Of a stretch of 38,653 bases of DNA, positions 1 to 38,653 are shown one piece after another. The notes below the pieces were generated by a model. The model was not told the DNA's origin. It did no database searches and was given only the letters and a program-made list of their open reading frames with translations. The translations under genes and the position numbers were made by a program. Each line of letters starts with the position of its first letter. Position 1 is the first letter of the stretch. The stretch comes from an uncultured Eubacteriales bacterium (GTDB taxonomy: Bacteria; Bacillota; Clostridia; Christensenellales; Aristaeellaceae): positions 1 to 38,653 of the forward strand of contig CACWZI010000038.1 in assembly GCA_902765305.1 (NCBI GenBank), given 5' to 3'.

Positions 1-101
1 GTTGCCTTATCCTCCGTCCGAGCAGGGAGAGTATATCACGCTTTGTCCTCCGCTTCCCCTTGCTTAATCAAAATTGTCCTTGACATGGGGAGCACTTTAC
101 A
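1..101 (-). mobile_element. Putative end of an IS3-like insertion sequence (partial, runs off the left edge)
   Basis: Read on the minus strand, the segment at 101-75 starts TGTAAAGTGCTCCCC and finishes TCAAGGACA, the TG...CA layout of IS3-family terminal repeats. The sequence then continues leftward to a GGAGG ribosome binding site about 10 bases from the window edge, where a transposase orfA would begin just outside. That the end is IS3-type is recognised from the look of the repeat. No transposase codons lie inside the window, so the element is inferred. Confidence 0.4.
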
Positions 102-132
102 GGCCCAGCAGCTTCCAATTGCGGTTCATCAT
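97..132 (-). pseudogene. Start of an interrupted leftward gene (MMNRNWKLLG...)
   Basis: An ATG pair at 132 is preceded on the minus strand by AGGAAAGG (151-144) and reads MMNRNWKLLG before entering the putative IS end at 101. The stop codon at 99-97 is made of insertion-sequence bases (TGTAA). A near-consensus minus-strand promoter lies at 335-364. Positive and hydrophobic residues at the start could open a signal peptide, but only ten host codons remain. The reading is that an expressed gene was broken by insertion. No function can be given. Confidence 0.35.
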
Positions 133-195
133 CTTCGTACCATCCTTTCCTCTCGTTCGTTCAGCCTTGAAAACAAAAACAGCGCGCATCCCCAA

Positions 196-286
196 AGATA
201 ACGATCTTCGGAAATGCGTGCGGAGGAAAAGCGGCGCTACGGGGTATGCGACCGTTTTCCAGTCCGCCATACCCCCCCCCCGGGTT
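196..286 (-). other. Structured leader with two hairpins upstream of the interrupted gene
   Basis: GGGGTATG at 240-247 pairs with CATACCCC at 279-286, with a few more pairs inside. A second small stem, AAGAT-AACG-ATCTT, lies at about 196-209. Both fall between the minus-strand promoter at 335-364 and the start codon at 132, so they would sit in a leader of roughly 200 bases. There is no clear U tract. The run of nine C residues at 283-291 could be a sequencing or slippage hot spot. Confidence 0.3.
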
Positions 287-334
287 ATTTTAAGCTAACT
301 TAACTATACCGGAGAGGGCATATGAATTTATGGC

Positions 335-364
335 ATTATAACATCTGCATATCATTTTTGTCAA
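335..364 (-). promoter_or_regulatory. Sigma-A type promoter reading leftward
   Basis: On the minus strand TTGACA (364-359), an 18-base spacer and TATAAT (340-335) match both consensus hexamers exactly. The nearest downstream start on that strand is the truncated frame at 132. The remaining DNA from 365 to 483 is AT-rich, and I see no gene in it. Confidence 0.6.
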
Positions 365-483
365 TATGATTTTTGAGAAATTATTACTTTTGTGGCGATT
401 TCATTGTAAGATTATGGCTGCAGGGGCAATCACGCCATTTGCTATATATAGTTTAAATTTTGTCGCATTCCCGCGCCCCGTGA

Positions 484-512
484 TTGACGGCATTGCGGGG
501 TTGTGCTATACT
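484..512 (+). promoter_or_regulatory. pckA promoter
   Basis: TTGACG (484-489), a 17-base spacer and TATACT (507-512) form a sigma-A type promoter about 35 bases before the pckA start codon. Confidence 0.65.
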
Positions 513-546
513 TATCCCAAATCCAAGGGAAAGAGGTAAGAACACA

Positions 547-2163
547 ATGGCGAAGATCGATCTGACCAAATACGGCATTACCGGCACGACCGAGATCGTG
601 TACAATCCCTCCTACGAATATCTCTACGAGGCCGAGATGGACCCGTCCCTCACCGGCTATGACGTGGGCGTGAATACCGAGCTGGGCGCGGTGAACGTGA
701 TGACCGGCATCTACACCGGCCGCTCCCCCAAGGACAAGTACATCGTCATGGACGAAAACAGCAAGGACACCGTTTGGTGGACCACCGAGGGCTACAAGAA
801 CGACAACCATCCCATGACCGAGCAGACCTGGGAGGTCGTCAAGAAGCTGGCCAAGGATCAGCTGTCCGGTGGCAAGAAGCTGTATGTCGTGGACGCCTTC
901 TGCGGCGCCAACAAGGACACCCGCATGGCCATCCGCTTCATCATGGAGGTCGCCTGGCAGGCCCACTTCGTGACCAACATGTTCATCAAGCCCACCGAGG
1001 AAGAGCTGAAGGACTTCACCCCCGACTTCGTGGTCTACACCGCCTCCAAGGCCAAGTGCGAGAACTACAAGGAGCTGGGCCTCAATTCCGAGACCGTCGT
1101 GGCCTTCAACGTGTCCAGCCGTGAGCAGGTCATCATCAACACCTGGTACGGCGGCGAGATGAAGAAGGGCATGTTCTCCATGATGAACTACTACCTGCCC
1201 CTGAAGGGCATCGCCGCCATGCACTGCTCGGCCAACACCGACATGAACGGCGAGAACACCGCTATCTTCTTCGGCCTGTCCGGCACCGGCAAGACCACCC
1301 TGTCCACCGACCCCAAGCGCCTGCTGATCGGCGACGACGAGCACGGCTGGGACGACAACGGCGTGTTCAACTTCGAGGGCGGCTGCTATGCCAAGGTCAT
1401 CAACCTGGACAAGGAATCCGAGCCCGACATCTACAACGCCATCAAGCGCAACGCGCTGCTTGAGAACGTGACCGTGGACAAGGACGGCAAGATCGACTTC
1501 GCCGACAAGTCCGTCACCGAGAACACCCGCGTGTCCTATCCCATCGAGCACATCGAGAAGATCGTCAAGAACGTGCGGCCCGTGTCCTCCGGCCCCGCGG
1601 CCCAGAACGTCATCTTCCTGAGCGCGGACGCCTTCGGCGTGTTGCCCCCGGTCAGCATCCTGACCCCCGAGCAGACCAAGTACTACTTCCTGTCCGGCTT
1701 CACCGCCAAGCTGGCCGGCACCGAGCGCGGCATCACCGAGCCCACCCCCACCTTCTCTGCCTGCTTCGGCCAGGCCTTCCTGGAGCTGCATCCCACCAAG
1801 TATGCCGAGGAGCTGGTGAAGCGCATGGAGATGTCCGGCGCGAAGGCCTACCTGGTGAACACCGGCTGGAACGGCACCGGCAAGCGCATCTCCATCAAGG
1901 ATACCCGCGGCATCATCGACGCCATCCTGGGCGGCGCGATCCTCAAGGCGCCCACCAAGAAGATCCCCTACTTCAACTTCGAAGTGCCCACCGAGCTGGA
2001 AGGCGTTGACACCGGCATACTGGATCCCCGCGACACCTACAAGGACGCCGCCGATTGGGATACCAAGGCCAAGGATCTGGCCGGCCGCTTCATCAAGAAC
2101 TTCGTCAAGTACGAGAGCAACGAGGCGGGCAAGGCCCTGGTCGCCGCCGGTCCCCAGCTGTAA
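547..2163 (+). CDS. pckA: Phosphoenolpyruvate carboxykinase (ATP)
   Basis: Converts oxaloacetate and ATP to PEP, CO2 and ADP in the cytoplasm. In gut anaerobes it often runs in the CO2-fixing direction. The 538-residue product has the usual length of the ATP-dependent family. The kinase-1a P-loop [11 protein letters not shown] is at residues 243-253, followed by [10 protein letters not shown], which carries metal-binding acidic residues. The N-terminal third contains [22 protein letters not shown], typical of the family. The start at 547 is set by AAGAGGT nine bases upstream; the frame stays open upstream to 484, but those codons overlap the promoter. Codon use is very GC-rich and strongly biased, as in a highly expressed gene. 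The gene stands alone, with its own promoter and a terminator at 2179-2216. Confidence 0.97.
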
Positions 2164-2178
2164 GCGGAGAAATAATAT

Positions 2179-2216
2179 GCGGGTGTGAGTTTTCCCTCAC
2201 ATCCGCGTTCTATTTC
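2179..2216 (+). terminator. Terminator after pckA
   Basis: GCGGGTGTGAG (2179-2189) pairs with CTCACATCCGC (2196-2206) with one G-U pair and a six-base loop, followed by GTTCTATTTC. Confidence 0.65.
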
Positions 2217-2245
2217 ATCAAGCTATCACTATGGAGGATGGATTG

Positions 2246-2764
2246 ATGGGTATTTATGACAGGGATTGGTATAAAAAAGCTTATCAGGAAAAAGAAACCA
2301 AATACGGCAAGGATTTCACAAATAATTCCAATCATTCCGAGGACAAACCAAAGAATGAGAAAGGCGCTTCATATAAGCAGGAATTCTATAGTCAAAATGT
2401 GAATAGACCTTCTAACAACGTAACCATGTCCTTTGGAGATGACCCGAATGATTCCAGCAAAATAATAGGATTGGGTGTTTGTCCAAGATGCTACAACATG
2501 TTCCGCGTGCGTACCCCCAAGCGGGCATTGTATGAATACAATTATACATGCCCTTTGTGTAAGCAAAAGATTTATGTTCGAAGCGACAAGCCCCGTTCCA
2601 AAGCAGCTAAGGTTGCAAGAGGGCTTTTCTATGGCATAGGCATTGTATGCATCGTCATCATCGCGTTTGTTCTGATTTCTTCCTATATCAGTACCGTGTC
2701 ACCCGAATACAAATCGTGGTTCACACGCTTTATAGTATCAGTCGCATCCTTCTTTATCAAATGA
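2246..2764 (+). CDS. Zinc-ribbon single-pass membrane protein of unknown function
   Basis: The 172-residue product opens with GIYDRDWYKKAY, a short motif also seen at the N terminus of some membrane-protease and retropepsin-like proteins of Firmicutes. A low-complexity Asn/Lys-rich linker follows, then a zinc ribbon with CxxC pairs at residues 79/82 and 102/105. One hydrophobic helix at about 128-148 (GLFYGIGIVCIVIIAFVLIS) precedes a short tail, so the ribbon is probably cytoplasmic. The start at 2246 is preferred because GGAGGAT at 2233-2239 sits six bases upstream; an ATG at 2231 overlaps that site. The gene is clearly less GC-rich than pckA. Its role is unknown. Confidence 0.75.
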   Translation: MGIYDRDWYKKAYQEKETKYGKDFTNNSNHSEDKPKNEKGASYKQEFYSQNVNRPSNNVTMSFGDDPNDSSKIIGLGVCPRCYNMFRVRTPKRALYEYNYTCPLCKQKIYVRSDKPRSKAAKVARGLFYGIGIVCIVIIAFVLISSYISTVSPEYKSWFTRFIVSVASFFIK

Positions 2765-2947
2765 AGCGTCTATCCCGTTATGAACCAGGGGATTACAGCG
2801 TTGCTGCTTCATCTACGGATTATTTTAGCGACGGCGTCTAAGCAGCCAAGGTATTCTCGCTAAACCAAGAGCGCCTATGGTGGCGCCGCCGCTACATGAT
2901 TTCTCACCACCATACCAGAATCAGCGATCAGCCCATTCCAATCAGCA
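2765..2947. other. Gene-free spacer with a half repeat
   Basis: No gene is seen. TATGGTGG (2876-2883) pairs with CCACCATA (2907-2914) around a loop containing GCCGCCGCTACATG, a 14-mer shared with the palindromic repeat at 15328-15378. It could serve as a weak end structure for the convergent genes but has no U tract. Confidence 0.35.
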
Positions 2948-3697
2948 CTACTTACGTCCCTTCCCGCCTTCCTCTGCCTCGACGATGCTCTCCGGAGTCT
3001 CGTCGGCCTTGTCGTTCACCTTTTGCAGGGCCTTGAAGATTTCCTGCATCTTGTAGTCGGTCTCGGTGATCACGTCGGCGCAGGCCCGCAGCTCGTCCAC
3101 GATGGACTGGGGCACCTCGGCGGGGGCCTTGTAGCGGATGCCGTGCTCCAGCGTGGCCCAGAAGTCCATGGCGACGGTTCGGATCTGGATCTCAACGGGA
3201 ATGTACAGCTTGCCCTGGGACACGTACACCGGCACGTCCACCACGATGTGCAGGCTGCGGTAGCCGTTGGGCTTCGGATTTTTTATGTAATTCTTCTCCA
3301 GGATCAGCGAAATATCGTCCTGCGCCAGCAGCAGATCCGCAATGCGGTAGATGTCGTCCACATACCGGCAGACCACGCGCACGCCCGCGATGTCGTGCAG
3401 CGTCTTCTTCGCACAGGATATGGAAATGGGATAGCCCAGGCTGTGCAGCTTCCGCACGATGCTACCCAGGGTCTTGACCCGGCTCTCCATGTGGTGAATC
3501 GGATTGTGCATGTACTTGAAGGAAAATTCGCTGTCCATCGTCTGCAGGCGGGCGTTGATCTCGCGGATCGCCGCCTCGTAGATGCCCTTGATCTGGGCAT
3601 ACTCCCGGCGAAGCTCCTCCATGGCGTAATTGATCCCGACGTTTACGGGCCGCACCTCGATCTTGACCTTGGCCACCGCCGGTTTGTTCTGTTCCAT
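2948..3697 (-). CDS. Small alarmone synthetase (GTP pyrophosphokinase, RelP/RelQ type)
   Basis: Transfers pyrophosphate from ATP to GTP or GDP to make (p)ppGpp. The 249-residue protein has only the synthetase domain, with no hydrolase, TGS or ACT domain. Family motifs are visible: RVVCRYVDDIYR at 107-118, PKPNGYRSLH at 141-150, EIQIRT at 169-174 and DFWATLEH at 178-185, the last two typical of Bacillus YjbM/YwaC-like enzymes. The tail is acidic and then ends Gly-Lys-Arg-rich. The start at 3697 is fixed by AGGGGG seven bases upstream; the frame stays open further 5' but overlaps the CBS gene. It follows the CBS-domain gene by 11 bases, so the two are probably co-transcribed and may act together. 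Confidence 0.92.
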   Translation of the reverse strand: MEQNKPAVAKVKIEVRPVNVGINYAMEELRREYAQIKGIYEAAIREINARLQTMDSEFSFKYMHNPIHHMESRVKTLGSIVRKLHSLGYPISISCAKKTLHDIAGVRVVCRYVDDIYRIADLLLAQDDISLILEKNYIKNPKPNGYRSLHIVVDVPVYVSQGKLYIPVEIQIRTVAMDFWATLEHGIRYKAPAEVPQSIVDELRACADVITETDYKMQEIFKALQKVNDKADETPESIVEAEEGGKGRK

Positions 3698-3708
3698 ACG
3701 GGTTCCCC

Positions 3709-4431
3709 CTAATGTCTGTCTTTCAAGGCATCCCAGGGCGTGAGCATCGCCAGCACCTGGGAATGCTGCCCGCCGTCCTCGGTGATGAACACCACCGCCA
3801 GGCGGCGATTTGGCCCCTGTCGCTTTTCGAAGGCCTTGCGCACCGCGGTCATCGTGATGGTGGGATCGAAGAACAGGTAATCGTCGGTGCGCTCGTTGTC
3901 CACGCTCAGCGCCTTTTTCAGGTCGCCGATGCGCAGGTCGTCTCCCAGATTCGCGAATCCCTTGTCGCCCAGGAAGCTCATCAGGGCTCCGGCGCTGAAC
4001 ACGCCCACCAGCCCCGTCTTGTCCCGCACGGGCACGTGGGAATAGCCCATGCGCATCATGTGGCGCATCACGTCCAGCGCGAAATCGTTGGGATGGGCAA
4101 ACATGATCCTGTCCCCGGGCGTGCCGCAATCCACCGCCAGACGCGGCCGCTGGACATAGTCCACGATCCCGCTCAGAAGCTCGACGACCCCCTCGGAGGG
4201 CTCCACCACCGGCTGTCCGTCCACATCGTCATTGTGGGCCAGCAGGTTTCGTATCTCACGGCACATGTCCAGGTCTGCCCGGCAGGGCGTGCTGTCCGGA
4301 TCGTGGAGATACTCCATCACCACGCTGCCCGAGGAGACCCGCTTGTCGCTGTATCGCTTCTCCAGAAGGCCCTCCAGCCTTCGGTACAGCTTTAAAAACC
4401 GTTCTGAGCGCAACCCTTGTTGCATCTCCAC
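3709..4431 (-). CDS. CBS-pair protein with a helical, HEPN-like N-terminal region
   Basis: The 240-residue protein has a charged helical N-terminal part (about 1-90) and a CBS pair (about 95-240), recognisable from SHVPVRDKTGLVGVFSAGALM and the later RRLAVVFITEDG...HSQVLAMLTPWD block. CBS pairs usually bind adenine nucleotides. The N-terminal part contains REIRNLLAH, in which R61-N-L-L-A-H66 fits the R-x4-H signature of HEPN RNase-like domains; this is a pattern match only. The start is GTG at 4431 with an alternative ATG at 4425; AAAGGGGG lies nine bases before the GTG. Its own promoter is at 4455-4483. Eleven bases separate it from the alarmone synthetase downstream, suggesting a nucleotide-sensing partner of (p)ppGpp synthesis. 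Confidence 0.75.
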   Translation of the reverse strand: MEMQQGLRSERFLKLYRRLEGLLEKRYSDKRVSSGSVVMEYLHDPDSTPCRADLDMCREIRNLLAHNDDVDGQPVVEPSEGVVELLSGIVDYVQRPRLAVDCGTPGDRIMFAHPNDFALDVMRHMMRMGYSHVPVRDKTGLVGVFSAGALMSFLGDKGFANLGDDLRIGDLKKALSVDNERTDDYLFFDPTITMTAVRKAFEKRQGPNRRLAVVFITEDGGQHSQVLAMLTPWDALKDRH

Positions 4432-4454
4432 CCGCCTCGGCCCCCTTTAATCAT

Positions 4455-4483
4455 ATCATAACATATTCCAGAGCAGATTGCAA
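4455..4483 (-). promoter_or_regulatory. Promoter of the CBS/alarmone synthetase pair
   Basis: On the minus strand TTGCAA (4483-4478), 17 bases, TATGAT (4460-4455), within the 66-base gap after rsmA. Confidence 0.5.
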
Positions 4484-4497
4484 TATATCCCCGGATA

Positions 4498-5370
4498 TTA
4501 ACTGGCGATATCGCAGATGGCGTCGGCCACCCGGCACAGCTCGCCGAGGTCCAATGCCTCTCCCCGCACCCGCTCTTCCACGCCCGCCGTCGCCAAAACG
4601 GCCTTCGCCTGCTGTTGGTCCAACCCGAAGGCGGCCTTCAGGTTGTTGGCCAGGGTCTTGCGGCGCATGGCGAAGGCGGCGCGGATCAGCCTGCGAAAGA
4701 GCTGCTCGTCCCTCGGCGTGACGACTGGCGTTTCATGCCGGTCGATGCGTATGAAGCGGCTGGTGACGTGGGGCGGCGGATCGAAGGCCTCCGCCGGCAC
4801 CTCGGCCAGCACCCGCGGCTGCCCGTAGTATTGCAGCTCCGCCGCCAGGGCGCACCACTGCTTGCCGTCCGGCGCGGACATGATCCGCTCGGCAGCCTCC
4901 CTCTGCACCATGATGCAGATGTCCGTGGGTGGCTGGGGCAGCGCCGTCAGCTTCAGGAGAATGTCCGCAGTGATGTAGTACGGCAGATTTGCCACCACGC
5001 GGTAATCCCCGCCGCCGAATTCCCGCTGCGCAAGCGTGACCACGTCGGTTTTTAGGATATCGCCATAGTGGACCATCACGTTGTCGCAGTCCGACAGTAC
5101 CTCGCCCAGCACCGGCTCCAGCCCCCGGTCCAGCTCCACCGCCAATACGCGCCTGCATCGCCGGGCCAGCAGCGCCGTCATGAGTCCCGCGCCTGGCCCG
5201 ATCTCGAGTACGCAGTCATCCGGCGAGAGGGCCGCTTCGTCCAGAAGGTGCCCAATCAGCCCCTCGGACAGTAGAAAGTTCTGCCCCAGACTGTGAGTGT
5301 TGTGAAAGCGGTGCTTTTCCAGGGCGACCCTGGCCCGCAGCTCGGCGGATGGGGTTGCGTATTGTGACAT
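4498..5370 (-). CDS. rsmA: 16S rRNA (adenine(1518)-N6/adenine(1519)-N6)-dimethyltransferase
   Basis: Dimethylates two adjacent adenines in the 3' hairpin of 16S rRNA during 30S assembly, using S-adenosylmethionine (KsgA family). The 290-residue protein shows the family opening HSLGQNFL, the SAM-binding loop EIGPGAG at 56-62, ELDR at 80-82 and the catalytic NLPYY at 128-132, then the C-terminal helical domain with FAMRRKTLANNL. The start at 5370 follows GGAGG by six bases; 17 in-frame codons further upstream overlap the spacer hairpin and are not likely to be translated. It lies 83 bases downstream of upp on the same strand. Confidence 0.96.
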   Translation of the reverse strand: MSQYATPSAELRARVALEKHRFHNTHSLGQNFLLSEGLIGHLLDEAALSPDDCVLEIGPGAGLMTALLARRCRRVLAVELDRGLEPVLGEVLSDCDNVMVHYGDILKTDVVTLAQREFGGGDYRVVANLPYYITADILLKLTALPQPPTDICIMVQREAAERIMSAPDGKQWCALAAELQYYGQPRVLAEVPAEAFDPPPHVTSRFIRIDRHETPVVTPRDEQLFRRLIRAAFAMRRKTLANNLKAAFGLDQQQAKAVLATAGVEERVRGEALDLGELCRVADAICDIAS

Positions 5371-5397
5371 AAATGCCTCCAGTAAAACATAAATACG

Positions 5398-5435
5398 CCC
5401 GCGCGCCGTGACGGTACACACCCCATGCGCGCGGG
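5398..5435 (-). terminator. Candidate terminator after upp
   Basis: CCCGCGCGC (5398-5406) pairs perfectly with GCGCGCGGG (5427-5435) around a 20-base loop. On the minus strand the following bases are CGTATTTATGTTTTAC, a poor U tract, so readthrough into rsmA is likely. Confidence 0.4.
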
Positions 5436-5453
5436 TCCTTTGCTTTGGTTTTT

Positions 5454-6083
5454 TTACTTCGTGCCGTACAGGCGGTCGCCTGCGTCGCCCAGGCCGGGCA
5501 CGATGTACTTGTTCTCATTCAGCTTTTCATCGATGGCGGCGATGTAGATATCCACATCCGGGTGCGCCGCCTGGACGGCGGCCACGCCCTCGGGGCAGCC
5601 CACCAGACACATCAGCGTGACGGACTTGCAGCCGCGCTGTTTGATGAAGTCGATGGCCGCCACGGAGGAGCCTCCGGTAGCCAGCATCGGGTCCACCACG
5701 ATCAGGTCGCGCTCCGCTACGTCGTAGGGCAGCTTGCAGTAGTATTCCACGGGCTTGTGGGTCTCGGGGTCGCGGTACAGGCCGATATGGCCGACCTTCG
5801 CCGTGGGCACCAGGTTCAGCATGCCGTTGACCATGCCCAGGCCGGCGCGCAGGATCGGCACGATGCCCAGCTTCTTGCCGGCAATGATCTTCGACTTGCA
5901 CTTCTTGATGGGCGTTTCGATCTCGATCTCTTCCATCGGAAGATCACGGGTGACCTCATAGCCCATCAGCATGGTGATTTCCTCCAGCAGCTGGCGGAAA
6001 TCCTTGTTGCCGCAATCCTTATCGCGCATCAGGGTTAATTTATGCTGTACAAGGGGATGATCCACCACAACGACTTTGCTCAT
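5454..6083 (-). CDS. upp: Uracil phosphoribosyltransferase
   Basis: Makes UMP from uracil and PRPP in pyrimidine salvage. The 209-residue length is standard. The PRPP-binding loop DPMLATGGS is at 131-139, and the C-terminal uracil-binding [13 protein letters not shown] ending is conserved. LRAGLGM at 79-84 and the N-terminal [10 protein letters not shown] are also typical. The start at 6083 has GGGAGG seven bases upstream. Its own promoter is at 6119-6147, with a palindrome just upstream of it. purR lies 113 bases upstream on the same strand, so regulation of purine and pyrimidine genes meets here. Confidence 0.96.
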
Positions 6084-6118
6084 GTAATAACCTCCCTGAT
6101 TTATTCTTCCGACTGATT

Positions 6119-6147
6119 ATTATATATCATTTGCCGGTCAAAGGCAA
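6119..6147 (-). promoter_or_regulatory. upp promoter
   Basis: On the minus strand TTGCCT (6147-6142), 17 bases, TATAAT (6124-6119), 36 bases before the upp start codon. Confidence 0.55.
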
Positions 6148-6151
6148 TGAC

Positions 6152-6179
6152 AATTGTGTCACAATTCTATCTCACAATT
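6152..6179 (-). promoter_or_regulatory. Palindromic operator candidate upstream of upp
   Basis: AATTGTG (6152-6158) and CACAATT (6160-6166) form a palindrome around one base, with a third CACAATT half site at 6173-6179. It lies just upstream of the upp -35, where an activator or repressor could bind. The half site TTGTGA resembles Crp/Fnr or Rex half sites, but the spacing fits neither well. Confidence 0.35.
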
Positions 6180-6196
6180 CAACTGTCCCATGAGAA

Positions 6197-7015
6197 TTAT
6201 CGAAATTCCTCCGCCGGATGAATATTCGCGCAGCCCGTGACCGGGTCGAAGCCCTCCAGGATCAGCAGCGAGCGCACATTGTCCACGCGCTTCGCCTCCG
6301 GCTTGGCCGTGGCGATCATCACGCACACGCCCACCACCTCCGCCAGGAATTCCCGCATCAGGTCCACCATGCCCTGCAGCGTGCCGCCGCCCTTCATAAA
6401 GTCGTCCACGATCAGCGCCCGCTGGCCGGGGCTGACCGCCCGCCGGGTCAGGGCCATGGTCTCGATGCGGTCGTTGCCTCCCGCGATATAGTTGATCTTC
6501 ACGGCGCTGCCCTCGTAGGCGCGGCTGTCCCTGCGGGCGATGACCAGCGGCACGTCCAGCATGCGGGCCGTCATCAGCGCGATGGGGATGCCCTTGGTCT
6601 CCATCGTCAGCACAAAGTGGGGCTTGCTGTCATAGTATTGGGCAGCCAGGATCTCCCCCATCTGCTGGGCAACGCCGCCCTCCGCCGTGATATCCGAGGT
6701 GTACAGGAAGCCGCCCGGCAGCATCCGGCCGGGCTCGGTCAGTCGCCTGGCCACCGCATCGAGGGTCCTGCGAACCCTGGCGGGGCTGGGCATCGCCCGA
6801 TAGCGCACGCCGCCCGCCGCGCCGGCCACCGTCTCCACGCATCCCAGGTCGAAGCGGGCCAGCGAGGCGCTGACCAGATCGATGTCCTCGCTGATGGTGG
6901 ACTTCGCGGCCCCGAACAGCTCGCAGAATTCGCTGAGCGTATGGATGCGGTTGGGTGTGTCCATCAATATCCTGGTGAGCGCGCCAAGGCGCTCGTTGCG
7001 CTTGATTTTATCCAT
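6197..7015 (-). CDS. purR: Purine operon repressor (Bacillus-type PurR)
   Basis: A winged-helix DNA-binding domain (about 1-75, starting KIKRNERL with the TISEDIDLV recognition region) is joined to a phosphoribosyltransferase-fold effector domain that senses PRPP. The PRPP loop VDDFMKGGGT is at 203-212, and METKGIPIALMTA is also typical. The 272 residues compare with about 285 in Bacillus. The ATG at 7015 is preferred, with GAGG nine bases upstream; a TTG five codons earlier overlaps that site. Upstream DNA has sequences like PurR boxes (7029-7093), suggesting autoregulation. The gene leads a leftward run of upp, rsmA and the alarmone genes. Confidence 0.95.
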   Translation of the reverse strand: MDKIKRNERLGALTRILMDTPNRIHTLSEFCELFGAAKSTISEDIDLVSASLARFDLGCVETVAGAAGGVRYRAMPSPARVRRTLDAVARRLTEPGRMLPGGFLYTSDITAEGGVAQQMGEILAAQYYDSKPHFVLTMETKGIPIALMTARMLDVPLVIARRDSRAYEGSAVKINYIAGGNDRIETMALTRRAVSPGQRALIVDDFMKGGGTLQGMVDLMREFLAEVVGVCVMIATAKPEAKRVDNVRSLLILEGFDPVTGCANIHPAEEFR

Positions 7016-7028
7016 GCGTCCAAGCCTC

Positions 7029-7093
7029 AATTCCGAATATTTTTATCATTTGTCCCCATTATAATTCGGATTTGTTAGCTTTTCATCGGATTT
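7029..7093 (-). promoter_or_regulatory. purR control region with candidate PurR boxes
   Basis: AATTCCGAATATT (7029-7041, plus strand) and AAATCCGAATTAT (7073-7061, minus strand) each differ at one position from the Bacillus PurR box AWWWCCGAACWWT. They are in inverted orientation with 19 bases between them. A third, partial AAATCCGAT is at 7093-7085 on the minus strand. The second box overlaps a minus-strand TATAAT (7064-7059), the likely -10 of purR. No good -35 is seen. Confidence 0.5.
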
Positions 7094-7156
7094 CTGCAAA
7101 ATCGGGCAAATGCTACAAGTTTTAACCTTCATTTCCCCCTCGATCCAAGGTTGCGC

Positions 7157-7185
7157 TTGCAGCCGATTCGCATTTGCCTTATAAT
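7157..7185 (+). promoter_or_regulatory. murC promoter
   Basis: TTGCAG (7157-7162), 17 bases, TATAAT (7180-7185), 49 bases before the murC start codon. Confidence 0.6.
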
Positions 7186-7234
7186 GAATGTACAGGGGTT
7201 GGTCGATTCACAGCCCCGCATTGGAGGGATCTCG

Positions 7235-8635
7235 ATGACCGCAAATATATACGATTTCAAAGGGGGCCGCGCCCACTTCATCGGCATTGGCGGCAGCTCC
7301 ATGTCCGGCCTTGCCGGCTATCTGAAGCAGAAGGGCTACACCGTCACCGGCTCGAACAACGCCAAATCCCACAAGACCGAGCACCTGGAGGCGCTTGGGA
7401 TTCCGGTGCACATCGGTCACGACGCGGCGAACGTGCTCGACGCGGACGTGATCGTCTACTCCGCCGCCATCGGCGCGGACAACCCCGAGCGGGTCGAAGC
7501 CGCGCGCCTGGGCATTCCCCAGATCGAGCGCTGCGACCTGATCGGCCAGCTGATGGATGGCTACCCCTTCGCGGTGGCCGTCAGCGGCACCCACGGCAAG
7601 ACCACCACCACTTCGATGATGGCCCAGGCGTTTTTACAGGCCGGGGCCGACCCCACCATCCACATCGGCGGCGAGCTGGATTTCATCGGCGGCTCCACCC
7701 GGGCCGGCGGCGAACACCACGATTTTATCTGCGAGGCCTGCGAATACAATTCCAGCTTCCTGCACTTCAAGCCCACCATCGCCGTGATCCTGAACGTGGA
7801 CGAGGATCACCTGGACTACTACAAGGACATCGACGACATCGAAAACGCCTTCGCGAGGTTCGCGGCGCTGGTGCCGGAGAACGGCTGGTGCATCGCCTGG
7901 GGCGACGACTTCCGGGCGCGGCGGGTATGCGAAAACGCCGCCTGCCATTCCATGACCTACGGCCTGGGCGAGCAGTGCATGCTTCGGCCCGCAAACCTGT
8001 GCTACGACGCGCACGGCTGCGCCGCCTTCACGGCCACGCTGAACGGCGAGGCCCTGGGCGACTTCCACCTGAACGTGCCCAGCGAGGCCAACATGCTGGA
8101 CGCGCTGGCCGTCATCTGCGCCGCCCACATTCGCGGCCTGGACATGGCGAAGGTGGCCGAGGGCCTCGGGAGCTTCATCGGCGCCCACCGGCGCTTCGAG
8201 CTCACCAGCGTCACCGACGGCGTGCGCTGCTACACCGACTACGGTCACAACCCCGCCGAGATCAAGAACGCGCTGAAGATCGCCGCGCTGCAGCCCCATA
8301 AGACCCTTTGGTCCGTCTGGCAGCCCCACACCTACTCCCGTACCAAGACGCTGTTCAACCAGTTTCTGGAGACCTTCGACGTGCCGGACAAGGTATTGAT
8401 CACCGATATCATGGGCGCGCGGGAGGCCGATCCCGGGGATATCAAGTCGGAAATGCTGATCGAACCGCTGCGCCGGCGGGGCGTGGACGCGGTGCTGACG
8501 CCCACCTTTGACGACGCCGAAGCCTACCTTCGCGCCCACTGGCACAGCGGGGACGTGATGATCAGCCACGGCTGCGGCGATATCGACCTGCTGAACGAGC
8601 AGATCGCGCTTCACGGCGACACCCCGGCCAATTAA
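7235..8635 (+). CDS. murC: UDP-N-acetylmuramate--L-alanine ligase
   Basis: Adds L-alanine to UDP-MurNAc, the first amino acid of the peptidoglycan stem peptide, using ATP. The 466-residue protein has the Mur ligase three-domain order: a Rossmann-like UDP-binding start with FIGIGGSSMSGLA (about 15-27), the ATP loop SGTHGKTTT (118-125) in the central domain, NVDEDHLDYY, and a C-terminal domain with HRRFE and YTDYGHNPAEI. The start at 7235 has TTGGAGG upstream. Mpl-type recycling ligases share the fold, but the length and the GIGG(S)MSG start favour MurC. A lipoprotein gene follows after 21 bases. Confidence 0.92.
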   Translation: MTANIYDFKGGRAHFIGIGGSSMSGLAGYLKQKGYTVTGSNNAKSHKTEHLEALGIPVHIGHDAANVLDADVIVYSAAIGADNPERVEAARLGIPQIERCDLIGQLMDGYPFAVAVSGTHGKTTTTSMMAQAFLQAGADPTIHIGGELDFIGGSTRAGGEHHDFICEACEYNSSFLHFKPTIAVILNVDEDHLDYYKDIDDIENAFARFAALVPENGWCIAWGDDFRARRVCENAACHSMTYGLGEQCMLRPANLCYDAHGCAAFTATLNGEALGDFHLNVPSEANMLDALAVICAAHIRGLDMAKVAEGLGSFIGAHRRFELTSVTDGVRCYTDYGHNPAEIKNALKIAALQPHKTLWSVWQPHTYSRTKTLFNQFLETFDVPDKVLITDIMGAREADPGDIKSEMLIEPLRRRGVDAVLTPTFDDAEAYLRAHWHSGDVMISHGCGDIDLLNEQIALHGDTPAN

Positions 8636-8656
8636 CCCCTATCGGAGGAAACGGAC

Positions 8657-9556
8657 TTGAAAAAGCTATTGTGCGCGCTGCTGATTTGCGCGCTGTGCGT
8701 CTGCGGGCTCGCGGCATGTGGCAAAAAGCCGTCATCGGACAGCTCAGGAACGGCCCAGGCCAATCCCGCCGCAAACACGGAGGTCACGCCCGTGCCCGAG
8801 GAGGGCGGTCACGGCGAGGAGGATCAGAGTCAGGTCCTGGCCAACATGCCCACCCTCGCCCCTGCCCAACCCGTCGAAGGGGCCGAAGGCGACGATTATG
8901 TTGACGACGAGGACGATGACGTGGATGACGACGCGGACGACGATGTGGACGACGATTACTACAGCATGGAAGCGCTATTGAACCCCTCGGACGATTCCGG
9001 AGCCCCAGCGGATTCCCAGGAAGCCGCGCCGACAAGCACGCCCAGGCCCGGCAGCAACCTGATCGATCCCAATACGCTGTCCTACACCGCGCTCAGCGAC
9101 CCGGACATGAAGCTCACCTTCAACTACCCCTCGAATTGGGTCAACGTGCCGGGGGTGTTTACGGTCTGCTACCGGGAAATGGCGGAGCAGGGTGAGTTTC
9201 CGGCCAGGGTCGCCATCTCTGCCAAGCGGCTGGTGCACTCGCCGGAGGGCACGGTGATATCGGACGAGCTGACCGAATTCGTGCGGATCATCCGAAAGCA
9301 GTACGACGCCAACACCTTCCAGCTGGGCACGCCCAATTCAGAGGACACGTTCATGGGCAAGCAGGCCCTCTCCAATACCTATCTCGCCTACTCCGGCGAG
9401 ACCGAGGTCAAGGGCTTCATCATCGGCCAATCCATCGGACGGGTGCTGTACGTGTTCCACTTCAGCGCCTCCTACGAGGATTACACCGCCATGGAGCGCG
9501 TGATGCGGTACATGCTCAATTCGGTACAGATCATACAGGACGAAAAGAAAGAATAG
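8657..9556 (+). CDS. Acidic lipoprotein of unknown function
   Basis: The 299-residue product starts with a lipoprotein signal peptide ending LAAC (Cys21), so it should be anchored to the outer face of the membrane. A Ser/Ala/Pro-rich linker follows, with an extreme Asp run at about 79-102 (VDDEDDDVDDDADDDVDDD). After a second Pro/Ser/Thr linker a folded C-terminal domain of about 155 residues begins near LSYTALSDPDMKLTFNYPSNW, resembling the PsbP-like/DUF1795 type of small secreted domain; that likeness is an impression only. The start is TTG with GGAGGAAA upstream. It is probably co-transcribed with murC, hinting at a wall-surface role. The Asp run may bind calcium. Confidence 0.8.
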   Translation: MKKLLCALLICALCVCGLAACGKKPSSDSSGTAQANPAANTEVTPVPEEGGHGEEDQSQVLANMPTLAPAQPVEGAEGDDYVDDEDDDVDDDADDDVDDDYYSMEALLNPSDDSGAPADSQEAAPTSTPRPGSNLIDPNTLSYTALSDPDMKLTFNYPSNWVNVPGVFTVCYREMAEQGEFPARVAISAKRLVHSPEGTVISDELTEFVRIIRKQYDANTFQLGTPNSEDTFMGKQALSNTYLAYSGETEVKGFIIGQSIGRVLYVFHFSASYEDYTAMERVMRYMLNSVQIIQDEKKE

Positions 9557-9561
9557 AATAT

Positions 9562-9595
9562 GGCGCGGGAACGGAATGCATTCCGTCCGCGCGCC
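9562..9595. terminator. Hairpin between converging genes
   Basis: GGCGCGG...CCGCGCGCC encloses a perfect ACGGAATGCATTCCGT palindrome, making one long stem between the lipoprotein gene and the hydrogenase gene. The minus-strand side is followed by ATATTCTATTCTTTC, the plus side by no U tract, so it mainly serves the hydrogenase gene. Confidence 0.55.
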
Positions 9596-9615
9596 GCATT
9601 GTCGTTGCCCACGGT

Positions 9616-11058
9616 TTACTTCTGTTCGAACTCGCCCAGCGCGCTTACGATGGTGCGCTCGCTCTCCTGCTTTTCATACTTGGTGAACTGCACGCGGTTG
9701 CGGGCGCTGTGGCTCAGGCAGGCGGGGCCGCCGATGCAGCCCCCGTCACAGGCCATGCCCTCGATGAAGTTCTCCTTCAGCACGCCCTTGCTCTTCTTCA
9801 GAAGCGCCGCGTTGCACTCCGCCAGCCCGTTGCAGGACACGGCCTGGAGATCGAAGTTCTCCATGCCCTCCATCTCCTTGATGGCCTCGGCGACGGCGTC
9901 CGCCAAGCCGCCGCAGCGGGCAAAGCCCCGGCCGAAGGTCGAGGAATTGGTCAGCTGCACGCCCTTCAGGGACCGAAGGTCGATCTCAGCGGCGTCGATC
10001 CAGGCCTGCATCTCCTCGAAGGTGATGGCGCAGCTGACCGCGTTCTTGCTTCGGGTGTAGATCGTCTCGTATTTCTTGGCGATGCAGGGCCCGATGAACA
10101 CGATCTCGGCGGTGGGGTCCTTCTTGCGGATCTGGAAGGCCATCATCGCCATCGGCGAGGGGTTATTGGACACGTGCGGCGCGATGTCGGGATAGTTCTT
10201 CTGCACGAGGCTCACGAACGCCGGACAGCAGGAGGACGTGAGGAAGCCCTCCTCCACCAGCTCCTTGGCCTCGTGATAGGCCACCGCGTCCGCGCCCCAG
10301 GCGGCCTCCTCCACCCGGTAGAAGCCCAGCTTCAGCAGGGCCTCATACACCTGGTCGGCCTTCACGTCGGTGTACTGGGCGCCGATGGACGGGGCCACCA
10401 CGGCGTAGGTGTGGTAGAGCTTGTTGTTCAGCGAGTCCTTGATGATCTGTATGGCCTTGGTCAGGAAGGACTTGTCGGAGATCGCGCCGAAGGGGCACTG
10501 GTACACGCAGGCGCCGCAGGAGACGCACTTCTCCAGCTTGATCATGGCCTTCTGGTTGTCCGGGTTGATGCTGATGGCTTTCATCTTGCAGGCCTTGATG
10601 CAGGGCCGCTCCAGCTTCAGTATCGCGCCGTAGGAACAGGCGGCGGCGCATCGCCCGCACTCCACGCACTTCGACTTGTCGATGGTGGCGTGGCGATTGA
10701 CGATGGTGATGGCGTTCTTCGGGCAGGCGTTCATGCAGTTGTGGGCGATGCAGCCCCGACAGGCCTGGGTGACGGTGATGCCGTCCACGGGACACTCGTC
10801 GCAGGCGATGGGCAGCACCTCGACCACGTTGGGGTTGCGGGTATTGCCGCCCAGGGCCAGCTTCACCCGCTGGTTGATGATGGCCCGCTCCTTGTAGATG
10901 CAGCAGCGCATGGTGGGCTTCGCGCCGTCGGGGATGATCTTTTCCGCGATGCCGAGGGTATTTTCCGGCGTCAGCGCGTCGTCCAGGGCCAGGGTGGCCA
11001 CTTCCTTCAATACTTTATATTTCAGCTCCTGAACATCGGTGTCGAATTTCGGCGTCAT
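9616..11058 (-). CDS. Monomeric [FeFe] hydrogenase (group B-like)
   Basis: Predicted soluble enzyme that interconverts protons and H2, with ferredoxin as the likely partner. The 480-residue protein has an N-terminal ferredoxin-like part rich in cysteines: CxxCxxxxCxxxC from residue 100, CVECGRCAAAC at 131-141 and CVSCGACVYQC at 178-188, followed by CP. The H-cluster motifs are TSSCCPAF (274-281), GPCIAKKYE (323-331) and EGMACDGGCIGG (433-444). These match the L1-L3 cysteines but with the variant forms typical of group B rather than group A enzymes (FIGPC in place of MPC, no GGGQP). A sensory role cannot be excluded. The start at 11058 has GGGAGG seven bases upstream. No maturases are in the window. 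Confidence 0.88.
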   Translation of the reverse strand: MTPKFDTDVQELKYKVLKEVATLALDDALTPENTLGIAEKIIPDGAKPTMRCCIYKERAIINQRVKLALGGNTRNPNVVEVLPIACDECPVDGITVTQACRGCIAHNCMNACPKNAITIVNRHATIDKSKCVECGRCAAACSYGAILKLERPCIKACKMKAISINPDNQKAMIKLEKCVSCGACVYQCPFGAISDKSFLTKAIQIIKDSLNNKLYHTYAVVAPSIGAQYTDVKADQVYEALLKLGFYRVEEAAWGADAVAYHEAKELVEEGFLTSSCCPAFVSLVQKNYPDIAPHVSNNPSPMAMMAFQIRKKDPTAEIVFIGPCIAKKYETIYTRSKNAVSCAITFEEMQAWIDAAEIDLRSLKGVQLTNSSTFGRGFARCGGLADAVAEAIKEMEGMENFDLQAVSCNGLAECNAALLKKSKGVLKENFIEGMACDGGCIGGPACLSHSARNRVQFTKYEKQESERTIVSALGEFEQK

Positions 11059-11098
11059 GTCCATTCCTCCCTGCGTTATACTTTTCAAACACATTGTT

Positions 11099-11128
11099 AT
11101 TATATCACGTCATCTGTTCTTTGCGCAA
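11099..11128 (-). promoter_or_regulatory. Hydrogenase promoter
   Basis: On the minus strand TTGCGC (11128-11123), 18 bases, TATAAT (11104-11099), just ahead of the hydrogenase start and back-to-back with the phosphoribosyltransferase promoter. Confidence 0.55.
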
Positions 11129-11145
11129 TACTCCCCGCAAATAAT

Positions 11146-11174
11146 TTGACAAAGCCGCCGGTTAATGATAGAAT
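11146..11174 (+). promoter_or_regulatory. Phosphoribosyltransferase promoter
   Basis: TTGACA (11146-11151), 17 bases, TAGAAT (11169-11174). Confidence 0.65.
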
Positions 11175-11213
11175 TTATAAGGATTTTTACAGTAAAAAAC
11201 GAGGTGTTTCAAT

Positions 11214-11777
11214 ATGAGCAAACAGGCTTACCGGATGAACATCGCCGGACTGGACCGGGATCTGCCCCTGTGCCCCATATCGGACAAGCTGATGATCGGC
11301 GCGTTCGTGATCTTCGGCGACCCCGAGCTGACCACCGCCTGCGCCAAAGCGCTGCTGGCACGCTGCCCCGAGCACGACGTGCTGATCACCGCGGAGAGCA
11401 AGGGTATTCCGCTGGTCTGCGAGATGGCCCGGATGAACGGCAACGCGCGCTATGTGCTGGCCCGGAAGTCGCCGAAGCTGTACATGCGCAACGTGATGAC
11501 CGTGGAGGTGCGCTCCATCACCACCGACCACAGGCAGACCCTGTGCCTGGACGGCGGCGACGCCGAATACATGAGGGGCAAGCGCGTGGTGATCGTGGAC
11601 GACGTGATCTCCACCGGCGAATCGCTGCGGGCCCTTGAGACCCTGGTGGAGAAGGCCGGCGGCAACATCGTGGGCCGCATGGCGATCCTCGCCGAGGGCG
11701 ACGCCACCAAGCGCGACGACATCATCTACCTGGAGAAGCTGCCGCTCTTTGACAGCGAGGGGAACCCGATCGACTGA
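11214..11777 (+). CDS. Adenine phosphoribosyltransferase-like protein
   Basis: The 187-residue product has the type I phosphoribosyltransferase fold, with the PRPP loop VVIVDDVISTGES at 125-137. The LITAESKGIPLVCEMAR region corresponds to the substrate-side segment of adenine and xanthine enzymes. It is most likely a purine base salvage enzyme making AMP, but the base is not certain: xanthine/guanine and regulatory relatives share these motifs, and the N terminus differs from classical Apt. Start ATG at 11214 with GAGGTG upstream. It has its own promoter and a strong terminator at 11791-11833. No PurR box is seen in front of it. Confidence 0.8.
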   Translation: MSKQAYRMNIAGLDRDLPLCPISDKLMIGAFVIFGDPELTTACAKALLARCPEHDVLITAESKGIPLVCEMARMNGNARYVLARKSPKLYMRNVMTVEVRSITTDHRQTLCLDGGDAEYMRGKRVVIVDDVISTGESLRALETLVEKAGGNIVGRMAILAEGDATKRDDIIYLEKLPLFDSEGNPID

Positions 11778-11790
11778 TACGATCATCAAC

Positions 11791-11833
11791 GCCAGAGGGG
11801 ACGGCTTGCAGCCGTCCCCTCTGGCGTTTATTC
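11791..11833. terminator. Bidirectional terminator between the phosphoribosyltransferase gene and addA
   Basis: A perfect 15-bp stem (GCCAGAGGGGACGGC, 11791-11805, with 11811-11825) and a five-base loop, followed on the plus strand by GTTTATTCTATT. It lies 2 bases beyond the addA stop codon at 11830-11828. Confidence 0.85.
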
Positions 11834-14800
11834 TATTCCCAATTCCAGGGTTCCCCCGCTCTCCAGCAGGCAGAGCAGCCGCTGCTTTACGCGCATGCCG
11901 GTGATGCGCTCCAGCGCCAGGGCGTAGACCTTCAGCTGCTTCTCATAATGGGCCCGCAGCAGTTCCATGTCGCTTGTGCGGTCGGTTTTGTAGTCCAGCA
12001 GCACCCATTGATCCCCCTCGACGAAGCAGCAGTCTATGGTGCCCTGCACCAGCAGCTCGCCGTGGCCGTAGCGGCCCGCCTCCTCGCTTGTCAGGGCGTC
12101 GTCGATGGGCAGCATGACGTTGAAGGGCCACTCGCGGCGCACCGCCTTCGCCGCCCGCAGCCGAAGGCCCACGTCCCCCTCCAGAAAGCGGGACAGGCGC
12201 CATGGCTCCACCACCAGGCGCTGGCCTTCCGTGATCAGCCGGCGGTTGGCAAAGTCGTCCAGCTGCCGCGCCACCGCGCCGGTCAGTTTCTCGCCTGTAA
12301 GGCCTTCCAGCGCCTCCAGCCGCAACAGCTGCATGCAGCGGTGGTAGGCCGTGCCCCGCTCCGCGCCGGTCATGTGCCTGGCGTCGCCGGAGAGGAAGGC
12401 CGGGCGCTCCGCCAGCGCGGGCTGCTGCCCGGGACCCTCGATCTCCCGCAGCAGGCCCGAGGCCGTCAGCTTCAGCGGCTTGCCCGCGGCCAGCGGATCC
12501 GGGTACTGCCAGGCCAGCCGGGCATCCAGGTCCGGGTCGGCATAGTCCTCCGGATGGGCCATCACCCGGTCGAACAGCGCACGGGCCTCGTCTTCAGCGT
12601 CCTCGGCCTGCAGGCGTATGGATGCTGCGGGAATCACCCGCAAGCCGGAGCACAGCGGCTGGCCCTCGGCCTGGGCGCCGCAGCGCGCGGCCATGATCAG
12701 GTCCAGGTGGCTGCCCGCAGCCACAGGGGCAGCGGAGAGCGCCTGCCAGCGCTTCATCGCCCGGTCGGCATCCTTCACTGTGCCCACCAGTACCAGCTTC
12801 CGCTGGGCCCGGGTCAGCAGCACGTAGAGTATGCGCATCTCCTCCGCCGCGTCCTCCCGGCGCTGGCGGGCCAGTATGGCCGCCTGGGGCAGGGTCATCC
12901 GCCGGGTGCGCAGCTCCGGGTCGCAATAGCTCATGCCCGCCCCCAGGTCCCTGTGGGTCAACAGCGGCGCGTCGCTGCGCTCCTGGCGATACTTCTTCGC
13001 CAGCTGCGCCCCGAACACCACCTTGAATTCCAGGCCCTTGCTCTTGTGGACCGACATCATTCGAACCACGTTGTCGTTTTCGCCCAGCAGGTGGGCTGCG
13101 TCGCCGTCGCTGCGCTTGCGCATGTGCTCCGTGTAGAACAGGAACCGGGTCAGGGAACCGGCATATTCACTGTCAAAGCTGCAGGCGCTGACCACGAACT
13201 GATCCAGGTTGGCCTGTCGCTGTGCCCCGCCCGGCAGCGCCCCGGCATAGGTATAGAAGCCGCTTTCATCCAGCACCAGGCGCACAAATTCGCCCAGGCC
13301 CAGGCTGCCCGCCTTCAGTCGCCATCCGTCCATGCGCTCGAAGAAAGCCGCCAGCTTGTCGGCGATTTCGTCCTCCATCTCCCGGGCGTAGGCACCGGCA
13401 GCGTCCACATAGGCGACATTGCGATAGGCGATGCGAATGCGGGCCAGCGCATCGGCGCTGAGCCCCACGACGGGCGAGCGAAGCATGGCGATCAGCTCCA
13501 CGTCCCGGCGCGCGTTTTCGATCAGGCGCAGCATCGACAGCAGCCAGCGGATCTCCAGCGACTCGTAATAGCCAGACTGGCCGTCCGCGAAGGCGGGAAT
13601 GCCGTGGGCCAGCATCACCGGCATCAGCGCCGAGAATGCCGTGGCCTTGCTGCGGGTCAGTATGGCGAAATCACTGTAGCGCAGGGACGGGTCGGCGGCC
13701 ATCATGCTGCGGATGGTTTGGGCGATCACGATGCCCTCCCGCTCCATAGCCTGGAGCTGGACGACGTCCACCTCCGACGCGGCCTCGTCCTGCCCTGCCT
13801 CCGGATCGGCGTCCGCGTCCACCAGCAGGATGTCCACGTCAGGGTCGCTTGATCCTTCCCCGTCCGCCAGGCCGGGGTTCAGACGCGCCATGGCGTCGTA
13901 GGTGATCTCGGCATCCCCGCCCGTCATCACCCGCTCGAAGACCATATTGACGAAATCCAATATGCCCCGGCGGGACCTGAAATTGCGGGTCAGCGGCAGC
14001 AGCAGGCCGCCCTCGCCCCGTCCGTAGGCCTCGTATTTTTCCAAAAACAGCCGTGGCTCGGCCAGGCGGAAGCGATAGATCGACTGCTTCACATCCCCCA
14101 CCATGAACAGGTTGTCGCCCCGGCAAAGCGCGCTGACCAGCGCCTCCTGAATGTCGGAGGTGTCCTGGTATTCATCGACGAACACATAGTCGTAGCGCTC
14201 CTGCATGCCGCGCGCCACAGCCGGGTTCATAAGCGCCCGCAGCGTCCGGTGCTCCAGGTCGGCATAGGTCAGTCCTGAGCGCTCGTTTTTGGCTTCCCCG
14301 TACAGCACTGAGGCCCGCAGGGCGATGGCTGAAAGGGTGTCGATCTCACCGCCCAGCGCCACGGCGTCCTTCCGCGCCAGAACCAGGGGCAGGTCCCTCA
14401 ATCGGATTGCCCCAAGGGCGTTCTTGGCCGCGTCCCTCAGCCGCTTGACCACCTCGACGACGTCCGGGTCCGCGTTTGGATCCCGCTTGCCCTTGGCCGC
14501 TGAAGCCTGCCTGTAATCCAGAAGCGCGCGGTAAAGGTCGTCGTATCCCTCAAGCGTCAGCATTTCCGTTAGCTTCTGCAGATCGGCCCACATCGCCCCT
14601 TGGTAGTTCATCGGGCATCCCGGCAGCGCCAGCGCGTGGCGGATGTGCACCAGGGCCGTGCGGATGGTCCGACGGGCGTCCCGCTTCAATTCATCCTGCC
14701 ACGCTGACAGGGCTGATTCGTCGCACCGGGAGGCCTGGCGAAGCCACGCCTGGGGATCGGGACGATCCTCCATGCGTTTCAGCAGCAGCTCCGCCGCCGC

Positions 14801-15289
14801 CCGAACGCCCTTGGGTCCCCTGCCGTAGTCCAGGGCCATCAGCGCCTCCCCGCCGGCGGCATAGGCCTCCTCCAGTGCCGCGTCCAGGGCCTCGTCCCGA
14901 AGGCGGGCATCCATGGCGTCGTCCAGAATGCGAAAAGCCGGGTCTACCCCGGCGGATTCAAAATTCGTTCGCAGAAAATCAGAGCAGAAGGCATGGAGCG
15001 TCGATAGGTTCGCCTGGTCCAGCTTCAGCAGCTGCTCCCGGCAGCGGGCGTCCCCCGCCGCAGCCCGCTCGCTGAGCTGGCGCGACAGCTTGGAGCGCAT
15101 GTCCGACGCGGCGGCGCGGGTAAACGTGACCACCAGCATGCGGCCCACGTCCGCCCCGTCTTCGGCGATCAGGCGCAACACGCGCTCCACCAGCACGGTG
15201 GTCTTGCCGGAGCCCGCCGCCGCGCTGAGCAATATATTGCTGCCCCGGGCCTCGATGGCCCGCAGCTGTTCATCGGTCCAGTTGGGCAT
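11828..15289 (-). CDS. addA: ATP-dependent helicase/nuclease subunit A
   Basis: Large subunit of the AddAB complex, which unwinds and trims broken DNA ends for recombination. The 1153-residue protein has UvrD/Rep-type helicase motifs: SAAAGSGKTTVLVERV (Walker A near 23-30), TFTRAAASDM, VDEYQDT (371-377), GDVKQSIYRFR (398-408), TRNFRS, HKSKGLEF and ILYVLLTRAQRKL. A RecB-like nuclease domain closes the protein, with GTIDCC and LLDYKTD about 50-70 residues from the end, so nuclease activity looks intact. The start at 15289 follows GGGAGG by seven bases. addB usually lies directly upstream; here a glycosyltransferase does, and no addB is in the window. Confidence 0.95.
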   Translation of the reverse strand: MPNWTDEQLRAIEARGSNILLSAAAGSGKTTVLVERVLRLIAEDGADVGRMLVVTFTRAAASDMRSKLSRQLSERAAAGDARCREQLLKLDQANLSTLHAFCSDFLRTNFESAGVDPAFRILDDAMDARLRDEALDAALEEAYAAGGEALMALDYGRGPKGVRAAAELLLKRMEDRPDPQAWLRQASRCDESALSAWQDELKRDARRTIRTALVHIRHALALPGCPMNYQGAMWADLQKLTEMLTLEGYDDLYRALLDYRQASAAKGKRDPNADPDVVEVVKRLRDAAKNALGAIRLRDLPLVLARKDAVALGGEIDTLSAIALRASVLYGEAKNERSGLTYADLEHRTLRALMNPAVARGMQERYDYVFVDEYQDTSDIQEALVSALCRGDNLFMVGDVKQSIYRFRLAEPRLFLEKYEAYGRGEGGLLLPLTRNFRSRRGILDFVNMVFERVMTGGDAEITYDAMARLNPGLADGEGSSDPDVDILLVDADADPEAGQDEAASEVDVVQLQAMEREGIVIAQTIRSMMAADPSLRYSDFAILTRSKATAFSALMPVMLAHGIPAFADGQSGYYESLEIRWLLSMLRLIENARRDVELIAMLRSPVVGLSADALARIRIAYRNVAYVDAAGAYAREMEDEIADKLAAFFERMDGWRLKAGSLGLGEFVRLVLDESGFYTYAGALPGGAQRQANLDQFVVSACSFDSEYAGSLTRFLFYTEHMRKRSDGDAAHLLGENDNVVRMMSVHKSKGLEFKVVFGAQLAKKYRQERSDAPLLTHRDLGAGMSYCDPELRTRRMTLPQAAILARQRREDAAEEMRILYVLLTRAQRKLVLVGTVKDADRAMKRWQALSAAPVAAGSHLDLIMAARCGAQAEGQPLCSGLRVIPAASIRLQAEDAEDEARALFDRVMAHPEDYADPDLDARLAWQYPDPLAAGKPLKLTASGLLREIEGPGQQPALAERPAFLSGDARHMTGAERGTAYHRCMQLLRLEALEGLTGEKLTGAVARQLDDFANRRLITEGQRLVVEPWRLSRFLEGDVGLRLRAAKAVRREWPFNVMLPIDDALTSEEAGRYGHGELLVQGTIDCCFVEGDQWVLLDYKTDRTSDMELLRAHYEKQLKVYALALERITGMRVKQRLLCLLESGGTLELGIE

Positions 15290-15327
15290 GGAATCGCCTC
15301 CCTCGCCGTAATGACCCACCTGCATTC

Positions 15328-15378
15328 GTAGCGGCGGCCTCAAGGCCGCCACAGTGGCGGCGCAGGTGCCGCCGCTAC
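15328..15378. repeat. Palindromic repeat with GTAGCGGCGGC ends
   Basis: A 51-base unit begins GTAGCGGCGGC (15328-15338) and ends with the reverse complement GCCGCCGCTAC (15368-15378). Inside are two nested hairpins (GGCGGCCT-CA-AGGCCGCC, and GGCGGC/GCCGCC). It sits in the gap between the glycosyltransferase and addA. The last 14 bases plus ATG recur alone near 2885-2898. It looks like a REP/MITE-like dispersed element. Confidence 0.55.
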
Positions 15379-15388
15379 ATGCCGATGC

Positions 15389-16240
15389 CTAATAAGCCTT
15401 CAGTTCCTCAAAGGGCTTGCCGTGCTCGTATTCGTAGATCTTCGCGTCCACCACGAAGCGGTACCAGAACGAGGACAGCACGTGGTAGATGAGGCCCTCC
15501 TTCCCGTCCAGAAAGCCGCCCCTGAAAAAGTAATTCACGTTGAACCACAGAAACGCCCGCAGGAACTTGGGAAATTTATAATACACGCCGTATTTCTTCC
15601 TGCGCTTCTTCTCGATCTCAGGGTCGTCGACGCTGGCGTCCACATGGCCGTTCTTCCAGTCCATGTAATCCATGGCCTCACGGGTGGCGTACCAGTTATA
15701 GCGGCCGATGAAGTTGTCCAGGTCCTTGAAATCGTAGTGCAGGAAGTTTTCCTTCAGCGATATGCTCTGCCCCCTGGACAGTATCGTGTGGGCGTCCCTT
15801 CGGCGATCCTCGATGCGGCCTATGCCGTTTTTGAACACCATCAGCTTGCGCTTCTTGCTGCCATGGGTCAATGCCTTTCCCATAAAGAAATATGTGGCCT
15901 CCAGCGTCATGCCGTTCACGTCGTCGGCATCGTGGGCCGCCATCTGGCGCTCGATCTCATCGCACAGGGCCGGGGGAAACTGTTCGTCGGCGTCGATGCG
16001 GATGACCCACCTGGTGTCTATATCGCAGTTGTCCAGGCCCCAGTTGAACTGTCTGGCGTAGTATTCGAATTCGTGAAAGTAGACCTCCGCGCCGTTGGCC
16101 TTCGCAAGCTCCAGTGTCCTGTCCGTGCTGCCGCTGTCCACGACGACCATGCGGCGGCAAAGCCCCCGCACCGATTGCAGGCAGCGTTCGATATTCATTT
16201 CCTCATTGCGGGTCAGTATGATCGCGGTAATGTCGGCCAT
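15389..16240 (-). CDS. Glycosyltransferase family 2
   Basis: The 283-residue protein has the GT-A opening ITAIILTRNEEMNIERCLQS, VVVDSGSTDRT and the metal-binding DAD at 83-85 (RIDADEQF). The C-terminal half, with HYDFKDLDNFIGRYNWYATREA and the FRGGFLDGKEGL segment, resembles WaaE/KdtX-like transferases of surface polysaccharide loci. It probably adds a sugar to a lipid-linked intermediate at the inner membrane face. The start at 16240 has AAGGAG six bases upstream. It follows the SDR/ATP-grasp gene on the same strand after a 192-base repeat-filled gap and precedes addA. Donor and acceptor are unknown. Confidence 0.88.
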   Translation of the reverse strand: MADITAIILTRNEEMNIERCLQSVRGLCRRMVVVDSGSTDRTLELAKANGAEVYFHEFEYYARQFNWGLDNCDIDTRWVIRIDADEQFPPALCDEIERQMAAHDADDVNGMTLEATYFFMGKALTHGSKKRKLMVFKNGIGRIEDRRRDAHTILSRGQSISLKENFLHYDFKDLDNFIGRYNWYATREAMDYMDWKNGHVDASVDDPEIEKKRRKKYGVYYKFPKFLRAFLWFNVNYFFRGGFLDGKEGLIYHVLSSFWYRFVVDAKIYEYEHGKPFEELKAY

Positions 16241-16257
16241 GAGGGCTCCTTTCCAAA

Positions 16258-16433
16258 TACTGATTTGTCGTGCAGCGACAAATCAGTAGTTAGGTTTTAG
16301 GTTATAGGTTTTAGGTGTTAGGGAAGGTAGAAATCCTGACGGATTTCTTTTATTCAAAGGACCGAGAAACCTAAAACCTAAAACCTAAAACCTGAATACT
16401 GATTTATCGAGCACAGCTCGATAAATCAGTATT
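16258..16433. repeat. Quasi-palindromic element with heptamer arms and three hairpins
   Basis: From left to right: a 13-bp hairpin TACTGATTTGTCG/CGACAAATCAGTA (16258-16288); degenerate TTTTAGG repeats (16290-16323); a hairpin GAAATCC-TGAC-GGATTTC followed by TTTTATT (16330-16354); CCTAAAA repeats complementary to the first set (16368-16393); and an 18-bp perfect hairpin AATACTGATTTATCGAGC with its complement (16395-16433). The whole could fold as one cruciform. The last hairpin begins right at the stop codon of the leftward fusion gene and may end its transcript. No coding sequence is present. Confidence 0.7.
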
Positions 16434-18508
16434 TATCTCTTCCGCTTCGCCATCTCCGTCTTCCGCTTCCTCAGCCCCTGAACGGTATAGGTGAACCAGG
16501 GCCAGGGGTCTCTGGGGTTGAAGATCTGGTCGGTGGTGTGGCGAAAGTCGAACCAGCCGGGCTTTGTTTTGAAGCGATTGGGCGATTGCAGGAACCAGAG
16601 CACGTCGGTGTGCATGTAGCGCAGGCGCACGCCGTCTTTATAGTCCGTGTATTCTGTCACGGGCAGGCCCATGCCCAGCTCGACGATCTGGCGGGCGAAG
16701 TCCACCCCCGCGGCGAAGCAGACCTTGACGCTGGCGGTGATGCGGGGATTGATCTCCATCACCTTCGCCACGCCGTCCCTGGGGTCCTCGATCAGGTCCA
16801 CGTCGCCATAGCCCTGCCAGCCGATGGCCTGCAGCAGCCGGATCGAATTTTCGGCGATGTCAGGCCGATGGACGCTGCAGCTGCAGCAGGTGGAGCCGCC
16901 ATCCACGGGATACCAGCGGGTCTTGTCGAACACCACCGCGCTCTTCGGGGCCCCTTCTGCATCCAGGAAGACCTCGCACTTGTACTGGGTGCCCGTCTGG
17001 GGAATGTATTCCTGCACCACCATGCCGCCGAAGCGCTCCAGCGCCTTCGGAAACACCTCACGAAGCTGCGCCTCATCCCGAATGACGTGGAAGCCTATGG
17101 AGCCATACCCCACCCGGGGCTTGATGATGAACGGGAAGGGCAGTCCCGCAGCCATGATCTCATCGGCGCTTTGCATGTCGTAAAGCGTCCTCGGGCAGGG
17201 CACGCCCGCCCTGTCGCAGGCCTGCATGGTGCGCTGCTTGTCCGCCGCCTGCCAGAAGGCATCCGGTTCGTTGACCGCGGGCCAGGCCAGCGGTCGAACC
17301 TCGTCGATGTGCGCGCAGAGCAGCGTCGCCGAGAAGTCCGTCATGGGGATGACCACGTCGTAGTGTCCCTCCCGAAGCACCGCCATCAGCGCCTCGAAGG
17401 AGCTCTCCGGGTCCTCCCGGTCCCATTGCCGGATCAGCTTCACGTCCGGCCAGCGGGAGGCGTAGCCCACATCCAGCTTGCTGCTGTTGTAGGTGGTCAG
17501 GTGACAGCCCAGCGCCTTCAGGGCGGGCATCAGCGCCATGTTCTGACGGGCAAAGCCCTCCAGCAGCAGCACCCGAACGCCCCGAAGGTCAGGCTTTTCC
17601 CGGTAGAACGGCGCGCCGCCTCCGCCCTGGAAGAAGCCCTTCATTTCCGTCGTATCGAAGCGGTAGGGGTTGAGCACCTTGTTGACGTTCAGTCGAAGCA
17701 TCGGTGGGCAGACGCGCGACACACCCAGGCCCAGCTTGCCCATCCATCCGGGCAGGCGCAGCACCCTGCCGGCCTTGCCATTGTCCCTGTCCGCCGTCAC
17801 CATTTCGGCGGAATTGAAGGGGGCGTCGTCACAAAAATCCACCAGACCCGAAGGGGCTGGATCGCGGTCCGCCCAGGCGCAGACGACTTCGACCACCCGG
17901 TCCAGGTCCAGGAAGGCGTAGTCGGTACCCCCGCCCACGGTAAAGGCCAGGGAAGGGTATTTGATATAACAGCGCTTGCGCACGTCCCGCATGTCGTCGG
18001 CGGTGTACACCGGGGCAAATCGGGCGATAAAGGCCGGGGTATCCCCCATCAGCGCGAGGAGCCGCTGTTCGGCCATATACTTCGATCTTGCGTAACCACC
18101 CACCGGCGCGGGCGTCGTCGCTTCACTGACGACATTCCTTTGCAGGCCATACACATCCACGGTGCTGGCGAAGAACACGGGCGTGCCCGCCTTCGCCGCC
18201 TGCTCAAATACATGCTGGCTCACCAGCACGTTCAGCATAAAATAGCGATTCCAGCTCAGATCGGTTTCTCCCGTGACATGGGCCAGGGCCGCCAGGTGGA
18301 TCACCCGGTTCACCGGATGGGCGGCAAACAGCGCGGCCACGTCGTCAGGCCGGGTCAGGTCGCAGATGACATGGGTGTAGTTTTCATGGACGATCTTCGC
18401 CTCAGCAATGTCCACGCCCACGACGCGGTGTCCCCTCTGGCACAGCGCCAGCGCGACCCTGCTGCCCAGCATGCCCGAAGCGCCGGTGAGCAGTACGGTA
18501 TGCGTCAC
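16433..18508 (-). CDS. NAD-dependent epimerase/dehydratase fused to an ATP-grasp ligase domain
   Basis: This 691-residue protein joins two enzymes. Residues 1 to about 300 are an extended SDR sugar-nucleotide epimerase/dehydratase: GASGMLG (9-15) binds NAD, and Y139-x3-K143 (YARSK) is catalytic. From about 308 (RGVRVLLLEG) a carbamoyl-phosphate-synthase-like ATP-grasp region begins, with a pre-ATP-grasp fold, FIIKPRVGYGSIGF, VQEYIPQTG and metal-binding EINPRIT. Such ligases activate a carboxylate and join it to an amine. The protein may therefore oxidise or epimerise a nucleotide sugar and attach an amino acid or similar group, but no substrate can be read. Its start overlaps the deacetylase stop by four bases (ATGA), so translation is coupled. 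Confidence 0.85.
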   Translation of the reverse strand: MTHTVLLTGASGMLGSRVALALCQRGHRVVGVDIAEAKIVHENYTHVICDLTRPDDVAALFAAHPVNRVIHLAALAHVTGETDLSWNRYFMLNVLVSQHVFEQAAKAGTPVFFASTVDVYGLQRNVVSEATTPAPVGGYARSKYMAEQRLLALMGDTPAFIARFAPVYTADDMRDVRKRCYIKYPSLAFTVGGGTDYAFLDLDRVVEVVCAWADRDPAPSGLVDFCDDAPFNSAEMVTADRDNGKAGRVLRLPGWMGKLGLGVSRVCPPMLRLNVNKVLNPYRFDTTEMKGFFQGGGGAPFYREKPDLRGVRVLLLEGFARQNMALMPALKALGCHLTTYNSSKLDVGYASRWPDVKLIRQWDREDPESSFEALMAVLREGHYDVVIPMTDFSATLLCAHIDEVRPLAWPAVNEPDAFWQAADKQRTMQACDRAGVPCPRTLYDMQSADEIMAAGLPFPFIIKPRVGYGSIGFHVIRDEAQLREVFPKALERFGGMVVQEYIPQTGTQYKCEVFLDAEGAPKSAVVFDKTRWYPVDGGSTCCSCSVHRPDIAENSIRLLQAIGWQGYGDVDLIEDPRDGVAKVMEINPRITASVKVCFAAGVDFARQIVELGMGLPVTEYTDYKDGVRLRYMHTDVLWFLQSPNRFKTKPGWFDFRHTTDQIFNPRDPWPWFTYTVQGLRKRKTEMAKRKR

Positions 18509-19428
18509 CTCAGCCCACGCTCCCTTCGATCCGCTTCAAGGGTGATGAATCTGGCGCCCCGCTTCTTCAACCATCGAATCACCTTGCGCAGCTTTTTCAG
18601 GTTGCCCCGCCGGCCCACCAGGCATCGGAATGCCGTCGCCTTTCCCAGGCCCTTCGGCAGCGGAAGGGGCACATCCGTCAGCTCAAAGGGATGGACGTAG
18701 ATGGTAAAATTCTCATGCCTGCGGGCATATATGCCCAGCAGTATGCGCAGCAGCCAGAACGGGAACAGCCGCAGATAGCCGCCGCCGGAGATGGGTATGG
18801 AATAGCCCATGATATCCAGCGTGGGGATCTCGTATTCGGTGAAATCGTCCTTCACATACACCAGGTCCTCCGCCTGCTCAAAGCCGGAAAGGTCCAGGTT
18901 GCGGTACAGGGGGTGCTGTGCGAAGCGTATCTTGCTGCTGTCATAGGCAAAGCCCAGCTGACGGGTGGCGTCCAGCTTGTCCCGCTCCATGGTGAAGCAG
19001 CTGGCCCGGTAGCCGGTGATTTCACGTCCGGCGGCCGTTTCGATCATGGCTTTGGCCCGGCGCGTCTCGTCCACGAACTGCTCGAGGCTCTTGTTGGTCA
19101 GCAGCTCGTGGTCCAGCCCGTGGCAGCCCAGGGCATGGCCCCGGCGCACGATCTCCCTGAGTATGCCGGCATTCTCATCGGCGATCTCGCCCACGCAGAA
19201 GAAGGTGACCTTCACGCCCTCCTCATCCAGCATATCCAGGAAGTCGAAGATTTGGGGCAGCACGCGCACGCCGCTCTCCCGGCAGCGAAAGCCCTTCAGG
19301 TAGTCCAAATGATACCATTCCTCCAGGTCCACAGTAAGGAAGGCCCGGTTCATGCGGCCCGGCGCCGTGGTGCGGGGCGGTAAAGCCTGGGGAACGTTTG
19401 TATTTGTATTTTTATTTTGATCCTGCAT
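18505..19428 (-). CDS. Polysaccharide deacetylase (DUF3473/XrtA-system type)
   Basis: A carbohydrate esterase family 4 (NodB) protein of 307 residues, which removes acetyl groups from N-acetyl sugars in an exported or membrane-bound glycan. VDLEEWYH at 33-40 and GCHGLDHE at 101-108 carry metal- and catalysis-related Asp/His residues; YRASCFTM and YVHPFEL are the later family motifs. The VDLEEWYH start and the C-terminal DUF3473-like section are typical of deacetylases in exopolysaccharide clusters. There is no signal peptide; the first 25 residues are Asn/Gln/Pro-rich. The start at 19428 overlaps the sugar transferase by 17 bases and has only a weak AGGACGAG site. Confidence 0.88.
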   Translation of the reverse strand: MQDQNKNTNTNVPQALPPRTTAPGRMNRAFLTVDLEEWYHLDYLKGFRCRESGVRVLPQIFDFLDMLDEEGVKVTFFCVGEIADENAGILREIVRRGHALGCHGLDHELLTNKSLEQFVDETRRAKAMIETAAGREITGYRASCFTMERDKLDATRQLGFAYDSSKIRFAQHPLYRNLDLSGFEQAEDLVYVKDDFTEYEIPTLDIMGYSIPISGGGYLRLFPFWLLRILLGIYARRHENFTIYVHPFELTDVPLPLPKGLGKATAFRCLVGRRGNLKKLRKVIRWLKKRGARFITLEADRRERGLR

Positions 19429-20059
19429 CTGTCTCGTCCTTTTGGATTTGCGTCTGTATGGCGTTCGTCTCCCCTGCCTGCGCCCCTTCGATCACGCCCT
19501 CGGAGCGAAGCACCTTCAGCACGGTGCCCAGCACGCAGCGGACGTCAAAGGCAAAGCTCATGTTCCGCACGTATTCGCCGTCCAGTCTGGCCTTCACGTC
19601 GATGGGCAGCTCGTCCCGTCCGTTGATCTGGGCCCAGCCTGTCAAGCCGGGGCGCACGTCGTTCGCGCCGTATTTATCGCGCTCAGCGATCAGGTCAAAC
19701 TGGTTCCACAGCGCGGGACGCGGCCCGACCACGGACATCTCTCCCTTGATGATGTTGAGCAGCTGTGGCAGCTCGTCCAGGCTGGAGCGGCGCAGAAAGC
19801 GCCCAACGCGCGTTATGTAGGCTGCAGGGTCCTTGAACAGGTGGGTCGGCTGGTCCTTGGGCGCGTCTATGCGCATGGTACGGAATTTATATATCATGAA
19901 GTGGCTCTTGCCTTGGCCTACCCGCCTTTGCCGAAAGAACACAGGTCCCGGCGAAGTCGCGCGAATGACCGCTGCCAACACAAGAAGCAGCGGTGAGAAT
20001 ACCACTAACGCCAGCGATGCCAGCAGGAAGTCCAGTATTCGCTTCAAATGGGTATACAT
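19412..20059 (-). CDS. Undecaprenyl-phosphate sugar phosphotransferase (initiating sugar transferase)
   Basis: Starts lipid-linked polysaccharide synthesis by moving a sugar-1-phosphate from a nucleotide sugar to undecaprenyl phosphate. The 215-residue protein is the short PglC-like form: one membrane-embedded hydrophobic segment (about 10-32, DFLLASLALVVFSPLLLVLAA) and the catalytic domain with FFRQRRVGQG, YKFRTM (57-62), SLDELPQL, VVGPRPAL and RPGLTGWAQINGR. The start at 20059 is fixed by GGAGG seven bases upstream and an extended -10 element. It leads the cluster of deacetylase and fusion genes. Which sugar is used cannot be told. Confidence 0.93.
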   Translation of the reverse strand: MYTHLKRILDFLLASLALVVFSPLLLVLAAVIRATSPGPVFFRQRRVGQGKSHFMIYKFRTMRIDAPKDQPTHLFKDPAAYITRVGRFLRRSSLDELPQLLNIIKGEMSVVGPRPALWNQFDLIAERDKYGANDVRPGLTGWAQINGRDELPIDVKARLDGEYVRNMSFAFDVRCVLGTVLKVLRSEGVIEGAQAGETNAIQTQIQKDETDAGSK

Positions 20060-20077
20060 ACAACAACCTCCATTGTA

Positions 20078-20086
20078 ATTATACCA
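20078..20086 (-). promoter_or_regulatory. Extended -10 promoter of the sugar transferase
   Basis: On the minus strand TGGTATAAT (20086-20078) forms an extended -10 element 18 bases before the start codon. No convincing -35 was found. Confidence 0.4.
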
Positions 20087-20126
20087 CATATATCGCGCAT
20101 GGAGCGTTAAATAATCGGTTTCAAGT

Positions 20127-20167
20127 CCAAAACAACATTGCGGGGAAGGATCGAGGCCCCTCCCCGC
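20127..20167 (-). terminator. Terminator after the LCP gene
   Basis: GCGGGGA (20140-20146) pairs with TCCCCGC (20161-20167), with extra G-C pairs inside; on the minus strand it is followed by AATGTTGTTTTGG. Confidence 0.5.
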
Positions 20168-20183
20168 GCGCACGATATTTCAA

Positions 20184-21587
20184 TTATCCCTGGTAGATGA
20201 AATTGTACAGCTCGAGGGCATTGGCCTGGAAGTCGCAGTCATAGAGCATGGACTGTTCGTTGCGCACCTCTTCCTTGTAGGAGCCGCTGATGGGCAGGCG
20301 GATGCTCTTGACGCTGTTAAGGCCATTGCCGCAGACCTGCATCGCGATGGTAAACAGATCCTCAAAGGGCAGGTTGGTCTTGACCTGGTCGATCATGTCC
20401 TTGGCCAGTGCGGCCAGCTGTATCGCGTCCAGATTCTTGACCTTCTGCAGCAGCTTCTCCAGCACGATGCGCTGGCGCTCCGTGCGCATGGCGTCGCCGC
20501 CGGTCAGCTTTCGGATGCGGGCATAGGCCAGGGTCTGCCTGCCGTTCAGGTGCGTGTTTTCGCCGTAGGTCTCCAGATATACGTTTTCCTGGTCGGACTC
20601 GTCGATGCCCTCCCTGTAGGCAAACTTGGCCTGTTGGACGATCATCTTGTTGATCTTGTCCTTTTCCGCCTCGGTGATGTCGATCTCGACGCCGCCCACG
20701 CGCTGGGCGATCTTCTGGAAGCCGAAGAAGTTCACCAGCACGTAGTACTGGATATTCATTCCGAACTTCTCGTTGATCGTGCGCATCGCCAGGTTCGGGC
20801 CGCCGAAATAGTTGGCGGCGTTGATGCGGTAGGTGCCGTTGTACTGGCCGATGTCGGTATACTCTATGGCCAGGTCGCGCATGATGGACGACAGCTTGAC
20901 CTCGCCGGTGTTGCGGTTGATGGAGCAGATCAGCATGGCGTCGGTGCGGGAGCTCTCTCTCAGCGTCCGCTCGTCCGTGCCCAGCAGCAACACGTTCAAC
21001 CAATCTGCGGGCAGGTTGGTGTTCATCCGCAGATCCGACACCTGGGCCATGTTCTCTGCGGAAAGGCTGCCCACGTTGTAATCGGCATCGGCCAGCTTGT
21101 CAGCGAGGTTGTCGTACTGCGGGGCATCCTCATCCCCGTCGCTTGCAGAGAGCAGTGCGTCGGAGGCCGGGGCGGAGGTGTCGCCCGTCACCGTATTGGA
21201 GGCCGGTACAGCGACGTTGTCCGCCACCGGGTCGTTGCCACGCCGGCCAAAGGGCTTGACGATGACCAGCACCAGCACGATCACGAGCACTGCAGCCAGG
21301 GCCGCGAACAGGGGCATCCGGTTGGGCTTGCGCTTCCTGCTGCTCCTGCGGGGCGGATAGCCCTGGCGCTGGGGCAGGCGCTGGCTGCCGGACGGGCGCT
21401 GGCCCGAGGGCCTGCGCTGGGGCGGACGCTGGCCGCCGGAGGCGCGCTGGCCGGAATAGGCCGGACGGGACGCCCCGCTTCGGCCCGTGGCCCGCTGTCC
21501 GGAATAGCTGCCGCTTCGTCCCGAGCGGCTGATGCCCGGCTCCACGCGGCTGCGGTTATCATAATCTGAAGGATATCTCGTCGCCAA
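20184..21587 (-). CDS. LCP (LytR-CpsA-Psr) family wall glycopolymer ligase
   Basis: LCP enzymes transfer lipid-linked glycopolymers to peptidoglycan outside the cell. The 467-residue protein has a long basic cytoplasmic tail of about 90 residues with SGQR-like repeats, a transmembrane helix at about 91-110 (MPLFAALAAVLVIVLVLVIV), an Asp/Ser/Ala linker and the LCP domain from about 195 (WLNVLLLGTDER; SSRTDAMLICSINRNTGEVKL; SIMRDL; YRINAANYFGG). The Arg residues of QTLAYARIRKLTGGDAMRTERQR are family hallmarks. The start is TTG at 21587, with AAGGAAGG about nine bases upstream. It heads the polysaccharide locus, fitting attachment of that polymer to the wall. Confidence 0.9.
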   Translation of the reverse strand: MATRYPSDYDNRSRVEPGISRSGRSGSYSGQRATGRSGASRPAYSGQRASGGQRPPQRRPSGQRPSGSQRLPQRQGYPPRRSSRKRKPNRMPLFAALAAVLVIVLVLVIVKPFGRRGNDPVADNVAVPASNTVTGDTSAPASDALLSASDGDEDAPQYDNLADKLADADYNVGSLSAENMAQVSDLRMNTNLPADWLNVLLLGTDERTLRESSRTDAMLICSINRNTGEVKLSSIMRDLAIEYTDIGQYNGTYRINAANYFGGPNLAMRTINEKFGMNIQYYVLVNFFGFQKIAQRVGGVEIDITEAEKDKINKMIVQQAKFAYREGIDESDQENVYLETYGENTHLNGRQTLAYARIRKLTGGDAMRTERQRIVLEKLLQKVKNLDAIQLAALAKDMIDQVKTNLPFEDLFTIAMQVCGNGLNSVKSIRLPISGSYKEEVRNEQSMLYDCDFQANALELYNFIYQG

Positions 21588-21631
21588 TTTGATTTGCCTT
21601 CCTTCCTGTGGAAATACATACAGATAGAGTC

Positions 21632-21660
21632 ATTATACTGATATTGCTTTCTGTCTGCAA
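21632..21660 (-). promoter_or_regulatory. LCP gene promoter
   Basis: On the minus strand TTGCAG (21660-21655), 17 bases, TATAAT (21637-21632). The DNA from 21661 to 21788 shows no gene. Confidence 0.6.
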
Positions 21661-21788
21661 CCGCAAAGTTGTTCAAAAGTCGCATCAAATATGACATTAT
21701 TCCGACAATGCCGTGCTGTTTCGGTTTATCCGCATCCATGCGTCGCAAGTCCTGCCCGCATTGTCGAAAATATTGCGCCGCAACTCGG

Positions 21789-21817
21789 TTGACAACGCCC
21801 GTCGAATGATGTACAAT
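21789..21817 (+). promoter_or_regulatory. greA-lysS promoter
   Basis: TTGACA (21789-21794), 17 bases, TACAAT (21812-21817). Confidence 0.65.
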
Positions 21818-21826
21818 TATGAAGGT

Positions 21827-21876
21827 CCGAATAAGCAGGCACTGCGTAGGTTCGCGCAGTGTCGATTATTATTCGG
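21827..21876 (+). other. Structured 5' leader of greA
   Basis: CCGAATAA (21827-21834) pairs with TTATTCGG (21869-21876), and inside it CACTGCG (21840-21846) pairs with CGCAGTG (21855-21861). The structure starts right at the predicted transcript start. It could protect the 5' end or take part in control of greA, but there is no following U tract. Confidence 0.45.
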
Positions 21877-21922
21877 CTAAATTCATGTGACGGAAAAGGA
21901 CCATCACCCAGGAGGTTTCACC

Positions 21923-22432
21923 ATGGCAGACACCCGCATACTCACATTTACAGATAAGAAAAAGCTGGAGGAACAGCTGGCCCAGTTGAACGAGGAAAAG
22001 AAGCGCGTCGCCGAGGAGATCCAGGTCGCCCGCGGCTTTGGCGATCTCAGCGAGAACGCCGAGTACGACGCCGCCAAGGCCAAGGAAGCCGAGGTCTACG
22101 GCAACATTGCTCGCATTGAAGCCGAGCTGCGCACCGCCACCTTCGTGGACGACAGCTCCGCCGACTCCAACACCGCCGCGCTGGGCACCGTCGTGCGCGT
22201 GCTGGACATGGAGTACGACGAGGAGGACGAATACACCCTCGTGGGCTTCACCGAGGCCGACCCGGCAAAGCTGTTCATCTCCAACGAGTCTCCCATCGGC
22301 ATGGCCTTGATCGGCCGCAGCGAGCCCGGCAAGAGCGACTACATGCCTCCAGCCAAGGTCGGCGACATCGTGGAGGCCAACACCCCCGGCGGCATTGTCA
22401 AGCTGAAGGTGCTCTCCATACGCAAGCGCTGA
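21923..22432 (+). CDS. greA: Transcription elongation factor GreA
   Basis: Rescues backtracked RNA polymerase by stimulating transcript cleavage. The 169-residue protein has the N-terminal coiled coil (about 10-80), with the tip motif GDLSENAEYDAAK from residue 40 whose acidic pair D41/E44 coordinates the active-site metal, and a C-terminal FKBP-like domain (VRVLDME...SPIGMALIGRSEPGKSDYMPPAKVGDIVEANTPGG). The start at 21923 follows GGAGG by seven bases. lysS follows after 43 bases, the greA-lysS pairing common in Firmicutes. Confidence 0.97.
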   Translation: MADTRILTFTDKKKLEEQLAQLNEEKKRVAEEIQVARGFGDLSENAEYDAAKAKEAEVYGNIARIEAELRTATFVDDSSADSNTAALGTVVRVLDMEYDEEDEYTLVGFTEADPAKLFISNESPIGMALIGRSEPGKSDYMPPAKVGDIVEANTPGGIVKLKVLSIRKR

Positions 22433-22475
22433 TATCGTCAATCCCACATACATCCACCGAGAGGAGAACGAGAAC

Positions 22476-23960
22476 ATGGTCCAGACCTACCAGGCGCCGT
22501 CGAACTTCACCGAGCAGGACACCATTCGCTTGGGCAAGCTGAACGCGCTGATCGAACAGGGCAGGAACCCCTACGAGATCACCACCTATGACCGCACCCA
22601 CACCTCCGGCCTGATCCGGGACCAGTACGACGCACTGGAGGGCAAGACCGTTCGCATCGCCGGCCGCATACTGGGCAAGCACATCATGGGCAAGGCCAGC
22701 TTCGCCCGCATCCAGGACCCGGACGGCACGATGCAGATCTACGTCAAGCGCGACGACGTCGGCGAGGACGCCTACAAGGACTTCAAGGCCCTGGATATCG
22801 GCGACATCATCGGCGTGGAGGGTACGGTGTTCAAGACCAAGACCGGCGAGATCTCCGTGCACACCGGGAAGCTTACGCTGCTGACCAAGAGCCTTCACCC
22901 GCTGCCGGAGAAGTTCCACGGCCTGACCGATACCGACACCCGCTATCGCCAGCGCTACGTCGACCTGATCGTGAACCCCGAGGTGAAGGACACCTTCATC
23001 AAGCGAAGCCTGATCCTGCGGGAGCTGCGGGCGTTCCTGGACGGCAGGGGCTACCTCGAGGTGGACACCCCCATCCTCACGCCCTTTGAGATCGGCGCGG
23101 CAGCCAAGCCCTTCTACACCCACCACAACACCCTGGACATGGACATGGTACTGCGCATCGAGACGGAGCTTTACCTGAAGCGGCTGATCGTTGGCGGCCT
23201 GGACCGGGTCTACGAGGTGGGCCGGATATTCCGCAACGAGGGCATGGACACCAAGCACAATCCCGAGTTCACCACCATCGAGCTGTACGAGGCCTACACC
23301 GACTTCCACGGCATGATGGACCTGGTGGAGGACATGATGAAGACCGTGACCCAAAAGGTCTGCGGCAGCCTGGTGATCCCCTACCAGGGCAACGACATCG
23401 ACATCGGCCACTGGGAGCGCCTGACCATGGTGGAGGCCGTGAAAAAGTACAGCGGCGTGGACTTTGCCGACTGGAAGACGGACGCGGACGCCATCGCCTG
23501 CGCCAAGGCCCATCATGTCGAGTTGCCGGAGATCCCCACCAAGGGCGCGATCCTGGCGGAATTCTTCGACGCCTACGTCGAAGAGAAGCTGATTCAGCCC
23601 ACCTTCATCTACGACTACCCGGTGGAGATCAGCCCCCTGGCCAAGCGCAAGCCCGACGACCCGATGTTCACCGAGCGCTTCGAGTACTTCATCAACGCCA
23701 CCGAGTTCGGCAACGCCTTCTCCGAGCTGAACGACCCGCTGGACCAGCGCGCCCGCTTCGAAAAGCAGGTAGCCGAGCGCAAGAGCCTCGACCCCAACAG
23801 CGGCGCCCAGGTGGATTACGACTATGTCAACGCCCTGGAATACGGCATGCCCCCCACCGGCGGCCTCGGCTTCGGCGTGGACCGGCTGGTGATGCTGCTG
23901 ACGAACAGCGATTCCATCCGGGACGTGCTGCTGTTCCCGACGATGAAGCCTTTGGACTGA
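22476..23960 (+). CDS. lysS: Lysyl-tRNA synthetase, class II
   Basis: Charges tRNA-Lys with lysine. The 494-residue protein has the N-terminal anticodon-binding OB domain (VRIAGRILGKHIMGKASFARIQD) and the class II catalytic core: motif 2 FRNEGMDTKHNPEFTTIELYEAY and motif 3 GLGFGVDRLVMLLT. The ending LLFPTMKPLD is normal for the family. Start ATG at 22476 with GAGAGGAG upstream. The last codons (23940-23956) are repeated exactly at 27329-27345, where a mobile island appears to have integrated. Removing the island would change only the last residue (Asp to Glu) and leave the stop in place. No T-box leader is seen. Confidence 0.97.
   Translation: MVQTYQAPSNFTEQDTIRLGKLNALIEQGRNPYEITTYDRTHTSGLIRDQYDALEGKTVRIAGRILGKHIMGKASFARIQDPDGTMQIYVKRDDVGEDAYKDFKALDIGDIIGVEGTVFKTKTGEISVHTGKLTLLTKSLHPLPEKFHGLTDTDTRYRQRYVDLIVNPEVKDTFIKRSLILRELRAFLDGRGYLEVDTPILTPFEIGAAAKPFYTHHNTLDMDMVLRIETELYLKRLIVGGLDRVYEVGRIFRNEGMDTKHNPEFTTIELYEAYTDFHGMMDLVEDMMKTVTQKVCGSLVIPYQGNDIDIGHWERLTMVEAVKKYSGVDFADWKTDADAIACAKAHHVELPEIPTKGAILAEFFDAYVEEKLIQPTFIYDYPVEISPLAKRKPDDPMFTERFEYFINATEFGNAFSELNDPLDQRARFEKQVAERKSLDPNSGAQVDYDYVNALEYGMPPTGGLGFGVDRLVMLLTNSDSIRDVLLFPTMKPLD
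23940..23956. repeat. Left attachment site (attL candidate)
   Basis: ACGATGAAGCCTTTGGA inside the 3' end of lysS is identical to 27329-27345. With the following N-TGA, 20 of 21 positions agree. The two copies bound the AT-rich island. Confidence 0.75.
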
Positions 23961-24015
23961 GAAAACGCCGTGTTTTCAAGGGTTTTCGAGGTTTCAGAAG
24001 ACGCAGAAGCAGCAA

Positions 24016-24036
24016 TTTACCACAGTTTTACCACAG
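24016..24036 (+). repeat. Tandem TTTACCACAG boxes
   Basis: TTTACCACAG occurs at 24016-24025 and 24027-24036, an 11-base period that puts both on one face of the helix. They lie 60-80 bases inside the left attachment site, the position of integrase arm-type sites in many tyrosine-recombinase elements. Confidence 0.45.
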
Positions 24037-24056
24037 CTCACTAAGATTTTCTCAGA

Positions 24057-24093
24057 TAAAAGACACTGTTGCGCAAGCGGCGGTGTTCTTTTT
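24057..24093 (+). terminator. Terminator downstream of lysS
   Basis: AAAAGACACTG pairs with CGGTGTTCTTTTT with one bulge, around a GC-rich loop containing TTGCGCAA, and ends in a T run. It would end the greA-lysS transcript just inside the island. Confidence 0.5.
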
Positions 24094-24161
24094 ATGCCGT
24101 ACCTTGAGTAAAGTCCCGCCTATGGACGAGGTTTTCCTCAGGGCATGGAGAACATATACCC

Positions 24162-24216
24162 GCAAAAAAAAGATAGGGAGTCATCTACACAATGTAGGTG
24201 GTTCCCTATTTCTTTT
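24162..24216. terminator. Bidirectional terminator
   Basis: A long stem (ATAGGGA, then CATCTACA, pairing with TGTAGGTG and TCCCTAT; 24173-24209) has eight A on its left (a U run for minus-strand transcripts) and TTTCTTTT on its right. It is the likely end of the leftward toxin/antitoxin transcript, whose last stop is at 24366. The DNA between 24217 and 24365 shows no clear gene. Confidence 0.65.
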
Positions 24217-24365
24217 CCGCCCAGCCGGTCATGGCTCGGCCTTTCAGTCACGCGCTTTTCATTCCTGATTTGTGGTTCTGCGCTAACCTATCGGATCATT
24301 ATCTGGCCCCCATGTCAATGGGGACTACCGGCAAGTCGTCAAACCTGCCACAACTGTGCATATGC

Positions 24366-25016
24366 TTACAAGGCACCCACAACAGAATCCATGTCCGCAC
24401 TAATAGCCCTCGGTAGAAAATACCCTTTGATACAATCTGTATTTCGGACACAGATTTGAATATGGGACTTTTCTCTTATACCAGCACCTGGATATGCGTC
24501 CTTACCTTCCTGGAAATATCCATAAACGGTATCAAAAACCTGTCCATCTGCTTTTGCTGATTCAATCAGGTTATTGATGACCAAGCAATCGAGCCTTCTA
24601 AAAAGCTTAAACCCACCGGCATCATCAGCAGAATTGACTACCTTCTCGTTAATTTTCTCTCCTCTAAACTCGAAGCTAAGTCTTAGCTCAGTGTAACTTC
24701 TCCTAAGCGCTCTAATTGCACTCCTCTCAGATAGATTCAAACAGTTTCCAAGTTCTATAACCGCACCAATGACATAAGGTCTCTTAATCTTTCCTCTCTT
24801 CTCTGTCTCAATTGCCCACTCATATGCACGCACAGGATCATTTAACCAGAAATAAATACCTTCTCCTAACCAATCATAATCATTTGTGCTTGCCTTTAAA
24901 TGTTCTGTCTGGGAATTGAGTATTTTCTTACCAACAGTTTCATCACAACCGTGAAATCCGAGAACTATTCCACCAGTATGTTGGTAGAGTGCCTGATCAA
25001 TTTTTGATAATTCCAT
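24366..25016 (-). CDS. Candidate ADP-ribosyltransferase-fold toxin
   Basis: The 216-residue protein is AT-rich in codon use, unlike the genes outside the island. Its N-terminal part has GFHGCDETV (H22) and, about 25 residues on, YDWLGEGIYFWLNDPVRAYEWA (residues 47-68). This spacing of an HG turn, a G-x-Y-F strand and an A-x-x-WA helix is like DUF3990 and other PARP-like ADP-ribosyltransferases, where H and Y bind NAD. A late segment SHIQICVRN may be the end of the fold; a clear catalytic Glu is not obvious. It overlaps a small upstream gene by 20 bases, the layout of a toxin/antitoxin pair. The function is inferred. Confidence 0.6.
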   Translation of the reverse strand: MELSKIDQALYQHTGGIVLGFHGCDETVGKKILNSQTEHLKASTNDYDWLGEGIYFWLNDPVRAYEWAIETEKRGKIKRPYVIGAVIELGNCLNLSERSAIRALRRSYTELRLSFEFRGEKINEKVVNSADDAGGFKLFRRLDCLVINNLIESAKADGQVFDTVYGYFQEGKDAYPGAGIREKSHIQICVRNTDCIKGYFLPRAISADMDSVVGAL

Positions 25017-25221
25017 GCGTATCTACACCATCCCCTGTCTTTACGCTGTGATTTGCACTGGTCTGATCATTGCGGACAACAACACACGCATATCTCGTAC
25101 TAACCTTATTTGTTCTTGTAAGAAAACCGCTCCTGCGCAGAATTTCATTTGCCTTACTTGCGTCAATCTCCTCTATAGGAGTGTCAGCATACTTTTCCAA
25201 AAAACGCTGTGCACTCGTCAT
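24997..25221 (-). CDS. Small putative antitoxin partner
   Basis: A 74-residue charged protein starting MTSAQRFLEKYADTPIEEIDASKANEIL, with a helical N-terminal half and a polar tail ending DTHGIIKN. It is not a family I recognise. The start at 25221 has AGGAG ten bases upstream; an ATG six codons earlier (25239) would leave only about a dozen leader bases and no ribosome binding site. A near-consensus promoter is at 25257-25286, and the stop overlaps the downstream start by 20 bases. Size, order and overlap suggest an antitoxin. Confidence 0.5.
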   Translation of the reverse strand: MTSAQRFLEKYADTPIEEIDASKANEILRRSGFLTRTNKVSTRYACVVVRNDQTSANHSVKTGDGVDTHGIIKN

Positions 25222-25256
25222 CTCATTCACGCTCCTCATTGTATTCTGACACCCCC

Positions 25257-25286
25257 ATTATAATACAACTATTATTCATTAGTCAA
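25257..25286 (-). promoter_or_regulatory. Promoter of the candidate toxin/antitoxin pair
   Basis: On the minus strand TTGACT (25286-25281), 18 bases, TATAAT (25262-25257). Confidence 0.6.
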
Positions 25287-25318
25287 CTGGAATATAACCG
25301 TTTTAGGCAGATATATCC

Positions 25319-25534
25319 TTACTTTTTTTCCTGTGTTTCATTCTCCATCTCCGACAGCCCACCAGCACTCGTCAGCAAGCTCAGAATCCCTGCCAGCACA
25401 AAAGAAGACAGCACCCGCTGCCAGTTCACGTCGCCCATTGTTGCACTTGTGCCAATGGTCGCAGCAGCAGTCTGCGCCACAGTTCTTATAGCGCGGATAC
25501 CCGCAGCCTTTATCCACTTCTTTAAATCGAACAT
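25319..25534 (-). CDS. Phage holin, r1t-type
   Basis: The 71-residue protein starts MFDLKKWIKAAGIRAIRTVAQTAAATIG and continues NWQRVLSSFVLAGILSLLTSAGGL. This is the pattern of r1t-family holins: a basic amphipathic start, two hydrophobic segments and a short charged tail. Holins form membrane lesions that release an endolysin. Start at 25534 with AGGAAG nine bases upstream. No endolysin or tail gene is next to it, so it is a phage relic or has been taken for another use. It reads the same way as the toxin/antitoxin pair downstream. Confidence 0.75.
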   Translation of the reverse strand: MFDLKKWIKAAGIRAIRTVAQTAAATIGTSATMGDVNWQRVLSSFVLAGILSLLTSAGGLSEMENETQEKK

Positions 25535-25672
25535 AATTTCATCTTCCTTTTATTATATCGACAAGTCCATAAACTTCCGATGGATTGCTATTGTCCAGGA
25601 TCAGATCTATGATATGCAACTTGTTGACCGGGATTACCTTCGCATAGCGTCACAAGTGATGGGAGTAAAGCT

Positions 25673-25855
25673 ATGATCTGGCTTTCAAACTCAGCCCAAA
25701 GATACGCGTTAGATGTGTGCGATGAAATATCAAACTACCGTGCGATTGTGTATGTTCGCAGAATCACGCTCGCTGATGGTTCTTTTTTTATCTGTAAATT
25801 ATTGTTGACTATTACACGTACATATGTTAAAATGTGGGTGCTGAATGATTGCTGA
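25673..25855 (+). CDS. Small hypothetical protein (uncertain)
   Basis: A 60-residue frame starts MIWLSNSAQRYALDVCDEI, with GGGAG seven bases upstream. Its ATG overlaps the stop of another open frame (ending VMGVKL at 25676) as ATGA, as in coupled genes. That upstream frame has no clear start of its own and overlaps the holin on the other strand. These may be remnants of one phage gene. No family is recognised. Confidence 0.25.
   Translation: MIWLSNSAQRYALDVCDEISNYRAIVYVRRITLADGSFFICKLLLTITRTYVKMWVLNDC
25805..25833 (+). promoter_or_regulatory. Promoter of the 107-residue island gene
   Basis: TTGACT (25805-25810), 17 bases, TAAAAT (25828-25833). Confidence 0.55.
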
Positions 25856-25895
25856 AAGGTGGTATGATGATTATAGAAAGAGGAGGAATTTGTCG

Positions 25896-26219
25896 ATGGC
25901 TATTTTTGGGCTTGATTCGCTGCTTACGCGTGATAATATGGTGAAAGCAGGAAAGTGGTTGGTGAAAACCGTGCCGGGAGCTATCTTAGGTGCGTATGTA
26001 ACTAAAAAGGGAAGCGAAGTCTTACACCATTATATTGACAGTCATAAAGAGACGGTCAAGTACATGGCAGATAAGGCGGCTGAAACTGGAAGTTATGTTC
26101 ATGCAACGCGGGATGGCGAGTATACCTTTGACGCACGCAAGAAAAGCGAAGCACCTGAGAACGTAGATGGTGAGTTTGCTGACGCTGACGCACCTGAAGC
26201 AATACCTGAAGCAGTCTAA
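25896..26219 (+). CDS. Hypothetical island protein
   Basis: A 107-residue product starting MAIFGLDSLLTRDNMVKAGKWLVKTVPGAILGAYVTKKGSEVL. The first 45 residues alternate hydrophobic and basic and may lie on a membrane; the tail is acidic and Ala/Pro-rich (ENVDGEFADADAPEAIPEA). The start at 25896 has GAGGAGG about ten bases upstream; the 17 codons before it overlap that site. Promoter at 25805-25833. No family recognised. AT-rich codon use matches the island. Confidence 0.55.
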   Translation: MAIFGLDSLLTRDNMVKAGKWLVKTVPGAILGAYVTKKGSEVLHHYIDSHKETVKYMADKAAETGSYVHATRDGEYTFDARKKSEAPENVDGEFADADAPEAIPEAV

Positions 26220-26369
26220 GCCTTTCCAACATCTATCACCTCCTTTCTTATTGTTGTCTCACCCCGTGGCGTGGTGGTTGTCTTTGAGCACGAAAGCGTC
26301 ACACGGTTTACACTGGTATCCCCTATCAGTAGTCATTCAGCACCATTATATAGTGGAGGGGTTGTCACC

Positions 26370-26921
26370 ATGAAGCGGTTGCTAGTTGTCATGTTGGTTC
26401 TGATGTTTGGCATCATGTCGGTGGCTTCGGCTGAGGATGCCGGAATTGATTTATCTGGCAAGACGGTTGATGACCTGATTGCAATAAGTCAAGCTGTTGA
26501 TGAAGCACTGTTTGAACAGGGTGGCAAGGTGGTATTACCCGTTGGTAAGTTGATCGCTGGTAAGGATATTGCTGTAGGTAGTTACGTGATTGAGGTTCAC
26601 GGCTATAACGCTGAAGAAGTCAAGAGTTTCCAACACTTCAACATTGTAATCTGGAAGTCTGAACAAGCACAGTCTGAATATCAGACCGCTTACCATGAAT
26701 ACAGTGCAAAGTGGGACCAGGCAAAACGGGATAAGGAAGCTGGAAAAGAATATGAATACCCCGTTGAAGTTGACCTTACACAGTATATGTCATTCAGGGG
26801 ACAGTTTGACGCCGGTGATTCTGCAAGAATCACACTGGAAGATGGACAAGTGCTTATCTGCAACAGCGACATTGAGGGTACAATGACAATTGAACAAGCA
26901 AAAGGTTTGTTTATGGAGTAA
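26370..26921 (+). CDS. Secreted hypothetical island protein
   Basis: A 183-residue product with a clear signal peptide (MKRLLVVMLVLMFGIMSVASA, cleavage near residue 21). The mature part is acidic. It contains LPVGKLIAGKDIAVGSYVIEVHG, a G-x-DI-x-x-G-x-Y pattern found in small beta-rich secreted proteins of gut Firmicutes, and a late TLEDGQVLICNSDIEGTMTIE segment. The start at 26370 has GGAGGGG nine bases upstream. A terminator follows at 26942-26974. Function unknown. Confidence 0.7.
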   Translation: MKRLLVVMLVLMFGIMSVASAEDAGIDLSGKTVDDLIAISQAVDEALFEQGGKVVLPVGKLIAGKDIAVGSYVIEVHGYNAEEVKSFQHFNIVIWKSEQAQSEYQTAYHEYSAKWDQAKRDKEAGKEYEYPVEVDLTQYMSFRGQFDAGDSARITLEDGQVLICNSDIEGTMTIEQAKGLFME

Positions 26922-26941
26922 CGACATTCAAGATTCACAAA

Positions 26942-26974
26942 CACCTTGCACTGTTGCAGGGTGCTTCTTCTTTG
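26942..26974 (+). terminator. Terminator after the secreted island protein
   Basis: CACCTTGCA pairs with TGCAGGGTG (one G-U pair, four-base loop), followed by CTTCTTCTTTG. Confidence 0.7.
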
Positions 26975-27328
26975 TCAAAATATATACATTATGGTTTTAT
27001 TATATATTCCCATTTTTGAAATTGCGATAAAGCCCCACCACAGGATTATTCGTAATGGGACGATTTGATTGTTTTAAATCATCGGTTATAATATCATCAC
27101 AAAAAAAGCTGATTAACGGGCTTGACCTTCCATCTAAAGCAGGTGATGCACAGGGGAGCGGGCTAAGCATCACGTTAAGACCACATCCAGTAACCATTAA
27201 TGCAAGTGTCATTTCACCGATATATAGTGTGACACTTGCATTTAATTTTGAGTCAGATATAAAAAGGATGATGTAATAATTGATTATTCAAAAAAATGTC
27301 CTTTTATGCCTCAAAATATAAATTCCTC
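26975..27328. other. Right end of the island, no convincing gene
   Basis: AT-rich DNA. Two overlapping open frames of about 70 codons on opposite strands (27000-27212 minus, 27055-27276 plus) lack good ribosome binding sites. A 13-bp inverted repeat lies at 27199-27242. Confidence 0.4.
27199..27242. repeat. 13-bp perfect inverted repeat near the right attachment site
   Basis: AATGCAAGTGTCA (27199-27211) and TGACACTTGCATT (27230-27242) with an 18-base spacer that adds a CAC/GTG pair. There is no U run on either side, so a protein-binding site is as likely as a terminator. Confidence 0.55.
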
Positions 27329-27345
27329 ACGATGAAGCCTTTGGA
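27329..27345. repeat. Right attachment site (attR candidate)
   Basis: Exact copy of the 17 bases at 23940-23956. It is followed by ATGA, so a lysS restored by excision would end ...MKPLE-stop. Confidence 0.75.
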
Positions 27346-27411
27346 ATGACACATCGTAAACAAAACCCGCAGTAAAAGCATTCCCCTGCAGATTTTGTTA
27401 TGTCTATCTTA

Positions 27412-27440
27412 TTGTATTTCTTCCGTTTCTATGTTACAAT
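27412..27440 (+). promoter_or_regulatory. Promoter of the flavinylated reductase
   Basis: TTGTAT (27412-27417), 17 bases, TACAAT (27435-27440); outside the island. Confidence 0.5.
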
Positions 27441-27514
27441 GGCATTGCGTCACAGGTATGCCCGCGCTTTGTCGGCCTGCCCTGCGCCATCTTCATCATA
27501 AGGAGGAAACCCCC

Positions 27515-29422
27515 ATGAAGAAACGCATCCTTTCCCTGCTCGTAGCCGTGGCCATGCTGCTGGCCCTCGCGCCGGCGGCGCTGGCCGAGGAGGTCACCGG
27601 CACCGGCACCGCCAAGGGCTTTGGCGGCGACGTCACAGTGACCATCACGCTGAAGGACGGCGTGATCACCAAGGTCGAAGCCGTCGGCAACGACGAGACG
27701 GACGGCATCGGCAAGAACGTCATCGCCGAGTGGCCCCAGGCCTTTATCGACTATGACGGCATCGTGGACACCTACACCGGCGCGACCTTCGCCTCCATCA
27801 CCCGCGCCGCGTTCATCGAGGCCGCCCTCGCCGCGCTGCAGGACGCGGGCGTGAACCCCGAGGACTTCATGCGCGAGTACGTCGAGACGGCGGCCGAGGA
27901 CATGGTCATCGATACCGACGTGCTGATCATCGGCGCGGGCGGCGCGGGCATGACCGCCGCCATCACCGCCGCGGACGCCGGCATGAAGGTCGTGGTGCTG
28001 GAGAGCCAGCCCGCCGTGGGCGGCAACTCCGTCAAGTCCACCGGCGGCATGAACGCGGCCAAGACCAGCTTCCAGGACGCCAACGAATTCGGCGAGGAGG
28101 CCGGCGTCGAAAAGACCCTGGCCGCCGCGAAGGATAACTGGGCGGACAACGAGACCATCACCGCGCTGGCCGCCAAGGTCCAGGAGCAGTGGGACGCCTA
28201 CAAGGCCGATCCCCAGGGCTACTTTGACTCCACCGACCTGTTCGCGCTGGACACCATGATCGGCGGCAAGGGCATCAACGACCCCGAGCTGGTCAACACC
28301 CTGGTCAGCAACACCGCCGACGCCATCGACTGGCTGGCCAGCCAGGACATCAAGCTGACCGACGTGGCCTCCTTCGGCGGCGCGTCCGTCAAGCGCATCC
28401 ATCGTCCCCTGAACGAGGAAGGCAAGGTCGTATCCGTGGGCGCGTACACCGTGCCGCTGCTGGAGGCGGCCTGCCAGAAGCGCGAAAACATCACCCTGAT
28501 GACCGACACCACCGCCATTGCGCTGGTTCCCGACGAGAACGGTGCCTGCATCGGCGCGCTGGCCATGGGCAAGACCGGCAACAGCATCACCGTCGCCGCC
28601 GACGCCGTGGTGCTGACCACCGGCGGCTTCGGCGCGAACCTGGACATGGTCGAGGCCTACAAGCCGGAGCTCAAGGGCTTCATGACCACCAATGCCGCCG
28701 GCATCCAGGGCCTGGGCATCCTGATGGCCGCAGAGCTGGGCGCCGCCACCGTGGACATGGAGCAGATCCAGATCCATCCCACCGTGCAGGCCGACACCGC
28801 CTCCCTGATCACCGAGGGCCTGCGCGGCGACGGCGCGATCCTGGTGAACAAGAACGGCGAGCGCTTCATCGACGAGGTGGGCACCCGCGACGTGGTCTCC
28901 GCCGCCGAGATCGCCCAGCCCGATTCCTTCAGCTGGCTGGTCGTCGACCAGAAGATGGTGGACGCCTCCTCCGTCATCCAGGGCTACATCAACCGCGGCC
29001 TGATGCTCTCCGGCGACACCTACGAGGCCCTCGCCGAGGCGCTGGGCATTCCCGCCGATACCTTCGCCGCCACGATGAACACCTGGAACGGCTACGTGGC
29101 CGAGAAGAACGACCCCGACTTTGGCCGCACCTCCTTCGCCAACCCGCTGGATACGGCGCCCTTCTACGCCGTGAAGGTGACCGCGGGCATCCATCACACG
29201 ATGGGTGGCCTGAAGATCGATCCCGAGACCCACGTGATCGACGAGTCCGGCAAGATCATCCCCGGCCTGTTCGCCGCGGGCGAGGTCACCGGCGGCGTCC
29301 ACGGCGGCAACCGCCTGGGCGGCAACGCCGTGGCTGACTTCGTGGTATTCGGCCGCATCGCCGGCGCGCAGGCTGCCGCCTACGCCGCCGAGGCGGCCAC
29401 CGAGGTGGCCCCCGCCGCGTAA
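27515..29422 (+). CDS. Secreted FMN-binding/FAD flavoprotein (fumarate/urocanate reductase-like)
   Basis: The 635-residue protein has a Sec signal peptide (cleavage near ALA-24). An FMN-binding domain (about 28-110) follows, with DTYTGATFAS at 85-94, the D-x-x-TGA-[ST] site where ApbE attaches FMN covalently to Thr. A flavocytochrome-c-type FAD domain starts near 133 with VLIIGAGGAGMTAA. Late motifs GIHHTMGGLKID, FAAGEVTGGVHGGNRLGGNA are typical of the FrdA/UrdA-like family. It should act outside the membrane as a terminal reductase for fumarate, urocanate or a similar acid, fed by membrane-derived electrons. There are no heme motifs. The start at 27515 has AGGAGG eight bases upstream. The substrate is unknown. 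Confidence 0.9.
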   Translation: MKKRILSLLVAVAMLLALAPAALAEEVTGTGTAKGFGGDVTVTITLKDGVITKVEAVGNDETDGIGKNVIAEWPQAFIDYDGIVDTYTGATFASITRAAFIEAALAALQDAGVNPEDFMREYVETAAEDMVIDTDVLIIGAGGAGMTAAITAADAGMKVVVLESQPAVGGNSVKSTGGMNAAKTSFQDANEFGEEAGVEKTLAAAKDNWADNETITALAAKVQEQWDAYKADPQGYFDSTDLFALDTMIGGKGINDPELVNTLVSNTADAIDWLASQDIKLTDVASFGGASVKRIHRPLNEEGKVVSVGAYTVPLLEAACQKRENITLMTDTTAIALVPDENGACIGALAMGKTGNSITVAADAVVLTTGGFGANLDMVEAYKPELKGFMTTNAAGIQGLGILMAAELGAATVDMEQIQIHPTVQADTASLITEGLRGDGAILVNKNGERFIDEVGTRDVVSAAEIAQPDSFSWLVVDQKMVDASSVIQGYINRGLMLSGDTYEALAEALGIPADTFAATMNTWNGYVAEKNDPDFGRTSFANPLDTAPFYAVKVTAGIHHTMGGLKIDPETHVIDESGKIIPGLFAAGEVTGGVHGGNRLGGNAVADFVVFGRIAGAQAAAYAAEAATEVAPAA

Positions 29423-29449
29423 TGCACAGACACAGGTAGCATAAAGAAT

Positions 29450-29480
29450 GGGGAGCGCTCATGCGCTCCCCTATATTTAT
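29450..29480 (+). terminator. Terminator after the reductase gene
   Basis: GGGGAGCGC-TCAT-GCGCTCCCC (29450-29471), a perfect 9-bp stem, followed by TATATTTAT. Confidence 0.85.
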
Positions 29481-29507
29481 TCATATCATAAATGTTCAAT
29501 CGTATAC

Positions 29508-29523
29508 AAATACTGATTTGTCG
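29508..29523 (+). repeat. Third copy of the ATACTGATTTGTCG motif
   Basis: AAATACTGATTTGTCG is identical over 16 bases to 16255-16270, where it opens the quasi-palindromic element. Here the second arm is missing and a different repeat begins 20 bases on. Confidence 0.5.
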
Positions 29524-29525
29524 CG

Positions 29526-29826
29526 CTATACGCGGCACCCAACAGCCTTCCCCAGGCAGCGAAGCTGCCGGTTCAGGGTGTGGCTACGCACACCCTGAAA
29601 CGCTCCCTTCGGTCGCTGGGGAAGGCTTTGTGCATCGTCGCCCTCGGTGGGCTGGTCGTTCTCGCCCTCGGCGGATTCCTCCGCCTCTTCCTCGGCGAGC
29701 GCCTCAACATCTTCTCCTTCTGAGGGCGCTTGCTCGCCCTCAGAAGGGACTGTCCTCTGCGAACACGGGCAACGCCAACAACAGCGCGAGTAACAGCGCT
29801 ATCAATCGCTTGACGGTATATTTCAT
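29526..29826 (-). pseudogene. Frameshifted and truncated gene for a small secreted acidic protein
   Basis: An ATG at 29826 starts MKYTVKRLIALLLALLLALPVFAEDS, a clear signal peptide with an AEDS cleavage region, then meets TGA at 29742-29740. Moving one base forward opens a frame reading PSEGEQAPSEGEDVEALAEE and on to DQPTEGDDAQSLPQ, an acidic linker like those of other surface proteins here. That frame then runs into the hairpin repeat at 29544-29627 and stops at 29528-29526. A one-base deletion and a repeat insertion at the 3' end explain this best; the stop lies in a CCTTCTGAGGGCG hairpin. It follows holA by 63 bases on the same strand. Confidence 0.55.
29544..29627. repeat. Multi-hairpin dispersed repeat (CCTTCCCCAG type)
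   Basis: An outer 12-bp stem AGCCTTCCCCAG (29544-29555) / CTGGGGAAGGCT (29616-29627) encloses GGCAGC-GAA-GCTGCC (29555-29569), an 11-bp hairpin TTCAGGGTGTG / CACACCCTGAA (29572-29599) and a weaker CGCTCC...CGGTCG stem, giving a cloverleaf-like shape. Elements with CCTTCCCCAG ends are familiar from gut Clostridia genomes. It lies within the 3' part of the broken gene on the minus strand. Confidence 0.6.
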
Positions 29827-29889
29827 GTTCCCAACCCCTATAAGTATCATCATTACCCAACTGAAGGCTTGCGATCAATCGTCGAATCT

Positions 29890-30915
29890 TCACCGTTGGC
29901 CCCGGGCAAGGCCGATTTTGAAGATCAGGGCGTCCAGGGCGTCCCTGTCCCGCAGGCGGCCGCTTTTCACGGCGTAATCCGAGGCCACGCAGCCCTCGTA
30001 CAGGCCGGTCAGCCAGCCGGCGGAAAGCCTTGCGCACTGGCGCGCGGTCTGTTTGGCGGCGTAGGGGTGCAGCTTCAGCTGCTCCTGCACCGTCTGGACC
30101 GGCTTGCCCTCGTCCAGGGCGCACTTCATGTGGGCCAGCTGGCGGATCTGCCGGGTGAGCATGGCCAGCAGCCCCATGGCGTTCTGGCCGCCCTGCAGCA
30201 GGCTGTTGACGGTCTGCTGACCCTTCTGTATATCCCCGGCCAGCAGGCTGTTCAGCAGCTCGAAGACATTGTATTCCAGCGACGGCGGGACGATGGCGGT
30301 CACGTCCGCCTCGGTGATTTCGCTGCGCTCGTCTCCCAAATAGGCTGCCAGCTTGTCCAGCTCGCCACTCAGGCGCGTCAGCTCGCGCCCGGCCATGTAG
30401 GTCAGCGTCGACAGCGCCCTGCCGTCGATCTTCTTTCCCAGCGGCCTAAGTCGCCCGGCGCTCCAGCGGGCCAGCTCCGAATCGCTGAGCAGGTCGAAAC
30501 TGACCGACTCGGCCTTCTTCTTCAGAAGCCCGGTCATCTTCTTGCGGCCGTCCGGCTCCGCGCGCATGTAGAAGACCAGTGCGCAGCTGTCCGGCGGGTT
30601 TTCCAGCCACTTCTGCATCCAGGCGACCTCGCCGTCCTCGTTCTTCGATTTGGCCTGCATCAGCGGCGCCCAATCCCGCACGGTGACGATGCGCCGGTCG
30701 CACATCATCGGCATGGTCTCGGCCGCGTCGGTGATCTGCTGGGCGGTCACACCCTCCAGGGTGGTGTCGTTCAGCGTCTCAAGCCCCGGCGGCAGCAGCT
30801 TCGCCTTCAGGGCCTCCAATGCCTCCCGCTTGACATATTCCTCGGGCCCGGTGAACAGATAGACCGGGGCGATCTTCCCCGCGTCCAGGGCCTTGTAGAA
30901 TTCATTCCACTTCAT
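29890..30915 (-). CDS. holA: DNA polymerase III subunit delta
   Basis: Clamp-loader wrench that opens the beta sliding clamp. The 341-residue protein has the family opening EFYKALDAGKIAPVYLFTGPEEYVKREALEAL, where the Walker-like loop has lost the lysine as normal for delta. VRDWAPLM and FELLNSLLAGD (about 225-235) mark the AAA+ lid and the start of the C-terminal collar domain. The start at 30915 has AGGAGG six bases upstream and overlaps the comEC stop by 14 bases. comEC-holA adjacency is common in Firmicutes. Confidence 0.93.
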   Translation of the reverse strand: MKWNEFYKALDAGKIAPVYLFTGPEEYVKREALEALKAKLLPPGLETLNDTTLEGVTAQQITDAAETMPMMCDRRIVTVRDWAPLMQAKSKNEDGEVAWMQKWLENPPDSCALVFYMRAEPDGRKKMTGLLKKKAESVSFDLLSDSELARWSAGRLRPLGKKIDGRALSTLTYMAGRELTRLSGELDKLAAYLGDERSEITEADVTAIVPPSLEYNVFELLNSLLAGDIQKGQQTVNSLLQGGQNAMGLLAMLTRQIRQLAHMKCALDEGKPVQTVQEQLKLHPYAAKQTARQCARLSAGWLTGLYEGCVASDYAVKSGRLRDRDALDALIFKIGLARGQR

Positions 30916-33283
30916 TCACAGCCTCCTGAAAGGTTTGAATGTGCCACGCCCCGCCCCAATGACGCATCGTGATCGCGCCGGACTGGCGGGTCTGGTAGAT
31001 TTCCGCGCCGCTGGCGGACAGGCGCTCCAGCGTCTCCTCGCCGGGATGGCCGTAGTTGTTTTCGCCCACGGAGATCACGGCGATGTCCGGCGTGACGCCG
31101 TCGAGAAAGCGCGCGCTGGTGCCCTTGTTCGAGCCGTGATGGGCCACCTTCAGCACGTCGGCATCCGGGATGCGCTCTGGCTCCCCCTCCTGGCTCAGGT
31201 CACCGGTGAACAGCGCCTTCTGCCCTTCGCAGGTGACCAGCGCGAGCATGGACATGTCGTTGACCTCCGCGGGCAGCGCCCCGCCGTCCGGGCTGTAGAC
31301 CTCCAGACTGGCAACGCTTGACAGCCCGATCCTGTCGCCGGTATGCAGCTCACGGATCGGTATGCCCATAGACCGCGCCTTTTCGATGCCTTCGACGATC
31401 GAAGGGGCGACTTCCTCCACGTCGAACCAGCCTGCGGGGACGTAGATGGCGTCAGGGCGGAAGCTGTCGAGAATGTCCAAAAGGCCGCCCGCATGGTCCT
31501 CATGGGGATGGGAGAGTACGATGCCGTTCAACTTCAGGCAGTTGGCGGAAAGGTAGTCCGCGGCGGGGGTATACGTATCCCCCGCGTCGATCAGCCAGGT
31601 GCAGCCATGGTTCTGTACCACGGCGCAGTCGGCTTGCCCTGCGTCCAGGAACACGAGTGTGAAGGGCCACGCCTTCATAAAAACCAGCAGCGTGGACAGC
31701 GCGGCGACGCCCACCAGCCCCAGCGGCATCAGCCTGCGCACGTTCAGGCGGATGCGACTGAGGTCAGACGCGGCCAGCATGACCGACCAGTGAGCGACGA
31801 TCAGTATGAATGGGTATCGCCCGATGCGCGCATAGCCGCCGTCAATGCCACCGCCCGCCCGGGTGATGGCCGTCAGCGCCGCAAGCAGCGCATCCGGCAC
31901 GCGGGCGAGCATTGCGGCCAGCGGCATGAAAATGACAGAGACCAGCAGCGCCAACAGTCCGAGGACGTAGCCTGCCATGCACAGGGGCACGCAGATCAGG
32001 TTGAAGGGCACCGAGAGCAGCGGCTGCCCGCCGAAGGATGCGACCACCAGGGGCAGTGTCGCCAGCTGGGCGGCCACCGACGCGCAGATCAGGTCGCCCA
32101 CGTAAGCCACGACCTGCAAAAGCGCATGCCTTGGGCCGTGAACGCCGGGAAGCCTGCGATTCAGGCCTTCCAGTCCCACCAGCCGTCGAAGCGGCGGCAT
32201 CAGCAGTATGATTCCGGCAGAGGCGGCGTAGGACAGCGCGAAGCCCGTATCCTCCAGACTCAGGGGCTTCGCCAGCAGCCACGCCAGCATCACCCCGCAC
32301 AGGCGGGTGATGCCGTCACTGGGAAGCCCGGCGATGGGGGCACAACAAAAGATCGCGAAGGTGCAGAGAGCCCGAACAAAAGGGGCGGTGAAGCCGATCA
32401 GCGCGCCATAGGGGATCAGCAGGGCAACGGCGACCAGGACGGCATATTTCCTGGGCATGATCAGGCCCAACAGCAGGGAAAGCACCGCCGCCAGCAGCGT
32501 CACATGCAGGCCCGAAATGCTGATCAGGTGGGCCGTGCCTGAGCGCTGCAGCGCGTCGCGCTGTTCATCGCCCAGCAGAGAGCGATCGCCCAGCACCAAT
32601 GCCCGCATGATGCCGGCGCTGCGGGGAAACAAGGCGTCGATGCGCCGGGCGATGGCATGACGGATGGTGACGAGGGTCGTGTTCACGCCGACGGACGAGC
32701 CCAGTATCGTCACATCCTCGATCTTCGCGGTGGCGTAAGCATCCATGCCCTGCCGGTTCAGATAAGCCCCGAAATCGAACTCATAGGGATTGGTCACCGG
32801 GTCAGGCGCCCAGATGTGTCCCTTCAGCCGAAGCCGCTGCCCACAGGCGATGGCCTCAAGGGGTTCCGGATCCCCACGCAGGTACATTCTCAGGCATAGA
32901 TCGCTGGGCGCGTCGCCCGCCGTTTCCAGCTCGAAGCGGAAGATGCGCCGCCCTGTGTCCGGATTGGTGAAGGGCTCCGCAGTCACGAGGCCCACCATTT
33001 CCACCGAATACCGGGTCTGTATCGGCTTCAGTCCGTCCAGCGCAAGGCCCATGCGCGTCATGCCCGTCGCCAGCCCCGCCAGCAGCAGCAATACCGCGGC
33101 GACGCTCCGGCGCCTGCGCAACGCGAACCCAAGCCCAACCGATGCTGCAAGGGCCATGGCGCACGCCAGTGTGGGCACAGAAAGCCGCCGGCGCAGCATC
33201 AGCCCCAGCACGGTAGCGACGGCGAAGCACGCCAGCGGACGGGCGCAAACCTGCCGCTGTACGAAACGAAGGGCGGCGCGCAT
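30902..33283 (-). CDS. comEC: DNA internalization protein ComEC/Rec2
   Basis: Membrane channel for single-stranded DNA uptake in natural transformation. The 793-residue protein has the full family order: N-terminal hydrophobic helices with a DUF4131 domain (about 25-190), the Competence domain with many membrane helices (HLISISGLHVTLLAAVLSLLLG from about 250), and a C-terminal metallo-beta-lactamase domain with FLDAGQADCAVVQ, SHPHEDHAGGL and VAHHGSNKGTS, which may trim the non-transported strand. No truncation is seen. The start at 33283 lies six bases after the upstream stop and lacks a strong ribosome binding site, so it is probably translated by coupling. Other competence genes are outside the window. 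Confidence 0.94.
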   Translation of the reverse strand: MRAALRFVQRQVCARPLACFAVATVLGLMLRRRLSVPTLACAMALAASVGLGFALRRRRSVAAVLLLLAGLATGMTRMGLALDGLKPIQTRYSVEMVGLVTAEPFTNPDTGRRIFRFELETAGDAPSDLCLRMYLRGDPEPLEAIACGQRLRLKGHIWAPDPVTNPYEFDFGAYLNRQGMDAYATAKIEDVTILGSSVGVNTTLVTIRHAIARRIDALFPRSAGIMRALVLGDRSLLGDEQRDALQRSGTAHLISISGLHVTLLAAVLSLLLGLIMPRKYAVLVAVALLIPYGALIGFTAPFVRALCTFAIFCCAPIAGLPSDGITRLCGVMLAWLLAKPLSLEDTGFALSYAASAGIILLMPPLRRLVGLEGLNRRLPGVHGPRHALLQVVAYVGDLICASVAAQLATLPLVVASFGGQPLLSVPFNLICVPLCMAGYVLGLLALLVSVIFMPLAAMLARVPDALLAALTAITRAGGGIDGGYARIGRYPFILIVAHWSVMLAASDLSRIRLNVRRLMPLGLVGVAALSTLLVFMKAWPFTLVFLDAGQADCAVVQNHGCTWLIDAGDTYTPAADYLSANCLKLNGIVLSHPHEDHAGGLLDILDSFRPDAIYVPAGWFDVEEVAPSIVEGIEKARSMGIPIRELHTGDRIGLSSVASLEVYSPDGGALPAEVNDMSMLALVTCEGQKALFTGDLSQEGEPERIPDADVLKVAHHGSNKGTSARFLDGVTPDIAVISVGENNYGHPGEETLERLSASGAEIYQTRQSGAITMRHWGGAWHIQTFQEAVNEVE

Positions 33284-33289
33284 GGTCGA

Positions 33290-34003
33290 TCAGATATAGT
33301 AGGTCGCGCCCAGCTCGGCCAGCTCCGCCTCGGGGAAGGCGATCCTGGCCTCTGAGAGCAGCGCATCGGGGACATATTTCGGGTTGAGGTGGGTCAGCAA
33401 CAGCCGTCCGGCATGGGTGTTGGCGGCCAGCTGGCCACAAAGCCCCGCGGAATAGTGCGGCGCTGTGAAGCGATGATCCGCGTTCGACAGGCCGCAATCC
33501 GCCAGCAGCAGGTCCGCGCCTTCGCAGAACAGCTCCACCAGCGCGTCCTGGTTGGAATCGCCGGTGAACACGAAGCGCTTTCCATCGCAGGTCACGGACA
33601 CCGCGTTGGTGGGCACCGGGTGCCTGGCCGGGGTGAAGGACACCCGCATCTCGCCGACGGTGAAATCCTCGGCGGGCCACAGGTCGTAGCAGGGGCAGTC
33701 CAGCAGCGCCCGCACGGCCTCCGGCTCCTCCGGCGCGTAGACGGGCAGCGGCGTTTGGCGGGGATCGAACTGAAGGGCATACTGCATGGGCAGCATGTCC
33801 GACATGTGGTCGTAGTGCAGATGACTGAGCACCACTGCGTCCAGATCCTTCGGCGGACACTCATCCATCAGGCGATTCAACACGCCGGTACCACAGTCGA
33901 TCAATATGCGGGTATCACCGCTGTCGCTGGTCAGCAGATAACCGGAGCAGGCCCCACCCGGGGCAGGATAGGGACCGTTGTTGCCAAGTATCTTGAGAAT
34001 CAT
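33290..34003 (-). CDS. MBL-fold metal-dependent hydrolase (RNase Z-like)
   Basis: The 237-residue protein has the metallo-beta-lactamase fold: VVLSHLHYDHMSDMLPM gives the H-x-H-x-D-H zinc site, HPVPTNAV the next His, FTGDSNQD the bridging Asp, and LLTHLNPKY the last His. The overall order, with GTGVLNRL and no exosite arm, is like the short RNase Z/AtsA-type or cyclic-nucleotide phosphodiesterase relatives, so tRNA processing should not be assumed. The start at 34003 has AGAGGTG six bases upstream. comEC follows directly. Confidence 0.85.
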   Translation of the reverse strand: MILKILGNNGPYPAPGGACSGYLLTSDSGDTRILIDCGTGVLNRLMDECPPKDLDAVVLSHLHYDHMSDMLPMQYALQFDPRQTPLPVYAPEEPEAVRALLDCPCYDLWPAEDFTVGEMRVSFTPARHPVPTNAVSVTCDGKRFVFTGDSNQDALVELFCEGADLLLADCGLSNADHRFTAPHYSAGLCGQLAANTHAGRLLLTHLNPKYVPDALLSEARIAFPEAELAELGATYYI

Positions 34004-34045
34004 ATGCGCACCTCTTTCGGGAATGTCAGGCGATTGGGAAGAAGA

Positions 34046-34687
34046 TCACTTCTGATCCTTTTTGAACCGCTTCGTGATCACCAGCTCGATCCGGTCCCCC
34101 TTCACGCCTACGACGATGTCGTCGGCCAGGTTGGCCACGATGGACTTCTCCAGGTCCTGCTTCGCCTGCTCCAGCGCATCGCTATCAATGCGCCCTTTTT
34201 CCACATTGGCCCTGTACTGGTCCAGGGTCCAGACCGGGGTCAGGTCGTACAGGTTCGGGTTTCCCACGCCTGCCGGGGCGATGAGATTGCCCGACATGGC
34301 GCTCTCCCCATAGGCCGTATCCACAGCGCGCCCTATGTTGTGCAGCGCGCCGGAGATCACATCCCCCAGCATACCCATGAAGCCCTTCGCCGCGGCGTTC
34401 CTGCCCGAGCTGGACACGGAGAGCAGCTCCTGCTTGCGACCGGAATCCATGTTGGCCGTCGCCTCCAGGTGAATCTCGCAGGTGCTGTCATCGCCGGAAA
34501 ACCACAGCCGCCCGTAGAAGTCGTCCACCATGGCCTTCACCATGCCCAGGGTCTCCTCTACCAGCAGATTCAACCGCAGTGTGTCGCGCTTGTCCAGGCC
34601 GGCATGCCAGGCATAGTTATCCGCCGCGAATTTTGCCGCCGCCATGCGCCCGGCGTCACTGTTGACCATGAATTTATCCGATACCAT
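34046..34687 (-). CDS. GHKL/HATPase-like protein of unknown function
   Basis: The 213-residue protein begins with DKFMVNSDAGRMAAAKFAADNYAWHAGL and then RLNLLVEETLGMVKAMVDDFYGRLWF, which resembles the N-box helix of RsbW/histidine-kinase-type ATPases (L-x-x-x-EE-x-x-x-x) but has Gly where Asn binds magnesium. The middle (SVSSSGRNAAAKGFMGMLGDV) could be the ATP-lid region, and the end is DDIVVGVKGDRIELVITKRF. ATP binding is therefore uncertain. The start at 34687 has GGAGG seven bases upstream, with a promoter at 34728-34756 divergent from the isomerase. It leads the MBL-comEC-holA run. Confidence 0.6.
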   Translation of the reverse strand: MVSDKFMVNSDAGRMAAAKFAADNYAWHAGLDKRDTLRLNLLVEETLGMVKAMVDDFYGRLWFSGDDSTCEIHLEATANMDSGRKQELLSVSSSGRNAAAKGFMGMLGDVISGALHNIGRAVDTAYGESAMSGNLIAPAGVGNPNLYDLTPVWTLDQYRANVEKGRIDSDALEQAKQDLEKSIVANLADDIVVGVKGDRIELVITKRFKKDQK

Positions 34688-34727
34688 TGCATTTCCTCCA
34701 AATAATGATGTAGACCGTTCGTTTGCT

Positions 34728-34756
34728 ATTATACACGATCGGAGATGGCTTGTCCA
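34728..34756 (-). promoter_or_regulatory. Promoter of the leftward ATPase-like/MBL/comEC/holA run
   Basis: On the minus strand TGGACA (34756-34751), 17 bases, TATAAT (34733-34728). Confidence 0.6.
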
Positions 34757-34778
34757 ATAAACAAGTATAATTTTTCAC

Positions 34779-34807
34779 TGGACATCACACCGATTCTGTG
34801 TTATGAT
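34779..34807 (+). promoter_or_regulatory. Promoter of the isomerase gene
   Basis: TGGACA (34779-34784), 17 bases, TATGAT (34802-34807). Its -35 lies 22 bases from that of the divergent gene. Confidence 0.5.
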
Positions 34808-34902
34808 TTTTGTATGGTGCGGCAGCCTGCCCGCGTTGGGCCAGACGTCATTGCCGCCGTTTCGTCTGTACATCATAACCCACGTGGCAAGGAGGAAAAA
34901 CG

Positions 34903-36327
34903 ATGTTGATTGATACCAAGGCAAGAGTGGGCGTATTCGCCATCGCCCTGGGGGCCTACCTGCCCCAGTTCCCGTCCCTTGTGCCCGAGTTCGAGGGCCA
35001 GTACGCCAAGTTCAAGACCCGCATCCCCGATTCGGTGGAGCTGATCGACGGCGGCATCGTCACCACCAAGGAATTGGCCATGGCGGCGGGCGACAAATTC
35101 CGCGCCGCGGACGTGGACCTGGTGATCCTGCAGCTGCTGACCTACGCCACCAGCTATAACATGCTGCCCGCCGTGCGGGACCTGGACGTGCCCGTGGTGC
35201 TGGTGAACATCCAGAAGAAGCGCGCCCCCGAATACGCCACCACCGACACCCCCACCTGGCTGGGCGAGCTGTACGCCTGCGGCGCCGTGGGCGAGATGGT
35301 GGCCGACCTTGAACGCGCCGGCAAGCGCCACGCGGTGATCACCGGCGTGGACGAGGGCGGCGATCCCCACCTGCAGGCGGAGATCGAGGACTGGTGCCGC
35401 GCCGCCCAGGTGCGCCGCCGCTTCCGCGACACCAACATCGCCCAGATCGGCCGGCCCTACCCCGGCATGATGGACCTGTACATCGACGAGACCAACCTCT
35501 ACCACCGCATGTGGCTGTACACCAAGCAGTTTGACTGGGAGAAAATGTGGGCCATCGCCGACGACATCACAGACGAGGCCGCCATCCGGGCCAAGGCCGA
35601 GGACATCATCAACACCTTTGACATCGAGGGCGGCGGAACGGTTGAAAAGGTCTGGGATATGGCAAAGTATGTCGTGGCCTTCGAGCAGTGGGTGAAGGAC
35701 GAGCAGCTGGGCCTTGTGGCCAGCCACTATGACGGCTTCGCCCAGGGCGTGGCCGGCAAGCTGGATTCCATGCTGATTCCGGCCTTCTCCATGCTCATCA
35801 AGCAGGGCACCGCCTGCGCCGTGGAGGGCGACATCAAGGTGGCCATGGCCATGAGCATCATGAAGACCATCAGCGGCACCGGCCAGCTCTCCGAGATGTA
35901 CTCCATCGACTTCAACGAGGACATCTGCATCATCGGCCACTCCGGTTCCGGCGACGCGGACATCTCCCAGGCCCGCAAGCCCACCATGAAGATCGTGCCG
36001 GTGTTCCACGGCAAGACCGGCGGCGGGTACCTGACCCAGTTCTACCCGCCGACGAACCAGCCCATCACCTTCCTGGGCATCACCCAGGACCGGGACGGCC
36101 ACTTCAAGTTCGTGGTGGCCGAGGGCGTCAACGAAGAAGGCCCCATCTTCATGTTCGGCGACACCAACATGCGGATGCGCTTCTCCTGCAGCGCCACTGA
36201 GTTCTGCGACAAGTGGTCAGAGGCCGGCCCCACCCACCACATGGCCGCGGGCGTGGGCAGGTACATCGACACGATCCTGAAGGTCGCCAAGATCTTCAAC
36301 GTGCCGGTGGACATCATCACCCGGTAA
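34903..36327 (+). CDS. L-fucose/L-arabinose isomerase family protein
   Basis: A 474-residue protein of the AraA/FucI superfamily of metal-dependent aldose-ketose isomerases. The N-terminal Rossmann-like half has VDLVILQLLTYATSYNMLPAV and VPVVLVNIQ; the C-terminal half has AVEGDIKVAMAMSIMK, DFNEDICIIGHSGSGD and THHMAAGVGRY, where Glu and His residues occupy the places of the AraA metal ligands. Length is close to AraA (about 500), but the sequence is not close enough to name the sugar. Codon bias is strong, so expression is probably high. ATG at 34903 with AAGGAGG upstream. No sugar kinase, aldolase, transporter or regulator is adjacent. Confidence 0.82.
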   Translation: MLIDTKARVGVFAIALGAYLPQFPSLVPEFEGQYAKFKTRIPDSVELIDGGIVTTKELAMAAGDKFRAADVDLVILQLLTYATSYNMLPAVRDLDVPVVLVNIQKKRAPEYATTDTPTWLGELYACGAVGEMVADLERAGKRHAVITGVDEGGDPHLQAEIEDWCRAAQVRRRFRDTNIAQIGRPYPGMMDLYIDETNLYHRMWLYTKQFDWEKMWAIADDITDEAAIRAKAEDIINTFDIEGGGTVEKVWDMAKYVVAFEQWVKDEQLGLVASHYDGFAQGVAGKLDSMLIPAFSMLIKQGTACAVEGDIKVAMAMSIMKTISGTGQLSEMYSIDFNEDICIIGHSGSGDADISQARKPTMKIVPVFHGKTGGGYLTQFYPPTNQPITFLGITQDRDGHFKFVVAEGVNEEGPIFMFGDTNMRMRFSCSATEFCDKWSEAGPTHHMAAGVGRYIDTILKVAKIFNVPVDIITR

Positions 36328-36359
36328 GATCCGGCAAAAATGAAAGGCAGGCATAGGTC

Positions 36360-37313
36360 ATGAATCCTCAGTCCGAACCCTTCGAAAGGCGTATACAGGC
36401 ACTGACCGACCGCATCCTTGCGGATTACGGCAACGAGCGAGTCATCGACCGGCTTGAGATGTTTACCCAGCCGGACCGGCTGATCATCGAGTCACTGATC
36501 GAAAAGCTGTTCCGGCTGGTGTTTCCGGGATATTACCGCGACTATACCTATCGCATCTACAATCCCAAGAACAACCTGTCGGCGCTGATCGAGGACGTGG
36601 CCTTTCATCTGAACCGCCAGATCGGCATCGCCCTTCGGGGCAGCGGACAGGCCTTTGAAGGCGGCATCGACCAGGCCGCCGAGGATCTTACCGCGTCCTT
36701 CCTGGAGCGCCTGCCGGAGATTCGCGCCTTTGTGGAGACGGACCTCCAGGCTGCCTACGACGGCGACCCGGCCGCTTGCGACAAAGCGGAGGTGATCATC
36801 GCCTATCCCGGGCTGTACGCCATCACCGTCTACCGCCTCGCCCACGTGCTCTACCAGCTGTCGGTGCCGCTGATTCCCAGAATCATGACCGAATACGCCC
36901 ACAGCCGCACGGGCATCGACATCCATCCCGGTGCCCGGATCGGCCGATACTTTTTCATCGATCACGGCACCGGCATCGTGGTGGGTGAAACCACCGTCAT
37001 CGGCGATTATGTCAAGATCTACCAGGGCGTCACCCTCGGCGCGCTTTCCACACGCGGCGGTCAAAAGCTGCACGGCAAGCGGCGCCATCCCACCATCGAG
37101 GACAACGTGACCATCTACGCCGGCGCGTCCATACTCGGCGGTGACACGGTGATCGGCCATGATTCCGTGATCGGCAGTAACGTTTTCATCACCTACCCCA
37201 TCGCCCCCGGTACCCGGGTCAGCGTCAAGAACCAGGAGCTGCTGTTCAAGAGCGGCAAGGGCTTCGTGCTCCAGCCCGACGACCCAGAGAACGATCCGGC
37301 GCGAATCATGTGA
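36360..37313 (+). CDS. Serine O-acetyltransferase (EpsC/CysE type)
   Basis: Makes O-acetylserine from serine and acetyl-CoA for cysteine synthesis. The 317-residue protein has the long helical N-terminal domain of the EpsC-type enzymes (about 1-175), then the left-handed beta-helix of hexapeptide repeats: GIDIHPGARIGRYFFIDHGTGIVVGE carries the catalytic Asp/His pair, followed by VIGDYVKIYQGVTLGAL, KRRHPTIEDNVTIYAGASILGG. The C-terminal tail is longer than in E. coli CysE. The start at 36360 has a modest AAAGGCAGG upstream. It follows the isomerase by 32 bases. No cysK is adjacent. Confidence 0.92.
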   Translation: MNPQSEPFERRIQALTDRILADYGNERVIDRLEMFTQPDRLIIESLIEKLFRLVFPGYYRDYTYRIYNPKNNLSALIEDVAFHLNRQIGIALRGSGQAFEGGIDQAAEDLTASFLERLPEIRAFVETDLQAAYDGDPAACDKAEVIIAYPGLYAITVYRLAHVLYQLSVPLIPRIMTEYAHSRTGIDIHPGARIGRYFFIDHGTGIVVGETTVIGDYVKIYQGVTLGALSTRGGQKLHGKRRHPTIEDNVTIYAGASILGGDTVIGHDSVIGSNVFITYPIAPGTRVSVKNQELLFKSGKGFVLQPDDPENDPARIM

Positions 37314-37337
37314 ACAACAATAGTCCCTTTTCCAATT

Positions 37338-37381
37338 CAAACCAAACAGGGCGCCGCATCAGCGGCGCCCTGTTTGGTTTG
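37338..37381. terminator. Bidirectional terminator
   Basis: A perfect 20-bp stem (CAAACCAAACAGGGCGCCGC, 37338-37357, with 37362-37381) and a four-base ATCA loop. The A/T-rich outer parts of the stem supply U-rich 3' arms in both directions. It separates the converging serine acetyltransferase and DUF1292 genes. Confidence 0.85.
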
Positions 37382-37396
37382 AAGAGCCCTTGTCCG

Positions 37397-37696
37397 TTAC
37401 GCTTCCTCGTCCTCAAGTTCATCGTCCTCAAAGCCGTTGGACTCGAATATCTTGATCAGCTTTTCGGCCAGCGCGTCGTCCACAGGTACGAACTCCTCCT
37501 GGTCCTCGCCCACGGGGACAACCTCCATGATGAACACCTCGATCGGTTCATTCTCATCGGTGTCCGAATCGTCCTCAACGTACTCTGTGAGCAGCGCGTA
37601 CTCCTTGCCTTCATAGGCCAGGTAATCCAAGACCTCCATGGTCAGCCTGTTGCCGGCGTCGTCTTCAAATTCGACAAGATCCCTTTCCTCATCCAT
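37397..37696 (-). CDS. DUF1292 family protein
   Basis: A 99-residue, very acidic cytoplasmic protein of the YrzB-like DUF1292 family: DLVEFEDDAGNRLTMEVLDYLAYEGKEYALLTEY is the family core, followed by EVFIMEVVP and an acidic tail (EDDELEDEE). Function unknown. Two starts are possible: ATG at 37696 (GGAGG 11 bases upstream) or ATG at 37705 (only 2 bases from GGAGG); the first is used. In Bacillus the gene follows yrrK; here it is alone, with a promoter at 37750-37778 and a large palindrome at its transcript start. Confidence 0.85.
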   Translation of the reverse strand: MDEERDLVEFEDDAGNRLTMEVLDYLAYEGKEYALLTEYVEDDSDTDENEPIEVFIMEVVPVGEDQEEFVPVDDALAEKLIKIFESNGFEDDELEDEEA

Positions 37697-37718
37697 GACG
37701 TTCATGGCCTCCAATCAT

Positions 37719-37750
37719 TATCAGTGCAGAGCTGCTGCCCTGCACTGATA
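37719..37750 (-). promoter_or_regulatory. Operator-like palindrome at the DUF1292 gene
   Basis: TATCAGTGCAG (37719-37729) and CTGCACTGATA (37740-37750) form a perfect 11-bp inverted repeat with a ten-base spacer. It touches the -10 and covers the predicted transcript start, a repressor-like position; it could also fold in the leader. Confidence 0.5.
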
Positions 37751-37778
37751 TTATATCCGATGGCTTTCCATTGCGCAA
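37750..37778 (-). promoter_or_regulatory. Promoter of the DUF1292 gene
   Basis: On the minus strand TTGCGC (37778-37773), 17 bases, TATAAT (37755-37750). Confidence 0.6.
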
Positions 37779-37832
37779 GGGGCTGTTTCTTCTTTTTACG
37801 CAGTCAATCCTCAGGCTTCACCCATCGGCGCC

Positions 37833-38525
37833 TCACTCAAACGCGAAGGTGACGCTCACGGCCGCGGAGATGGTCTGCTTCGAGGCCATCACGTCGGTGC
37901 CCGAGCCTGCATCCGCTTCCTCGGCGTTCTTCACATAGATTCCGTTGCCGCCAAAGCTCATGTCCGCGTTGTCATGCATTTCCACGATTTCGCCCAGCTT
38001 CACGCCGGCGGCGTCCGCGATGATCCGCGCCTTTTCACGGGCGCTCTCCACCGCCAGGGCCAGCGCCTTCGCGTCAGCCTCCTCCGTCTCGGTGGCGCTG
38101 AATTCCACATAATCCAGACTGTTGGCTCCTGCGGCAAAGGCGGCGTCGATGTAGGCGCCGGTGTTGTTCACATCCTTCACCGTCAGATAGATGTTGTTGT
38201 AAGCGGTATAGCCGATGATCGTCTCGCCATCGTCGTAGTTGTAATTGGGGTAAATGCCTATCCCATTGGTGCTGATATCGTCCTCGGTGAGGCCCATGCC
38301 CTTCAGGACCTCGACGATGGCGCTGATCCGCTCATTCACCATGGACTGGGCCGTCATGACCTCCGCTGCGGCCTCGCGGACCCCCAGGCTGATGCCTGCG
38401 CGATCGGAATCCACCTTCACGCTGCCGATGCCCTGCACCGTTATGGTGTTCTCGGCCAATGCCGCCGTCCCGGCCAGCAGCATCAGCAGCGCTACGATCA
38501 AAGCGACAATGCGATTCTTATACAT
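37833..38525 (-). CDS. Secreted SIMPL-domain (DUF541) protein
   Basis: The 230-residue product has a signal peptide (YKNRIVALIVALLMLLAGTAALA, cleavage before ENTITVQG) and a SIMPL domain over nearly all of the mature part: GIGSVKVDSDRAGISLGV, MGLTEDDISTNGIGIYPNYNYDDG, GYTAYNNIYLTVKDVNNTGAYIDAA, AREKARIIADAAGVKLGEI. Members are periplasmic or extracellular and poorly understood. GGAGG is followed by three ATG codons at 38531, 38528 and 38525; spacing favours the last. No clear promoter was found upstream. Confidence 0.88.
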   Translation of the reverse strand: MYKNRIVALIVALLMLLAGTAALAENTITVQGIGSVKVDSDRAGISLGVREAAAEVMTAQSMVNERISAIVEVLKGMGLTEDDISTNGIGIYPNYNYDDGETIIGYTAYNNIYLTVKDVNNTGAYIDAAFAAGANSLDYVEFSATETEEADAKALALAVESAREKARIIADAAGVKLGEIVEMHDNADMSFGGNGIYVKNAEEADAGSGTDVMASKQTISAAVSVTFAFE

Positions 38526-38637
38526 CATCATTTCCTCCATCCATATATTGTTATTAGCCACTTGTAAAAGTCGAGAAAGCCCGCAAATACAAGTGATTTT
38601 GATACATTTATCAACTGATTTTTCTCCACTTTTGCTG

Positions 38638-38643
38638 TATAAT
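38638..38643 (+). promoter_or_regulatory. -10 element of a rightward gene beyond the window
   Basis: TATAAT at 38638-38643 is followed by ATCAGTACA, much like the TATAATATCAGTGCA at the DUF1292 promoter. The best -35 (CTGATT, 38615-38620) is weak. Confidence 0.3.
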
Positions 38644-38653
38644 ATCAGTACAC

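Follow-up and report, generated by a model that had tools for sequence, protein, structure and literature searches.

A probable prophage relic at the 3' end of lysS carries a candidate two-gene ADP-ribosyltransferase toxin-antitoxin pair

A lysyl-tRNA synthetase gene that is followed by a short AT-rich island, bounded by two copies of the gene's own 3' end, raises the question of whether that island is a true insertion, what kind of element left it there and what it carries. We addressed this in a window of 38,653 nucleotides, the whole stretch of DNA analysed (contig CACWZI010000038.1 of GenBank assembly GCA_902765305.1), from an uncultured Eubacteriales bacterium whose genome is a 3.88-Mb draft of 177 contigs, 93% complete.

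The target gene, lysS, occupies positions 22476 to 23960 on the plus strand, and its product is 88-98% identical to LysS of same-genus genomes. Near its end lies the 17-mer ACGATGAAGCCTTTGGA (attL core, 23940-23956, plus strand), repeated exactly at 27329-27345 (attR core, plus strand). The sequence-only reading had described this exact repeat at both ends, which stands, but had taken it for the last 17 coding bases of lysS, whereas it stops one base short of the final coding base at 23957 (C). The base after the attR core is A, and excision would thus give a lysS ending in MKPLE. Extended through the end of the stop codon, the two copies agree at 20 of 21 bases, and over a 34-nt register they are 82% alike. 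With up to three mismatches the 17-mer has three matches in the window, against 0.14 expected from shuffles; with up to two mismatches it has three in the draft genome, where only the two island ends are exact. Scored over 36 bases without gaps, the distal lysS copies rise only a little above shuffles, both in the window (24 against 22) and in three other genomes (G018, 23 against 22; G046, 23 against 21; G020, 26 against 22). In 500-base bins, GC content is 0.38-0.47 in the seven between 24001 and 27500 and 0.468-0.716 in the rest; the island is AT-richer than its flanks, as had been noted, although four bins outside it (1-500, 2001-2500, 2501-3000 and 21501-22000) also fall below 0.49. No tRNA was found in the window, and the island is present only once in this genome.

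The island is a real insertion, because in two relatives, G008 and G017 (LysS 98% and 96% identical), the sequence that here follows attR directly abuts lysS, with no island between. This host flank contains a flavoprotein-like gene (27515..29422, plus strand; named by eye), which stands directly after lysS in both (85% over 648 aa in G008; 91% over 327 aa in G017, to the contig end). In G025 (LysS 97% identical) unrelated DNA follows lysS, which is not an empty site for this island, and most other relatives likewise have different DNA there. Empty sites, which had been proposed as a check, are present in two relatives out of the closest three; as to what adjoins lysS in close relatives without the island, two have the right flank and the third has unrelated sequence. 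The claim that lysS is whole with or without the island is supported, as is site-specific insertion at its 3' end with attL and attR. Among 26 same-genus genomes with a lysS stretch, six could be classed, namely G008 and G017 as empty, G007 and G020 as carrying a related integrase, G018 as carrying a relic and G002 as that relic's empty site; in the other 20 the contig often ended shortly after lysS or other DNA stood there. A lysS end was found in neither stretch of G022.

The integration event itself is ordinary. According to the accessible text of PMC4701971, streptococcal ICEs insert in lysS, one of them with a repeat of 17 bp where the gene ends, and lysS is used repeatedly in the genomes studied here, so the supposition that it would be an unusual target is not supported. 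Longer elements with an integrase at the same place, which the earlier reading had suggested seeking, do occur: related integrases lie downstream of lysS in G007, where the contig ends soon after, in G020, which has a second lysS-like end at 17.7 kb, and in G046, which has a second lysS end at 5.3 kb and whose element has a relaxase-like first gene (by eye) and the same integrase type. A weak match downstream of lysS in G003 (24% over 263 aa, 14.6 kb off) was dropped as unrelated. In G018 a second lysS end lies 1.3 kb beyond lysS, and the interval contains a C-terminal integrase fragment (44% over 48 aa); the DNA past the junction is nearly identical in its empty site, G002. A series is thus seen within one genus: the empty site, larger elements and short relics, 3.4 and 1.3 kb long.

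The same gene end was found in phage contigs. In L111 and L108, CCCCACGATGAAGCCGTTGGACTGA (the lysS end as attP) adjoins an integrase that shares 56-62% identity with the G007 enzyme, the comparison covering 253 aa only in L108. The gene order in L111 is a lysozyme/endolysin-like gene, small genes, attP and integrase, and this contig also matches NrdD, reverse transcriptase and tail-fibre proteins. L113 begins 5 bases ahead of the lysS-end pattern, which is followed by period-11 repeats (by eye) and then by a minus-strand endolysin-like gene with lysozyme, CHAP and amidase domains. The small genes tested beside the endolysin-like genes of L111 and L113 gave no Pfam holin match. These three contigs made sense, while the other four of seven viral stretches with the pattern lacked both a related integrase and lysS and appear to be chance occurrences. 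A known target gene is thereby extended to another bacterial group and to phages.

Within the island, 55 nt past the lysS stop, stand arm-type direct repeats TTTACCACAG / TTTTACCACAG with a period of 11 (24016..24038, plus strand), a score that none of 500 mononucleotide shuffles reached; they would be bound by an integrase. G007 has arm repeats of equal period at a similar distance (0 of 200 shuffles), and weaker period-11 repeats occur in G015 (9 of 200) and G046 (19 of 200), all with different letters; in most relatives the test did no better than shuffles. A right-arm copy is absent: allowing up to one mismatch, the only island positions of TTTACCACA are 24016 and 24027. Because the letters of the window's motif differ from the arm motifs of elements with an integrase found, the island's own integrase was not identified. 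In line with the earlier claim, no integrase was found inside the island, either among the ORFs tested or by tblastn, nor was a relaxase or conjugation gene found among those ORFs. Elsewhere in the genome, the four longer of six PF00589 genes reached at best 26% identity to the lysS integrases. A terminator-like hairpin now behind lysS (24062..24087, plus strand) is a weak candidate, with 5 such sites against 2.6 expected from shuffles, and the one Rfam match (E 0.88, far below the cut-off) was rejected as an RNA gene.

The sole phage gene is an r1t-type holin of 71 aa (25319..25534, minus strand; PF16945, 1.7e-11, over the cut-off; phrog_443 holin), and nothing in the island matched a capsid, terminase or tail gene. 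The holin DNA is 89% identical over 193 nt to a viral contig, L088, in which the holin follows an endolysin-like gene (by eye); the close match stops at the start codon. Nearer attR are two plus-strand ORFs, one of 107 aa (25896..26219; 124 aa from an upstream ATG) with no convincing family match in profile searches, and one of 183 aa (26370..26921), probably secreted to judge by its signal-like N-terminus (by eye). The latter has weak relatives in 28 of 149 other genomes of the family, mostly over the first 80 residues, and no match in phage records; relatives of either ORF were not found in viral contigs.

We consider it probable that the island is a decayed, most likely immobile relic of a temperate prophage at lysS which has kept a probable toxin-antitoxin pair. 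A temperate phage would have entered through site-specific recombination of its lysS-like attP core with the lysS 3' end, its copy replacing the last bases of lysS, which would stay whole; the enzyme, judging from relatives, would be a Tn916-type tyrosine integrase. Since attP in the related phage sits between the lysis end and the integrase, an inserted prophage would have its lysis end, with the late cargo, next to lysS and its integrase at the opposite extremity. What is missing suggests that the prophage later lost its middle, the integrase and the arm on the integrase side, so that the island would most likely be immobile now. The 3.4 kb left would comprise attL with the left arm repeats, the cargo pair, the holin, two genes of unknown function and attR. 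The island order (attL, arm repeats, minus-strand cargo and r1t holin, attR) fits that of L111, with the integrase and right arm missing, and the view that the island is decayed is supported. Against a prophage stand the plus-strand genes near attR, which had no phage relative in the searches made, and the case for a phage origin consequently comes from the left half, mainly the holin.

Both exact cores and the intact left arm repeats would also fit a minimal satellite, free of an integrase and still excised and moved by a helper-phage integrase recognising attL and attR, and toxin-antitoxin-like cargo would suit one. The missing right-arm motif argues against it, as do the single copy in the genome, the lack of a close integrase among the four compared in a genome that is 93% complete, the failure to find the ADP-ribosyltransferase in any of 149 other family genomes and the comparable short relic with an integrase fragment in G018. 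Neither for a satellite nor for a mobilizable element did an island ORF match an integrase or relaxase of its own. With the right arm and a matching integrase not found, a satellite or mobile mini-element was set aside as improbable; the earlier label "satellite-like" is weakly supported at best, since a prophage with an internal deletion better fits the order of genes, the holin and the absent arm on the integrase side. That the relic stems from an ICE or mobilizable element and not from a phage is suggested by the published lysS elements, which are ICEs, and by the G046 element with its relaxase-like gene and same integrase type. Because of the holin, with its close identity to viral DNA, and a gene order that resembles L111 and L113, this reading is weaker than a prophage relic, and with no relaxase or conjugation gene among the ORFs tested we regard it as unlikely. 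That unrelated AT-rich DNA was joined to lysS in assembly is very improbable: the genome is a draft in many contigs, and G022 contigs end at the lysS site, but the exact 17-bp repeat at both joins, a right flank the same as in two empty-site relatives and comparable anatomy in other genomes all speak against an artefact.

The cargo of this probable prophage relic matters more than the island, which alone is of a known kind; the new element is the pair, which the earlier reading of the island had missed. It consists, on the minus strand, of a 216-aa ADP-ribosyltransferase of the CmdT / PD-T4-9_A / phrog_14664 group (24366..25016; phrog_14664, 8.5e-26; PADLOC PD-T4-9_A, 8.4e-7) and an 80-aa partner containing SKANEILRRSGFLTRTNKVSTRY (24997..25239), a probable antitoxin, whose gene overlaps that of the enzyme by 20 nt. 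Ahead of the pair is a sigma-70-like promoter, TTGACT-18-TATAAT (25257..25286, minus strand; 11 of 12 positions), in a region with 10 such sites against 8.1 in shuffles. Fifteen positions, including H22, Y55, E170 and Q187, are identical in the enzyme and 78 relatives (alignment A2), and PD-T4-9_A matches 78 of the 79 members at E 0.01 or better. A first structure model, from three sequences, was poor (pLDDT 56), and an AF2 model from 79 sequences (pLDDT 91) was used. Fold searches gave eight matches at E 0.001 or better in a viral library, two of them named ART-PolyVal-like, and one PDB match passing E 0.001 (9k3a_B); weaker PDB matches included ART folds (Tpt1, PARP-1) and unrelated folds. 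One viral relative from the fold search is labelled DUF6321, and part of the family may thus have an existing name; no Pfam model so named matched any of the 79 members, and the term was absent from the open-access PMC literature searched. The family is spread over many phyla, with no convincing Pfam or NCBIfam match; among phage records the island's enzyme matched only Synechococcus phage S-B28 (two records, one phage).

The partner was sought in 80 loci (78 from the best of 351, plus two viral), with a seed motif picked after viewing all loci. It is present in 73 of the 80, a count that includes the training half; in the held-out test it was found in 35 of 40 loci and in none of 535 controls. 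Scored by a model built without it, the window's partner reached a modest 13.1 bits (E 0.0037), the best of the 535 control frames reaching 4.4 bits, and a tblastn query with the 80-aa protein of the window recovered no partner. The partner gene precedes the enzyme gene in 71 of 73 loci, with a median gap of -1 nt over those 71, and the pair thus shows the conserved overlapping or adjacent small genes expected of type II toxin-antitoxin systems. A widely shared third gene was not seen, no same-strand downstream ORF being common to more than two of the 80 loci. In L177 the partner carries a fused Panacea antitoxin domain; a scan of 65 partners in A3, a set without L177, turned up no such domain.

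Homology to CmdT, the gene overlap, the conservation of the partner and the one Panacea fusion suggest that the pair is most likely a toxin-antitoxin module. The small protein, whose synthesis immediately precedes that of the ADP-ribosyltransferase, would restrain the enzyme until a phage attacks or the pair is lost, which would favour the pair's retention. A broader reading seems to us evenly balanced between right and wrong: that this is a widespread, little-described two-gene toxin-antitoxin and phage-defence family, in which a CmdT-like ADP-ribosyltransferase is directly controlled, without a chaperone, by a small (median 59 aa) SKxxAxxFLxxAGIxxxxGxLxxxY protein, a Panacea antitoxin being used in at least one case, and from which the chaperone-dependent CmdTAC may have developed later as a more elaborate version. 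The open-access PMC literature, to which the search was confined, yielded no description of the pair.

Among known systems, the streptococcal lysS ICEs such as ICE_SsuGZ1_lysS resemble the island in their insertion at the lysS 3' end, theirs by a tyrosine integrase, and one of the three has the final 17 bp of lysS as its direct repeat (accessible text of PMC4701971 and PMC7168690). According to the same text they are conjugative, with vanG-family or ConjICESt3 modules, whereas in the island, 3.4 kb long, a phage holin was found but neither an integrase nor a conjugation gene; the likeness is drawn without comparing repeat letters. In the lysS-attP phages the core is the lysS 3' end beside an integrase (L111 and L108, with L113 a probable member); they have endolysin-like genes on the opposite side (L111, L113) and, like the island, period-11 repeats (L113, by eye), and unlike it they have an integrase (L111, L108) and other late genes. 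No ADP-ribosyltransferase was noticed in the parts of the three that were examined. For the pair, the Panacea-fused partner recalls the PanAT systems, although no ADP-ribosyltransferase is among the tested Panacea toxins in the accessible portion of PMC8832971, and other viral ART toxin-antitoxin pairs are described in that of PMC9503650. CmdTAC (PD-T4-9), as far as the available text of PMC9519451 and PMC11618068 goes, shares a CmdT-like ADP-ribosyltransferase in an operon with a small partner, and the invariant residues of the island-type enzymes fit an H-Y-[E,D,Q] triad. Expressed by itself, CmdT did not dissolve and showed no toxicity (PMC11618068). CmdTAC differs in that its antitoxin gene lies downstream of CmdT, whereas the island-type small gene comes before the enzyme, in a partner here with its own motif and no PADLOC family, and in its third gene, the SecB-like chaperone CmdC, which matches none of the eight island ORFs. 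The pair looks like a chaperone-free relative of CmdTAC and, if so, would make it possible to study directly how control of an RNA-modifying toxin first arose and how a chaperone that senses phages came to be added.

The island at the 3′ end of lysS is a site-specific insertion bounded by two direct repeats. A 17-base sequence, ACGATGAAGCCTTTGGA, occupies 23940-23956 and recurs exactly at 27329-27345. The sequence-only reading was right about this recurrence, but the repeat is not quite the last 17 coding bases of lysS, as 23957, the final coding base, lies just beyond it; extended through this base and the stop codon, the lysS end and the distal copy are alike at 20 of 21 bases. Nor is the repeat widespread, since the 3,875,652-base draft genome contains only these two exact copies and, with two mismatches allowed, one extra site on another contig. 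GC content in 500-base bins is 0.38-0.47 in the island and 0.468-0.716 elsewhere in the window. The interior is therefore AT-rich, but four of the other bins also fall below 0.49, so that GC content by itself is no proof of an insertion.

LysS was queried against 60 relatives and matched in all, for some through other synthetases only. DNA downstream of lysS was fetched as 30 stretches from 29 genomes, i.e., 26 of the 27 of the same genus (G019, without a lysS match, was left out), two of the same family and one of the same order, and the lysS end was placed in 28 of the stretches. Two relatives, G008 (LysS 98% identical) and G017 (96%), lack the island and carry the window's right-hand flank directly behind lysS, namely its terminator-like stretch followed by a flavoprotein-like gene (85% and 91% identical, respectively); in G008, later genes also keep the window's order, minus one window stretch between them. 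It follows from these empty sites that the island was inserted, with the repeats as its ends. GAATGA trails the core both behind attR and in G017; the pre-insertion site was thus the core and then GAATGA, and the prediction that excision would leave lysS ending in MKPLE is correct. lysS itself is whole despite the insertion, as had been proposed. Unrelated sequence at both ends in island-free relatives, named beforehand as evidence to the contrary, does not occur in G008 or G017. In G025, the second closest relative by LysS (97%), the sequence behind lysS is unrelated, as it is in most others. The window stretch at about 29423-33388, with a 793-aa minus-strand ORF, lacks a G008 counterpart amid otherwise collinear genes and is perhaps a second insertion or deletion. 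In six further genomes (G003, G009, G012, G015, G022 and G024), ~10-40 bp behind the lysS stop resembles the window's attL side, and these bits may perhaps be scars of related elements.

lysS is already known as an insertion target. According to two papers, streptococcal ICEs with tyrosine integrases enter its 3′ end, with the last 17 bp of lysS as the direct repeat for one of three such ICEs (PMC4701971), and S. suis has more lysS insertions (PMC7168690). Among the fetched stretches, mutually related integrases lie downstream of lysS in G007, G020 and G046, so the idea that the target is unusual is not supported. The G007 and G046 integrases comprise a Tn916 integrase DNA-binding domain and a phage integrase domain. 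A second lysS-like end lies beyond the integrase at 5.3 kb in G046 and 17.7 kb in G020, and the G007 contig stops shortly past its integrase. Since the DNA beyond the second end in G020 matches the post-lysS DNA of G021, tandem elements are suggested there. In G018 a second lysS end lies 1.3 kb off, the space between holds a C-terminal integrase fragment (44% over 48 aa), and the DNA beyond matches that which directly trails lysS in G002; the genus therefore has at least two short lysS relics, the window's included. Distal lysS copies alone barely exceed shuffles in an ungapped 36-base comparison, and it is the empty sites, not these scores, that bear the weight of the insertion reading. The first 3 kb after lysS in G020 and G027 share an AT-rich block (32-36% GC) with minus-strand genes, named by eye, for a 528-aa AAA-like ATPase and a 419-aa membrane-like protein, perhaps another cargo pair. 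In G046, a compact element at 0-5.3 kb past lysS holds relaxase-like and DNA methyltransferase-like genes (by eye) and the Tn916-type integrase, with a second arm-like repeat set behind it, as if two elements stood in tandem.

The window's arm repeats, TTTACCACAG and TTTTACCACAG, have a period of 11, lie 55 nt past the lysS stop and were equalled by none of 500 mononucleotide shuffles. G007 has period-11 repeats of different letters at nearly the same distance (0/200 shuffles), G015 and G046 have weaker ones (9/200 and 19/200), and G021 and G011 have different ones farther out (0/200 each); nothing exceeded shuffles in most other relatives. No further copy of the window's arm motif was found in the island with one mismatch allowed, hence the integrase-side arm seems to have been lost. 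The genome contains six PF00589 genes, and the four longer ones reach at best 26% identity over 312 aa to the lysS integrases. This low identity, together with the apparent loss of the right arm, would argue against mobility in trans. Of the proposal of a satellite-like or decayed element, the decayed part is favoured by the missing integrase and right arm, and the satellite part is disfavoured by the missing right arm and by the want of a close integrase among the four compared in the genome.

Seven viral contig stretches matched the lysS-end pattern, four of which look like chance. In L111 and L108 the core adjoins an integrase that shares 56-62% identity with the G007 enzyme (L108 compared in part only). 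L111 has matches to a reverse transcriptase, tail fibre, NrdD and a lysozyme-domain protein, in the order endolysin-like (lysozyme-domain) gene, small genes, attP, integrase. L113 starts 5 bases ahead of the pattern; period-11 repeats (by eye) come next, and then a minus-strand endolysin-like gene that encodes lysozyme, CHAP and amidase domains. The reverse transcriptase genes of L111 (476-1945, phrog_1423) and L113 (5231-6373, by eye) possibly belong to diversity-generating retroelements.

An L111-like phage, on inserting, would bring its minus-strand lysis end up against lysS, with the integrase at the opposite end. The island's left half has this order: arm repeats, two minus-strand cargo genes and a minus-strand r1t holin (PF16945), whose DNA is 89% identical to viral contig L088 over 193 nt. 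No integrase was found at the right end, its expected place, or elsewhere in the island, as the sequence-only reading had stated, and no phage relatives were found for the two right-end ORFs. The 183-aa product of the ORF at 26370-26921 is probably secreted, and 28 of the 149 other genomes of the family each encode one or two proteins weakly related to its N-terminus. We consider the island most likely a decayed prophage, and its target is of a known type; a Tn916-type phage integrase would have inserted it and a later internal deletion would have reduced it. Confidence is slightly lowered, as the lysis genes of L111 and L113 were assigned partly by eye and the G025 site is not empty. Both points raise the standing of a relic of an ICE rather than a phage, which we nevertheless regard as improbable beside the phage-like order and holin, and of an assembly artefact, which is very improbable.

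Within the island, the 216-aa minus-strand protein (24366..25016) matches phrog_14664 (8.5e-26) and PADLOC PD-T4-9_A (8.4e-7). PD-T4-9 is CmdTAC, described in PMC9519451 and PMC11618068 as a toxin CmdT (an mRNA ADP-ribosyltransferase), an antitoxin CmdA and a SecB-like chaperone CmdC. Searching one genome per species yielded 351 relatives; the 80 best of them were retained, and by record title these belong to Proteobacteria, Bacteroidota, Verrucomicrobia, Spirochaetes, Planctomycetes, Bacillota and others. At family level the enzyme is rare, occurring in one of 150 genomes, the window's own. PD-T4-9_A matches 78 of the 79 aligned members (window included); none has a good Pfam match, the best being PARP (7/79, at E 0.0025 or weaker), itself an ADP-ribosyltransferase fold, and NCBIfam gave one stray match. 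The AlphaFold2 model (pLDDT 91) retrieved ART-PolyVal-like viral proteins with Foldseek, and one phage relative among the viral matches is labelled DUF6321; against the PDB there was one match below E 0.001, and weaker ones included Tpt1, PARP-1 and other ART folds. The alignment has 15 invariant positions, e.g., H22, Y55, E170 and Q187, which are consistent with the triad H-Y-[E,D,Q] reported for CmdT (PMC11618068), although we infer which of them make up the triad.

Upstream on the minus strand, overlapping the enzyme gene by 20 nt, is an 80-aa partner ORF (24997..25239), recognised by motif and model match. In most relatives a short ORF occupies the equivalent position and has the consensus SKxxAxxFLxxAGIxxxxGxLxxxY, for which the window has SKANEILRRSGFLTRTNKVSTRY. 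A model trained on 24 sequences from half of the loci found a partner frame at E<0.01 in 35 of 40 held-out loci and in none of 535 control frames upstream of other genes at the same loci (best 4.4 bits), in a test not fully blind as the seed pattern was picked after viewing all loci. The window's partner scored 13.1 bits (E 0.0037). Training half included, partners occur in 73 of 80 loci (78 genomic, from the best of 351, and two viral), 71 upstream and two downstream of the enzyme, with a median gap of -1 nt; in L184 and L196 the partner stands behind the enzyme, so the two genes can be arranged in either order. In L177, from a draft Mediterranea genome, the motif forms the tail of a Panacea (SocA) antitoxin-domain protein (PF13274, 2.3e-20), and Pfam and PADLOC gave single weak matches only for 65 other partners. 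A tblastn search with the window's partner alone recovered none of the others, which would count against reading it as a toxin-antitoxin partner. No same-strand downstream ORF was common to more than two of the 80 loci. Both reading frames of the pair are intact in the window, and a promoter-like site ahead of them has 11 of 12 consensus bases.

The pair may be a toxin-antitoxin system, probably for abortive infection or addiction, a role that would help to explain, in part, its survival beyond that of the prophage. No description of such a pair was found in the open-access literature, as far as its available portions go. Plausibly it is a chaperone-free relative of CmdTAC: it resembles that system in its CmdT-like enzyme, with PD-T4-9_A matching 78 of 79 members and invariant residues that would fit the CmdT triad, and differs in that we read it as a pair without a chaperone, whereas CmdTAC includes the SecB-like CmdC.
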